Positions 1 through 64,000 of a stretch of 64,000 bases of DNA are shown piece by piece. Under the pieces are notes generated by a model, which was not told the DNA's origin, ran no database searches, and was given only the letters and a program-made list of their open reading frames with translations. Positions within the stretch are counted from its first letter, which is position 1. Each line of letters begins with the position of its first letter. This DNA is from Diphasiastrum complanatum (lineage: Eukaryota; Streptophyta; Lycopodiopsida; Lycopodiales; Lycopodiaceae): the NCBI GenBank assembly GCA_029204225.1, contig CM055097.1, positions 28,755,192-28,819,191 on the forward strand. Direction: 5' to 3'. Made by a program: the position numbers and the translations under genes.

Positions 1-191
1 TTAGAAATGATTTTGAGTCACTAGTGATATAACAAGAACGATGTGGTGCTATACCACAAAGGCCTTGCCATGTCATAAGTCGTACTTTTATTTTACGAGA
101 ATCCTACAAGTTTAGCAAATATGGAAAGGCATTTATGACATAATATGAGAATATTAAGCTGAAAATAAAACTAAAAAATGTGTGAAAAAAT

Positions 192-297
192 AACAAGGTA
201 GGCTGCAGACTCGTCCATATACTTCATAGGTGGTCTGCTAGCTCTTGATGATCTTCTGAAAAATAGAGGAAGTTGATCATCATCTTTTGATTCACTG
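192..297 (-). repeat. Internal duplication inside Copia A (first copy; second copy 561-702)
   Basis: About 105 bp closely repeats 561-702, with a roughly 35-bp gap in the shorter copy. On the minus strand the RT frame runs to a V-D-Y-T-D stretch and then jumps back into a copy of the acidic linker that normally lies before RT. The gap falls at repeated GAT triplets. This looks like a template switch or unequal exchange. The same rearrangement is in copies 2 and 4, so it predates the array. Confidence 0.75.
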
Positions 298-1090
298 TCA
301 GTGTAATCGACATTGTATACCTAAGAAAATCCTCTAGCAACAAGTCAGGCTTTTCTTCTGTCGATGCTTCCGTTTGCTTTGTACTTGACTTTGAAAATCC
401 ATTTGCAATCAACTACGTTTCTGCAAACAGGTAATTCGACAACCGTCCACAATCGTCCATGCCTGGTTCTTGATAAGAGACGAATCCTCTTTATCCATAG
501 CTTTTTTCCAGAGATTTGAATCTGGCTGACTGAGTGCCTCCTTACAGTTGTCAGCTCGTGAACAAGGTAGGCTACAGACTCATCGATATACATGATAGGT
601 GGTCTGCTAGCTCTTGATGATCTTCTGGAAAATAGAGGAAGTTGATCATTTTCATCATACTGTAGTTGCTGAATTGCAACATCATCATCTTTTGATTCAC
701 CATTGATTTGTTGTTCATCAAGAGTAGATGAGCTTGGTCCTTCAAGGGGAATAGTCGAGTGAGGAACTGGAAAGTTCAATATGTCAGGAGAATCTAACAG
801 GTCGGCTGGATGGGCTCTGCCTTTTCCCTTGAGGTCTTGAAACTGATCTTCGATGAAGATGACATCCCGTCTAGTGCTCTATGGGATCCAAAAACTTGTA
901 GACTTGATCTGAAGTATTGTAGCTCATGAAAATACATTTGATACTGTAGAAGTCGAGCTTCTTCCTGAGATCATGAGGAATCTGTGCATAAGTAGTACAT
1001 CCAAAAACTCGTAAGTTTGATAAAGAAGGTTTGGTACCTGTCCAAACTTCAAATGGTGTTTTGTTCGAGAGACCTTTAGTAGGACATCTG
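298..1090 (-). pseudogene. Copia A integrase C-terminus, linker and RT start
   Basis: From 1,090 down to about 780 the minus strand encodes a Copia integrase C-terminal region (a K-L-D-F/Y then K-C-I-F-M-S-Y pattern) with stops. From 779 to 345 an open frame of 144 codons carries a Ser/Arg/Pro-rich linker, then the RT start with C-K-W-I-F-K-V-K-Y. TGA at 345-347 and TAG at 321-323 break the following L-V-A-R-G-F motif. RT is lost after about 60 residues, so no polymerase could be made. Confidence 0.75.
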
Positions 1091-1092
1091 TT

Positions 1093-1480
1093 CTAAATAT
1101 AAGTTGTTGTTGAAATAGCTTCAGCCCATAAGGACCTCGGAAGTGTCGCATGTGATAACATGCACTTTGCCGATTCGACTAATGTTATGTTCTTTCTCTC
1201 AGCAAGACCATTTGACTGATGCGAATAGGAGGTAATGTATTGTTGATCAATGTCCTTGTTAAAGCAATACTTCTTGAATTCAGTGGAGATATATTCTCCC
1301 CCATTACCTGACCTCAATGCTTTGATTCGTTTACAAGTCTAATTTTTTGCATGCTTTGTGAATTGTCTAAACTTGATGAGAGCCTCTAATTTTTGTTTAA
1401 TGAAATAAATAGCTGTTCTTCTGGAGAATTTGTAAATAAAGGTAATGAAATACTTTGCATCTAGCAATGAAGGAGTTTTC
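1093..1480 (-). pseudogene. Copia A integrase core (broken)
   Basis: The 75-codon open part (1,093-1,317) carries G-N-G-G-E-Y followed by a Y-S-H-Q-S-N-G-L-A-E-R-K-N stretch, the second half of a Copia integrase catalytic core. The residue expected to be the second catalytic aspartate is glycine here; copy 4 (near 55,540) keeps aspartate. The first half (1,318-1,480) is interrupted by stops. This explains the plus-strand stretch that otherwise looks empty. Confidence 0.75.
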
Positions 1481-2160
1481 ATAGGTCCACATCTATCTGT
1501 ATGAACAACATCTCAAAGACCTTTTGCTGCATGTCTATGACTTGACCTAAAAGGAATCCTAGTATGCTTTCCAAGGATGCAACAAGGATGCAACTATGGC
1601 AGACAAGGAGATCGACCTTACCAGAAGGATAGTCAAGATCAAGAGCCATGGATTGTTTTAACATATTCACAACAGATGCATAATTCAAGCGTCCAAAGCG
1701 ATGATGCCATAGTAATGCTTTATTGACAAGAAGAGAGGTTTTCAAGGCTTGACTATAATCAGAATAACAATGTGCCAATCTATATAAGTATCCATGCCTC
1801 TTGCCGAGTGCAAGGATCTTATTACTCCTATCGATAATTCTGCATTGATCAGACTCAAACTCCACCTTATGACCTAAATTTGTAATTCTACTTATTGATA
1901 ATAGATTTGTAGAGAGTTTAGGAACATACCAGACTTTTGACAATAGTTTCAATTGATAATGCTGGAATCTCAATCTTATAGTACCTACACCTTCGATAGT
2001 GTGAGTACTATCGTCACCAAGATGAACATACATCTTTGTGTTGTAAGGCGTATAGGATTGGAAAATCTCACGATGATTGGTCATATGTTGAGTATCTCCC
2101 AAATCCAGAAATCACGAATCATCTGAATTCGCATATTTGTCTTTGACCATAAAAGCGCCT
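1479..2160 (-). pseudogene. Copia A protease and GAG-pre-integrase region
   Basis: An open frame of 207 codons (1,479-2,102) starts just after a degenerate protease site, where the aspartic D-S-G motif reads D-L-G followed by T-Q-H-M-T. It continues through the Y-V-P-K-L-S-T-N-L-L-S-I segment typical of Copia protease-integrase spacers, then W-H-H-R-F-G-R and a C-H-S-C pair, which is a weak HHCC zinc-binding region. A TGA at 2,112-2,114 replaces a codon that is TGG in copy 4 (56,351-56,353). Confidence 0.75.
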
Positions 2161-2928
2161 TCTTCCATTTCGACTTGAGGAGATGCTGTAATGTATTTGC
2201 TTGTTAATCAGGTTGCTTGGATGCATTCTTCGATTTGAGCATTTGGCAATCTTGGATCTCATGGTTATTGCATTTGCAATAACTGCAAAACATCTTCTTC
2301 TTTGACAAATGTGGATTTGATGATTGTTGTTGACTTTGAGTCTATTTTTGATTCGATGCTCGAAGCTTTTCTACATCTGTCATTTCAAACCCTTGTTGAC
2401 ATATAGAGCATGAGACAAAGAGGTAGATGAAGTGTCTTAACTTCTTTGATTATCTTCTTGCAGCAACATAGCGATAACTCTGGTAAGAGTTAAATCTGAG
2501 TGTATTGTGATGACCATCACCCAGTTCTCATATGTAGAGGGCATGCTTGAAAGCAATGTCATTATTGTGTCTTGAGCGTCTAATACTGATCTGACAGTGG
2601 CCATCTATTGTAAGAGATTCTTAAACTGGTTAATATGATTCTGAAGAGAAACACCATTTGACATCGTGAGTGTGAAGAATCTCCTTCGAAGATGTAACTT
2701 AGTTACGTCTCTCACATCATATAGTGAGCTCTGGATGTCCCAAACTTCTATTGAAGTTTTAGCTTCACCTATGTGGCCAATTTGAGTATATGATATATTG
2801 AGTATAAAAAGCGCGAAAGCTTTACCATCCTTCAATTTTAATTTTGAGTCTTCTATTTCATCTTCAGGTTTCACTTCGATACTTGTAACAACATCCCATA
2901 ACTCGTTGGTGATTAGCAAGGTCTTCAT
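2161..2928 (-). pseudogene. Copia A gag (broken)
   Basis: The first 107 codons (2,605-2,928) read as a Copia gag (UBN2/DUF4219-like): E-L-W-D-V-V near the start, then W-D-I-Q-S-S-L-Y and F-F-T-L-T-M. Downstream the frame is interrupted at 2,605 and again near 2,440. A CCHC zinc knuckle of the form C-x2-C-x4-H-x4-C is visible near 2,250-2,290 in a shifted frame. The role would have been particle assembly and RNA binding. Confidence 0.75.
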
Positions 2929-3095
2929 CTTAAATTTTCACAAATGATAATTGGATCCATTCAGCTTGTGTCTGCGATAAGACCAGCTTTACTTTGAGAA
3001 TCCATCTGGAACGTAGTCTGTTGATTGTATCAATGACGCTAAGATGTAGTGATGGCAAAAACATGAAATCAATTCTCTGATACTTAAAGGATGAA

Positions 3096-3142
3096 AGGAA
3101 CTGAAGAATATGATATCAAGGAACTGAAGAATATGATATCAA
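3096..3142. repeat. 23-bp tandem duplication in Copia A leader
   Basis: The block from AAGGAACTGAAG through GATATC is present twice head to tail. Copy 3 (about 38,875) has one and copy 4 (about 57,255) has lost the stretch. It is therefore private to copy 1 in this window. Confidence 0.8.
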
Positions 3143-3222
3143 TTTGATATCGCGAAAGATATTAGTATTAAGGCTTTTTGCTCTGATATCGATATAGTAT
3201 TAGGCCTTGAAGAAGAATCAAT

Positions 3223-3234
3223 GCTTTGATACCA
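3223..3234 (-). other. Primer binding site of Copia A
   Basis: On the minus strand this reads TGGTATCAAAGC, the usual plant Copia primer binding site matching the 3' end of initiator methionine tRNA. It directly follows the LTR end (..TTCGACA), which fixes the inner LTR boundary at 3,235. Confidence 0.9.
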
Positions 3235-4293
3235 TGTCGAAAATATGTGAGTGATGGAATGCGAACACTTCCTACTTCCAATGCATGACTACGCCTATAA
3301 AAAATTGAACAAAGCAGTAGTGATGTAAATCACGTTCAATATTTAGCAGCTAACTTTCGCTAGATACTAAGTGATTATGTAGCCAAACATAAAGTATTCA
3401 ATTCTCCGACAATTTCTATCACTTACAAAAGCAATACAGAGATGCATGCATTCTGACACACGCAATAAGAAAATAGTATTGATTTTGAAAAAAAAGATCA
3501 GATGCTAATGAGTGCAAGACAATAGCAGATAGAAACCATGCACTCTAAAGCTGTCTCTGAGTAACTGAGAATAAGTCTGAAATAAACAACTCTGCTGATA
3601 AGCAGTAGCACAATAGCAATTCTAAAATAAATCTCTAAAAAACTGAACTAGAATGCTCAAGAGAGTTCAAGCTTGAAAGCTTGATAGAGAGCTAACAACA
3701 ATACTTTCTGATTATGAATGATCTGCTTGATGAGAGCGCAAGAAGCATCGTGTAATAACGCTCAACTCCTTCACAATTCACAATAACATTGATCTTGACT
3801 TGATCATTGATAATGAGATGTATGAACAACTAATTTATACTAGGTCATCAAATGCAATTGCCAGTTGGCTGGAGTCCACTGACATTCATCTAGGTCTTCT
3901 CAGAAGTTGCTTGCTGACAAGTGGTGACAATTGGCCGTAAATAGTGTGTCTGCATAAATGAACATAAACTGTCATTATGCATAAATGAATGTAAACTGCC
4001 CCAAGTGAAAAATACAACACTACATTTTTACTCGTAATTTCTGCAGTTGAAAAGTGTGAAACAGATGACACTGCATTTTTGCACGTAATTCCTGACAGAC
4101 AAAAAATGCAAAAAAGACAACACTGCATTTTTACACATAATTTCTGATAGGCGAAAAATGCGAAAAAGGTGACACTACATTCTTACATGCAATTTCTGAC
4201 AGGCAGAAGATGCGAGGAAGGTGAAACTGCATTTTTATACGAGAATTCCTAACAGGCGCCATTGTCGGGTTTGCAGAGAGAGAAAATACGACA
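3235..4293 (-). repeat. 5' LTR of Copia A, copy 1
   Basis: The inner end is fixed by the primer binding site. The outer end is placed at 4,293 because the minus strand there starts TGTCGTATTTTC, mirroring the ATTTTCGACA at the inner end; this edge is an inference. The LTR carries a TATA-like TATAAATTA at 3,832-3,840 on the minus strand and a 52-bp tandem repeat block near its start. Copies occur at 38,988-40,052 and 57,357-58,414. Confidence 0.55.
4017..4255. repeat. 52-bp tandem repeat in Copia A LTR (about 4.5 units)
   Basis: Units begin near 4,017, 4,068, 4,120, 4,172 and 4,224. Each starts ACACTGCATTTTT or a close variant and contains an AATTTCTGACAGGC-like core. In this orientation they would lie in U3, where tandem enhancer repeats are common. 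Copies 3 and 4 keep them (39,777-40,015 and 58,138-58,375). Confidence 0.8.
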
Positions 4294-5853
4294 CTGTTGT
4301 CAAACTCCATATATTTCTACAGCCTATGTAAAACACTTGTAAATCTGTAGACTGTATAAAAACATGGGAAAATCCGCAGAATTGGACAAATAGTTGGATG
4401 AAGATTAAAAACCGATTAGTCGATTAGTAGGAAGGAGAATAATCCATCATCTCAATTTGAGAAATATCGAGACTAGTTTTTTGGAGTGCTGAAAAGGGGT
4501 GGAACAATTTGATTTTGCAATTCGGTCCATTCTGCATCCCATCTTTAGCTACATTAGCTAGCAGTTTCAACCGTGAACTTTTGTGTAGGGTAGACTGTCT
4601 ACCATAAGAGTTGTCAGCCATTTCGAGTGAATTCGGATTCTCAAAAGTCTTGCTATCATACTCATAGGTTTTGCTATCACTAGTTTTTTAGTTGAGAGAG
4701 GAAACTGATTTGGATGAAGTGTAAAACCCAATCCTTCTAAGTTGCATAGTATATGGATTGTCAGTAAATCCTTTATTTAGGAGATTCTTTCATTTGGATC
4801 ACTTCAGCAAAAGTCGCTAATAACATGTCTGCAATGAGAGCTAGGAGGGAAGTTGTCTTCTTTAGAGGAGCTTAATAACGAGCTTGTGCTTCTAGATTTT
4901 CCTAGAGTAGGAATGCCAAAACCAGAGGGAGATTTGATCACCGCCAATGAAGAGGATCTAGGGGATCTTTTCTTATTAACCACCAATTGGTACTGATCAA
5001 TAGTAGATGGAGAGCAGGAGCACTCCGCACACAAGTAGCTTGAAAGACTAAGGCAAGTCTTGCAAAAGGCAAGAAAAGAGACAAAATAAACAGGTTATTC
5101 GAAATAACCAGCTCCATCAAATATGTGAAGACAAGAGGGGATAGCATCAGCCAACTTTCAAAGAATGCAAGCCTTAACGTGAGGTGAGAATTTGGAGTTA
5201 AAGTCAGATCCACAATGTCTATAACCTCTCCAAGGTTGGAAAGGAGACCGAAGAGGAGACATTTAAACTTGACAAGAAAAAAAGGAAGAGAGATATGAAT
5301 CAGAAGATGAGATAGACTCAACGTTCAAAACACTGAGAGTCTTTCTGAACTTGAAGATCGAAACCCCAGAGTGTTAGATATGTATGGTGAAGCTAGTAAC
5401 ATCAGTTTATTGTTGGCTATTTTCTTTCCTCCTTAGCCACCTCATACCTAGAAAATAAGGTTCACGAATTTCGTGCTGAATCAGCGTTAGCTGTCTACAA
5501 ACTGGCACCAGCCAAATCATCCCACCAGGCATCTACTTCACATAGTCGTAGGCGAGTATGCAGCGAGATAGTTTCACCCCAATCACCTCCCACATCTCGT
5601 CGACGGACTTAGCCACCATCATCAACTGTGCTGCTAGCCACTCTAAACTTCCCATCCCCCCATCCTCTACAACCACCTTCGCCATTGATTCCTCGCAAGT
5701 GCCTTCTGTGACTATTGGCTCCATCGTCCAAGTCATAGAAGCATGATCCACCTCTCCATCACATTCTACTGTGATGTCTCCATCAACATAGAGGCTGAAG
5801 AACAGTTTGTTATGTCTTAGAGCCCTGAGCCTTTTGATCCCAACTCTTTTGGA
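4294..5853. other. Y1 left part, no recognisable gene
   Basis: Short open frames exist on both strands (for example a 127-codon minus-strand frame at 4,938-5,321), but none shows a recognisable domain. They recur in the sister copies only because the DNA is repeated. A plus-strand reading of 4,980-5,380 rich in Lys, Arg and Glu, with stops at former Gln or Arg codons, may be old retroelement coding sequence. I cannot assign it. Confidence 0.5.
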
Positions 5854-6426
5854 ATGGAATTCAATTTGTTCCAACACGCCTCTCAAACCTTGGATTCTAC
5901 ACACAGTCAGATCAAGTACCGGATCCAGCACCAAAAATTCCAAGCACTAGACACCATCGCAATCCAATCTGTGGCCAAATCACTAAAGACATTTGATGCG
6001 CAAGTCCCAGACGAGTTTGAAGGTGATGACACATTTGAAGAGGAAAATCCACAAGCAAAACTTCAAGACAAGTCACAGTCACCTGTGGGATCAGTTCCTG
6101 TTGTTGCAACAACCACAGTACCGCCAGTCTATCTTGATTATGGTGACATCTTAAAAATTCATACACACCTAGGATGGATGATCCAAAATATGATAGAGGG
6201 GAAATCTACCATGGAAAAGTAGATTTTGAATCTCGGCTCGAAGAACACTTTGATCAGTCAAAAGCTGATCCAGATCAACCGGGAGCTGTAGATCATGAAG
6301 CAGCACGAAGCCAAGTCTGAGAGTCTCAAAAAGACCAAGAAGCAAGAGAATTACGTTGCCAAGCTCCATAATGCTCTGATCAACGCTCAAGATCAAGTAG
6401 ACAAAGCTGTCCAAAATGCCAAGTAG
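5854..6426 (+). pseudogene. Unknown coiled-coil protein frame, Y1 copy
   Basis: A frame of 191 codons runs from an ATG to TAG at 6,424-6,426 with two in-frame stops. TAG at 6,220-6,222 is CAG in copy 3 (41,979-41,981), and the TAG after I-N-R-E-L is shared by all copies. The product would have an acidic middle (E-F-E-G-D-D-T-F-E-E-E-N), a Val/Thr/Pro-rich stretch, and a Lys/Gln-rich heptad-like C-terminus suggesting a coiled coil. No family is recognised. A tail or gag-like frame of a retroelement is possible. A preceding 62-codon frame at 5,558-5,746 may belong to the same old gene. Confidence 0.45.
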
Positions 6427-6464
6427 CAGGTTCTCCTATTGTAGGGTCAATTACATGTGTTTTC

Positions 6465-6465
<1 letters not shown>

Positions 6466-6541
<76 letters not shown>
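6466..6541. repeat. (GA)n microsatellite, Y1
   Basis: About 38 uninterrupted AG units. The sister tracts are 59 bp (31,131-31,189), 81 bp (42,225-42,305) and about 175 bp as (TC)n in the inverted copy (60,099-60,273). Confidence 0.98.
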
Positions 6542-6543
<2 letters not shown>

Positions 6544-7736
6544 TATCTCAAAAGTTAGAATAGAGAAATATTGAAAGTAGTGAAATTAGAATTTCGAAGT
6601 CAAAACATAGAAATATTGAGATGGCTATCAAATGTTGCATGTATGTACCATCCACACTCTACATGTAGAGGACGAAGATTATGCTAAATATCAAGAAAAG
6701 GAAAGTAGGGGAGTGTAAGGATTTTTGCCTGCTATGAACCTCAATTGAGCCTTGAGGTCATGAGGCCTATCTTCAAAAAGTAGAGGTTAGAGGAGAAATT
6801 CATATTCTTTCCAAATCCTTAAAACATCGAAGATCAAATGTAAACGGGAGGACAAATGTTGATTTGTGGATAGACTTGAAAACTTTCCATTATGAGGATT
6901 TATGGTTTTGAAAGATTGGATCACTAGGCATGTGGTAGTGGTAGTAGTGCTATGTTGATTTGATGAAGATGAGCCAACCAAGAATTTTAGTGATGGTTTG
7001 CTATTCTATATTCAATGTTGAAGGATGAGATGTGTGAATGAAAGAGAGAGGGCTAAGAAATGGTATCTACTTACAAGAATGGTTTGGATAATGGATCGAA
7101 ATTTGTTAACACCTCAAAAATTTTGTCTAGATTGTCCATCCTTGTGGTGCATGAGTTGTTTATATGAGGATATTATTTTGTCTCTTTGAGTTTCAAATGG
7201 TCCATTATACTTGTTATCCTGAATTCATTTTGCTTGTGACATTTGGGAATAATCTTGCCATTTCTATGCAAGAAAAGTGAAATCCAACATGTACATAGAC
7301 TACTTCCACCTCAGCATGATTATGTTTGCACTGCCATAGCAAAAGTTGGAGCTTAGAAAGTATATTGAGGACAAGATTTTGATATTGCAAGACCAACTTG
7401 AAAGCCTGGTACTCCATTACTATTAACCTTATTTCATGTACTTGTACTTACTAGTTTTCCTTCAAAGCCAATCATATTTAAGATCTATTTTATAATCATT
7501 TGGTATTTTTTGAGAGAACATAGCAATCATGCTCGTTGTTTCAAAGATGTAATTTATAACCATGCACGTGAATATTGTAATGCCTTTTGTAAGAAATAGA
7601 TGGTGAGCAGATTGCTTTGGTGATGAGCATAGTTCTCGTTAGGCATGCACCGAGCTATTTGGTAGTGTGTAGTAGCAAATCCGTTAAAGAATGAAAGTCC
7701 ACAACCATCCTGGCATGGTGATGCCCTCGGATAATA
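6542..7736. other. Y1 non-coding AT-rich stretch
   Basis: No domain-bearing frame, RNA gene or repeat was recognised. Small minus-strand frames at 6,787-6,981 and 7,214-7,417 recur in the sister copies as passengers of the duplication. The stretch 7,159-7,179 is lost at the inversion junction in Y4. Confidence 0.5.
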
Positions 7737-8012
7737 GGCTAAACACATGGTTTGGTGGTACAACATGGATTGTCAAATACAATACCTTTCTTGGGTAGAA
7801 ATACACTACCTTTTTATTGGAGGAGCTACTCCCACTACTTACCCCCCAATACTCCAAGAGGGTAGGCCCATCATTACTAGGGATATCTTCATTGCATTAA
7901 CTCGTGGGTATCATCAAGCTCCATCCCAAATCCCCAAAAGGTGAAATGTACTACCAAAAAGTACAATGAAAAATGAGTTTTTCTTTTGTACCACCAAACC
8001 ATGCTTTTAGCC
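7737..8012. mobile_element. 276-bp MITE with 27-bp terminal inverted repeats (Y1)
   Basis: The left end GGCTAAACACATGGTTTGG (to 7,763) and the right end (7,986-8,012) are reverse complements over 27 bp with two mismatches. The interior has no coding capacity. Length and structure fit a miniature inverted-repeat transposable element. A clean target-site duplication is not obvious, so the superfamily is left open. Sister copies lie at 32,386, 43,502 and 61,974. Confidence 0.8.
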
Positions 8013-9351
8013 AATATCACTATTTCAATTTTCTGATGTAACTAGAGTATCAGTTAAAAGTGTATTGTAGCCATCTGAATAAAGAAAGCTTGTGTTTGTT
8101 TGAAAAGGGAAGTTTTTTGTATTTGATAACATAGCATATGCCGCATACCTAGATATCTTTAATAGTTGCTATTGCTTTCCCAATTTCATCCATGTACTCA
8201 AAACTCAAACGACATGTCAAATTTCTTGCTAGGGCAACCCTCAAATCTAGTTTACTTGGCTGGAGAAGATTACTACCTTGACTTATTGGCTTTTTCTTGC
8301 ACCCTTATGCGCATGAGGGAAAGGAAACCAAAGTGCGGTCAATATGCTTACAATCAGGAGATGCCCTACTGTTGTTTTAAATAACAAAGGAAACCTTGGA
8401 TCAAACCACTGGCTGCGGCCACAATTGTCTTCGAGCCTATTGTATTCATGGTAAATATTTGACACCCTCCAATTGTATGTACATTTATGTTGTGGCTCTA
8501 TGTATTCATGTATGTACATTTATGTTGTGGCTCTTTGTGTACCTTTAACTGCTTGATGCAACTCGCTTATTTATATCAAGGAAAATTCTCCGTGTCGTAT
8601 GATGCTTGCTGTGTTTTGAACTACCTTTATATCAAATTTATCTGGTCAAAGTTTTTTTTTTCAAGTATAAGCCCTCCGCAAGTTTGTTCCTAGGAACTAA
8701 ATTTGCGACATAGACTGGTACTTGTGTTTGTTGCTAGTGCATAATAAGTTATTGTATGTAAGGTAAACAATCTAAAAATTCTTCATTCTTTTGTAATAAC
8801 TAACTACTAAGACAAGTGACTCAACATATATCCTTGTATAAAGAGGGCAAAAAAAGTTTTCATATCATGAATTTCTTAAAATAAAGTCAACTTAATAGCA
8901 TTATGATTTCAATGCATGCTAATATATTATTAACAAAATCTTTCACTATGAGGTTTATAATAGAAAAAGATAAGATGTAATAGCTACAATTTTGTGAATT
9001 TGCTATATGCTAAAGGCTTGGAGCTTGACTTCCACCATAAAAGTGACTCTTCTCAGGTGAAAGAGTTTGATGCCCAACATGACCCTATTCAGGATGCAAC
9101 TCTTCCCTTCTTGAACACTTCTATTCTTGCATAGGTGAACAACCACATTTGTTTGTTCTTGCCTTTCCTCTTGACATGCTTGAAGATGAGATGAATGTGT
9201 CAACTTTCCATGCAATTTGTCATATATTGTTGGCTGCTTTTATTAATTTGTAGTTTATGCAAAAGTGGTGCTACTTTGTTGCTTATTATTTTAACTTAAG
9301 AATCAGAGCTTTTGAACTTTTTCTAGGTTGGATGAGGAATTGATGGATTGC
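8013..9351. other. Y1 non-coding stretch
   Basis: No recognisable gene. A 26-bp near-direct repeat (TGTACATTTATGTTGTGGCTCT) occurs at about 8,479 and 8,513. The small frames here are uninterrupted by chance and carry no known motif. Confidence 0.5.
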
Positions 9352-9670
9352 GATCTGAACACTGAAACGTGAATATCGTGAATATTGAAATGCGAATATT
9401 GAAACATATCTCATAAATACTAAAACATGAATATCATGAATACTGAAACGTGAATACTCTGAATGCTGATTGTGAAACTCTGAATAATGATTGTGAAACT
9501 CTGAATACTAATCATGATAATCTAAATACTAATCGTGGAACTCTGAATACTGATCATGAAACTTTGAATATTGATCGTTAAACTTTAAATATTGATCGTG
9601 AAATTCTGAATATTGATCGTTATACTCTGAATATAGATTGCGATACTCGGAATACTTTGATCGTGATATA
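9352..9670. repeat. AT-rich minisatellite of about 19-bp units, Y1
   Basis: Degenerate tandem units of the type CTGAATACTGATCGTGAAA repeat about 16 times. Weaker echoes (GTGAATATTAAT..GAAAT) continue to about 10,150. Copies are at 34,001-34,319, 45,116-45,434 and 63,587-63,840; the last is shorter by about 70 bp. Confidence 0.85.
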
Positions 9671-10826
9671 TTTTTAATGATGCAATTGTGAGTAAAAAAT
9701 AGCAATCTTTCTAAATGCTAAAATTGTGAATTTTTTTAATATCGAATTTGAATTTCAATAATTATATCAAACTATGAAATTAGTGAATACTCAATCTTGA
9801 TATTCGTGGTTACTCTCATGAATATCTATGATGAAAATTTTGTGAGTTTAATCGTGAAATTAACGATAAGATTTATCACTACTTTCTTCAATACATAGAC
9901 AATAAATTATGATATTCATTTTTTACAATTGTGAATGTGCATCATAAAATTGTAAATATTACATCGTGGAATTTACTACTACTTTTGTGAATATTAATTT
10001 TGAAATTTTTATATTAAGTACAAAACTACAAATACTTAATTTTTTCCTTTTGTCGTTATTTCTAAAAAATGATTGCAATATTGTAAACCTACTATTTTAG
10101 AGCTTATGCATAATCTTGTGACTATTGATACTGAGTTTGTGACATGATAAATACTCAAATATAAAAATAATTAAGATTATTTGTTAAGTTAGAAAATGAC
10201 CAAACAATTTTCATCCTACAAAATGATCATTTCTCTTATCAAAGATTTACAAGTCTCAAAACACCACAATAATGGCAAGGCCTTGCCATAATGGTGAAAT
10301 TATTGAATTGAAAAGACAAAATTCTTTTATTTGAGATTCAAACAAATCCATTTATTAGCTTTTTCACTAAAAAGATAATAATCGGTAACTTAAGTCATAA
10401 TGAAATTCATTTGTTTCTTTTTAACATTTTTGCAAAAGCTTGTTGTGGGTATTTTGCGTGTATAGATAAAATAGCCAGAAGTAGTGGAAATAAGTTGCGA
10501 GGGCTTGTAAATAATTTATTTTTGGATAAACTAGACGTCGGGCCATGTAATTAAGATAATATTAGAAGACCAAAGTTTAAGTTCTCTAAGTTTTGTAATT
10601 AGCAAAAGTCAAAGTGGTGGTAGGTGGGGTGTGCTTCCTTGTGCACCATAGATTAGTTTGTGTTTCTTTTGAAGGGTTAGGATTTCAATCCTACCTTCTT
10701 GCAAGTAGCCAATAGGAAGCAAGGGCCAGGGCCACTCTAAAGATAAAAAGGCAATTCTTGTAGACCAGTTTACATTGTAATTGAGAGGAGGAAATTCTAC
10801 CACTTTGGAGAGCCAAACATCCTCAC
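9671..10826. other. Decayed minisatellite extension and AT-rich spacer
   Basis: From 9,671 to about 10,150 the sequence looks like mutated minisatellite units. An 18-bp perfect palindrome, ATGGCAAGGCCTTGCCAT, lies at 10,272-10,289. No gene was recognised. Confidence 0.55.
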
Positions 10827-11072
10827 GTGCTAATCATGTTCAGACAGATCATTTTGAAGGAGGGATTGTCCATTGATCCTTCAAAGATTGAAGTCATAAA
10901 AAACATGAGATTTTCAAAATTTGTGAAAGGAATGTAGACGTTTTTGGGCATGACGGGCTTTCACCGCCACTATATCTATGCGTATGCAGACAAAACTCAT
11001 ATCTTGTATGAGGTTCTTAGGAAGGGGGCCGTTTACAAAGTTGTGAAAAATTGCCTACATTGGCAAATCTAG
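10827..11072 (+). pseudogene. Ty3/Gypsy reverse transcriptase fragment, Y1
   Basis: The translation has the end of a Gypsy RT: K-E-G-L-S-I-D-P-S-K-I, then F-L-G-M-T-G-F-H-R-H-Y and a Y-A-D-K-T segment before the RNase H junction. TAG at 10,935-10,937 breaks it; copy 3 has CAG there (46,707-46,709) and stays open for 81 codons. The polymerase core upstream is missing. A Copia LTR follows 4 bp after the frame and separates it from the RNase H start at 11,734. Confidence 0.8.
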
Positions 11073-11075
11073 CCA

Positions 11076-11732
11076 TGTAGAATATTGTACATTTTGTCAA
11101 TATTGTTTGTTGGTTACTTGAATGGCCAAAGTGCCACTTGTACATACACACCTAAAGTAGGTTACCACGAGTCAAGAGGAGTGGTCGTGTCTATTTGGTA
11201 GTGATTCCTACTTTGTAGGATCTAGACCATGATTTATGATGAGATTTGTACCTACCATGCACCTACCAAGCATGACTCTTGGATCTAGGCTAGGGTTTTC
11301 ACATTAGGGCAAGAAAGTGGAGTCTACTTCCTTATTACATGCTGGATTTTCACCTAACTTTGCAAAGGAAGTGTGTTTTACTATGTATTTCCATTCTCCA
11401 TAGTGAGAAGATAGAAACTTTTTGGAGCCTCAAGGAGAAACTCGAGTTTCCTCTCATTGTATGGTGATTACTCTATTTTTCCAATAAAACCCAGCTTTGG
11501 CACTTTGTAAACACTGTCTACAGGCCGTACTACAGCCTTATTTCCACACGTGTGGAGTTGGATTAGACTATTTGATCAATGCTTTGATTGTCTATACTTG
11601 TTTCCTATCAAGCTGTTAAACTAGATCTTGTTTTATGATGACTAGTTTCTGATAGATTGTTTAACAAGCATACAATCACCTTGTGGATCATTCAAAGATC
11701 CATTTATGGTCCTTAGTACTGTACTTTTCACA
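11076..11732 (+). repeat. Solo LTR of Copia B in Gypsy sequence, Y1
   Basis: This 657-bp block starts TGTAGAATATTG and ends CTTTTCACA. It matches 46,849-47,504, where a primer binding site and Copia coding sequence follow directly. Here Gypsy RNase H sequence follows instead, so the internal region is absent. A polyadenylation-like AATAAA lies near 11,482. No clean 5-bp target duplication is visible, so the outer edges could be off by a few bases. Confidence 0.8.
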
Positions 11733-11733
11733 A

Positions 11734-11880
11734 AACTGACCATTAAGCGGTATAAGGTGTTCTGTGATCTAATACATGCCTTAATTAATGCACCCATTTT
11801 GTGACCGTCGGATTGGAGCAAACCATTTTATATACATTACGATGCATCTCAAGTAGCTGTTGGGTGCATGGTTTAGTACT
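11734..11880 (+). pseudogene. Ty3/Gypsy RT-RNase H junction fragment, Y1
   Basis: The frame reads A-L-I-N-A-P-I-L, stop, D-W-S-K-P-F-Y-I-H-Y-D-A-S-Q-V-A-V-G, the conserved start of a Gypsy RNase H with its first catalytic aspartate. The TGA inside fits loss of a CGA arginine codon. It continues the RT fragment at 10,827-11,072 across the LTR. Confidence 0.8.
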
Positions 11881-12184
11881 CCGTATTATCCTAGGGGTAC
11901 ATAATTCATGATCCCTTTATATATCATATATAAATATATATATGATACAATGAGATTATAGTTAAAATAAAACTTAAACAACAAGGGAGAAAAACAACAA
12001 GGCAGTAGCCTGCTATCATCTTTCATCGAAGATAGCCTCACACTTGACCTGGCTACACTCTCCCATCTATCCAACAACTTATTATGTGGAAGACACTGCT
12101 CAACCATGATAGTTCTAGTATATTATTCGTATGATCCTAATGCTCAAGTGATTGATCCAAATGTCCTGATCTACGATCCAAACT
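11881..12184. other. AT-rich spacer between Gypsy fragments
   Basis: Includes a TATAT-rich stretch at about 11,915-11,950. No gene was recognised. The preceding RNase H is cut off here, and the next fragment belongs to an earlier part of a Gypsy polyprotein, so this is a rearrangement junction. Confidence 0.5.
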
Positions 12185-13110
12185 AAGATGTGTTTGTAAC
12201 ACAACAATTTTTAGCAATACGTGGGTGTTTTGTCTGTGCAGGTAAACATCCTAGCATTCGTTGCCCATAACAACTTCATTTTCCACCAACTTGTGAAAAT
12301 TGTGGCATTGAACACCATGTTAAGGATTGCCCTTCACGATCTAAACCTGCCACTCTTGACTGCTTCATGCAAGTAGAAACTCTGCCAGCATGGGTCATGA
12401 TTCGAACACAACAACACCAAGCCACTACCATTGCACCCATCAGAACCCAGAAGCACTTCATACCCCTGAGTGAATGTTCTATGTCCATTGTATACCCTCA
12501 ACCATCCGAAGAAATTAGCCTGAATCACAAATACCATCAGCAGATTCAAAATCTAGACCAACACTCTTCCACCTGCCATAGAGTGCCCCACACATCTCTC
12601 GAGAATAAAACTCTAGGGAGATCTGTTACAAGCCAACGTCACACTTTCCTTCCACGTTTTATGGAAGCATGCAGGTCAATGAAAACAACAATTCCAATCC
12701 ACTGAAACCACCACCCTTGACGAGCTTCCTGAAATGCCATTACACCTAACCAATCCACTCAGTGAAAGGGGCAATATCAAGATTCCAGCAACTGATCGCC
12801 AATCCTGAGAAGTATTAGTTGTGTTAGATGGTGGCTCAGGTGTCAATATCATCTCCACGTCTCTCATGCTGGAATGGAACTTGAAAGACAAACTCACCAA
12901 ATTCACTTGTCAGCTTAGGATGGCCGATCAAAGTGTCGTCCGAATTACGGATTTTCTTCCACAAATTATGATTAAATTGGGAGGCCTAAAATTCACCATA
13001 GACCTGGTTGTATTTGATATTCCTGGTAACGCCTATTCTTATGAGTTACTGCTTGGTTGACCATGGCTCACCAATGCAAAGGTCGTTCAAGAATGGAGCA
13101 AAGGGTAGTC
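12185..13110 (+). pseudogene. Ty3/Gypsy gag zinc knuckles and protease, Y1
   Basis: Two CCHC-like knuckles of the form C-x2-C-x3-H-x4-C lie in one frame at 12,226-12,264 and 12,292-12,330, followed by an open stretch to 12,705. After a frame change an aspartic protease follows: D-G-G-S-G with the aspartate at 12,827-12,829, then a Y-E-L-L-L-G, stop, P-W-L segment near 13,050, the usual C-terminal protease block of plant Gypsy elements. The stops (TAA near 12,268, TGA near 12,806, TGA near 13,058) fit former CAA or CGA codons. The fragment lies downstream of RNase H, the wrong order for one intact element. Confidence 0.75.
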
Positions 13111-13236
13111 ACTTTTGGTTATAGAGAGAGCTCCGTTACCATTGCTTCATCTGGAAAACTCAAACCAGCCCGATGTGAAAGATTCAACTAGTTTAGTCAT
13201 ATTTGCTACATTTCTTTATATGGCAAATTGAGGCCA

Positions 13237-14431
13237 ACTTTATATTAGACTTAGAGTTTGACTTTTCAAAGTTAATTTGTCTAAATTTCATTTGAATAAA
13301 TACTTTTTGAAAGTGCGGGAAAGTTAGAAGTCGAGTTAGAGTAGATTCAAATTTGAATGTTGGGTACATTGAATCTAGTCCCAACAATAGTAGGGTTTAC
13401 ATTTTGGATGGAAAGCCAAGTGGCCAAATAGGGTTTGGACCTGTTATAAAAGGATGTAACTTGTAGAAAAATAGATCTTCTCTCTTCTCTATCTCATTTC
13501 ATGCTTATACATGGTTCTCTTGGTTTCTACTATCCATTGGTGCACTATACTTGTGATTGCTTGCAATTCTATGTGTGTAATGATCTACATTTGTTATTTC
13601 TGGATCCACGCATGTGAAATACAATAGCTTGTTGGTTTTGTACGGACAACAACATTTGTTTTCTTTCTAAAATTAAGATCAATTTATGGATTTGGATCAT
13701 CATTGATCTAAATTCTTTCACATTCGATACCATGATAATGATTCATCCACTAAAAATTATGTGTTTTGAGCCATACCAGTCCACCCAAGATAAAGGTCAT
13801 TATGTGAAATCTACTGATATCATAAACTGGAGTCACAGTTTGGCAATGATTGATCGTGTGAATGTTGACTATTGTGCTCAAAATTAGGCTGATTGTGCCT
13901 ATATTCCCATGGCCGATAACAAACAACCTCCTGATCTAGACACACCTATCATTAATATCAATTATATCAATATTCAACCACACAAGGATGAGTTGGTAAA
14001 TGTTGCAGACTGCCTATTGATGAATCGAAAGATATTTTCGTAGATAATAAAAATGTCTTGAGAATATAGAATTGCCCAGAAGATTTGGACATTTCTAAGA
14101 TACTCAACTACATGGAGGCATGTCCAATTAAAGCATTTCCCTAACATTCGTCCAAGGTAGAACCAGTCGCCAAGGACATGGTTGAAAAACGTGATACCAG
14201 AGTCTATTGTGTCAATGACCCAATTTCCGATGGGACCTATGTGAGGAGAAAACAATTTATCAAATCGACGATGAGATCCTCCATGACATGCCAGCGATTC
14301 CTCATCTGAACACCTCACGTCCTCAGAAGCCACGACCACGTGGCAATACCATGAAGGAGAAAATGAAAAAATGACTTTTAACCTCCCGAAGACCTGACTA
14401 CCGCTCAGGAAGTTCATGAGATCGCTTTAGC
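13237..14431. other. U block start: no assignable gene
   Basis: This is where Y1 and Y2 stop matching. A TATA-like TTATAAAAGG at about 13,443 could be an old LTR promoter. A plus-strand frame from ATG at 13,911 runs about 43 codons, and a minus-strand frame of 147 codons spans 13,974-14,417. Neither shows a known domain; both are probably decayed retroelement sequence. Confidence 0.4.
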
Positions 14432-14986
14432 TCATACACCTATCCCATAATCTCCCAAATCTCCATCAATGCAATTAAAGGGCAAAGCGAGCATTCTCAA
14501 CAATTGATAGGATGTAGGTAGAGACTTCATGAAGTACATTAGCTGTTGTGGTGCTGAGACCTGATGCTCTTGTCCAGATATAGCAAGTTGAGCAAAGATC
14601 GTTTTGATCTTCTCAACATGCTGATCCAACTAGTTGCCATCCCATCGTAGACTTTGCAACTGGTTGTGTAGGTGCATCACTGATGTAGTAGTCCTCACTT
14701 TGTACTTCTACTTTAGTTTTTCCCACACTTCATGGTTGCTCTCATAGTCTTCGACCTGCATGAAGATTTCTTCGTTTATGGATGAAACGATGATTGCCAT
14801 TGCGTGCTCATCCTTTCTGATCCATTCAGCTCTCTTGGGGTCTCCCTCTGGTGGCTATTGTTCTGTGAGATCGGTCACTGACCAGATTCCTTCACCCTTC
14901 AAGAGTGTTTTGATTTTGAACTTCCAAAATCGATAATTTGCGCCATCAAGATTGATTGCAATCCTTGTCTGAATCGTTGTAGTCAT
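14432..14986 (-). pseudogene. Copia C gag (broken)
   Basis: Starting at ATG 14,986 the minus strand encodes a typical Copia gag N-terminus: I-N-L-D-G-A-N-Y-R-F-W, then L-L-K-G-E-G-I-W and W-E-K-L-K. At least three in-frame TAG stops interrupt it, each fitting a former CAG. The sequence ends after S-L-P-T-S-Y, so zinc knuckle and pol are absent. It belongs to a third Copia family, distinct from A and B. Confidence 0.8.
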
Positions 14987-15007
14987 GTTGTGTTGCCTAG
15001 ACAATTC

Positions 15008-15019
15008 GCTCTGATACCA
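15008..15019 (-). other. Primer binding site of Copia C
   Basis: Reads TGGTATCAGAGC on the minus strand, the canonical initiator-methionine tRNA complement of plant Copia elements, 22 bp upstream of the gag ATG. Confidence 0.9.
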
Positions 15020-15350
15020 TGTAGATTTTCAATTGTTTGGAGACAGGTTTTCTAGCTGCTCTTTCTTGTGCTCCTTTTGCTAGCTTGTGGAATTTTATAG
15101 GATCCTAAACAAATGACTACAGATCACAGACTTCAACGCATCCAATTAGCAAAAATGACACGACAATCAGAGATGGAAGAACTGAGAGCATTCATATTCT
15201 GTACATTCCTTTTGTTTCGAGTGAGTCAATCAGTGTTGGTGGCCTGTTGCTCCCCTTACAAAAGTCGATATGTTCTGCTCATTAGAAGACTTTCATGCAT
15301 AGCTGATAATGCTAATAGTATGCTAACACTGCTCTTGACTTCTTCATGAC
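15020..15350 (-). repeat. Putative 5' LTR of Copia C
   Basis: It must begin at 15,020, next to the primer binding site. The outer edge is not visible and is set only provisionally before the T18 tract. No second copy of this LTR is in the window. Confidence 0.35.
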
Positions 15351-15368
15351 TTTTTTTTTTTTTTTTTT
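15351..15368. repeat. Poly-T tract (18 bp)
   Basis: Uninterrupted run of T. It could mark an old retroposed end, but no element body is recognised beside it. Confidence 0.9.
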
Positions 15369-15542
15369 CGTTCTATGCTTATCCCATCTGAAAAAATTAC
15401 AAGATTACTTAGCAACAATTTACAAGATATGTTTAATGCTAGTTAGCTACCCTTTGATAACGTTGCCTTTGGCAGCTAAGCGTGATAGTACAATACTCCA
15501 CGCTTGTCGAGCTGCTAACTGCTAGCTCAACTTGTCCAACTT

Positions 15543-18186
15543 TTGGTTTCGGCACGAGGTTCATCTTCAGCACTTTGGTACTTCGGCTCTAGTGACTTTG
15601 ACTTTGGACTCTTCGGACATTTGGTTGTAGGGGCAAACGGCGAGCACTTCGGTGTTGAGTACTTCAGCTTTTGCCTACGCCTTCAGCTTTTTTGGCTTCG
15701 GGGAATGCCAGAGAATGGTTGCAAGAGTTCACCGTTTCCAACATATCCTAGCACCAAGAAGCGAACCAATCCACAAATATCTGAAGACCATGCAACACCT
15801 GCACCCCCCACGAAGAAGCAAAAGGGTAAGGAAGTTGTTCAAAGCATCAACGACAATGTGTCCCTTGATATCTTATCAAGCGATATAGGAGCAGAATATG
15901 CTGATTCAGGAGGGAGCCTTAAATCCTCACAAGTCCCAAGAAAAGTTTTGGTACACCAAGAGGCCTTACTCCAACAGGACCGACAAAGACGACAAGCAGT
16001 AGCAGCATCAGGTAGCTCTTTGGGCAATTGCACTTTCGGATCAAGTTCATTGGGAGTGGTCTGGCCAACTACAATAACTTCAGCTGTTTAGGTATCTCCT
16101 CCTAACACTGCTACCATTTCACCACTTACTGCCACATACATCCCTTCTTTCACACCTAACATGGATTTCGATACCACTATTCCGAAAAAGCCCTCCTCTA
16201 TACTCTACTTGACTCTGTGGTCAACGTAGATGATTTTGCATTACAATTACTAACACAAAACACATCCACCACTGTCACAACTAATCCAATCCACTCTTCT
16301 CCTCCAAAACCTCAATCACCTCCACCTTCATCTCCTCCAAAACCTCAATCATCTCCAACCTCATTTTCTCAGAATCCATCTTCTCCACCAATTCCAGATC
16401 TTCTTCCATATAACCCTATGCCTCACCCCAACTATGGCCGCTCCTTCCTTGACATTGGACTTTGGGAGTAATTACCACTAGCAGCCCAAAAATCAGTATG
16501 GTTGGTCAATTAGCTACAATACCACATTTTTAGCACATTTTTAGGACAACAAGCACTAAGGCAGGTGGAAGATGGAGCAATTTCACAACTTTAGCAGGAT
16601 AAGGCAAAGTTGGGGCTGATCTCGATCAACAACAACTGTAGATCCAAAATCTAAATGCACAACTCTTGTAGTAGCAAAAAATGATTAGCCACCTCCAGAA
16701 CTAGCTCCAGTTAGAAGATCAAACCATTTTCGACCTGCAAAATACTATGACAAGCCTTATGGAACGTGATGACGCCTTGGCAGTTGCACGTTCCGCTATG
16801 AAGGATCCGCTGGCATAGGTCAATTTCACATATTTTGCACCTCCAACTATTCTCGAGGGAACTCAGATTCCAATGATGGCATATCAACAATTGGCACAAA
16901 AGAGCAAAGGCCACAACAGAGCAACACATCCAAGTATAACAATCCTATACTGCTTCTGTCGATGCCCTCAATCAACACATTGCCACCTTGGAAGAGAAAT
17001 TAAAGACAACTATCCAATCAACATCCTCTGTCCATGCAAAACATGCCCAGTTTCACCAATCTGGGCCAAAGTACGATGGGTCAGATGGTGGTGATGGGGC
17101 GGGATTTCAGGAGCCTGCATCAACTAATCAGGGGTCATCCTTTAATGGCCTAGCTCAAGTGTCGACAGCTCCACCAACCAACCCGCAAAGCACTGGTGGT
17201 ACTTCCTCCCAACACCCCCTCTTTTTTTTCGCTTCTAATCCCATTGACACAACTAACTTTCCCTTCATCCAACCCCAATTTTCTCCTGAATCCCAATGCA
17301 TTTCTAAATCCAGTCCTTCACCACCTCTCTCTCCTCAACCCGATCCACAACATCAACATACCTTGGCAGCTAAAGCCCCTTCAATAAGACATAGAATCAC
17401 TCCAAATGAGCCTAGCAAGGATCTACAGATCCTTTAAGAGTTTGCAAAGAAGTTTCAGCCCAAGGAGCAAGGTGGATACATTCTTCCGAACCTCGACAAA
17501 TGCCAAACTCATAAAGAAGCAGTCAAACTCCTTGATCCACAACCAACATGGCACCATAAACTGTTTCTACAAAGCAAAACCTCCATGGCATGGTATCTCG
17601 ATGCACCAGTCTATATGTGCATCAATTCCTATTATTATCCAGTAATCATCGAGAGCCGTTTGCTGACACGAATGTTAAAAACAAGATTCATTGGCCCAAG
17701 TTGACAAGTGTGAATACTGACAACTCGACAGACAACATGATCACAAATTGTCGCGTATTCTACCAACAACAGCATGGCAGCCCCGATCATGATGTGCGAT
17801 ATTTTGCAGACAATTATGGCCTGGTGGCATCTTTGGCAGAACTACAAGGTTATTAGAATTGGGGACTCCCATCAATCGCCATCGATATCAATCATCCCTT
17901 AAAGACTGAAGCCGACCACATCAACATAGGACGAATTTATTACAGGGTAGCTCTAACTTCGGCGCTCCATGTTGATATGGTCAAGCTATGGAAAACACAT
18001 GGCTTTCTCCACAGTATGCTATATTACTATACCCCAAGGCCCTTCTTTAAAAAATTATGTTGGCAAATGCTAGAAGGGATCAACAAGAAAATCCACCAAA
18101 CATGGCAACAACAATCCTGCCTCCATGAAGCCCAACAGATTTGGGACAAAAAAACTTCGATTGGTGTGAGACCACCAATCCAATAA
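15543..18186 (+). pseudogene. Long gag-like frame of a non-autonomous LTR element
   Basis: A series of plus-strand frames with stops and shifts reads as one decayed protein. First come about 180 codons with two Lys/Arg clusters (K-K-R and K-K-Q-K-G-K near 15,750-15,830) resembling a bipartite nuclear signal. A Pro/Ser-rich block follows at 16,260-16,400, then Gln-rich heptads suggesting a coiled coil at 16,600-16,870, and a short second one near 16,960-17,040. A Pro/Gln block spans 17,130-17,400. A C-terminal domain at 17,430-18,186 (TAG at 17,854-17,856 inside) is rich in His, Trp and Tyr. No zinc knuckle, protease, RT or integrase motif was found. A polypurine tract and LTR follow at once, so it appears to fill the internal region of a retroelement. 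The family is unknown. Confidence 0.55.
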
Positions 18187-18198
18187 GGAGGGGGATAA
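18185..18198 (+). other. Polypurine tract of the non-autonomous element
   Basis: AAGGAGGGGGATAA sits directly after the stop codon and directly before TGTTAGC, the position and composition of a plus-strand priming site for an LTR retroelement. Confidence 0.7.
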
Positions 18199-18312
18199 TG
18201 TTAGCAAAAAAATATAAAAAAATAAATAAAACACCGTGACACGTGTATTGTAAGTCCACGTGTGAGTACTTGTTAATAGATTTCTACCATGGCATATGTG
18301 TTATAAGACCAT

Positions 18313-18475
18313 GGGTAGAAGCTTAAATAAATTCTAAACTTCTAAGTTAGAAGCTTAAGTTAGAAACTTAAGCTTAAAAACTTAAAAGATTCTAAGTTAT
18401 CTTAAGTTCTAAGTTTAGAGACTTAAACTTTCTAAGTTAGAAGTTGTGAAGCCTTAGAATGGCAAGTTAGAAGTC
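18313..18475. repeat. TTCTAAGTTAGAAG word cluster
   Basis: The words TAAGTTAGAAG, TTAGAAACTTAAG and TTCTAAGTT recur at least ten times and pair with each other in both orientations. They lie upstream of the LTR TATA box, so they may be U3 elements. Confidence 0.7.
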
Positions 18476-18517
18476 TAATCCCATAAGTTAGTGGATACTT
18501 ATGGAAGGCCCTTCTTG

Positions 18518-18526
18518 CTATAAAAG
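18518..18526 (+). promoter_or_regulatory. TATA box in LTR
   Basis: CTATAAAAG, with T/G-rich sequence downstream. This would be the promoter of the retroelement, not of a host gene. Confidence 0.5.
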
Positions 18527-18780
18527 AGAGGCATTTTTCTTGTAAATAAGACTTTGAGATTATGACAAATTGCCACCTTGTGATTATCTTGTTATTTCAT
18601 TGTGTTCTCATTGGAAGGTGAATAGCTTGAGGGAAGGTGCTCGGACCTCCTCTTGCCTCTTCATAGGTTTTTCATTGTGGCATGCTTTTATTGCTTATTG
18701 CTTAATTAGCCGCAATCATTATTATCATTCCCTTTGGGTGTGTTGGCTTGGATGTTGATGCCAACTATAAAATGAATTCC

Positions 18781-20998
18781 TATTAAAGGATCTTAGATTA
18801 CTTGGAGAACGGATATTAAAGAGCTGCTTCTGATGAGAGTATCAGCGTAGGTGTCTTAGACAATCGTTCAGATTAATTGCGAAAACTATTAGGTGTCTAA
18901 GACAGCCATGCAATTCACTGATTTTTTGATATAAAGGAATGTAATTACAATTAGGCGTCAAACACAACCATACATTTTCTTGTCTGTGACATTATTAGCC
19001 GATATTTTCGCACAAAAAATCATCTAATATTGAAGTTTGAATTTGCAAAACTAGAGAAAACCGGCATGTAGGGATTCTTGCCTCTTGCAGCTTTTTGGTG
19101 GATCTCACTTCTTTTTGCTTCCAGGTGGTTGAATTGACCTCCAAGTAGGTGGAATCTTAGATCTTGATGTACTTTCAACCTATTGATCATGATTATGGAC
19201 TTTCTCCATAGAAATTGATGGGAATCAATGGATTTTTCAGGAGTCTTTTGTGATTTTTCACCTAGAATTCAGAATTTTTGCTTGAAATTTATCAAAGCAC
19301 TGATATAGTACATTTTTCCAGATTGTAATTGCTGTTTTATAGTCATTGATTGGATCTAATGATTGCATGCTAGTTGAAAAGTCAGATAGTGACTTTTAGC
19401 CAAAAATTGGAGTTTTTGGACTAGAAATGGGCCATAAAACGACAATTGACTGAAATCAGAACTTTTAGTGCTTGCATGTAATTTATTTACAGGGATTTGG
19501 ATCTGATTGCACTTAATTGTGGATTTGATCTACAAAAATGGTCAAAAAACACGGTTTTTTGATGGCTTTTGCACTAATTTTGGGAATTTTCACAAAATTC
19601 TTTGCCAATAATTTGCATGAACATTTTTAGAGGTGTAATTATACTTTAATAAGGCTTTCATTAAGTTTTGTTTAGGATTGGACACAATTAAGGGTCTCAA
19701 AAAGTCAAAAAATAGTGTATTTTTTTAGCTTGAATAGCTTTTAATTGGTGGTCTGAACCTGCTAGCTTAAACTCCCAAAAAATAAGCAAGCCCAGAGGGG
19801 ATGAGCCTAAAAATTATTTAGGCAAGGCCACACAACTAGCCTAAACTTTTTTGGCATTCTTTAGGGTCACCTTCCATAATACCTAAAGAAAGTAAACAAT
19901 GGTGTGAGTGAGTGTAAACAATGCTTCTTGGTTTCCAAGGGGGGCCTCGAGCCTGGGACCAAAGAAACTTTGGATGCCAAGGTAACGCTGAGCCAACCCC
20001 ATTGGGTGAGTGTAAACAATGATGTGAGTGAGTGCAATATCCTTGCACAAGGATATATCCTTGCAGATCACTAAAAGGGAAAACGCCCGATCCAAAACTA
20101 AAAATTCCAAAAGCTCATGTGACCAGTCTTAGAGCTCCTTTCCATGTTCACCCCCTCCCCCGGCAGAGACAACATGGGTTGCTGAAGCACTTGAGAGAGT
20201 TTGCAAGTTTTCAAGAAATCAGTTCTTGGACCAGTTCTCTGAAGTGGAAAGATGAGGTAGGGTGACTCACACACACACAAGGGGGTGAGCATGGAAAGGG
20301 CATCTTAGAGGAATGGCTAGTGACTTCCTCCATGTGCCTTAGGTGTGAACATTATCTATTTCTTAAACAGCAAATGATCATAGAACAAAACACAGCAGCA
20401 TAAAAGAGCTAGTAAGATGGTGCAAGGAGGGAAAATGAAACTACAAAAGATAGCTTGAGTTGCTGACATCAATCTGATCAATGCATGTTTCCAGTGCAGG
20501 CATGAGACTTGTTCATACACATATGTTGCTATTTCAAAGATCGGACGTCACAAATTTAAGACTATAATACACCCGGCTACAAGCACTCTGTCACAAAGGA
20601 GAACTGCATATTGCCCTACCATGCACTTTTGAATAATATCATGTTATAAATGTAGCAGTGATTCAGAAATTTTGTTGATATGGCTGTCTGTCCAATAATT
20701 GCTCAGAAAACCGATTCCAACAACCAGGTTCTGCCTCTTCCACAAACACGATGTGCTAGTAGCTACACGGTCGTATGAAGGTTGAGAATACACTACCATA
20801 CGGTTCTTTAATTCCTCTGAAATTCTGAATGATAGGCAGAAAAACTTATTGACAAAGGGAAACATCAAGGTCACAGGTGAGTAAAGCGACTCAATTCTTC
20901 ATAATTTTTCGCGATTCCTGACGGATCCACAGATTCGAAGGACTAACAATATAGCTTACCGATCAGTTGTTGTGTTAGGACACAGAATGCCTCAAGTT
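18781..20998. other. Intergenic, between LTR and NPH3 gene
   Basis: AT-rich with no coding frame supported. It holds three imperfect direct copies of TAGGTGTCT..GAC..CA (18,847, 18,889, 18,952), a pair of GTGAGTGAGTG motifs (19,903 and 20,023) and a 20-bp palindrome at 20,037. The last few hundred bases are the likely 3' untranslated region and terminator of the NPH3 gene. Confidence 0.5.
20037..20056. repeat. 20-bp palindrome
   Basis: ATATCCTTGCACAAGGATAT: a 9-bp stem with a 2-bp centre. It is followed at once by another ATATCCTTGCA. Confidence 0.9.
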
Positions 20999-23684
20999 TC
21001 AGTGGTCCTTGTGATGTTCTGCACGATTAGGAGACGTGATGTCTTCCTTTGCAGAAGCTCTGTGATCATCTTCGTGATGCGAATGATGAAGATGAGCGAG
21101 CTTGCTTAATTTTTTAAATCCAGTTATCCAAGTTGAAAAAGTCTTATGCTTGGCAAAGTGGTGCATTTCTTCATGAAAGCGACTATATTGACTTCGAACC
21201 TCAGAAACTTCTTGCTTTAGATTGTCCATTTCCAATCGCATTAGTTTCATCTCTTCATTTACCTTGGCCAAGCCCTCCGAATTAGGGCTAGGATGAAGAG
21301 AGGTTTGAAACAGGCCGACTTCCTTCAAATTGTCATCTGATTTAAGAAACTCTTCAGGCTTCCTTCGTGCCAATGCATTCCTCACCTTGATATAATCGCA
21401 GAATAGAACTTGAACCACTGTTCGTAGTGGAAGGCGTTCATTTTGAAAAGCATGCACGCATGCCTGAAGTGAGAGCTTTTGACAGTCCATAATTCTGCAT
21501 ACCTTTTTTCTTTCATGTTCTGTTAACCTTGGATGGGTCTGAAATCACAAAGCCACTAGAAGTCGTTAGTCGATACTCTAATCGGAATATTATGCTAGAG
21601 GTTAGTACAAAACTCTGTAGAGAAGTAGCCCAATCCACATGTCTGTTTACAATTAAAGTCTAGGCTTGCATCAGAATATGTTCTACATGAAGAAATGCTG
21701 CCTAATAAGCTGAGGAATATACCTTCAGGAAGATGTCTATAGCGCGGTAGAGACCATCGTGAGAAAGGCGGGAACCATCTGGTATTAGTTCTGCAAAACT
21801 TTCAAATTTTGTTAAGGATAGATTTCTGTCCCTTGCTATTTCTGATAGGTAGCTATCTAAGAGTTTGGCCACTTTTAACTTGGCTGCCTGCCTTGGTTTG
21901 AAGGTCCTTGGCGATTCATCCAAGCCTAGCGATGGTGAAGAGTTCGAATGATAACTTTGTTCTGTGATTAAAAAATACTCTACGAGCCGCTGAACAAGCT
22001 CCACGTCAAACAAAGTTTCATACTCACTACAGAATGAAGGTATGAGCAGGTCATCGAGTGTTGCATGATCAAGTTGCGATCCAACTCTTTTTTCTAGGTC
22101 CGCTTTACAACCTGCATCAGCATCCAGCATATTCGCAATTTTTATCAAGCGAATTAGGAACTTGCTAGGAATTGCACTGTCCTCGCGAGGAAGTATTCTT
22201 ACAATGTGCTCAAACAGCGCTAAGTCTTGACGATGTAAAGTAGAGAAACCTTTTACAACTGAATCACTTATTTCTGAGCCAGATACAGATCTTTCCCCTT
22301 CAACTTCTTCAGGGTCATGCATAACAATTTCATACTCTCTTGCCACCGCAGGCAACCATTTTAGAGAATAATGTACGATGACGGATCCAATTGAATCAGG
22401 TCTCATTCCCTTCGCCGCGAGGGCAGCTATTACTTTGGTAAAGTGACCTATCTCGAGGGACACCACATCGTCAAACCACCAGTCTTGCGCGATGTCGCTT
22501 GCAACACTGAAACCTATTGTATCATTGGCAAAGGAAGGATGATTCTTGGTCTCTAAGGTTATTTTGGTACCGGGAGATCTTACACCTCGGGGATCTGTAC
22601 AAGCTTTCCAAGCGATTGATTCACAACATCTCTGAACAATCTTCAGATCTTCAGCCCAAGGAGAAAGGCGTTCACAGGTTTTTAGTACTGATATGGATCT
22701 TTTCCAAGACTGAAGAACAACGTTGTTTATGAACGTTTCTGCTTTTGAGATCAGGTTTCCTTCTTCAAGATCATCAGACATTTCAAGGTAATCTGCCATG
22801 CATCTCACTGCAGCGACGTTTGAAGCACTCAGATCTACAGGCATTCCATAACAAAATCGAGCAGCCAACTCAAAAGCTTCTGCGCCGCCAGACATATGAG
22901 CAAGTACAATTTGAGTCTTCTCCGCATCACGTGACTCGAACACAAGCCGATTGATACGGCCACTTCTGGAGAGCAATGGAAACTGCACAATCTCAAAAGT
23001 TTGTCAGACATTACAAGTCCAGTAGATATAATTTCATCCTTGACCAGAAAGTAGCAGCTACTTTTGATAACTGATCGACGTACGCAGAATCCCCAACTAT
23101 TTGAGCAGTGTTAAGTGAAATATTCACTACTTTTTCTTTTCTTGCACATATCACCATAAAGCGTACTCAACAACGAACCTTGTGGAGATGAAAATTTAAG
23201 CCGCCAACCTCCACAGTCAGGTCACTTTGTAGCTCGGTGGCAACAAACCTACAAGAAGGGTATGCTAAATAATTATCAATACAATGCTAAACCTCACCAA
23301 ACTGTTATATCATGCCAAAAGCTCATATAATGATGAAGCGAAATGGTTCAGTTTACTTGTATGTAACACAGATGAAGTACAAAGGACGAAAAATTATCCA
23401 GAAAATCAGGCTATTTCATGGAAGACGTGCGAATAAAATTAAAAAGCTTTTGCATCTCGCATACATTCTTGAATCCTGATCAGAACGCTCACCATAAACT
23501 TGAATTAATCTTCAGGCTTAATAAGAGTTACTGGAATTTGTACAGTCCGTATAAGTACTTACCAAGCCTCTCCTTTCCTTTGGAAGCCGTCGATTTTCGT
23601 ACCCGTCTTGACAGGACTCATAATGAACGTAGCATTGTCATTGACGTGGACATCTACGTATATGGGTTCCTTCAAGCCATCCAT
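20999..23684 (-). CDS. BTB-NPH3 domain protein (NRL family), four exons, intact
   Basis: Exons on the minus strand are 23,563-23,684, 23,179-23,248, 21,723-22,982 and 20,999-21,538. Joined they give 1,992 nt, 663 residues, ending TGA at 20,999-21,001. Intron donors are GTAAGT, GTTCGT and GTATAT; acceptors are TTGTAG, GTGCAG and TTTCAG. The start is the first in-frame ATG after a stop at 23,718-23,720. The BTB fold spans about residues 45-165 (S-D-L-T-V-E-V-G, H-L-H-K-F-P-L-L-S-R-S-G, F-C-Y-G). The NPH3 domain starts at about 231 (D-W-W-F-D-D-V) and ends near 530 (K-L-S-L-Q-A-C, then L-P-L-R-T-V-V-Q-V-L-F). A coiled coil at about 572-610 and a His-rich tail follow. Family members act as CUL3 ubiquitin-ligase adaptors or scaffolds in phototropin or auxin-linked signalling at the plasma membrane. 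The length is normal and nothing is broken. An alternative start at the Met 22 codon is possible. Which subfamily it belongs to is not decided. Confidence 0.93.
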
Positions 23685-25855
23685 CGCTCGCAAGTAGAAC
23701 TCTGTCGCAATGGCTAGTCAGGATTAAGGATCTATAATTTCATTGCTCTACAAGCTCAGCAATCGTATGCAGCAGATTGAAGGAAAATTTTCTGTGTAAT
23801 CGGGAAACAACAACACAAAATGAAATCCTTCCGAAGCTTAAATATTATAAGTTATAACTCTACGCTTAAATAAACTTATGCATCTAGACAAACGGAGCTT
23901 CATCATCATCAAGATATGTTGAGGAATCTGACTTCAGACTGCCACAAAGTAAAGGATCACTGCGATGAGATGTAGAGCGTCTAGACTATCAAAACCGCAG
24001 CATGCACTCCATTGTAGAACGTCTTCGGTACTGAGGTATCAATACACGCATCCATCTGGGGAGCTCTATTCTCACCTGCATTGGAAATTAGGTCATGTGG
24101 GTGACGCCTCTTTGGCATCTAGGGTGGATTGGTTGGTCCCTCCAATCCAATTTTTGCTTGAATTTAAAAAAAAAAAACGTATTTCTTTTAGTTAAGGGTA
24201 GTTTCAAGATTTAATGCCCCACAAATGCACTTTATTGCAAGGTTACATGGCTAGCAAATCCCTTGACTTGCCCCTAAGCGGCATGCCAAAGTTGCCACCG
24301 CGCATGCTATGTAGGGCCATGTTTGGTGTTGTGTGATCCTTACAAACCAAAATAAGAAGCTTACGCGTGCTTATTGAATTTTTTGTCGACCAACAAGTGT
24401 ATCCACCTAAATATTTTAGATTTATAGGTTTTTTATATGGCTCAAAATCAACTGGTTTTAGTTATTAATCTTAGGTCTTAAGGTTTTATTTAAACCTTTT
24501 ACCGATTCCGTAATAGTTTTTTGGATTTTTTATAAGGTTAGTTTGAAAACTTTTTACGAGCGCTGGTTGCTTTATCCTCAACCATTTGAGCCAGAGGAAC
24601 GATGTCTTAAAAATATATTCTTGATATTAAGATACTAAAAACATGGAGATCTAGAATACGATAAAATCTATTATCTAAGCCAAGGTGCATAAAGCCCCCA
24701 TCCTAAACCATAAATATGAGACAAATAGCCACATCCTAGCCTTGTAAAACCATAAAGATAAGACAAATACTTTGACGTCAATAATCATTTTAAAATATAA
24801 CAAAATGCACAAATTAAAAGATTGTTGCATCACCTAAAGTGGAACTTCACTTGATAAGGAATATAACAATTTAAATGTATCAATATAATGTTTTGTATCA
24901 AAATTTGAGCCTTTTGAAATAAAACAAATATTCTATTTTTCATAAGTTTTAAATTTTGTGTAAACATAAAAGAGCTTTGGCCAATGAATTTTTTAAATGA
25001 CTACCTCTTAGCTTAATTAATTTTGTGATAGGCTTAATTGGTTTTGTGATTTAAAAAAAAATTGGCCCATGAATTGTTTAAAAGATGAGTTTTTGCTTAA
25101 TAGATTCTGCTATGTATTATTTGAGTTATGGCTCTTAAAACCACATCTTATTTTTTAAAAAAGATCACATTCTTGTTGTTTATAGCCATTTATGTAGCAT
25201 TTAAACACCTAGGGATGTTGCCTAAGCAAGACATTGTGCCCATAAACACAAGGGGAAGGCTTTAGAGTGTCACTTGACGGCCCCTAAAGTCACGCTTCGT
25301 CGAATACATTCTTTTGAAACAAGAAGTGTGAGATTCTCATTCACATGCTTCATCCTACCATTTGGATGATCTCAAGTCTTGAACTGTGGAGTAGGCCCTA
25401 TTGGAGTTTTGGGGCCATGACGACTTGCTCTTATATGTTTGCGTTGGCTAAAGTTACAGGGGCGCCTTGGCCTTTTACATATGCATAATGGATTATACAT
25501 GAAAAATTATGCTCATTTTCATATCTCTTATTGAGGGATGAGCTACACCACTATAGTGACAATGGTGGTGTAGCAACCATCTAATGGAGATAGGAGATGG
25601 TACCACCACCTCTTCACAATGGTGGAACCAGACCCCATCCTTAGATCTGTGGAACACCACCATTGCCACAACATTCATGGTGTGGAATACGTGTTCTCCT
25701 TATTGAGCTTATAGTGTGCTATCTTTATACAACCACTTGGTCAAAAAGTTCAAGTGCCAAAATACATAGCAAAAGTTCACTCCAAAAAAATGAAGCTCTG
25801 ATTTTGTTTTCTAATCTAAATTTAACTAATGCAAAGGCCTACTATGTTTCTAATC
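23685..25855. other. NPH3 upstream region and AT-rich intergenic DNA
   Basis: The first few hundred bases must hold the NPH3 promoter and 5' leader, but no confident TATA box was picked. Further right there is no coding frame with a domain. A 10-bp stem (GCTACACCAC) forms a hairpin at 25,541-25,574. The segment 24,813-24,855 reappears at 37,893-37,935. Confidence 0.5.
24813..24855 (+). repeat. 43-bp segment also found at the Y2-X3 junction
   Basis: ATTAAAAGATTGTTGCATCA and the following 23 bases are identical at 37,893-37,935. It is otherwise single-copy in the window. Confidence 0.95.
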
Positions 25856-25989
25856 TTCATGTAAAGATAAGCCATTGGAACCTTGCAACCTATTACACAA
25901 TAGAAACCACCGAGCACACAAGTGGTGGTGTGCCCTCCCAAGGTGGAAGGCCAGCCCCTCCATGTCCACCCTAGAGGGAGACATCGGCC

Positions 25990-25992
<3 letters not shown>

Positions 25993-26042
<50 letters not shown>
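25993..26042. repeat. (CA)n microsatellite, Z1
   Basis: About 25 AC units; the Z2 tract (51,798-51,836) is shorter, about 19 units. Confidence 0.97.
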
Positions 26043-26045
<3 letters not shown>

Positions 26046-26079
26046 TTGAAAATTCTTAGGACTCTTAACCCCGCACCCT

Positions 26080-26107
26080 CCCCCCCCCCCCCCCCCCCTC
26101 CCCCCCC
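26080..26107. repeat. Poly-C tract, Z1
   Basis: A near-pure C run with two T interruptions. A second short C run is at about 26,255-26,266. The Z2 copy is shorter (about 51,868-51,887). Such runs are prone to sequencing length error. Confidence 0.9.
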
Positions 26108-26734
26108 AAGCTCGGAGAAATTTTTTGATATGTCATGGCAAGAGCACTTCATAATACTTCAGCAGACCGAGTGAGATTGATGTTTTTAGCATTATTAGCA
26201 AGGCTGGCCTGATTATGTTATAAAAACAAGCCTCGTAATAAGCCATAATGAGCACCCCCCCCCCCCAAGTGTATAAAAATAGAACATGAAATTTCTATAC
26301 GATGATTGTACGACACATCTTATACAGTACAAAAATACAGTAGATTTTAAAAATTATAGAACCCACATATTTAACATATGACAATGCAAATAGATCAGAA
26401 AAAGACTGCCAACAAAAACGACGCTGCCAACGAGAAAGATGCTCCAACGAGAGAGACGAACAAACCACGTTTACAAAACTCGTTGAACAATTAACACCTC
26501 GTTGAACTTTGCAAAGACGTACATATGGTAGTTAAATTGTAAAGCTAAACATTAAAAACACATCGAACTTCACAAAAACATAAAACGTGAATTAGACCTT
26601 ATAAAAAATCTGAATTCGAAACAACACTAAAAACACATAAATACGGTAGTGAAACCATATACATATTATGGCAATAGCATAGTTTAATAGCATAATTAAA
26701 CTGTATAAATACTTTGATAGCCCTGGTATTAACG

Positions 26735-27412
26735 TCAGTTAACGGGCAAGACATGCTCATTATCTATTCTCGTTATCGCATAATGAAAGAAAGAAAATGA
26801 AGCGTGCTCAGTTCTTATCCGTGAACACCATTTACGCCCGAGAGGAATTAGGGCACCCTTATTAATGATTCCTCCAGGCTCCAGGTCCTCCAGAAGAATG
26901 CGAATTGCCCTGACGCTTCCTTTCTGACGCCGTAGTGGACCTGGCCACTGGTCCCACGCCCTGGCTGCGGGGTCTTGGCTCTCCACCTTACAATCTAACT
27001 GTTGGGTCTCGGCCCCCCTGTCATTACAAATGGCCCTGGCCCCAGTTACCGGATGAATGGGGAATCCCGATGTAGGAGTCAGATGGTGGCAGTCAGCACG
27101 ACGTAAAGCCCATGTAAGTTGGCCTTTAAGCACGTGGAGTATTAGTGACCCATAAAATAAACTCGCTAATGCCCACAACATAAACCATAAAAAGGTGAGC
27201 GAGTTTCTAGCCCCCTTTGGAAAGCAAGATGCATAAACAAGTAAGTCGTTATAGGCACATGGCTTTGCGCCTATTTTATGGTCATGGTCCATGGATATAG
27301 GCAAGCTGCCAACTCCTTGTTTACACAAATATGCTTTGTGGGTCTTCCCTAGTGATGAACCCCATTGGTCTTGTGACACTTCACACAATGGAGAACAAAA
27401 AGATACCTTCAT
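26735..27412 (-). CDS. Uncharacterised 225-codon ORF, Z1
   Basis: An open frame from ATG to stop, kept open in the second copy at 52,512-53,189 with only three amino-acid changes that I can see. The middle (about residues 70-95) is hydrophobic and could span a membrane; the rest is Arg/Gly/Pro-rich. Local GC content is clearly above the surroundings at about 26,860-27,070. No domain is recognised. The frame may be accidental or organelle-derived; there is no direct evidence that it is expressed. Confidence 0.2.
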   Translation of the reverse strand: MKVSFCSPLCEVSQDQWGSSLGKTHKAYLCKQGVGSLPISMDHDHKIGAKPCAYNDLLVYASCFPKGARNSLTFLWFMLWALASLFYGSLILHVLKGQLTWALRRADCHHLTPTSGFPIHPVTGARAICNDRGAETQQLDCKVESQDPAARAWDQWPGPLRRQKGSVRAIRILLEDLEPGGIINKGALIPLGRKWCSRIRTEHASFSFFHYAITRIDNEHVLPVN

Positions 27413-28463
27413 TCATTTTTTTCTCTCAAAGATGCTTTAATTTGAAAGAACATAAGCATGCACTCATGCAATCAACTATCAAGTGTAATATTGCATGGAC
27501 CAATGCATGACAACCATGTAAGCAAGACACTTTCCCTTGTTCTTAGATGAGCTTATTCCCCTATTCCACTTTTACTGAGGGTAGAGGCAAGGCCCCTCCT
27601 CATCCAACCATTGAGAAAGCTTTTTTTTGTGTTTCTCTCAAAGCAGATTGACCATACATTAAAGAGTTTTTACAAAAATACATGCAACAAAATAAAACTC
27701 AAAGAAGTAGCACTTTAGTAGTAGTAAGTTTTCATCAAGTAAGGGATACCTTGTGACTATTATGCCCCTTTTTTAACATATTAAAAAGTAGAATATATAT
27801 GTAGTTTTTTCCAGACATAGGTGCTGCTCTTTCCACCCTTCGTGTCCATATGGCTGCCATGTGACACTTCTAGACTGGTCAATCAGAGTCAAACTGCTTA
27901 TTATGCTTCGTAAGGTACATGTGAAAAAAGTCAAGGTATCCATTACGCAATGGAATCCGTCGCACAGAGGACATTTTGCCCAGTTCGGCTTTCCAAAATT
28001 TATTAGGCTCAACCCCTCTGGGCCTCGCCTAAAAAATTCTAGAAATCCTTACCGGGCAAAATGTCCTAGGCCCGACACCTTCCATAATACGTTATTTTGT
28101 TTCAAATACTTGAGTATTTGTAATTATTTGTGATTCAAAATTACTTAATTCATAAGTGGTTAATAAATCTCAATTTGCATTGTAGATCAATGAATGATGG
28201 GTCTTGTTAGAAAAGTATGTCAAAATTCAAACTTGAAAGTAAGAAATCTAATAATAAGAACCTTGTAAAGAATACTTGTAAGAGGTTGCAGGTACACTAG
28301 CAAGCATTGCATCCCATACACTATCATTGAATTAAATTGATTGAAGGCATAATAAGGAATCACCCTTCAAAACGTGGCCCCAATGAATTTATGTATTTGC
28401 ATCTCATCGTTAAGGGAAAAAAAAAAGACGTCTTATAACTTGCATCTCGAAAAAAAAGGAACT
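27413..28463. other. Z1 non-coding right part with inverted repeat
   Basis: A perfect 14-bp inverted repeat, AGGACATTTTGCCC (27,968-27,981) and its complement (28,054-28,067), encloses about 72 bp rich in short GGCC/CTAA words. It is conserved in Z2 at 53,745-53,758 and 53,831-53,844. No gene was recognised. A mini hairpin transposon remnant is possible. Confidence 0.5.
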
Positions 28464-29189
28464 TAGAAATGATTTTGAGTCACTAGTGATATAACAAGAA
28501 CGATGTGGTGCTATACCACAAAGGCCTTGCCATGTCATAAGTCGTACTTTTATTTTACGAGAATCCTACAAGTTTAGCAAATATGGAAAGGCATTTATGA
28601 CATAATATGAGAATATTAAGCTGAAAATAAAACTAAAAAATGTGTGAAAAAATAACAAGGTAGGCTGCAGACTCGTCCATATACTTCATAGGTGGTCTGC
28701 TAGCTCTTGATGATCTTCTGAAAAATAGAGGAAGTTGATCATCATCTTTTGATTCACTGTCAATGTAATCGACATTGTATACCTAAGAAAATCCCTCTAG
28801 CAACAAGTCAGGCTTTTCTTCTGTCGATGCTTCCGTTTGCTTTGTACTTGACTTTGAAAATCCATTTGCAATCAACTACGTTTCTGCAAACAGGTAATTC
28901 GACAACCGTCCACAATCGTCCATGCCTGGTTCTTGATAAGAGGACGAATCCTCTTTATCCATAGCTTTTTTCCAGAGATTTGAATCTGGCTGACCTGAGT
29001 GCCTCCTTACAGTTGTCAGCTCGTGAAACAAGTAGGCTACATACACATCGATATACATGATAAGGTGGTCTGAGCTCTTGCGATGAACTTCTGAAAAGAG
29101 GGTTTAGAATCATTTTTATCATCTACTTTTTTGCATCAACATTTTGGCTGAATTGGGCAACAACAAGGGAATCATCAATCGTTTTTTCG
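28464..29189 (-). mobile_element. Copia A relic, copy 2 (truncated, X2)
   Basis: Matches positions 1 to about 700 of the window (internal duplication, RT start, linker). It is then joined abruptly to sequence equivalent to 4,525 of Y1. The rest of pol, gag and most of the LTR is missing. From about 28,790 rightward the match becomes dense with single-base indels. Confidence 0.8.
28790..29189. other. Indel-dense stretch, likely uncorrected assembly join
   Basis: Compared with 324-700 there are many one- or two-base insertions and losses (for example CCCTCTAG for CCTCTAG, AGAGGACGAA for AGAGACGAA, TGACCTGAG for TGACTGAG), and the density rises toward the junction. Substitution-type decay dominates everywhere else, so this resembles raw long-read error at a contig join. 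Confidence 0.6.
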
Positions 29190-30518
29190 GTCCATTCTGC
29201 ATCCCATCTTTAGCTACATTAGCTAGCAGTTTCAACCGTGAACTTTTGTGTAGGGTAGACTGTCTACCATAAGAGTTGTCAGCCATTTCGAGTGAATTCG
29301 GATTCTCAAAAGTCTTGCTATCATACTCATAGGTTTTGCTATCACTAGTTTTTTAGTTGAGAGAGGAAACTGATTTGGATGAAGTGTAAAACCCAATCCT
29401 TCTAAGTTGCATAGTATATGGATTGTCAGTAAATCCTTTATTTAGGAGATTCTTTCATTTGGATCACTTCAGCAAAAGTCGCTAATAACATGTCTGCAAT
29501 GAGAGCTAGGAGGGAAGTTGTCTTCTTTAGAGGAGCTTAATAACGAGCTTGTGCTTCTAGATTTTCCTAGAGTAGGAATGCCAAAACCAGAGGGAGATTT
29601 GATCACCGCCAATGAAGAGGATCTAGGGGATCTTTTCTTATTAACCACCAATTGGTACTGATCAATAGTAGATGGAGAGCAGGAGCACTCCGCACACAAG
29701 TAGCTTGAAAGACTAAGGCAAGTCTTGCAAAAGGCAAGAAAAGAGACAAAATAAACAGGTTATTCGAAATAACCAGCTCCATCAAATATGTGAAGACAAG
29801 AGGGGATAGCATCAGCCAACTTTCAAAGAATGCAAGCCTTAACGTGAGGTGAGAATTTGGAGTTAAAGTCAGATCCACAATGTCTATAACCTCTCCAAGG
29901 TTGGAAAGGAGACCGAAGAGGAGACATTTAAACTTGACAAGAAAAAAAGGAAGAGAGATATGAATCAGAAGATGAGATAGACTCAACGTTCAAAACACTG
30001 AGAGTCTTTCTGAACTTGAAGATCGAAACCCCAGAGTGTTAGATATGTATGGTGAAGCTAGTAACATCAGTTTATTGTTGGCTATTTTCTTTCCTCCTTA
30101 GCCACCTCATACCTAGAAAATAAGGTTCACGAATTTCGTGCTGAATCAGCGTTAGCTGTCTACAAACTGGCACCAGCCAAATCATCCCACCAGGCATCTA
30201 CTTCACATAGTCGTAGGCGAGTATGCAGCGAGATAGTTTCACCCCAATCACCTCCCACATCTCGTCGACGGACTTAGCCACCATCATCAACTGTGCTGCT
30301 AGCCACTCTAAACTTCCCATCCCCCCATCCTCTACAACCACCTTCGCCATTGATTCCTCGCAAGTGCCTTCTGTGACTATTGGCTCCATCGTCCAAGTCA
30401 TAGAAGCATGATCCACCTCTCCATCACATTCTACTGTGATGTCTCCATCAACATAGAGGCTGAAGAACAGTTTGTTATGTCTTAGAGCCCTGAGCCTTTT
30501 GATCCCAACTCTTTTGGA

Positions 30519-31091
30519 ATGGAATTCAATTTGTTCCAACACGCCTCTCAAACCTTGGATTCTACACACAGTCAGATCAAGTACCGGATCCAGCACCAAA
30601 AATTCCAAGCACTAGACACCATCGCAATCCAATCTGTGGCCAAATCACTAAAGACATTTGATGCGCAAGTCCCAGACGAGTTTGAAGGTGATGACACATT
30701 TGAAGAGGAAAATCCACAAGCAAAACTTCAAGACAAGTCACAGTCACCTGTGGGATCAGTTCCTGTTGTTGCAACAACCACAGTACCGCCAGTCTATCTT
30801 GATTATGGTGACATCTTAAAAATTCATACACACCTAGGATGGATGATCCAAAATATGATAGAGGGGAAATCTACCATGGAAAAGTAGATTTTGAATCTCG
30901 GCTCGAAGAACACTTTGATCAGTCAAAAGCTGATCCAGATCAACCGGGAGCTGTAGATCATGAAGCAGCACGAAGCCAAGTCTGAGAGTCTCAAAAAGAC
31001 CAAGAAGCAAGAGAATTACGTTGCCAAGCTCCATAATGCTCTGATCAACGCTCAAGATCAAGTAGACAAAGCTATCCAAAATGCCAAGTAG
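30519..31091 (+). pseudogene. Unknown coiled-coil protein frame, Y2 copy
   Basis: Same 191-codon frame as at 5,854. It carries the same derived TAG (30,885-30,887) as Y1 where Y3 has CAG, showing that Y1 and Y2 are closest relatives. Confidence 0.45.
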
Positions 31092-31129
31092 CAGGTTCTC
31101 CTATTGTAGGGTCAATTACATGTGTTTTC

Positions 31130-31130
<1 letters not shown>

Positions 31131-31189
<59 letters not shown>
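31131..31189. repeat. (GA)n microsatellite, Y2
   Basis: About 29 units, the shortest of the four tracts and the main length difference between Y1 and Y2. Confidence 0.98.
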
Positions 31190-31192
<3 letters not shown>

Positions 31193-32385
31193 TATCTCAA
31201 AAGTTAGAATAGAGAAATATTGAAAGTAGTGAAATTAGAATTTCGAAGTCAAAACATAGAAATATTGAGATGGCTATCAAATGTTGCATGTATGTACCAT
31301 CCACACTCTACATGTAGAGGACGAAGATTATGCTAAATATCAAGAAAAGGAAAGTAGGGGAGTGTAAGGATTTTTGCCTGCTATGAACCTCAATTGAGCC
31401 TTGAGGTCATGAGGCCTATCTTCAAAAAGTAGAGGTTAGAGGAGAAATTCATATTCTTTCCAAATCCTTAAAACATCGAAGATCAAATGTAAACGGGAGG
31501 ACAAATGTTGATTTGTGGATAGACTTGAAAACTTTCCATTATGAGGATTTATGGTTTTGAAAGATTGGATCACTAGGCATGTGGTAGTGGTAGTAGTGCT
31601 ATGTTGATTTGATGAAGATGAGCCAACCAAGAATTTTAGTGATGGTTTGCTATTCTATATTCAATGTTGAAGGATGAGATGTGTGAATGAAAGAGAGAGG
31701 GCTAAGAAATGGTATCTACTTACAAGAATGGTTTGGATAATGGATCGAAATTTGTTAACACCTCAAAAATTTTGTCTAGATTGTCCATCCTTGTGGTGCA
31801 TGAGTTGTTTATATGAGGATATTATTTTGTCTCTTTGAGTTTCAAATGGTCCATTATACTTGTTATCCTGAATTCATTTTGCTTGTGACATTTGGGAATA
31901 ATCTTGCCATTTCTATGCAAGAAAAGTGAAATCCAACATGTACATAGACTACTTCCACCTCAGCATGATTATGTTTGCACTGCCATAGCAAAAGTTGGAG
32001 CTTAGAAAGTATATTGAGGACAAGATTTTGATATTGCAAGACCAACTTGAAAGCCTGGTACTCCATTACTATTAACCTTATTTCATGTACTTGTACTTAC
32101 TAGTTTTCCTTCAAAGCCAATCATATTTAAGATCTATTTTATAATCATTTGGTATTTTTTGAGAGAACATAGCAATCATGCTCGTTGTTTCAAAGATGTC
32201 ATTTATAACCATGCACGTGAATATTGTAATGCCTTTTGTAAGAAATAGATGGTGAGCAGATTGCTTTGGTGATGAGCATAGTTCTCGTTAGGCATGCACC
32301 GAGCTATTTGGTAGTGTGTAGTAGCAAATCCGTTAAAGAATGAAAGTCCACAACCATCCTGGCATGGTGATGCCCTCGGATAATA

Positions 32386-32661
32386 GGCTAAACACATGGT
32401 TTGGTGGTACAACATGGATTGTCAAATACAATACCTTTCTTGGGTAGAAATACACTACCTTTTTATTGGAGGAGCTACTCCCACTACTTACCCCCCAATA
32501 CTCCAAGAGGGTAGGCCCATCATTACTAGGGAATTCTTCATTGCATTAACTCGTGGGTATCATCAAGCTCCATCCCAAATCCCCAAAAGGTGAAATGTAC
32601 TACCAAAAAGTACAATGAAAAATGAGTTTTTCTTTTGTACCACCAAACCATGCTTTTAGCC
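32386..32661. mobile_element. 276-bp MITE, Y2
   Basis: Same element as at 7,737 with the same terminal inverted repeats. It was carried by the segmental duplication and is not a new insertion, since the flanks are identical. Confidence 0.8.
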
Positions 32662-34000
32662 AATATCACTATTTCAATTTTCTGATGTAACTAGAGTATC
32701 AGTTAAAAGTGTATTGTAGCCATCTGAATAAAGAAAGCTTGTGTTTGTTTGAAAAGGGAAGTTTTTTGTATTTGATAACATAGCATATGCCGCATACCTA
32801 GATATCTTTAATAGTTGCTATTGCTTTCCCAATTTCATCCATGTACTCAAAACTCAAACGACATGTCAAATTTCTTGCTAGGGCAACCCTCAAATCTAGT
32901 TTACTTGGCTGGAGAAGATTACTACCTTGACTTATTGGCTTTTTCTTGCACCCTTATGCGCATGAGGGAAAGGAAACCAAAGTGCGGTCAATATGCTTAC
33001 AATCAGGAGATGCCCTACTGTTGTTTTAAATAACAAAGGAAACCTTGGATCAAACCACTGGCTGCGGCCACAATTGTCTTCGAGCCTATTGTATTCATGG
33101 TAAATATTTGACACCCTCCAATTGTATGTACATTTATGTTGTGGCTCTATGTATTCATGTATGTACATTTATGTTGTGGCTCTTTGTGTACCTTTAACTG
33201 CTTGATGCAACTCGCTTATTTATATCAAGGAAAATTCTCCGTGTCGTATGATGCTTGCTGTGTTTTGAACTACCTTTATATCAAATTTATCTGGTCAAAG
33301 TTTTTTTTTTCAAGTATAAGCCCTCCGCAAGTTTGTTCCTAGGAACTAAATTTGCGACATAGACTGGTACTTGTGTTTGTTGCTAGTGCATAATAAGTTA
33401 TTGTATGTAAGGTAAACAATCTAAAAATTCTTCATTCTTTTGTAATAACTAACTACTAAGACAAGTGACTCAACATATATCCTTGTATAAAGAGGGCAAA
33501 AAAAGTTTTCATATCATGAATTTCTTAAAATAAAGTCAACTTAATAGCATTATGATTTCAATGCATGCTAATATATTATTAACAAAATCTTTCACTATGA
33601 GGTTTATAATAGAAAAAGATAAGATGTAATAGCTACAATTTTGTGAATTTGCTATATGCTAAAGGCTTGGAGCTTGACTTCCACCATAAAAGTGACTCTT
33701 CTCAGGTGAAAGAGTTTGATGCCCAACATGACCCTATTCAGGATGCAACTCTTCCCTTCTTGAACACTTCTATTCTTGCATAGGTGAACAACCACATTTG
33801 TTTGTTCTTGCCTTTCCTCTTGACATGCTTGAAGATGAGATGAATGTGTCAACTTTCCATGCAATTTGTCATATATTGTTGGCTGCTTTTATTAATTTGT
33901 AGTTTATGCAAAAGTGGTGCTACTTTGTTGCTTATTATTTTAACTTAAGAATCAGAGCTTTTGAACTTTTTCTAGGTTGGATGAGGAATTGATGGATTGC

Positions 34001-34319
34001 GATCTGAACACTGAAACGTGAATATCGTGAATATTGAAATGCGAATATTGAAACATATCTCATAAATACTAAAACATGAATATCATGAATACTGAAACGT
34101 GAATACTCTGAATGCTGATTGTGAAACTCTGAATAATGATTGTGAAACTCTGAATACTAATCATGATAATCTAAATACTAATCGTGGAACTCTGAATACT
34201 GATCATGAAACTTTGAATATTGATCGTTAAACTTTAAATATTGATCGTGAAATTCTGAATATTGATCGTTATACTCTGAATATAGATTGCGATACTCGGA
34301 ATACTTTGATCGTGATATA
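34001..34319. repeat. AT-rich minisatellite, Y2
   Basis: Same unit type and number as at 9,352. Confidence 0.85.
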
Positions 34320-35475
34320 TTTTTAATGATGCAATTGTGAGTAAAAAATAGCAATCTTTCTAAATGCTAAAATTGTGAATTTTTTTAATATCGAATTTGA
34401 ATTTCAATAATTATATCAAACTATGAAATTAGTGAATACTCAATCTTGATATTCGTGGTTACTCTCATGAATATCTATGATGAAAATTTTGTGAGTTTAA
34501 TCGTGAAATTAACGATAAGATTTATCACTACTTTCTTCAATACATAGACAATAAATTATGATATTCATTTTTTACAATTGTGAATGTGCATCATAAAATT
34601 GTAAATATTACATCGTGGAATTTACTACTACTTTTGTGAATATTAATTTTGAAATTTTTATATTAAGTACAAAACTACAAATACTTAATTTTTTCCTTTT
34701 GTCGTTATTTCTAAAAAATGATTGCAATATTGTAAACCTACTATTTTAGAGCTTATGCATAATCTTGTGACTATTGATACTGAGTTTGTGACATGATAAA
34801 TACTCAAATATAAAAATAATTAAGATTATTTGTTAAGTTAGAAAATGACCAAACAATTTTCATCCTACAAAATGATCATTTCTCTTATCAAAGATTTACA
34901 AGTCTCAAAACACCACAATAATGGCAAGGCCTTGCCATAATGGTGAAATTATTGAATTGAAAAGACAAAATTCTTTTATTTGAGATTCAAACAAATCCAT
35001 TTATTAGCTTTTTCACTAAAAAGATAATAATCGGTAACTTAAGTCATAATGAAATTCATTTGTTTCTTTTTAACATTTTTGCAAAAGCTTGTTGTGGGTA
35101 TTTTGCGTGTATAGATAAAATAGCCAGAAGTAGTGGAAATAAGTTGCGAGGGCTTGTAAATAATTTATTTTTGGATAAACTAGACGTCGGGCCATGTAAT
35201 TAAGATAATATTAGAAGACCAAAGTTTAAGTTCTCTAAGTTTTGTAATTAGCAAAAGTCAAAGTGGTGGTAGGTGGGGTGTGCTTCCTTGTGCACCATAG
35301 ATTAGTTTGTGTTTCTTTTGAAGGGTTAGGATTTCAATCCTACCTTCTTGCAAGTAGCCAATAGGAAGCAAGGGCCAGGGCCACTCTAAAGATAAAAAGG
35401 CAATTCTTGTAGACCAGTTTACATTGTAATTGAGAGGAGGAAATTCTACCACTTTGGAGAGCCAAACATCCTCAC

Positions 35476-35721
35476 GTGCTAATCATGTTCAGACAGATCA
35501 TTTTGAAGGAGGGATTGTCCATTGATCCTTCAAAGATTGAAGTCATAAAAAACATGAGATTTTCAAAATTTGTGAAAGGAATGTAGACGTTTTTGGGCAT
35601 GACGGGCTTTCACCGCCACTATATCTATGCGTATGCAGACAAAACTCATATCTTGTATGAGGTTCTTAGGAAGGGGGCCGTTTACAAAGTTGTGAAAAAT
35701 TGCCTACATTGGCAAATCTAG
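35476..35721 (+). pseudogene. Ty3/Gypsy RT fragment, Y2
   Basis: As at 10,827; it shares the TAG at the equivalent codon (35,584-35,586). Confidence 0.8.
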
Positions 35722-35724
35722 CCA

Positions 35725-36381
35725 TGTAGAATATTGTACATTTTGTCAATATTGTTTGTTGGTTACTTGAATGGCCAAAGTGCCACTTGTACATACACAC
35801 CTAAAGTAGGTTACCACGAGTCAAGAGGAGTGGTCGTGTCTATTTGGTAGTGATTCCTACTTTGTAGGATCTAGACCATGATTTATGATGAGATTTGTAC
35901 CTACCATGCACCTACCAAGCATGACTCTTGGATCTAGGCTAGGGTTTTCACATTAGGGCAAGAAAGTGGAGTCTACTTCCTTATTACATGCTGGATTTTC
36001 ACCTAACTTTGCAAAGGAAGTGTGTTTTACTATGTATTTCCATTCTCCATAGTGAGAAGATAGAAACTTTTTGGAGCCTCAAGGAGAAACTCGAGTTTCC
36101 TCTCATTGTATGGTGATTACTCTATTTTTCCAATAAAACCCAGCTTTGGCACTTTGTAAACACTGTCTACAGGCCGTACTACAGCCTTATTTCCACACGT
36201 GTGGAGTTGGATTAGACTATTTGATCAATGCTTTGATTGTCTATACTTGTTTCCTATCAAGCTGTTAAACTAGATCTTGTTTTATGATGACTAGTTTCTG
36301 ATAGATTGTTTAACAAGCATACAATCACCTTGTGGATCATTCAAAGATCCATTTATGGTCCTTAGTACTGTACTTTTCACA
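35725..36381 (+). repeat. Solo LTR of Copia B, Y2
   Basis: Equivalent to 11,076-11,732, with the same flanks, so the LTR was already solo before Y1 and Y2 separated. Confidence 0.8.
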
Positions 36382-36382
36382 A

Positions 36383-36529
36383 AAGTGACCATTAAGCGGT
36401 ATAAGGTGTTCTGTGATCTAATACATGCCTTAATTAATGCACCCATTTTGTGACCGTCGGATTGGAGCAAACCATTTTATATACATTACGATGCATCTCA
36501 AGTAGCTGTTGGGTGCATGGTTTAGTACT
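36383..36529 (+). pseudogene. Ty3/Gypsy RNase H fragment, Y2
   Basis: As at 11,734, including the internal TGA and the D-A-S motif. Confidence 0.8.
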
Positions 36530-36833
36530 CCGTATTATCCTAGGGGTACATAATTCATGATCCCTTTATATATCATATATAAATATATATATGATACAAT
36601 GAGATTATAGTTAAAATAAAACTTAAACAACAAGGGAGAAAAACAACAAGGCAGTAGCCTGCTATCATCTTTCATCGAAGATAGCCTCACACTTGACCTG
36701 GCTACACTCTCCCATCTATCCAACAACTTATTATGTGGAAGACATTGCTCAACCATGATAGTTCTAGTATATTATTCGTATGATCCTAATGCTCAAGTGA
36801 TTGATCCAAATGTCCTGATCTACGATCCAAACT

Positions 36834-37759
36834 AAGATGTGTTTGTAACACAACAATTTTTAGCAATACGTGGGTGTTTTGTCTGTGCAGGTAAACATCC
36901 TAGCATTCGTTGCCCATAACAACTTCATTTTCCACCAACTTGTGAAAATTGTGGCATTGAACACCATGTTAAGGATTGCCCTTCACGATCTAAACCTGCC
37001 ACTCTTGACTGCTTCATGCAAGTAGAAACTCTGCCAGCATGGGTCATGATTCGAGCACAACAACACCAAGCCACTACCATTGCACCCATCAGAACCCAGA
37101 AGCACTTCATACCCCTGAGTGCATGTTCTATGTCCATTGTATACCCTCAACCATCCGAAGAAATTAGCCTGAATCACAAATACCATCAGCAGATTCAAAA
37201 TCTAGACCAACACTCTTCCACCTGCCATAGAGTGCCCCACACATCTCTCGAGAATAAAACTCTAGGGAGATCTGTTACAAGCCAACGTCACACTTTCCTT
37301 CCACGTTTTATGGAAGCATGCAGGTCAATGAAAACAACAATTCCAATCCACTGAAACCACCACCCTTGACGAGCTTCCTGAAATGCCATTACACCTAACC
37401 AATCCACTCAGTGAAAGGGGCAATATCAAGATTCCAGCAACTGATCGCCAATCCTGAGAAGTATTAGTTGTGTTAGATGGTGGCTCAGGTGTCAATATCA
37501 TCTCCACGTCTCTCATGCTGGAATGGAACTTGAAAGACAAACTCACCAAATTCACTTGTCAGCTTAGGATGGCCGATCAAAGTGTCGTCCGAATTACGGA
37601 TTTTCTTCCACAAATTATGATTAAATTGGGAGGCCTAAAATTCACCATAGACCTGGTTGTATTTGATATTCCTGGTAACGCCTATTCTTATGAGTTACTG
37701 CTTGGTTGACCATGGCTCACCAATGCAAAGGTCGTTCAAGAATGGAGCAAAGGGTAGTC
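36834..37759 (+). pseudogene. Ty3/Gypsy zinc knuckles and protease, Y2
   Basis: As at 12,185: two CCHC-like knuckles, a frame change, then the D-G-G-S-G protease site at about 37,476 and the L-L-L-G, stop, P-W-L end. Confidence 0.75.
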
Positions 37760-37892
37760 ACTTTTGGTTATAGAGAGAGCTCCGTTACCATTGCTTCATC
37801 TGGAAAACTCAAACCAGCCCGATGTGAAAGATTCAACTAGTTTAGTCATATTTGCTACATTTCTTTATATGGCAAATTGAGGCCAACTTTAT

Positions 37893-37935
37893 ATTAAAAG
37901 ATTGTTGCATCACCTAAAGTGGAACTTCACTTGAT
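37893..37935 (+). repeat. 43-bp remnant of U block at Y2-X3 junction
   Basis: Identical to 24,813-24,855. It sits between the end of Y2 homology and the start of Copia A copy 3, in the same order (Y, U, X) as in unit 1. Confidence 0.95.
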
Positions 37936-38704
37936 TTCTTCCATTTCGACTTGAGGAGATGCTGTAATGTATTTGCTTGTTAATCAGGTTGCTTGGCTGC
38001 ATTCTTCGATTTGAGAATTTGGCAATCTTGGATCTCATGGTTATTGAGTTTGCAATAACTGCAAAACATCTTCTTCTTTGACGAATGTGGATTTGATGAT
38101 TGTTGATGACTTTGAATCTATTTTTGATTCGATGCTCGAAGCTTTTCTACATCTGTCATTTCAAACCCTTGTTGACATATAGAGCATGAGACAAAGAGGT
38201 AGATGAAGTGTCTTAACTTCTTTGATTATCTTCTTGCAGCAACATAGCGATAACTCTGGTAAGAGTTAAATCTGAGTGTATTGTGATGACCATCACCCAG
38301 TTCTAATATGTAGAGGGCATGCTTGAAAGCAATGTCATTATTGTGTCTTGAGCGTCTAATACTGATCTGACAGTGGCCATCTATTGTAAGAGATTCTTAA
38401 ACTGGTTAATATGATTCTGAAGAGAAACACCATTTGACATCGTGAGTGTGAAGAATCTCCTTCGAACATGTAACTTAGTTACGTCTCTCACATCATATAG
38501 TGAGCTCTGGATGTCCCAAACTTCTATTGAAGTTTTAGCTTCACCTATGTGGCCAATTTGAGTATATGATATATTGAGTATAAAAAGCGCGAAAGCTTTA
38601 CCATCCTTCAATTTTAATTTTGAGTCTTCTATTTCATCTTCAGGTTTCACTTCGATACTTGTAACAACATCCCATAACTCGTTGGTGATTAGCAAGGTCT
38701 TCAT
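37936..38704 (-). pseudogene. Copia A gag, copy 3
   Basis: Same N-terminal 107 codons (38,381-38,704) as copy 1, with one Leu-to-Val change. The C-terminal half is broken by stops, with a degenerate zinc knuckle near 38,030-38,070. Confidence 0.7.
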
Positions 38705-40052
38705 CTTAAATTTTCACAAATGATAATTGGATCCATTCAGCTTGTGTCTGCGATAAGACCAGCTTTACTTTGAGAATCCATCTGGAACGTAGTCTGTTGA
38801 TTGTATCAATGACGCTAAGATGTAGTGATGGCAAAAACATGAAATCAATTCTCTGATACTTAAAGGATGAAAGGATTTGAAGAATATGATATCAATTTGA
38901 TATCGCGAAAGATATTAGTATTAAGGCTTTTTGCTCTGATATCGATATAGTATCAGGCCTTGAAGAAGAATCAATGCTTTGATACCATGTCGAAAATATG
39001 TGAGTGATGGAATGCGAACACTTCCTACTTCCAATGCATGACTACGCCTATAAAAAATTGAACAAAGCAGTAGTGATGTAAATCACGTTCAATATTTAGC
39101 AGCTAACTTTCGCTAGATACTAAGTGATTATGTAGCCAAACATAAAGTATTCAATTCTCCGACAATTTCTATCAGTTACAAAAGCAATACAGAAATGCAT
39201 GCATTCTGACACAAACTAAACGCAATAAGAAAATAGTATTGATTTTAAAAAAAAAGATCAGATGCTAATGAGTGCAAGACAATAGCAGATAGAAACCATG
39301 CACTCTAAAGCTGTCTCTGAGTAACTGAGAATAAGTCTGAAATAAACAACTCTGCTGATAAGCAGTAGCACAATAGCAATTCTAAAATAAATCTCTAAAA
39401 AACTGAACTAGAATGCTCAAGAGAGTTCAAGCTTGAAAGCTTGATAGAGAGCTAACAACAATACTTTCTGATTATGAATGATCTGCTTGATGAGAGCGCA
39501 AGAAGCATCGTGTAATAACGCTCAACTCCTTCACAATTCACAATAACATTGATCTTGACTTGATCATTGATAATGAGATGTATGAACAACTAATTTATAC
39601 TAGGTCATCAAATGCAATTGCCAGATGGCTGGAGTCCACTGACATTCATCTAGGTCTTCTCAGAAGTTGCTTGCTGACAAGTGGTGACAATTGGCCGTAA
39701 ATAGTGTGTCTGCATAAATGAACATAAACTGTCATTATGCATAAATGAATGTAAACTGCCCCAAGTGAAAAATGCAACACTACATTTTTACTCGTAATTT
39801 CTGCAGGTGAAAAGTGTGAAACAGATGACACTGCATTTTTGCACGTAATTCCTGACAGACAAAAAATGCAAAAAAGACAACACTGCATTTTTACACATAA
39901 TTTCTGATAGGCGAAAAATGCGAAAAAGGTGACACTACATTCTTACATGCAATTTCTGACAGGCAGAAGATGCGAGGAAGGTGAAACTGCATTTTTATAC
40001 GAGATTCCTAACAGGCGCCATTGTCGGGTTTGCAGAGAGAGAAAATACGACA
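37936..40052 (-). mobile_element. Copia A relic, copy 3 (gag and LTR only, X3)
   Basis: Begins at sequence equivalent to 2,160, inside the protease-gag border, and continues through gag (open 107 codons at 38,381-38,704), the primer binding site (38,976-38,987) and the LTR (38,988-40,052) with its 52-bp repeats (39,777-40,015). Protease, integrase and RT are missing. The gag stop at the end of the first open part is shared with the other copies. Confidence 0.85.
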
Positions 40053-41612
40053 CTGTTGTCAAACTCCATATATTTCTACAGCCTATGTAAAACACTTGTA
40101 AATCTGTAGACTGTATAAAAACATGGGAAAATCTGCAGAATTGGACAAATAGTTGGATGAAGATTAAAAACCGATTAGTCGATTAGTAGGAAGGAGAATA
40201 ATCCATCATCTCAATTTGAGAAATATCGAGACTAGTTTTTTGGAGTGCTGAAAAGGGGTGGAACAATTTGATTTTGCAATTCGGTCCATTCTGCATCCCA
40301 TCTTTAGCTACATTAGCTAGCAGTTTCAACCGTGAACTTTTGTGTAGGGTAGACTGTCTACCATAAGAGTTGTCAGCCATTTCGAGTGAATTCGGATTCT
40401 CAAAAGTCTTGCTATCATACTCATAGGTTTTGCTATCACTAGTTTTTTAGTTGAGAGAGGAAACTGATTTGGATGAAGTGTAAAACCCAATCCTTCTAAG
40501 TTGCATAGTATATGGATTGTCAGTAAATCCTTTATTTAGGAGATTCTTTCATTTGGATCACTTCAGCAAAAGTCGCTAATAACATGTCTGCAATGAGAGC
40601 TAGGAGGGAAGTTGTCTTCTTTAGAGGAGCTTAATAACGAGCTTGTGCTTCTAGATTTTCCTAGAGTAGGAATGCCAAAACCAGAGGGAGATTTGATCAC
40701 CGCCAATGAAGAGGATCTAGGGGATCTTTTCTTATGAACCACCAATTGGTACTGATCAATAGTAGATGGAGAGCAGGAGCACTCCGCACACAAGTAGCTT
40801 GAAAGACTAAAGCAAGTCTTGCAAAAGGCAAAAAAAGAGACAAAATAAACAGGTTATTCGAAATAACCAGCTCCATCAAATATGTGAAGACAAGAGGGGA
40901 TAGCATCAGCCAACTTCCAAAGAATGCAAGCCTTAACGTGAGGTGAGAATTTGGAGTTAAAGTCAGATCCACAATGTCTATAACCTCTCCAAGGTTGGAA
41001 AGGAGACTGAAGAGGAGACATTTAAACTTGACAAGAAAAAAAGGAAGAGAGATATGAATCAGAAGATGAGATAGACTCAACGTTCAAAACGCTGAAAGTC
41101 TTTCTGAACTTGAAGATCGAAACCCCAGAGTGTTAGATATGTATGGTGAAGCTAGTAACATCAGTTTATTGTTGGCTATTTTCTTTCCTCCTTAGCCACC
41201 TCATACCTAGAAAATAAGGTTCACGAATTTCGTGCTGAATCAGCGTTAGCTGTCTACAAACTGGCACCAGCCAAATCATCCCACCAGGCATCTACTTCAC
41301 ATAGTCGTAGGCGAGTATGCAGCGAGATAGTTTCACCCCAATCACCTCCCACATCTCGTCAACGGACTTAGCCACCATCATCAACTGTGCTGCTAGCCAC
41401 TCTAAACTTCCCATCCCCCCATCCTCTACAACCACCTTCGCCATTGATTCCTCGCAAGTGCCTTCTGTGACTATTGGCTCCATCGTCCAAGTCATAGAAG
41501 CATGATCCACCTCTCCATCACATTCTACTGTGATGTCTCCATCAACATAGAGGCTGAAGAACAGTTTGTTATGTCTTAGAGCCCTGAGCCTTTTGATCCC
41601 AACTCTTTTGGA

Positions 41613-42185
41613 ATGGAATTCAATTTGTTCCAACACGCCTCTCAAACCTTGGATTCTACACACAGTCAGATCAAGTACCGGATCCAGCACCAAAAATTCC
41701 AAGCACCAGACACCATCGCAATCCAATCTGTGGCCAAATCACTAAAGACATTTGATGCGCAAGTCCCAAACGAGTTTGAAGGTGATGACACATTTGAAGA
41801 GGAAAATCCACAAGCAAAACTTCAAGACAAGTCACAGTCACCTGTGGGATCAGTTCCTGTTGTTGCAACAACCACAGTACCGCCAGTCTATCTTGATTAT
41901 GGTGACATCTTAAAAATTCATACACACCTAGGATGGATGATCCAAAATATGATAGAGGGGAAATCTACCATGGAAAAGCAGATTTTGAATCTTGGCTCGA
42001 AGAACACTTTGATCAGTCAAAAGCTGATCCAGATCAACCGGGAGCTGTAGATCATGAAGCAGCACGAAGCCAAGTCTGAGAGTCTCAAAAAGACCAAGAA
42101 GCAAGAGAATTACGTTGCCAAGCTCCATAATGCTCTGATCAACGCTCAAGATCAAGTAGACAAAGCTGTCCAAAATGCCAAGTAG
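41613..42185 (+). pseudogene. Unknown coiled-coil protein frame, Y3 copy (least broken)
   Basis: Open for 145 codons (41,613-42,050) because the codon at 41,979-41,981 is still CAG; then one TAG, after which the Lys/Gln-rich coiled-coil part continues to 42,185. This is the best template for a family search. Confidence 0.45.
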
Positions 42186-42223
42186 CAGGTTCTCCTATTG
42201 TAGGGTCAATTACATGTGTTTTC

Positions 42224-42224
<1 letters not shown>

Positions 42225-42305
<81 letters not shown>
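42225..42305. repeat. (GA)n microsatellite, Y3
   Basis: About 40 units. Confidence 0.98.
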
Positions 42306-42308
<3 letters not shown>

Positions 42309-43501
42309 TATCTCAAAAGTTAGAATAGAGAAATATTGAAAGTAGTGAAATTAGAATTTCGAAGTCAAAACATAGAAATATTGAGATGGCTATCAAATGT
42401 TGCATGTATGTACCATCCACACGCTACATGTAGAGGACGAAGATTATGCTAAATATCAAGAAAAGAAAAGTAGGGGAGTGTAAGGATTTTTGCCTTCTAT
42501 GAACCTCAATTGAGCCTTGAGGTCATGAGGCCTATCTTCAAAAAGTAGAGGTTAGAGGAGAAATTCATATTCTTTCCAAATCCTTAAAACATCGAAGATC
42601 AAATGTAAACGGGAGGACAAATGTTGATTTGTGGATAGACTTGAAAACTTTCCATTATGAGGATTTATGGTTTTGAAAGATTGGATCACTAGGCATGTGG
42701 TAGTGGTAGTAGTGCTATGTTGATTTGATGAAGATGAGCCAACCAAGAATTTTAGTGATGGTTTGCTATTCTATATTCAATGTTGAAGGATGAGATGTGT
42801 GAATGAAAGAGAGAGGGCTAAGAAATGGTATCTACTTACAAGAATGGTTTGGATAATGGATCGAAATTTGTTAACACCTCAAAAATTTTGTCTAGATTGT
42901 CCATCCTTGTGGTGCATGAGTTGTTTATATGAGGATATTATTTTGTCTCTTTGAGTTTCAAATGGTCCATTATACTTGTTATCCTGAATTCATTTTGCTT
43001 GTGACATTTGGGAATAATCTTGCCATTTCTATGCAAGAAAAGTGAAATCCAACATGTACATAGACTACTTCCACCTCAGCATGATTATGTTCGCACTGCC
43101 ATAGCAAAAGTTGGAGCTTAGAAAGTATATTGAGGACAAGATTTTGATATTGCAAGACCAACTTGAAAGCCTGGTACTCCATTACTATTAACCTTATTTC
43201 ATGTACTTGTACTTACTAGTTTTCCTTCAAAGCCAATCATATTTAAGATCTATTTTATAATCATGTTGTAATTTTTGAGAGAACATAGCAATCATGCTCG
43301 TTGTTTCAAAGATGTCATTTATAACCATGCACGTGAATATTGTAATGCCTTTTGTAAGAAACAGATGGTGAGCAGATTGCTTTGGTGATGAGCATAGTTC
43401 TCGTTAGGCATGCACCGAGCTATTTGGTAGTGTGTAGTAGCAAATCCGTTAAAGAATGAAAGTCCACAACCATCCTGGCATGGTGATGCCCTCGGATAAT
43501 A

Positions 43502-43777
43502 GGCTAAACACATGGTTTGGTGGTACAACATGGATTGTCAAATACAATACCTTTCTTGGGTAGAAATACACTACCTTTTTATTGGAGGAGCTACTCCCAC
43601 TACTTACCCCCCAATACTCCAAGAGGGTAGGCCCATCATTACTAGGGATATCTTCATTGCATTAACTCGTGGGTATCATCAAGCTCCATCCCAAATCCCC
43701 AAAAGGTGAAATGTACTACCAAAAAGTACAATGAAAAATGAGTTTTTCTTTTGTACCACCAAACCATGCTTTTAGCC
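43502..43777. mobile_element. 276-bp MITE, Y3
   Basis: Same element and flanks as at 7,737. Confidence 0.8.
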
Positions 43778-45115
43778 AATATCACTATTTCAATTTTCTG
43801 ATGTAACTAGAGTATCAGTTAAAAGAGTATTGTAGCCATCTGAATAAAGAAAGCTTGTGTTTGTTTGAAAAGGGAAGTTTTTTGTATTTGATAACATAGC
43901 ATATGCCGCATACCTAGATATCTTTAATAGTTGCTATTTCTTTCCCAATTTCATCCATGTACTCAAAACTCAAACGACATGTCAAATTTCTTGCTAGGGC
44001 AACCTCAAATCTAGTTTACTTGGCTGGAGAAGATTACTACCTTGACTTATTGGCTTTTTCTTGCACCCTTATGCGCATGAGGGAAAGGAAACCAAAGTGC
44101 GGTCAATATGCTTACAATCAGGAGATGCCCTACTGTTGTTTTAAATAACAAAGGAAACCTTGGATCAAACCACTGGCTGCGGCCACAATTGTCTTCGAGC
44201 CTATTGTATTCATGGTAAATATTTGACACCCTCCAATTGTATGTACATTTATGTTGTGGCTCTATGTATTCATGTATGTACATTTATGTTGTGGCTCTTT
44301 GTGTACCTTTAACTGCTTGATGCAACTCGCTTATTTATATAAAGGAAAATTCTCCGTGTCGTATGATGCTTGCTGTGTTTTGAACTACCTTTATATCAAA
44401 TTTATCTGGTCAAAGTTTTTTTTTTCAAGTATAAGCCCTCCGCAAGTTTGTTCCTAGGAACTAAATTTGCGACATAGACTGGTACTTGTGTTTGTTGCTA
44501 GTGCATAATAAGTTATTGTATGTAAGGTAAACAATCTAAAAATTCTTCATTCTTTTGTAATAACTAACTACTAAGACAAGTGACTCAACATATATCCTTG
44601 TATAAAGAGGGCAAAAAAAGTTTTCATATCATGAATTTCTTAAAATAAAGTCAACTTAATAGCATTATGATTTCAATGCATGCTAATATATTATTAACAA
44701 AATCTTTCACTATGAGGTTTATAATAGAAAAAGATAAGATGTAATAGCTACAATTTTGTGAATTTGCTATATGCTAAAGGCTTGGAGCTTGACTTCCACC
44801 ATAAAAGTGACTCTTCTCAGGTGAAAGAGTTTGATGCCCAACATGACCCTATTCAGGATGCAACTCTTCCCTTCTTGAACACTTCTATTCTTGCATAGGT
44901 GAACAACCACATTTGTTTGTTCTTGCCTTTCCTCTTGACATGCTTGAAGATGAGATGAATGTGTCAACTTTCCATGCAATTTGTCATATATTGTTGGCTG
45001 CTTTTATTAATTTGTAGTTTATGCAAAAGTGGTGCTACTTTGTTGCTTATTATTTTAACTTAAGAATCAGAGCTTTTGAACTTTTTCTAGGTTGGATGAG
45101 AAATTGATGGATTGC

Positions 45116-45434
45116 GATCTGAACACTGAAACGTGAATATCGTGAATATTGAAATGCGAATATTGAAACATATCTCATAAATACTAAAACATGAATATCA
45201 TGAATACTGAAACGTGAATACTCTGAATGCTGATTGTGAAACTCTGAATAATGATTGTGAAACTCTGAATACTAATTATGATAATCTAAATACTAATCGT
45301 GGAACTCTGAATACTGATCATGAAACTTTGAATATTGATCGTTAAACTTTAAATATTGATCGTGAAATTCTGAATATTGATCGCTATACTCTGAATATAG
45401 ATTGCGATACTCGGAATACTTTGATCGTGATATA
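45116..45434. repeat. AT-rich minisatellite, Y3
   Basis: Same unit type and length as at 9,352, with a few substitutions. Confidence 0.85.
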
Positions 45435-46598
45435 TTTTTAATGATGCAATTGTGAGTAAAAAATAGCAATCTTTCTAAATGCTAAAATTGTGAATTTTTT
45501 TAATATCGAATTTGAATTTCAATAATTATATCAAACTATGAAATTAGTGAATACTCAATCTTGATATTCGTGGTTACTCTCATGAATATCTATGATGAAA
45601 ATTTTGTGAGTTTAATCGTGAAATTAACGATAAGATTTATCACTTCTTTCTTCAATACATAGACAATAAATTATGATATTCATTTTTTACAATTGTGAAT
45701 GTGCATCATAAAATTGTAAATATTACATCGTGGAATTTACTACTACTTTTGTGAATATTAATTTTGAAATTTTTATATTAAGTACAAAACTACAAATACT
45801 TAATTTTTTCCTTTTGTCGTTATTTCTAAAAAATGATTGCAATATTGTAAACCTACTATTTTAGAACTTATGCATAATCTTGTGACTATTGATACTGAGT
45901 TTGTGACATGATAAATACTCAAATATAAAAATAATTAAGATTATTTGTTAAGTTAGAAAATGACCAAACAATTTTCATCCTACAAAATGATCATTTCTCA
46001 TATCAAAGATTTACAAGTCTCAAAACACCACAATAATGGCAAGGCCTTGCCATAATGGTGAAATTATTGAATTGAAAAGACAAAATAATTATATCTTTTA
46101 TTTGAGATTCAAACAAATCCATTTATTAGCTTTTTCACTAAAAAGATAATAATCGGTAACTTAAGTCATAATGAAATTCATTTGTTTCTTTTTAACATTT
46201 TTGCAAAAGCTTGTTGTGGGTATTTTGCATGTATAGATTAAATAGCCGGAAGTAGTGGAAATAAGTTGCGAGGGCTTGTAAATAATTTATTTTTGGATAA
46301 ACTAGACGTCGGGCCATGTAATTAAGATAATATTAGAAGACCAAAGTTTAAGTTCTCTAAGTTTTGTAATTAGTCAAAAGTCAAAGTGGTGGTAGGTGGG
46401 GTGTGCTTCCTTGTGCACCATAGATTAGTTTGTGTTTCTTTTGAAGGGTTAGGATTTCAATCCTACCTTCTTGCAAATAGCCAATAGGAAGCAAGGGCCA
46501 GGGCCACTCCAAAGATAAAAAGGCAACTCTTGTAGACCAGTTTACATTGTAATTGAGAGGAGGAAATTCTACCACTTTGGAGAGCCAAACATCCTCAC

Positions 46599-46844
46599 GT
46601 GCTAATCATGTTCAGACAGATCATTTTGAAGGAGGGATTGTCCATTGATCCTTCAAAGATTGAAGTCATAAAAAACATGAGATTTCCAAAATTTGTGAAA
46701 GGAATGCAGACGTTTTTGGGCATGACGGGCTTTCACCGCCACTATATCTATGCGTATGCTGACAAAACTCATATCTTGTATGAGGTTCTTAGGAAGGGGG
46801 CCGTTTACAAAGTTGTGAAAAATTGCCTACATTGGCAAATCTAG
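46599..46844 (+). pseudogene. Ty3/Gypsy RT fragment, Y3 (open)
   Basis: The same RT end as at 10,827, but open for 81 codons since CAG is kept at 46,707-46,709. It has no polymerase core and no continuation, because the Copia B LTR follows. Confidence 0.8.
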
Positions 46845-46848
46845 CCAT

Positions 46849-47504
46849 GTAGAATATTGTACATTTTGTCAATATTGTTTGTTGGTTACTTGAATGGCCA
46901 AAGTGCCACTTGTACATACACACCTAAAGTAGGTTACCACGAGTCAAGAGGAGTGGTTGTGTCTATTTGGTAGTGATTCCTACTTTGTAGGATCTAGACC
47001 ATGATTTATGATGAGATTTGTACCTACCATGCACCTACCAAGCATGACTCTTGGATCTAGACTAGGGTTTTCACATTAGGGCAAGAAAGTGGAGTCTACT
47101 TCCTTATTACATGCTGGATTTTCACCTAACTTTGCAAAGGAAGTGTGTTTTACTATGTATTTCCATTCTCCATAGTGAGAAGATAGAAACTTTTTGGAGC
47201 CTCAAGGAGAAACTCGAGTTTCCTCTCATTGTATGGTGATTACTCTATTTTTCCAATAAAACCCAGCTTTGGCACTTTGTAAACACTGTCTACAGGCCGT
47301 ACTACAGCCTTATTTCCACATGTGTGGAGTTGGATTAGACTATTTGATCAATGCTTTGATTGTCTCTACTTGTTTCCTATCAAGCTGCTAAACTAGATCT
47401 TGTTTTCTGATGACTAGTTTCTGATAGATTGTTTAACAAGCATACAATCACCTTGTGGATCATTCAAAGATCCATTTATTGTCCTTAGTACTGTACTTTT
47501 TACA
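46849..47504 (+). repeat. 5' LTR of Copia B
   Basis: 656 bp, TGTAGAAT to TTTTTACA, followed without gap by the primer binding site. It differs from the two solo LTRs by roughly eight changes that I could see. Confidence 0.85.
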
Positions 47505-47517
47505 TGGTATCAAAGCC
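47505..47517 (+). other. Primer binding site of Copia B
   Basis: TGGTATCAAAGCC, complementary to the initiator methionine tRNA 3' end, directly abutting the LTR. Confidence 0.92.
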
Positions 47518-48135
47518 AAGTACAAGGCCATTGATCTGTGTTTGAATCTAATCCAGTTTTAGCAGGTTTTGGTGCAAAAAGCTAGTATTGGAAGGGCGAG
47601 CTGGTATCCAGGTTTTGGTGAGGGGATTTGATCCCAAACTTTTTCAGGATCAAAATCCGTACTGTTCACACGTGTGGGCATCTCTGAACCAGCATTTAAT
47701 AACTCATATTCATTGGATCATAGAAAATTCATATGGTGTCAGTTTGATGTAATTTTTGGTGCAAATCCTAGGATAAGCTACCAAGATCACTTGCCATTGA
47801 TTAGTTTTGAATTTGTTTCATGAAAACTAATTAATCTAGGCTGATTTCAGAACTTCTTAAAGTGGAAACCAGGTCTTGAAAGTACATCAAAGTGAATGAG
47901 AGAGATAGAGTCAGTTTTTGTCCAAGAATAGCCAAGATTGGCAAGATTTGCTTGAGTGTAGTTTTCATCTCATCTTATCTTCATTCCAGCTTGTGAGGGA
48001 GTGATAGAACTCTGATTACAAATCCATCTGTTGGATTAGAAGTCAACATTTGAGTGAAACACTGCAAGTTAGAAACCTTTGTGAGGTTTAGGTCCAAACA
48101 AATCTATATCTTGTGTGTAGAATCTTGCTAGTAAG
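47518..48135 (+). other. Copia B untranslated leader
   Basis: About 620 bp between primer binding site and gag ATG with no long frame; the usual place for packaging signals. Confidence 0.6.
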
Positions 48136-50104
48136 ATGGGATCAGTGGGAGCCTACCTTCTAGAAGCTAGTGAGAGGTTAAATTCTACCAATTATGCTAT
48201 TTGAAAAGTGAGGATGGAGTCACTAATGGTGCTCTAGGATCTTTATGAGTTTCTAATAGATGATGAAGATGAACCTCTAGGTGCACAGGAATTAGTGAGA
48301 TACAAGAAGAGGTCTAGGCTTGCACTTCACTGTATTAAGATGAATGTAAGCAATGATCTTTTAAGGGAAGTATCATCATGTACGAGTGCTAAAAAGGCTT
48401 GGGAATTTTTAAAATCTACCTATGAGTCTAGTAACACTTCGAGGGTTCTCATGCTTAGGAATCAGATTCTACAGAGCATGAAGAGGAGTGATGAGAATGC
48501 ACAAGATTATGTGCTAAGAATCAAGTCTCTTAATAGGGAGTTAGCTTCCATTGGAGAGAAGATTCAAGATAGTGAGCTTGTTCAGATTGTCCTAAATGGT
48601 CTAGGGAGTAGCTTTACAAATTTGGTCCAAAGCTTTGCAATCCAAGACACTTTGCCTACTATAGAAAAGCTACACAGTGTATTAGTAGCTGAAGAGTGTA
48701 GGATGTTGCATACCAATGCAAGAATGAATGCTATTTCTCTGCAGGATGGTGATGAGAAAGCTAATTTCTCATTCAAAAGCAAGAAGAAGACCAATGGCAA
48801 GAAGAAGCACTTCAAGGAGACCAAGGAGGAGGATGAGGCTTCAAGCTCAAAGGGCAAGATCAAAGACAAGTCCAAGTACAAATGTTTTTTCTGTGGAAAG
48901 AAAGGACATTTTGCATCAGAATGTCTCAAGAAGAAGAAGGCACAAGAGAGCAAACAAAGCAACATTGCACATCAGGAGGAAGAGGAGGATGAAGAGTCAT
49001 CCTTGATGGTTTCCAACAAACCACCATCATCCAAGAGCAACACCAATGATTCTTGGTGGATTGATAGTGAGGCAAGTTCCCACATGACATATCAAAAGGA
49101 CATATTCTCCACCTTACTTTCTTACAATGACTTAAATAGATCAATCTATACTGCAAGTAGTCAAGAATGTAAGATAAGTGGAATAGGAACAATTCCCTTG
49201 TATGTGGGATCATCCAAAAGGATGAATCTAGATAATGTTCTTCATGTTCCTAAGTTAACCAAGAATTTGCTTAGTATTGGCCAGTTAATGGATAATGGCC
49301 TATATGTACAATTTAAGCATGGAGTTTGTTCCATCCTTAGAAATGATGAATGTATAGCCAAAGGCTTTAAGCAAGGTAGATTATTTAAGCTTGATGCTAA
49401 TATTGCAGTGGAGAGTGCTAACTTGGCAAAGGTGGAGCTATCAAAGGTGGAACTGTGGCACAAAAGGTTGGGCCACCCCAACTACAAAGCCATGGAATCT
49501 ATGGCTACAAACGAGCTTGTAGTTGGACTCCCCAAGCATTTGTCAAAGTGTGGGAAGAGATGTGAAGCATGCAGCCTCTCAAAGGCTCACAAGCTACCCT
49601 TCTCAAGATCTACATCAAGATCAAACTCTCCTCTTGAACTCATCCATTCAGATGTTCATAGTTTTTCACATGAGTCTAATGGTGGTGCCAAGTACTATGT
49701 AATCTTCATTGATGACTATTCTAGATTTTGTTGGATGTACCTCTTGTCTAGCAAATCAATGGTGTTTGATTCTTTTGTAAAGTTCAAGACTCTGGTAGAA
49801 AATCAACTTAGTACCAAGATTAAGGTATTAACGAGTGATAATGGAGGTGAATATGTCTCCAATAAGTTGATTGACTTTTGTATTTCTAATGGCATAAAGA
49901 GGGAGTTGTCATGTCCATACACCCCTCAATAAAATGGAGTGAGTGAGAGAAGAAATAGATCTCTTTGTGAGTGTGCTAAGGCCTTAAGGCTAGATGCTTC
50001 TCTATCCAAACCATTTTGGGGTGAAGCAATAACTTGTGCTAACTATTTGTGCAATAGATTGCCAAACCAAGCCATTGGAGGAATCACACCATTTGAAGCT
50101 CATC
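48136..50104 (+). pseudogene. Copia B gag, protease and integrase
   Basis: From ATG 48,136 the frame has TGA at 48,202-48,204 and TAG at 48,235-48,237 (both at former TGG tryptophan positions), then stays open for 545 codons to TAA at 49,930-49,932. Domains in order: UBN2-type gag; CCHC knuckle C-F-F-C-G-K-K-G-H-F-A-S-E-C at 48,883-48,924; protease site D-S-E-A at 49,063-49,074, where the usual third residue Gly is Glu; HHCC region from about 49,450 to 49,590; integrase core with F-I-D-D-Y-S-R and S-D-N-G-G-E-Y. After the stop the integrase continues to T-P-F-E-A near 50,097 and is then cut by a deletion. Confidence 0.9.
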
Positions 50105-50333
50105 ACTAGCAAGGTGATAGTGAGTAGGGATGTTATTTTTTATGAAGGACATGCTTGTGATTTGGATGATAATGCTACTAATCATCTTGATGCCAAGGAT
50201 CATGCTAGGATGGAGGAGGAGCTTCCAAGTGAAGAAGAACTTGAGGATCCACCTCAAGATGCAAGAACTCCAAGAACTCCAAGAACTCCAAGAAGATCTA
50301 CAAGGGCAAGATCTAAGCCATTGAGGCTCACCT
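50105..50333 (+). pseudogene. Copia B linker, joined by deletion
   Basis: The frame resumes with S-R-D-V-I-F and runs through an acidic stretch and an R-T-P repeat to R-A-R-S-K-P-L-R. The integrase C-terminal part expected before it is missing, as is the start of RT after it. Confidence 0.75.
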
Positions 50334-51660
50334 ATGATGGTCAAGGTGATCAAAGGAAATAAACCTCTTGATTGCAAGTGGGTGTTTAGATTGAAGTATA
50401 ATCAAGATGGATCAATAAGCAAGCATAAAGCTAGGCTTGTTGCCAAAGGTTTTTTACAAACCAAAGGCATTGATTATGATGAGACTTTTGCTCCTGTGGC
50501 TAAGCTTGTTACTATCAGGTTGATCATTAGTCTTGCTACAACCTTCAATTGGGAGCTATTCCAACTTGACTTCACAAATGCATTCCTCAATGGTTATTTG
50601 GAGGAAGAGATCTACATGAGGCAACCCGAGGGCTTCATCAAGGCAAAGCATGAAGGAAAGGTGTGTTTTTTGAAGAAGAGCCTTTATGGGCTCAAGCAAG
50701 CACCTAGAGCATGGTACTCTTGGCTAAACTCTTTTCTCATTTCCATCAATTTGTAATGAGTGCCTATGATCCATCATTGTATATAGGTTTTCATGATGGC
50801 ATGATCATATTTCTTGTTTTGTATGTAGATGACATTATCTTGAGTGGTAATTATCTAGATGGAATTAGAGATGTAAAAATTGCTTTAGCAAAAGAGTTTA
50901 AGATGGTAGATCTCGGCCTATTGAGCTTCATTCTTGGAATAGAGGTTATTAGAGGATGTGATTTTAGCTTCATTTGTCAATCTAAATATGCTACATCCAT
51001 CCTAGATAGATTTGGAATGAAGAATTGTAAAGGCATTGAGACACCAATGGAGCAACATGTAAAAGCATCTATTGGTTGTGATGAAGCATCCTTTGAGGAC
51101 ATCACATTATATAGAAGGCTTATTGGCTCCTTGATCTATTTAACTATAACTAGACCTGATCTTAGTTATAGTGTTGAAAAGTTAAGCCAATTCATGCAAA
51201 GTCCTCTAGTTTCACATTGGAAGATGGCCAAAAGAGTTCTTAGATACATTTCATTCACTAAGAATTCTGGTATTTTGTATAGAGGAACTAATCTTGGCTT
51301 AAGAGCCTATAGTGACTCGGATTTTGTAGGTGACAAAGTGGATAGAAGATCAACAAGTGCCTTTGCCACCTTTCTATGTGATGGAGTAGTATCATGGCTT
51401 TCCAAAAAGCAAGATACCATCTCCCTATCTTCCACAGAATCCGAATACAAGGCCTTGACATCAACATGCAAGGAGGTCTTGTGGCTCAAAAGGCTATTGG
51501 TGGAGCTTCATGTCATGGAGGAGGAGATCCCTATCATCTATTGTGACAACCAATCAACCCAATCACTTGCAACTAATCCTACATTCCATGCAAGGAGTAA
51601 ACACATCGAAATTGCTCATCATTTCGTGAGGGAAAAAGTGCAAGCTAAAGAGATCAAGCT
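50334..51660 (+). pseudogene. Copia B reverse transcriptase and RNase H
   Basis: RT begins with C-K-W-V-F-R-L-K-Y and K-A-R-L-V-A-K-G-F, continues through F-L-N-G-Y-L and S-L-Y-G-L-K-Q-A-P-R-A-W, then shifts frame near 50,740. The second frame (50,711 on) holds the catalytic Y-V-D-D at 50,822-50,833, the S-K-Y-A and P-M-E-Q blocks and an RNase H with Y-S-D-S-D, S-L-S-S-T-E-S-E-Y and C-D-N-Q-S. The true element ends near I-K-L-S-C at about 51,666; the remaining codons to 51,754 belong to the Z block. Confidence 0.9.
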
Positions 51661-51794
51661 TTCATGTAAAGATAAGCCATTGGAACCTTGCAACCTGTTA
51701 CACAATAGAAACCACCGAGCACACAAGTGGTGGTGTGCCCTCCCAAGGTGGTAGGCCAGCCCCTCCATGTCCACCCTAGAGGGAGACATCGCCC

Positions 51795-51839
<45 letters not shown>

Positions 51840-54243
51840 CTTGAAAATTCTTAGGACTCTTAACCCCGCCCCCCTCCCCCCCCCCCCTGAGCTCGGAGAA
51901 ATTTTTTGATATGTCATGGCAAGAGCACTTCATAATACTTCAGCAGACCGAGTGAGATTGATGTTTTCAGCATTATTAGCAAGGCTGGCTGATTATGTTA
52001 TAAAAACAGGCCTCGTAATAAGCCATAAGGAGCACCCCCCCCCAAGCGTGTAAAAATAGAACATCAAATTTATGTACGATGATTGTACGGCACATCTTAT
52101 ACAGTACAAAAATACAGTAGATTTTAAAAATTATATGACCCACATACTTAACATATGACAATGCAAATAGATCAGAAAATGATTGCCAACAAAAACGACG
52201 CTGCCAACGAGAAAGATGCTCCAACGAGAGAGATGAACAAACCATGTTTACAAAACTTGTTGAACAATTAACACCTCGTTGTACTTTGCAAAGACGTACA
52301 TATGGTAGTTAAATTGTAAAGCTAAACATTAAAAACACATCGAACTTCGCAAAAACATAAAACGTGAATTAAACCTTATAAAAAATCTGAATTCGAAACA
52401 ACACTAAAAACACATAAATACGGTAGTGAAACCATATACATATTATGGCAATAGCATAGTTTAATAGCATAATTAAACTGTATAAATACTTTGATAGCCC
52501 TGGTATTAACGTCAGTTAACGGGCAAGACATGCTCGTTATCTATTCTCGTTATCGCATAATGAAAGAAAGAAAATGAAGCGTGCTCGGTTCTTATCCGTG
52601 AACACCATTTACGCCCGGGAGGAATTAGGGCACCCTTATTAATGATTCCTCCAGGCTCCAGGTCCTCCAAAAGAATGCGAATTGCCCTGACGCTTCCTTT
52701 CTGACGCCGTAGTGGACCTGGCCACTGGTCCCACGCCCTGGCTGCGGGGTCTTGGCTCTCCACCTTACAATCTAACTGTTGGGTCTCGGCCCCCCTGTCA
52801 TTACAAATGGCCCTAGCCCCAGTTACTGGATGAATGGGGAATCCCGATGTAGGAGTCAGATGGTGGCAGTCAGCACGACGTAAAGCCCATGTAAGTTGGC
52901 CTTTAAGCACGTGGAGTATTAGTGACCCATAAAATAAACTCGCTAATGCCCACAACATAAACCATAAAAAGGTGAGTGAGTTTCTAGCCCCCTTTGGAAA
53001 GCAAGATGCATAAACAAGTAAGTCGTTATAGGCACATGGCTTTGCGCCTATTTTATGGTCATGGTCCATGGATATAGGCAAGTTGCCAACTCCTTGTTTA
53101 CACAAATATGCTTTGTGGGTCTTCCCTAGTGATGAACCCCATTGGTCTTGTGACACTTCACACAATGGAGAACGAAAAGATACCTTCATTCATTTTTTTC
53201 TCTCAAAGATGCTTTAATTTGAAAGAACATAAGCATGCACTCATGCAATCAACTATCAAGTGTAATATTGCATGGACCAATGCATGACAACCATGTAAGC
53301 AAGACACTTTCCCTTGTTCTTAGATGAGCTTATTCCCCTATTCCACTTTTACTGAGGGTAGAGGCAAGGGCCCTCCTCATCCAACCATTGAGAAAGCTTT
53401 TTTTTGTGTTTCTCTCAAAGCAGATTGACCATACATTAAAGAGTTTTTACAAAAATACATGCAACAAAATAAAACTCAAAGAAGTAGCACTTTAGTAGTA
53501 GTAAGTTTTCATCAAGTAAGGGATACCTTGTGACTATTATGCCCCTTTTTTAACATATTAAAAAGTAGAATATATATGTAGTTTTTTCCAGACATAGGTG
53601 CTGCTCTTTCCACCCTTCGTGTCCATATGGCTGCCATGTGACACTTCTAGACTGGTCAATCAGAGTCAAACTACTTATTATGCTTCGTAAGGTACATGTG
53701 AAAAAAGTCAAGGTATCCATTACGCAATGGAATCCGTCACACAAAGGACATTTTGCCCAGTTCGGCTTACCAAAATTTATTAGGCTCAACCCCTCTGGGC
53801 CTCGCCTAAAAAATTCTAGAAAGCCTTACCGGGCAAAATGTCCTAGGCCCGACACCTTCCATAATACGTTATTTTGTTTCAAATACTTGAGTATTGTAAT
53901 TATTTGTGATTCAAAATTACTTAATTCATAAGTGGTTAATAAATCTCAATTTGCATTGTAGATCAATGAATGATGGGTCTTGTTAGAAAAGCATGTCAAA
54001 ACTCAAACTTGAAAGTAAGAAATCTAATAATAAGAACCTTGTAAAGAATACTTGTAAGAGGTTGCAGGTACACTAGCAAGCATTGCATCCCATACACTAT
54101 CATTGAATTAAATTGATTGAAGGCATAATAAGGAATCACCCTTCAAAACGTGGCCCCAATGAATTTATGTATTTGCATCTCATCGTTAAGGAAAAAAAAA
54201 AAAGACGTCTTATAATTTGCATCTCGAAAAAAAAGGAACTCAT
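51661..54243. repeat. Z block, copy 2
   Basis: Matches 25,856-28,463 with a shift near 25,777. It contains a shorter (CA)n (51,798-51,836), a shorter C tract (51,868-51,887), the 225-codon ORF and the 14-bp inverted repeat (53,745-53,758 and 53,831-53,844). It is fused directly to the Copia B 3' end, which is not so in Z1. Confidence 0.9.
52512..53189 (-). CDS. Uncharacterised 225-codon ORF, Z2
   Basis: Second copy of the frame at 26,735, still open and of the same length. The amino-acid changes seen are Cys to Arg near the start, Ser to Asn, and Leu to Pro near residue 190. No family is recognised. Confidence 0.2.
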   Translation of the reverse strand: MKVSFRSPLCEVSQDQWGSSLGKTHKAYLCKQGVGNLPISMDHDHKIGAKPCAYNDLLVYASCFPKGARNSLTFLWFMLWALASLFYGSLILHVLKGQLTWALRRADCHHLTPTSGFPIHPVTGARAICNDRGAETQQLDCKVESQDPAARAWDQWPGPLRRQKGSVRAIRILLEDLEPGGIINKGALIPPGRKWCSRIRTEHASFSFFHYAITRIDNEHVLPVN

Positions 54244-57200
54244 TTAGAAATGATTTTGAGTCACTAGTGATATAACAAGAACGATGTGGTGCTATACCAC
54301 AAAGGCCTTGCCATGTCATAAGTCGTACTTTTATTTTACGAGAATCCTACAAGTTTAGCAAATATGGAAAGGCATTTATGACATAATATGAGAATATTAA
54401 GCTGAAAATAAAATCAAAAAATGTGTGAAAAAATAACAAGGTAGGCTGCAGACTCGTCTATATACTTCATAGGTGGTCTGCTAGCTCTTGATGATCTTTT
54501 GAAAAATGGAGGAAGTTGATCATCATCTTTTGATTCACTGTCAGTGTAATCGACATTGTATACCTAAGAAAATCCTCTAGCAACAAGTCAGGCTTTTCTT
54601 CTGTCGATGCTTCCATTTGCTTTGTACTTGACTTTGAAAATCCATTTGCAATCAACTACGTTTCTGCAAACAGGTAATTCGACAATCGTCCACAATCGTC
54701 CATGCCTGGTTCTTGATAAGAAATGAATCCTCTTTATCCATAGTTTTTTTCCAGAGATTTGAATCTGGCTAACTGAGTGCCTCCTTACAGTTGTCAGCTC
54801 GTGAACAAGGTAGGCTACAGACTCGTCGATATACAAGATAGGTGGTCTGCTAGCTCTTGATGATCTTCTGGAAAATAGAGGAAGTTGATCATTTTCATCA
54901 TACTGTAGTTGCTGAATTGCAACATCATCATCTTTTGATTCACCATTGATTTGTTGTTCATCAAGAGTAGATGAGCTTGGTCCTTCAAGGGGAATAGTCG
55001 AGTGAGGAACTAAAAAGTTCAATATGTCAGGAGAATCTAACAAGTCGGCTGGATGGGCTCTGCCTTTTCCCTTGAGGTCTTGAAACTGATCTTCGATGAA
55101 GATGACATCCCATCTAGTGCTCTATGGGATCCAAAAACTTGTAGACTTGATCTGAAGTATTGTAGCTCATGAAAATACATTTGATACTGTAGAAGTCGAG
55201 CTTCTTCCTGAGATCATGAGGAATCTGTGCATAAGTAGTACATCCAAAAACTCGTAAGTTTGATAAAGAAGGTTTGGTACCTGTCCAAACTTCAAATGGT
55301 GTTTTGTTCGAGAGACCTTTAGTAGGACATCTGTTCTAAATATAAGTTGTTGTTGAAATAGCTTCAGCCCATAAGGACCTCGGAAGTGTCGCATGTGATA
55401 ACATGCACTTTGCCGATTCGACTAATGTTATGTTCTTTCTCTCAGCAAGACCATTTGATTGATGCGAATAGGAGGTAATGTATTATTGATCAATGTCCTT
55501 GTTAAAGCAATACTTCTTGAATTCAGTGGAGATATATTCTCCCCCATTATCTGACCTCAATGCTTTGATTCGTTTACAAGTCTAATTTTTTGCATGCTTT
55601 GTGAATTGTCTAAACTTGATGAGAGCCTCTAATTTTTGTTTAATGAAATAAATAGCTGTTCTTCTGGAGAATTTGTCAATAAAGGTAATGAAATACTTTG
55701 CATCTAGCAATGGAGGAGTTTGCATAGGTCCACATCTATCTGTATGAACAACATCTAACAGACCTTTTGCTGCATGTCTATGACTTGACCTAAAAGGAAT
55801 CCTAGTATGCTTTCCAAGGATGCAACAAGGATGAAACTATGGCAGACAAGGAGATCGACCTTACCAGAAGGATAGTCAAGATCAAGAGCCATGGATTGTT
55901 TTAACATGTTCGCAACAGATGCATAATTCAAGCGTCCAAAGCGATGATGCCATAGTAATGCTTTATTGACAAGAACAGAGGTTTTCAAGGCTTGACTATA
56001 ATCAGAATAACAATGTGCCAATCTATATAAGTATCCATTCCTCTTGCCGAGTGCAAGGATCTTATTACTCCTATCGATACTTCTGCATTGATCAGACTCA
56101 AACTCCACCTTATGACCTAAATTTGTAATTCTACTTATTGATAATAGATTTGTAGAGAGTTTAGGAACATACCAGACTTTTGACAATAGTTTCAATTGAT
56201 TATGCTGGAATCTCAATCTTACAGTACCTACACCTTCGATAGTGTGAGTACTATCGTCACCAAGATGAACATACATCTTTGTGTTGTAAGGCGTATAGGA
56301 TTGGAAAATCTCACGATGATTGGTCGTTGAGTATCTCCCGAATCCAGAAACCACGAATCATCTGAATTCGCATATTTGTCTTTGACCATAAAAGCGCCTT
56401 CTTCCATTTCGACTTGAGGAGATGCTGTAATGTATTTGCTTGTTAATCAGGTTGCTTGGCTGCATTCTTCGAATTGAGAATTTGGCAATCTTGGATCTCA
56501 TGGTTATTGCGTTTGCAATAACTGCAAATTGTTGTTGACTTTGAGTCTATTTTTGATTCGATGCTCGAAGCTTTTCTACATCTGTCATTTCAAACCCTGC
56601 ATGAGACGAAGAGGTAGATGAAGTGTCTTAACTTCTTTGATTATCTTCTTGCAGCAACATAGCGATAACTCTGGTAAGAGTTAAATCTGAGTATATTGTG
56701 ATGATCATCACCCAGTTCTCATATGTAGAGGGCATGCTTGAAAGCAATGTCATTATTGTGTCTTGAGCATCTAATACTGATCTGACAGTGGCCATCTATT
56801 GTAAGAGATTCTTAAACTGGTTAATATGATTCTGAAGAGAAACACCATTTGACATCGTGAGTGTGAAGAATCTCCTTCGAAGATGTAACTTAGTTACGTC
56901 TCTCACATCATATAGTGAGCTCTGGATGTCCCAAACTTCTATTGAAGTTTTAGCTTCACCTATGTGGCCAATTTGAGTATATGATATATTGAGTATAAAA
57001 AGCGCGAAAGCTTTACCATCCTTCAATTTTAATTTTGAGTCTTCTATTTCATCTTCAGGTTTCACTTCGATACTTGTAACAACATCCCATAACTCGTTGG
57101 TGATTAGCAAGGTATTCATCTTAAATTTTCACAAATGATAATTGGATCCATTCAGCTTGTGTCTGCGATAAGACCAGCTTTACTTTGAGAATCCATCTGG

Positions 57201-58414
57201 AACGTAGTCTGTTGATTGTATCAATGACGCTAAGATGTAGTGATGGCAAAAACATGAAATCATGAAAGATATCGCGAAAGATATTAGTATTAGGGCTTTT
57301 TGCTCTGATATCGATATAGTATTAGGCCTTGAAGAAGAATCAATGCTTTGATACCATGTCGAAAATATGTGAGTGATGGAATGCGAACACTTCCTACTTC
57401 CAATGCATGACTACGCCTATAAAAAATTGAACAAAGCAGTAGTGATGTAAATCACGTTCAATATTTAGCAGCTAACTTTCGCTAGATACTAAGTGATTAT
57501 GTAGCCAAACATAAAGTATTCAATTCTCCGACAATTTCTATCACTTACAAAAGCAATACAGAGATGCATGCATTCTGACACACGCAATAAGAAAATAGTA
57601 TTGATTTTGAAAAAAAAGATCAGATGCTAATGAGTGCAAGACAATAGCAGATAGAAACCATGCACTCTAAAGCTATCTCAGAGTAACTGAGAAGAAGTAT
57701 GAAATAAACAACTCTGCTGATAAGCAGTAGCACAATAGCAACTCTAAAATAAATCTCTAAAAGACTGAACTAGAATGCTCAAGAGAGTTCAAGCTTGAAA
57801 GCTTGATAGAGAGCTAACAACAATACTTTCTGATTATGAATGATCTGCTTGATGAGAGCGCAAGAAGCATCGTGTAATAACGCTCAACTCCTTCACAATT
57901 CACAATAACATTGATCTTGACTTGATCATTGATAATGAGATGTATGAACAACTCATTTATACTAGGTCATCAAATGCAATTGCCAGTTGGCTGGAGTCCA
58001 CTGACATTCATCTAGTTCTTCTCAGAAGTTGCTTGCTGACAAGTGGTGACAATTGGCCGTAAATAGTGTGTCTGCATAAATGAACATAAACTGTCATTAT
58101 GCATAAATGAATGTAAACTGCCCCAAGTGAAAAATGCAACACTACATTTTTACTCATGATTTCTGCAGGCAAAAAGTGTGAAAAAGATGACACTGCATTT
58201 TTGCACGTAATTTGTGACAGACAAAAAATGCAAAAAAGACAACACTGCATTTTTACACGTAATTTCTGATAGGCGAAAAATGCGAAAAAGGTGACACTGC
58301 ATTTTTACATGCAATTTTTGACAGGCAGAAGATGCGAGGAAGGTGAAACTGCATTTTTATACGAGATTCCTAACAGGCGACATTGTCGGGTTTGCAGAGA
58401 GAGAAAATACGACA
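54244..58414 (-). mobile_element. Copia A relic, copy 4 (X4)
   Basis: Collinear with 1-4,293: internal duplication, RT start, linker, integrase, protease, gag, primer binding site (57,345-57,356), LTR (57,357-58,414) and 52-bp repeats (58,138-58,375). Differences from copy 1 include about 50 bp lost near 56,527-56,610 and about 70 bp lost near 57,255. Confidence 0.88.
54467..57119 (-). pseudogene. Copia A gag-pol, copy 4
   Basis: Gag opens at 57,119 (107 codons). The protease keeps D-S-G and the preceding Trp codon (56,351-56,353) that copy 1 has lost, but a short deletion follows it. Integrase keeps the aspartate of D-N-G-G-E-Y near 55,540 that is Gly in copy 1, but gains a TAA at 55,483-55,485 where copy 1 has CAA. 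The linker-RT start is open for 151 codons (54,588-55,043). RT is truncated and internally duplicated as in copy 1. Confidence 0.8.
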
Positions 58415-60096
58415 CTGTTGTCAAACTCCATATATTTCTACAGCCTATGTAAAACACTTGTAAATCTGTAGACTGTATAAAAACATGGGAAAATCCACAG
58501 AATTGGACAAACAGTTGGATGAAGATTAAAAACCGATTAGTCGATTAGTAGGAAGGAGAATAATCCATCATTTCAGTTTGAGAAATATTGAGACTAGTTT
58601 TCTGGAGTGCTGAAAAGGGGTGGAACAATTTGATTTTGCAATTCGGTCCATTCTGCATCCCATCTTTAGCTACATTAGCTAGCAGTTTCAACCGTGAACT
58701 TTTGTGTAGGGTAGATTGTCTACCATAAGAGTTGTCAGCAATTTCGAGTGAATTCGGATCCTCAAAAGTCTTTCTATCATACTCATAGGTTTTGCTATCA
58801 CTAGTTTTTTAGTTGAGAGAGGAAACTGATTTGGATGAAGTGAAAAACCCAAACCTTCTAAGTTGCATAGTAGATGGATTGTCAGTGAATCCTTTATTTA
58901 GGCGATTCTTTCATTTGGATCACTTCAGCAAAAGTCGCTAATAACATGTCTGCAATGAGAGCTAGGAGGGAAGTTGTCTTCTTTAGAGGAGCTTAATAAC
59001 GAGCTTGTGCTTCTAGATTTTCCTAGAGTAGGAATGCCAAAACTAGAGGGAGATTTGATCACCGCCAATGAAGAGGATCTAGGGGATCTTTTCTTATTAA
59101 CCACCAATTGGTACTGATCAATAGTAGATGGAGAGCAGGAGCACTCCACACACAAGTAGCTTGAAAGACTAAGGCAAGTCTTGCAAAAGGCAAGAAAAGA
59201 GACAAAATAAACAGGTTATTCGAAATAACCAGCTCCATCAAATATGTTAAGACAAGAGGGGATAGCATCAGCCAACTTCCAAAGAATGCAAGCCTTAACG
59301 TGAGGTGAGAATTTGGAGTTAAAGTCAGATCCACAATGTCTATAACCTCTCCAAGGTTGGAAAGAAGACCGAAGAGGAGACATTTAAACTTGACAAGAAA
59401 AAAAGGAAGAGAGATATGAATCAGAAGATGAGATAGACTCAACGTTCAAAACGCTGAAAGTCTTTCTGAACTTGAAGATCGCAACTCATGCACCACAAGG
59501 ATGGACAATCTAGACAAAATTTTTGAGGTGTTAACAAATTTCGATCCATTATCCAAACCATTCTTGTAAGTAGACACCATTTCTTAGCCCTCTCTCTTTC
59601 ATTCACACATCTCATCCTTCAACATTGAATATAGAATAGAGAACCATCACTAAAATTCTTGGTTGGCTCATCTTCATCAAATCAACATAGCACTACTGCC
59701 ACTACCACATGCCTAGTGATCCAATCTTTCAAAACCATAAGTCCTCATAATGGAAAGTTTTCAAGTCTATCCACAAATCAACATTTGTCCTCCCGTTTAC
59801 ATTCGATCTTCGATGTTTTAAGGATTTGGAAAGAATATGAATTTCTCCTCTAACCTCTAATTTCTGAAGATAGGCCTCATGACCTCAAGGCTCAATTGAG
59901 CTTCATAGCAGGCAAAAATCCTTACACTCCCCTACTTTCCTTTTCTTGATATTTAGCATAATCTTCGTCCTCTACATGTAGCGTGTGAATGGTACATACA
60001 TGCAACATTTGATAGCCATCTCAATATTTCTATGTTTTGACTTCGAAATTCTAATTTCACTACTTTCAATATTTCTCTATTCTAACTTTTGAACTA

Positions 60097-60274
<178 letters not shown>

Positions 60275-60312
60275 GAAAACACATGTAATTGACCCTACAA
60301 TAGGAGAACCTG

Positions 60313-60887
60313 CTACTTGGCATTTTGGACAGCTTTGTCTACTTGATCTTGAGCGTTGATCAGAGCATTCTGGAGCTTGGAAACGTAATTCTCTTGCTTC
60401 ATGGTCTTTTTGAGGCTCTCAGACTTGGCTTCGTGCTGTTTCATGATCTACAGCTCCCGGTTGATCTGGATCAGCTTTTGACTGATCAAAGTGTTCTTCG
60501 GGCCGAGATTCAAAATCTGCTTTTCCATGGTAGATTTCCCCGCTTATCATATTTTGGATCATCCATCCTAGGTGTGTATGAATTTTTAAGATGTCACCAT
60601 AATCAAGATAGACTGGCAGTACTGTGGTTGTTGCAACAACAGGAACTGATCCCACAGGTGACTGTGACTTGTCTTGAAGTTTTGCTTGTGGATTTTCCTC
60701 CTCAAATGTGTCATCACCTTCAAACTCGTATGGGACTTGCGCATCAAATGTCTTTAGTGATTTGGCCACAGATTGGATTGCGATGGTGTCTAGTGCTTGG
60801 AATTTTTGGCGCTGGATCCGGTACTTGATCTGACTGTTGTGTAGAATCCAAGGTTTGAGAGGCGTGTTGGAACAAATTGAATTCCAT
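60313..60887 (-). pseudogene. Unknown coiled-coil protein frame, Y4 copy (inverted)
   Basis: Same protein as at 5,854 but on the opposite strand. Two single-base insertions relative to Y1 shift the frame, so the 171-codon open frame at 60,419-60,934 reads correctly only in its middle part. The codon that is TAG in Y1 and Y2 is CAG here. Confidence 0.45.
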
Positions 60888-61973
60888 TCCAAAAGAGTTG
60901 GGATCAAAAGGCTCAGGGCTCTAAGACATAACAAACTGTTCTTCAGCCTCTTAAGGGATTAGAATCATAAAAATTTCCATAAAACTCTATGTTGATGGAG
61001 ACATCACAGTAGAATGTGATGGAGAGGTGGATCATGCTTCTATGACTTGGACGATGGAGCCAATAGTCACAGAAGGCACTTGCGAGGAATCAATGGCGAA
61101 GGTGGTTGTAGAGGATGGGGGGATGGGAAGTTTAGAGTGGCTAGCAGCACAGTTGATGATGGTGGCTAAGACCGTCGACGAGATGTGGGAGGTGATTGAG
61201 GTGAAACTATCTCGCTGCATACTCGCCTACGACTATGTGAAGTAGATGCCTGGTGGGATGATTTGGCTGGTGCCAGTTTGTAGATAGCTAACACTGATTC
61301 AGCACGAAATTTGTGAACCTTATTTTCTAGGTATGAGGTGGCTAAGGAGGAAAGAAAATACCCAACAATAAACTGATGTTACTAGCTTCACCATATATAT
61401 CTAACACCCTGGGGTTGTCTCTTTGAGTTTCAAATGGTCCATTATACTTGTTATCCTGAATTCATTTTGCTTGTGACATTTGGGAATAATCTTGCCATTT
61501 CTATGCAAGAAAAGTGAAATCCAACATGTACATAGACTACTTCCACCTCGGCATGATTATGTTCGCACTGCCATAGCAAAAGTTGGAGCTTAGAAAGTAT
61601 ATTGAGGACAAGATTTTGATATTGCAAGACCAACTTGAAAGCTTGGTACTCCATTACTATTAACCTTATGTCATGTACTTGTACTTACTAGTTTTCCTTC
61701 AAAGCCAATCATATTTAAGATCTATTTTGTAATCATATTGTAATTTTTGAGAGAACATAGCAATCATGCTCGTTGTTTCAAAGATGTCATTTATAACCAT
61801 GCACGCGAATATTGTAATGCCTTTTGTAAGAAATAGATGGTGAGCAGATTGCTTTGGTGATGAGCATAGTTCTCGTTAAGCATGCACCGAGCTATTTGGT
61901 AGTGTGTAGTAGCAAATCTGTTAAAGAATGAAAGTCCACAACCATCCTGGCATGGTGATGCCCTTGGATAATA

Positions 61974-62249
61974 GGCTAAACACATGGTTTGGTGGTACAA
62001 CATGGATTGTCAAATACAATACCTTTCTTGGGTAGAAATACACTACCTTTTTATTGGAGGAGCTACTCCCACTACTTACCCCCCAATACTCCAAGAGGGT
62101 AGGCCCATCATTACTAGGGATATCTTCATTGCATTAACTCGTGGGTATCATCAAGCTCCATCCCAAATCCCCAAAAGGTGAAATGTACTACCAAAAAGTA
62201 CAATGAAAAATGAGTTTTTCTTTTGTACCACCAAACCATGCTTTTAGCC
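61974..62249. mobile_element. 276-bp MITE, Y4
   Basis: Same element and flanks as at 7,737, outside the inverted segment. Confidence 0.8.
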
Positions 62250-63586
62250 AATATCACTATTTCAATTTTCTGATGTAACTAGAGTATCAGTTAAAAGAGT
62301 GTTGTAGCCATCTAAATAAAGAAAGCTTGTGTTTGTTTGAAAAGAGAAGTTTTTTGTATTTGATAACATAGCATATGCCGCATACCTAGATATCTTTAAT
62401 AGTTGCTATTGCTTTCCCAATGTCATCCATGTACTCAAAACTCAAACGACATGTCAAATTTCTTGCTAGGGCAACCCTCAAATCTGGTTTACTTGGCTAG
62501 AGAAGATTACTACCTTGACTTATTGGCTTTTTCTTGCACCCTTATGCACATGAGGGAAAGGAAACCAAAGTGCGGTCAATATGCTTACAATTAGGAGATG
62601 CCCTACTGTTGTTTTAAATAACAAAGGAAACCTTGGATCAAACCACTGGCTACGGCCACAATTGTCTTTGAGCCTATTGTATTCATGGTAAATATTTGAC
62701 ACCCTCCAATTGTATGTACATTTATGCTGTGGCTCTCTGTATTCATGTATGTACATTTATGTTGTGGCTCTTTGTGTACCTTTAACTGCTTGATGCAACT
62801 CGCTTATTTATATCAAGGAAAATTCTCCGTGTCGTATGATGCTTGCTGTGTTTTGAACTACCTTTATATCAAATTTATCTGGTCAAAGTTTTTTTTCAAG
62901 TATAAGCCCTCCGCAAGTTTGTTCCTAGGAACTAAATTTGCGACATAGACTGGTACTTGTGTTTGTTGCTAGTGCATAATAAGTTATTGTATGTAAGGTA
63001 AACAATCTAAAAATTCTTCATTCTTTTGTAATAACTAACTACTAAGACAAGTGACTCAACATATATCCTTGTATAAAGAGGGCAAAAAAAGTTTTCATAT
63101 CATGAATTTCTTAAAATAAAGTCAACTTAATAGCATTATGATTTCAATGCATGTTAATATATTATTAACAAAATCTTTCACTATGAGGTTTATAATAGAA
63201 AAAGATAAGATGTAATGGCTACAATTTCGTGAATTTGCTATATGCTAAAGGCTTGGAGCTTGACTTCCACAATAAAAGTGACTCTTCTAAGGTGAAAGAG
63301 TTTGATGCCCAACATGACCCTATTCAGGATGCAACTCTTCCCTTCTTGAACACTTCTATTCTTGCATAGGTGAACAACCACATTTGTTTCTTCTTGCCTT
63401 TCCTCTTGACATGCTTGAAGATGAGATGAATGTGTCAACTTTCCATGCAATTTGTCATATATTGTTGGCTGCTTTTATTAATTTGTAGTTTATGCAAAAG
63501 TGGTGCTACTCTGTTGCTTATTATTTTAACTTAAGAATCAGAGCTTTTGAACTTTTTCTAGGTTGGATGAGAAATTGATGGATTGC

Positions 63587-63840
63587 GATCTGAACACTGA
63601 AACATGAATATCGTGAATATTGAAATGCGAATATTGAAACATATCTCATAAATACTAAAACATGAATATCATGAATACTGAAACGTGAATACTCTGAATG
63701 CTGATTGTGAAACTCTGAATAATGATTGTGAAACTCTGAATACTAATCATGATAATCTAAATACTAATCGTGGAACTCTGAATACTGATCATGAAACTTT
63801 GAATATTGATCGTTAAACTCTGAATACTTTAATCGTGATA
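63587..63840. repeat. AT-rich minisatellite, Y4 (contracted)
   Basis: Same units as at 9,352, but about 70 bp (three to four units) are missing after GATCGTTAAACTCTGAATAC. Confidence 0.85.
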
Positions 63841-64000
63841 TATTTTTAATGATGCAATTGTGAATAAAAAATAGCAATCTTTCTAAATGCTAAAATTTTG
63901 TGAATTTTTTTAATATCGAATTTGAATTTCAATAATTATATCAAACTATGAAATTAGTGAATACTCAATCTTGATATTCGTGGTTACTCTCATGAATATC

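What the first reader, a model, noticed from the sequence alone, without database searches (positions are those of the whole stretch)
15543..18780. LTR element with a single long unknown frame and no pol
A polypurine tract sits between the end of a decayed frame of about 880 codons and an LTR with a TATA box. The frame has a nuclear-signal-like cluster, proline-rich blocks, coiled coils and an unrecognised aromatic-rich C-terminal domain. No zinc knuckle, protease, RT or integrase is seen. It could be an undescribed non-autonomous (LARD-like) family with its own structural protein, or a tail ORF of a larger element whose pol was lost.
Basis: partly seen in the sequence, partly recalled or inferred. 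Interest (0 to 1): 0.75.

Follow-up and report, generated by a model that had tools for sequence, protein, structure and literature searches.

The report
Broken gypsy retrotransposon with extra gene
The supposed pol-less element is the tail of an ordinary, broken plant Ty3/gypsy retrotransposon whose relatives in the same genome carry gag and pol; its long unknown frame is an extra gene placed after pol, kept by selection, and without a match in the protein libraries searched.

Summary
The PPT, the LTR start and the long decayed frame are real, but this is not a pol-less family of its own. Relatives in the same 1.74-Gb plant genome carry related LTRs and the same frame behind gag, protease, RT, RNase H and integrase. 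One (L029/L031) is an 11.35-kb element with 822-bp LTRs (95.0% identical) and a CCCTC target-site duplication. The window keeps gag/protease remains at 12,063-14,377, same strand, colinear with L029. RT, RNase H, integrase and the frame's N-terminus are missing; in their place lies an antisense Copia remnant whose LTR edge (15,743) is where the frame's homology begins. The gypsy LTR runs 18,199-18,741 and is truncated. The frame is a sense extra ORF between pol and 3' LTR, under purifying selection (median dN/dS 0.15, 12 copies), with no membrane helix by hydropathy and no credible Pfam or PDB match. Such extra ORFs are a known, poorly understood class.

The parts
12063..13172 (+). Gypsy remnant: C-terminal gag and aspartic protease (VLDGGSGVNIIST)
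   Evidence: 71.0% nt identity over 1,145 columns to L029 (reverse-strand positions 570-1700); protease piece 78% aa over 138 residues, stops included; Pfam RVP_2 / gag-asp_proteas only at E 0.025-0.039, below the curated cut-offs. Lies in a segmental duplication; second copy at 36,712-37,821
13765..14377 (+). Gypsy remnant: stretch between protease and RT
   Evidence: 74.0% nt identity to L029 (reverse-strand positions 1738-2343)
14507..14851 (-). Copia gag fragment, antisense to the gypsy element
   Evidence: tblastn with the Copia frame at window 48,238-49,929: 26% over 116 aa, E 2.3e-7; the piece 14,435-14,629 has no Pfam hit at E<=0.01
15008..15019 (-). Copia primer binding site, TGGTATCAGAGC on the minus strand (tRNA-Met type, recalled)
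   Evidence: read directly; abuts the presumed LTR end
15020..15743 (-). Copia LTR (724 bp, inferred), antisense; its outer end is the junction to the gypsy frame
   Evidence: TGTAGA...CCAACA on the + strand. Search with 15,400-15,760: of 44 listed stretches 4 (the duplicated locus) run through to 361; of the other 40, 16 end at query 344 (= 15,743), one at 345, one at 349, 22 earlier, none further. The inner edge at 15,020 rests on the PBS alone; no partner LTR was found
15744..18186 (+). Extra 3' ORF (eORF) of the gypsy element, decayed (stops, frameshifts), N-terminus missing
   Evidence: 68.9% nt over 3,101 columns (LTR part included) to L029; 80.5% to L023; genome searches with its translated pieces
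18185..18198 (+). Polypurine tract AAGGAGGGGGATAA
   Evidence: read directly; same place and same or near-same sequence at L020, L023 and L029
18199..18741 (+). 3' LTR of the gypsy element, first 543 bp; 3' end missing
   Evidence: 35 of 43 other matches end at query 539-545; the LTR continues in ten relatives and is 822 bp in L029/L031

Best explanation
The window holds one decayed Ty3/gypsy LTR retrotransposon on the + strand (about 12,063-18,741). Its normal layout is LTR - gag - protease - RT - RNase H - integrase - extra sense ORF - PPT - LTR. A Copia element most likely inserted antisense into the extra ORF at 15,743/15,744; later deletion removed most of the Copia element together with the gypsy RT, RNase H, integrase and the start of the extra ORF. 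Shown: the layout in relatives, the colinear remains in the window, the sharp edge at 15,743. Inferred: that the edge is an insertion site, and the order of insertion and deletion. The extra ORF makes a protein that selection has kept. Its role is inferred only: a non-membrane accessory protein with basic, proline-rich and coiled-coil-like stretches (by eye) and a conserved aromatic C-terminal domain, perhaps acting in the nucleus or on the particle or RNA rather than as an envelope (about 35% for a nuclear accessory role).
For: L029+L031: two 822-bp LTRs, 95.0% identical; CCCTC on both sides and TGGCACCGCTGCC one base after the 5' LTR; gag (Retrotrans_gag E 8.1e-6), protease (E 0.04, below cut-off), RT (RVT_1 5e-11), RNase H (1.1e-13), then integrase C-terminal part, the frame, PPT and LTR. 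L023: RT (4.5e-8), RNase H (2.5e-21), integrase core (5.7e-8) upstream of the frame. L010: LTR 91% identical to the window's, gag 1.6 kb from the LTR start. Among listed places only (150 each, out of 15,358 integrase, 1,536 frame N-part and 4,235 frame C-part candidates), 8 of 150 integrase places have the N-part and 9 of 150 the C-part within 6 kb downstream on the same strand, 0 upstream; one C-part lies on the opposite strand. Seven of the eight N-part spacings are 1.68-1.72 kb; some of these places look like duplicates of one another (two pairs of equal spacing) and one of the nine is L029 itself. Window colinearity. Junction. Selection.
Against: The gag/protease part at 12,063-13,172 lies in a segmental duplication and could come from another copy of the family than the frame; 592 bp (13,173-13,764) without homology to L029, and the Copia remnant, lie between the blocks. 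No 5' LTR was found in the window. The Copia target-site duplication cannot be checked, because its other end is lost. L029 lacks most of the integrase core and L023 the front of RT, so no single fetched copy shows every domain undamaged. The PBS-like site is not an exact known motif: four exact PBS motifs sought in L031 on the element strand were not found.
Confidence: 0.93

Rival explanations
1. A non-autonomous LARD-like family that carries only its own structural protein between its LTRs and is moved by another element's pol.
For: No pol in 15,543-18,780. Deletion derivatives exist: L030 has gag-protease fused to the frame, with no RT or integrase match.
Against: Relatives with 87-91% identical LTRs carry pol (L023) or gag (L010). 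The two other copies with a 100% identical LTR match the window at 99.4% and 99.8% over all 3.58 kb fetched, flanks included, so they are segmental duplicates, not independent insertions. The break coincides with the edge of another repeat.
Confidence: 0.03
2. The extra ORF is an envelope-like gene, as proposed for some plant elements with sense ORFs behind pol.
For: Same place and sense as env-like ORFs (review PMC7264820, part 1 of 3 read).
Against: No membrane helix by hydropathy: highest mean over 19 residues is 1.07 in the 871-codon open frame of L044 and 0.91 in the 505-codon frame of L029 (1.6 as the usual cut-off is recalled).
Confidence: 0.06
3. The gag/protease part and the frame in the window come from two different insertions brought together by segmental duplication or recombination.
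For: A duplication boundary lies at 13,247, inside the presumed element; two stretches without homology interrupt it.
Against: Strand and order fit one element; homology to L029 resumes beyond the duplication boundary, at 13,765-14,377.
Confidence: 0.12

Closest known systems
Plant Ty3/gypsy elements of the OTA group (Ogre/Tat/Athila) with a sense extra ORF between pol and 3' LTR (eORF-3'F / aORF-3S)
   Same: Order gag-PR-RT-RH-INT-extra ORF-PPT-LTR; long internal region; PBS-like site resembling the tRNA-Asp type (recalled); no Pfam chromodomain in the scanned integrase C-terminal piece of L029.
   Different: The extra protein has no credible Pfam match, so none to the domains that PMC6317226 reports for Ogre, Retand and Athila extra ORFs (plant mobile domain, Transposase_28, Athila ORF-1; passages). 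Placement by an RT tree was not done.
[not shown]
   Same: Gypsy pol; no second RNase H in the L029 pieces scanned.
LARD (large retrotransposon derivative)
   Same: This copy has lost RT, RNase H and integrase.
   Different: The family has coding pol; the loss is seen at this locus and, differently, in L030.

Membership tests
LARD-like non-autonomous family | Members share LTRs but lack gag-pol | tested here: not met
   L023 and L029/L031 carry pol upstream of the frame; L010 has gag behind a 91% identical LTR
Ty3/gypsy LTR retrotransposon | Paired LTRs, target-site duplication, PBS, PPT | tested here: met
   L029/L031: 822-bp LTRs, CCCTC on both sides, PBS-like site (not an exact motif), PPT. 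In the window only PPT and part of one LTR
Ty3/gypsy LTR retrotransposon | Domain order gag-PR-RT-RH-INT | tested here: met
   Order in L029/L031 and, from the second half of RT on, in L023; Pfam hits; protease matches are below the curated cut-offs; most of the integrase core is missing in L029 but present in L023
Athila/Tat (OTA) lineage | Position in RT/INT phylogeny | not tested
   No reference plant elements in the collections at hand
TatI (club-moss Tat) | Extra RNase H between protease and RT (PMC6317226, passages) | tested here: inconclusive
   Three open pieces of L029 between protease and RT show no RNase H family at E<=0.1; one decayed copy only, other frames not scanned
Env-like ORF element | Transmembrane domains in the 3' ORF | tested here: not met
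   Hydropathy scan of L044, L029 and one window piece; no dedicated topology program
Known extra-ORF families (plant mobile domain, Transposase_28, Athila ORF-1) | Pfam match of the extra ORF | tested here: not met
   No such match in the pieces of the window, L029, L030 and L044 that were scanned

The most novel reading that the evidence does not exclude
The extra ORF is an undescribed, conserved protein family of early-diverging land-plant gypsy elements, soluble and probably nuclear rather than envelope-like, that helps these elements multiply (targeting, particle or anti-silencing role).
Probability: 0.35. Interest if true: 0.45.

Novelty: new member of a known kind. Interest (0 to 1): 0.25.

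Why it matters
It settles that no pol-less element class is needed here, and shows how a nested, deleted copy can pass for a new element when a window is read alone. The part worth keeping is the extra ORF: PMC6317226 raises the question whether extra ORFs have any function, since they diverge so much (passage). Here one is held by purifying selection across divergent copies, so the question can be tested within one genome.

Tried and rejected
Pfam with six pieces of the frame from the window and with open frames of relatives: weak names only (FNIP_N, NotI, Cuticle_3, DUF848 and others), all below the curated cut-offs, rejected. PDB search with the profile of alignment A1 (13 rows): 0 matches at E<=1. 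Structure prediction could not be run, so no fold search was made. A 5' LTR of this element was sought in the window and not found.

dN/dS: of 12 further copies fetched, L034 and L035 were dropped because the script found no frame of theirs running to the C-terminus; the other ten, with L029 and L030, give the 12 compared. Copies were picked for open frames. L036 is partly out of frame in the first computation, so the figure was recomputed on the last 178 codons. Shifted frames as control were run only on the longer, earlier alignment, L036 included (in frame 0.18; +1 1.01; +2 1.51; reverse 0.81, 0.36, 1.39).

Literature searches returned listings; no listed title or abstract start names this ORF. 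Only four papers were opened (PMC7264820, PMC10508981, PMC6317226, PMC11963269). This is one open-licence library, and supplementary files were not seen.

Full report
Observation. The sequence at 18,185-18,198 is a polypurine tract at a TAA stop and directly before TGTTAGC, the start of an LTR with a TATA box. The long frame upstream is real: its last 109 codons match all 150 listed places in the same genome (150 scored of 4,235 first-look candidates, the window's own locus included) at 63-100% identity and E<=3.2e-39. First-look counts are not scored copies.

LTR extent. The LTR query 18,199-18,780 gave 46 stretches (40 of 3,543 candidates scored). Three are full-length and 100% identical: the window itself, C6:28,744,925 and C3:17,200,448. 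Of the other 43, 35 end at query position 539-545 and 8 earlier. L002 and L003, the two identical ones, match the window at 99.4% and 99.8% over the whole 3.58 kb fetched, flanks included, so they are segmental duplicates of one broken copy. In ten other LTR copies fetched with long flanks the sequence goes on past the window's break point; in L029/L031 the LTR is 822 bp.

Relatives with pol. Of these ten LTR copies, by nucleotide comparison one (L023/L024) has 2.4 kb of the frame upstream, one (L019/L020) has 112 bp of it, and eight have none upstream, as expected for 5' LTRs or solo LTRs. One of the eight (L009/L010, LTR 91% identical) has gag 1.6 kb from the LTR start; a gag match was not found in the other seven. 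L023 has RT, RNase H and integrase upstream of the frame. Two copies chosen for long open frames were then fetched. L029 with its upstream stretch L031 is an element of about 11.35 kb (from the coordinates) with paired LTRs, a 5-bp duplication, and gag, protease, RT, RNase H, part of integrase, the frame, PPT and LTR in that order. L030 has gag and protease joined to the frame, without RT or integrase. So pol-less derivatives do arise, but the family has pol. In lists cut at 150 each, 8 of 150 integrase places have the N-part and 9 of 150 the C-part of the frame within 6 kb downstream on the same strand, none upstream, and one C-part on the opposite strand. The low fractions reflect the cut lists; some of the places are duplicates and one is L029.

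The window's own element. Comparison with L029 gives three colinear blocks on the + strand: 12,063-13,172, 13,765-14,377 and 15,744-18,741. RT, RNase H, integrase and the first part of the frame are absent between the last two. The gap 14,378-15,743 holds an antisense Copia remnant: a gag piece, a PBS of tRNA-Met type (recalled) ending at 15,019, and what reads as an LTR, 15,020-15,743. In a search with 15,400-15,760, apart from four stretches of the duplicated locus, none of 40 listed stretches passes query position 349; 16 end at 344 (= 15,743), one at 345, one at 349 and 22 earlier. In the search with the protein of 15,711-16,088, four matches (the duplicated locus) start at residue 1, nine at residues 5-10, and the other 137 of 150 at residue 11 or later; residue 11 is window 15,741.

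The extra ORF. Twelve copies were compared over the last 178 codons: 66 pairs, median dN/dS 0.148, range 0.067-0.648, 65 of 66 below 0.5. The copies were picked for open frames. Shifted frames on the longer alignment give medians of 1.01 and 1.51 against 0.18 in frame; of the three reverse frames one gives 0.36, the others 0.81 and 1.39. Against its two nearest copies (L037, L039) the window's piece shows 0.46 and 0.43, against the other ten 0.13-0.21, as expected if it lost constraint after insertion. L044 has an open frame of 871 codons that holds the basic, proline-rich and coiled-coil-like parts and stops inside the conserved C-terminal region. No scanned piece matches Pfam above its cut-off, and the profile matches no PDB chain at E<=1. 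Hydropathy gives no membrane helix. The nuclear-signal and coiled-coil labels are by eye, not by a program.

Known context. PMC6317226 (passages) reports extra ORFs of at least 250 codons in 3,372 Ty3/gypsy elements, in 314 similarity groups, with 21.4% of extra-ORF proteins similar to known domains, and questions their function. PMC7264820 (part 1 of 3) reviews sense ORFs between pol and 3' LTR. PMC10508981 (section 5 and passages) describes Tat lineages without an extra RNase H. PMC11963269 (passages) describes antisense ORFs in Retand. The present element is one more gypsy element with a sense 3' ORF; its protein is new only in the sense that the libraries searched do not hold it.

Verdict. 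The conserved extra ORF deserves a note, and more only once it is placed in a tree and sought in other plants.

Noticed in passing
1-13247, 25856-37896, 37936-47504, 51661-64000: Large segments repeated in the window (pieces 94.9-99.7% identical where forward; pieces of 0.7-9.6 kb), with one stretch inverted at about 59482-61416 in the last copy.
   Followed up: partly
20999-23003 (-): NPH3-family gene in two frame pieces (Pfam NPH3 E 2.2e-72 and 8.7e-10), a plant gene family.
   Followed up: no
48238-51754 (+): Copia element with long open gag-integrase and RT frames (Retrotran_gag_2 2.4e-25, rve 3.2e-14, RVT_2 2.7e-19).
   Followed up: no
L030:5155-8413: A relative in which gag-protease is joined directly to the extra ORF without RT or integrase, a deletion like the window's but at another place.
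   Followed up: partly
G000 C6:28737068-28737618: A further, shorter copy of the Copia LTR / frame junction about 5 kb from the one at C6:28742123, matching only the first 80 codons of the 15,711 query.
   Followed up: no
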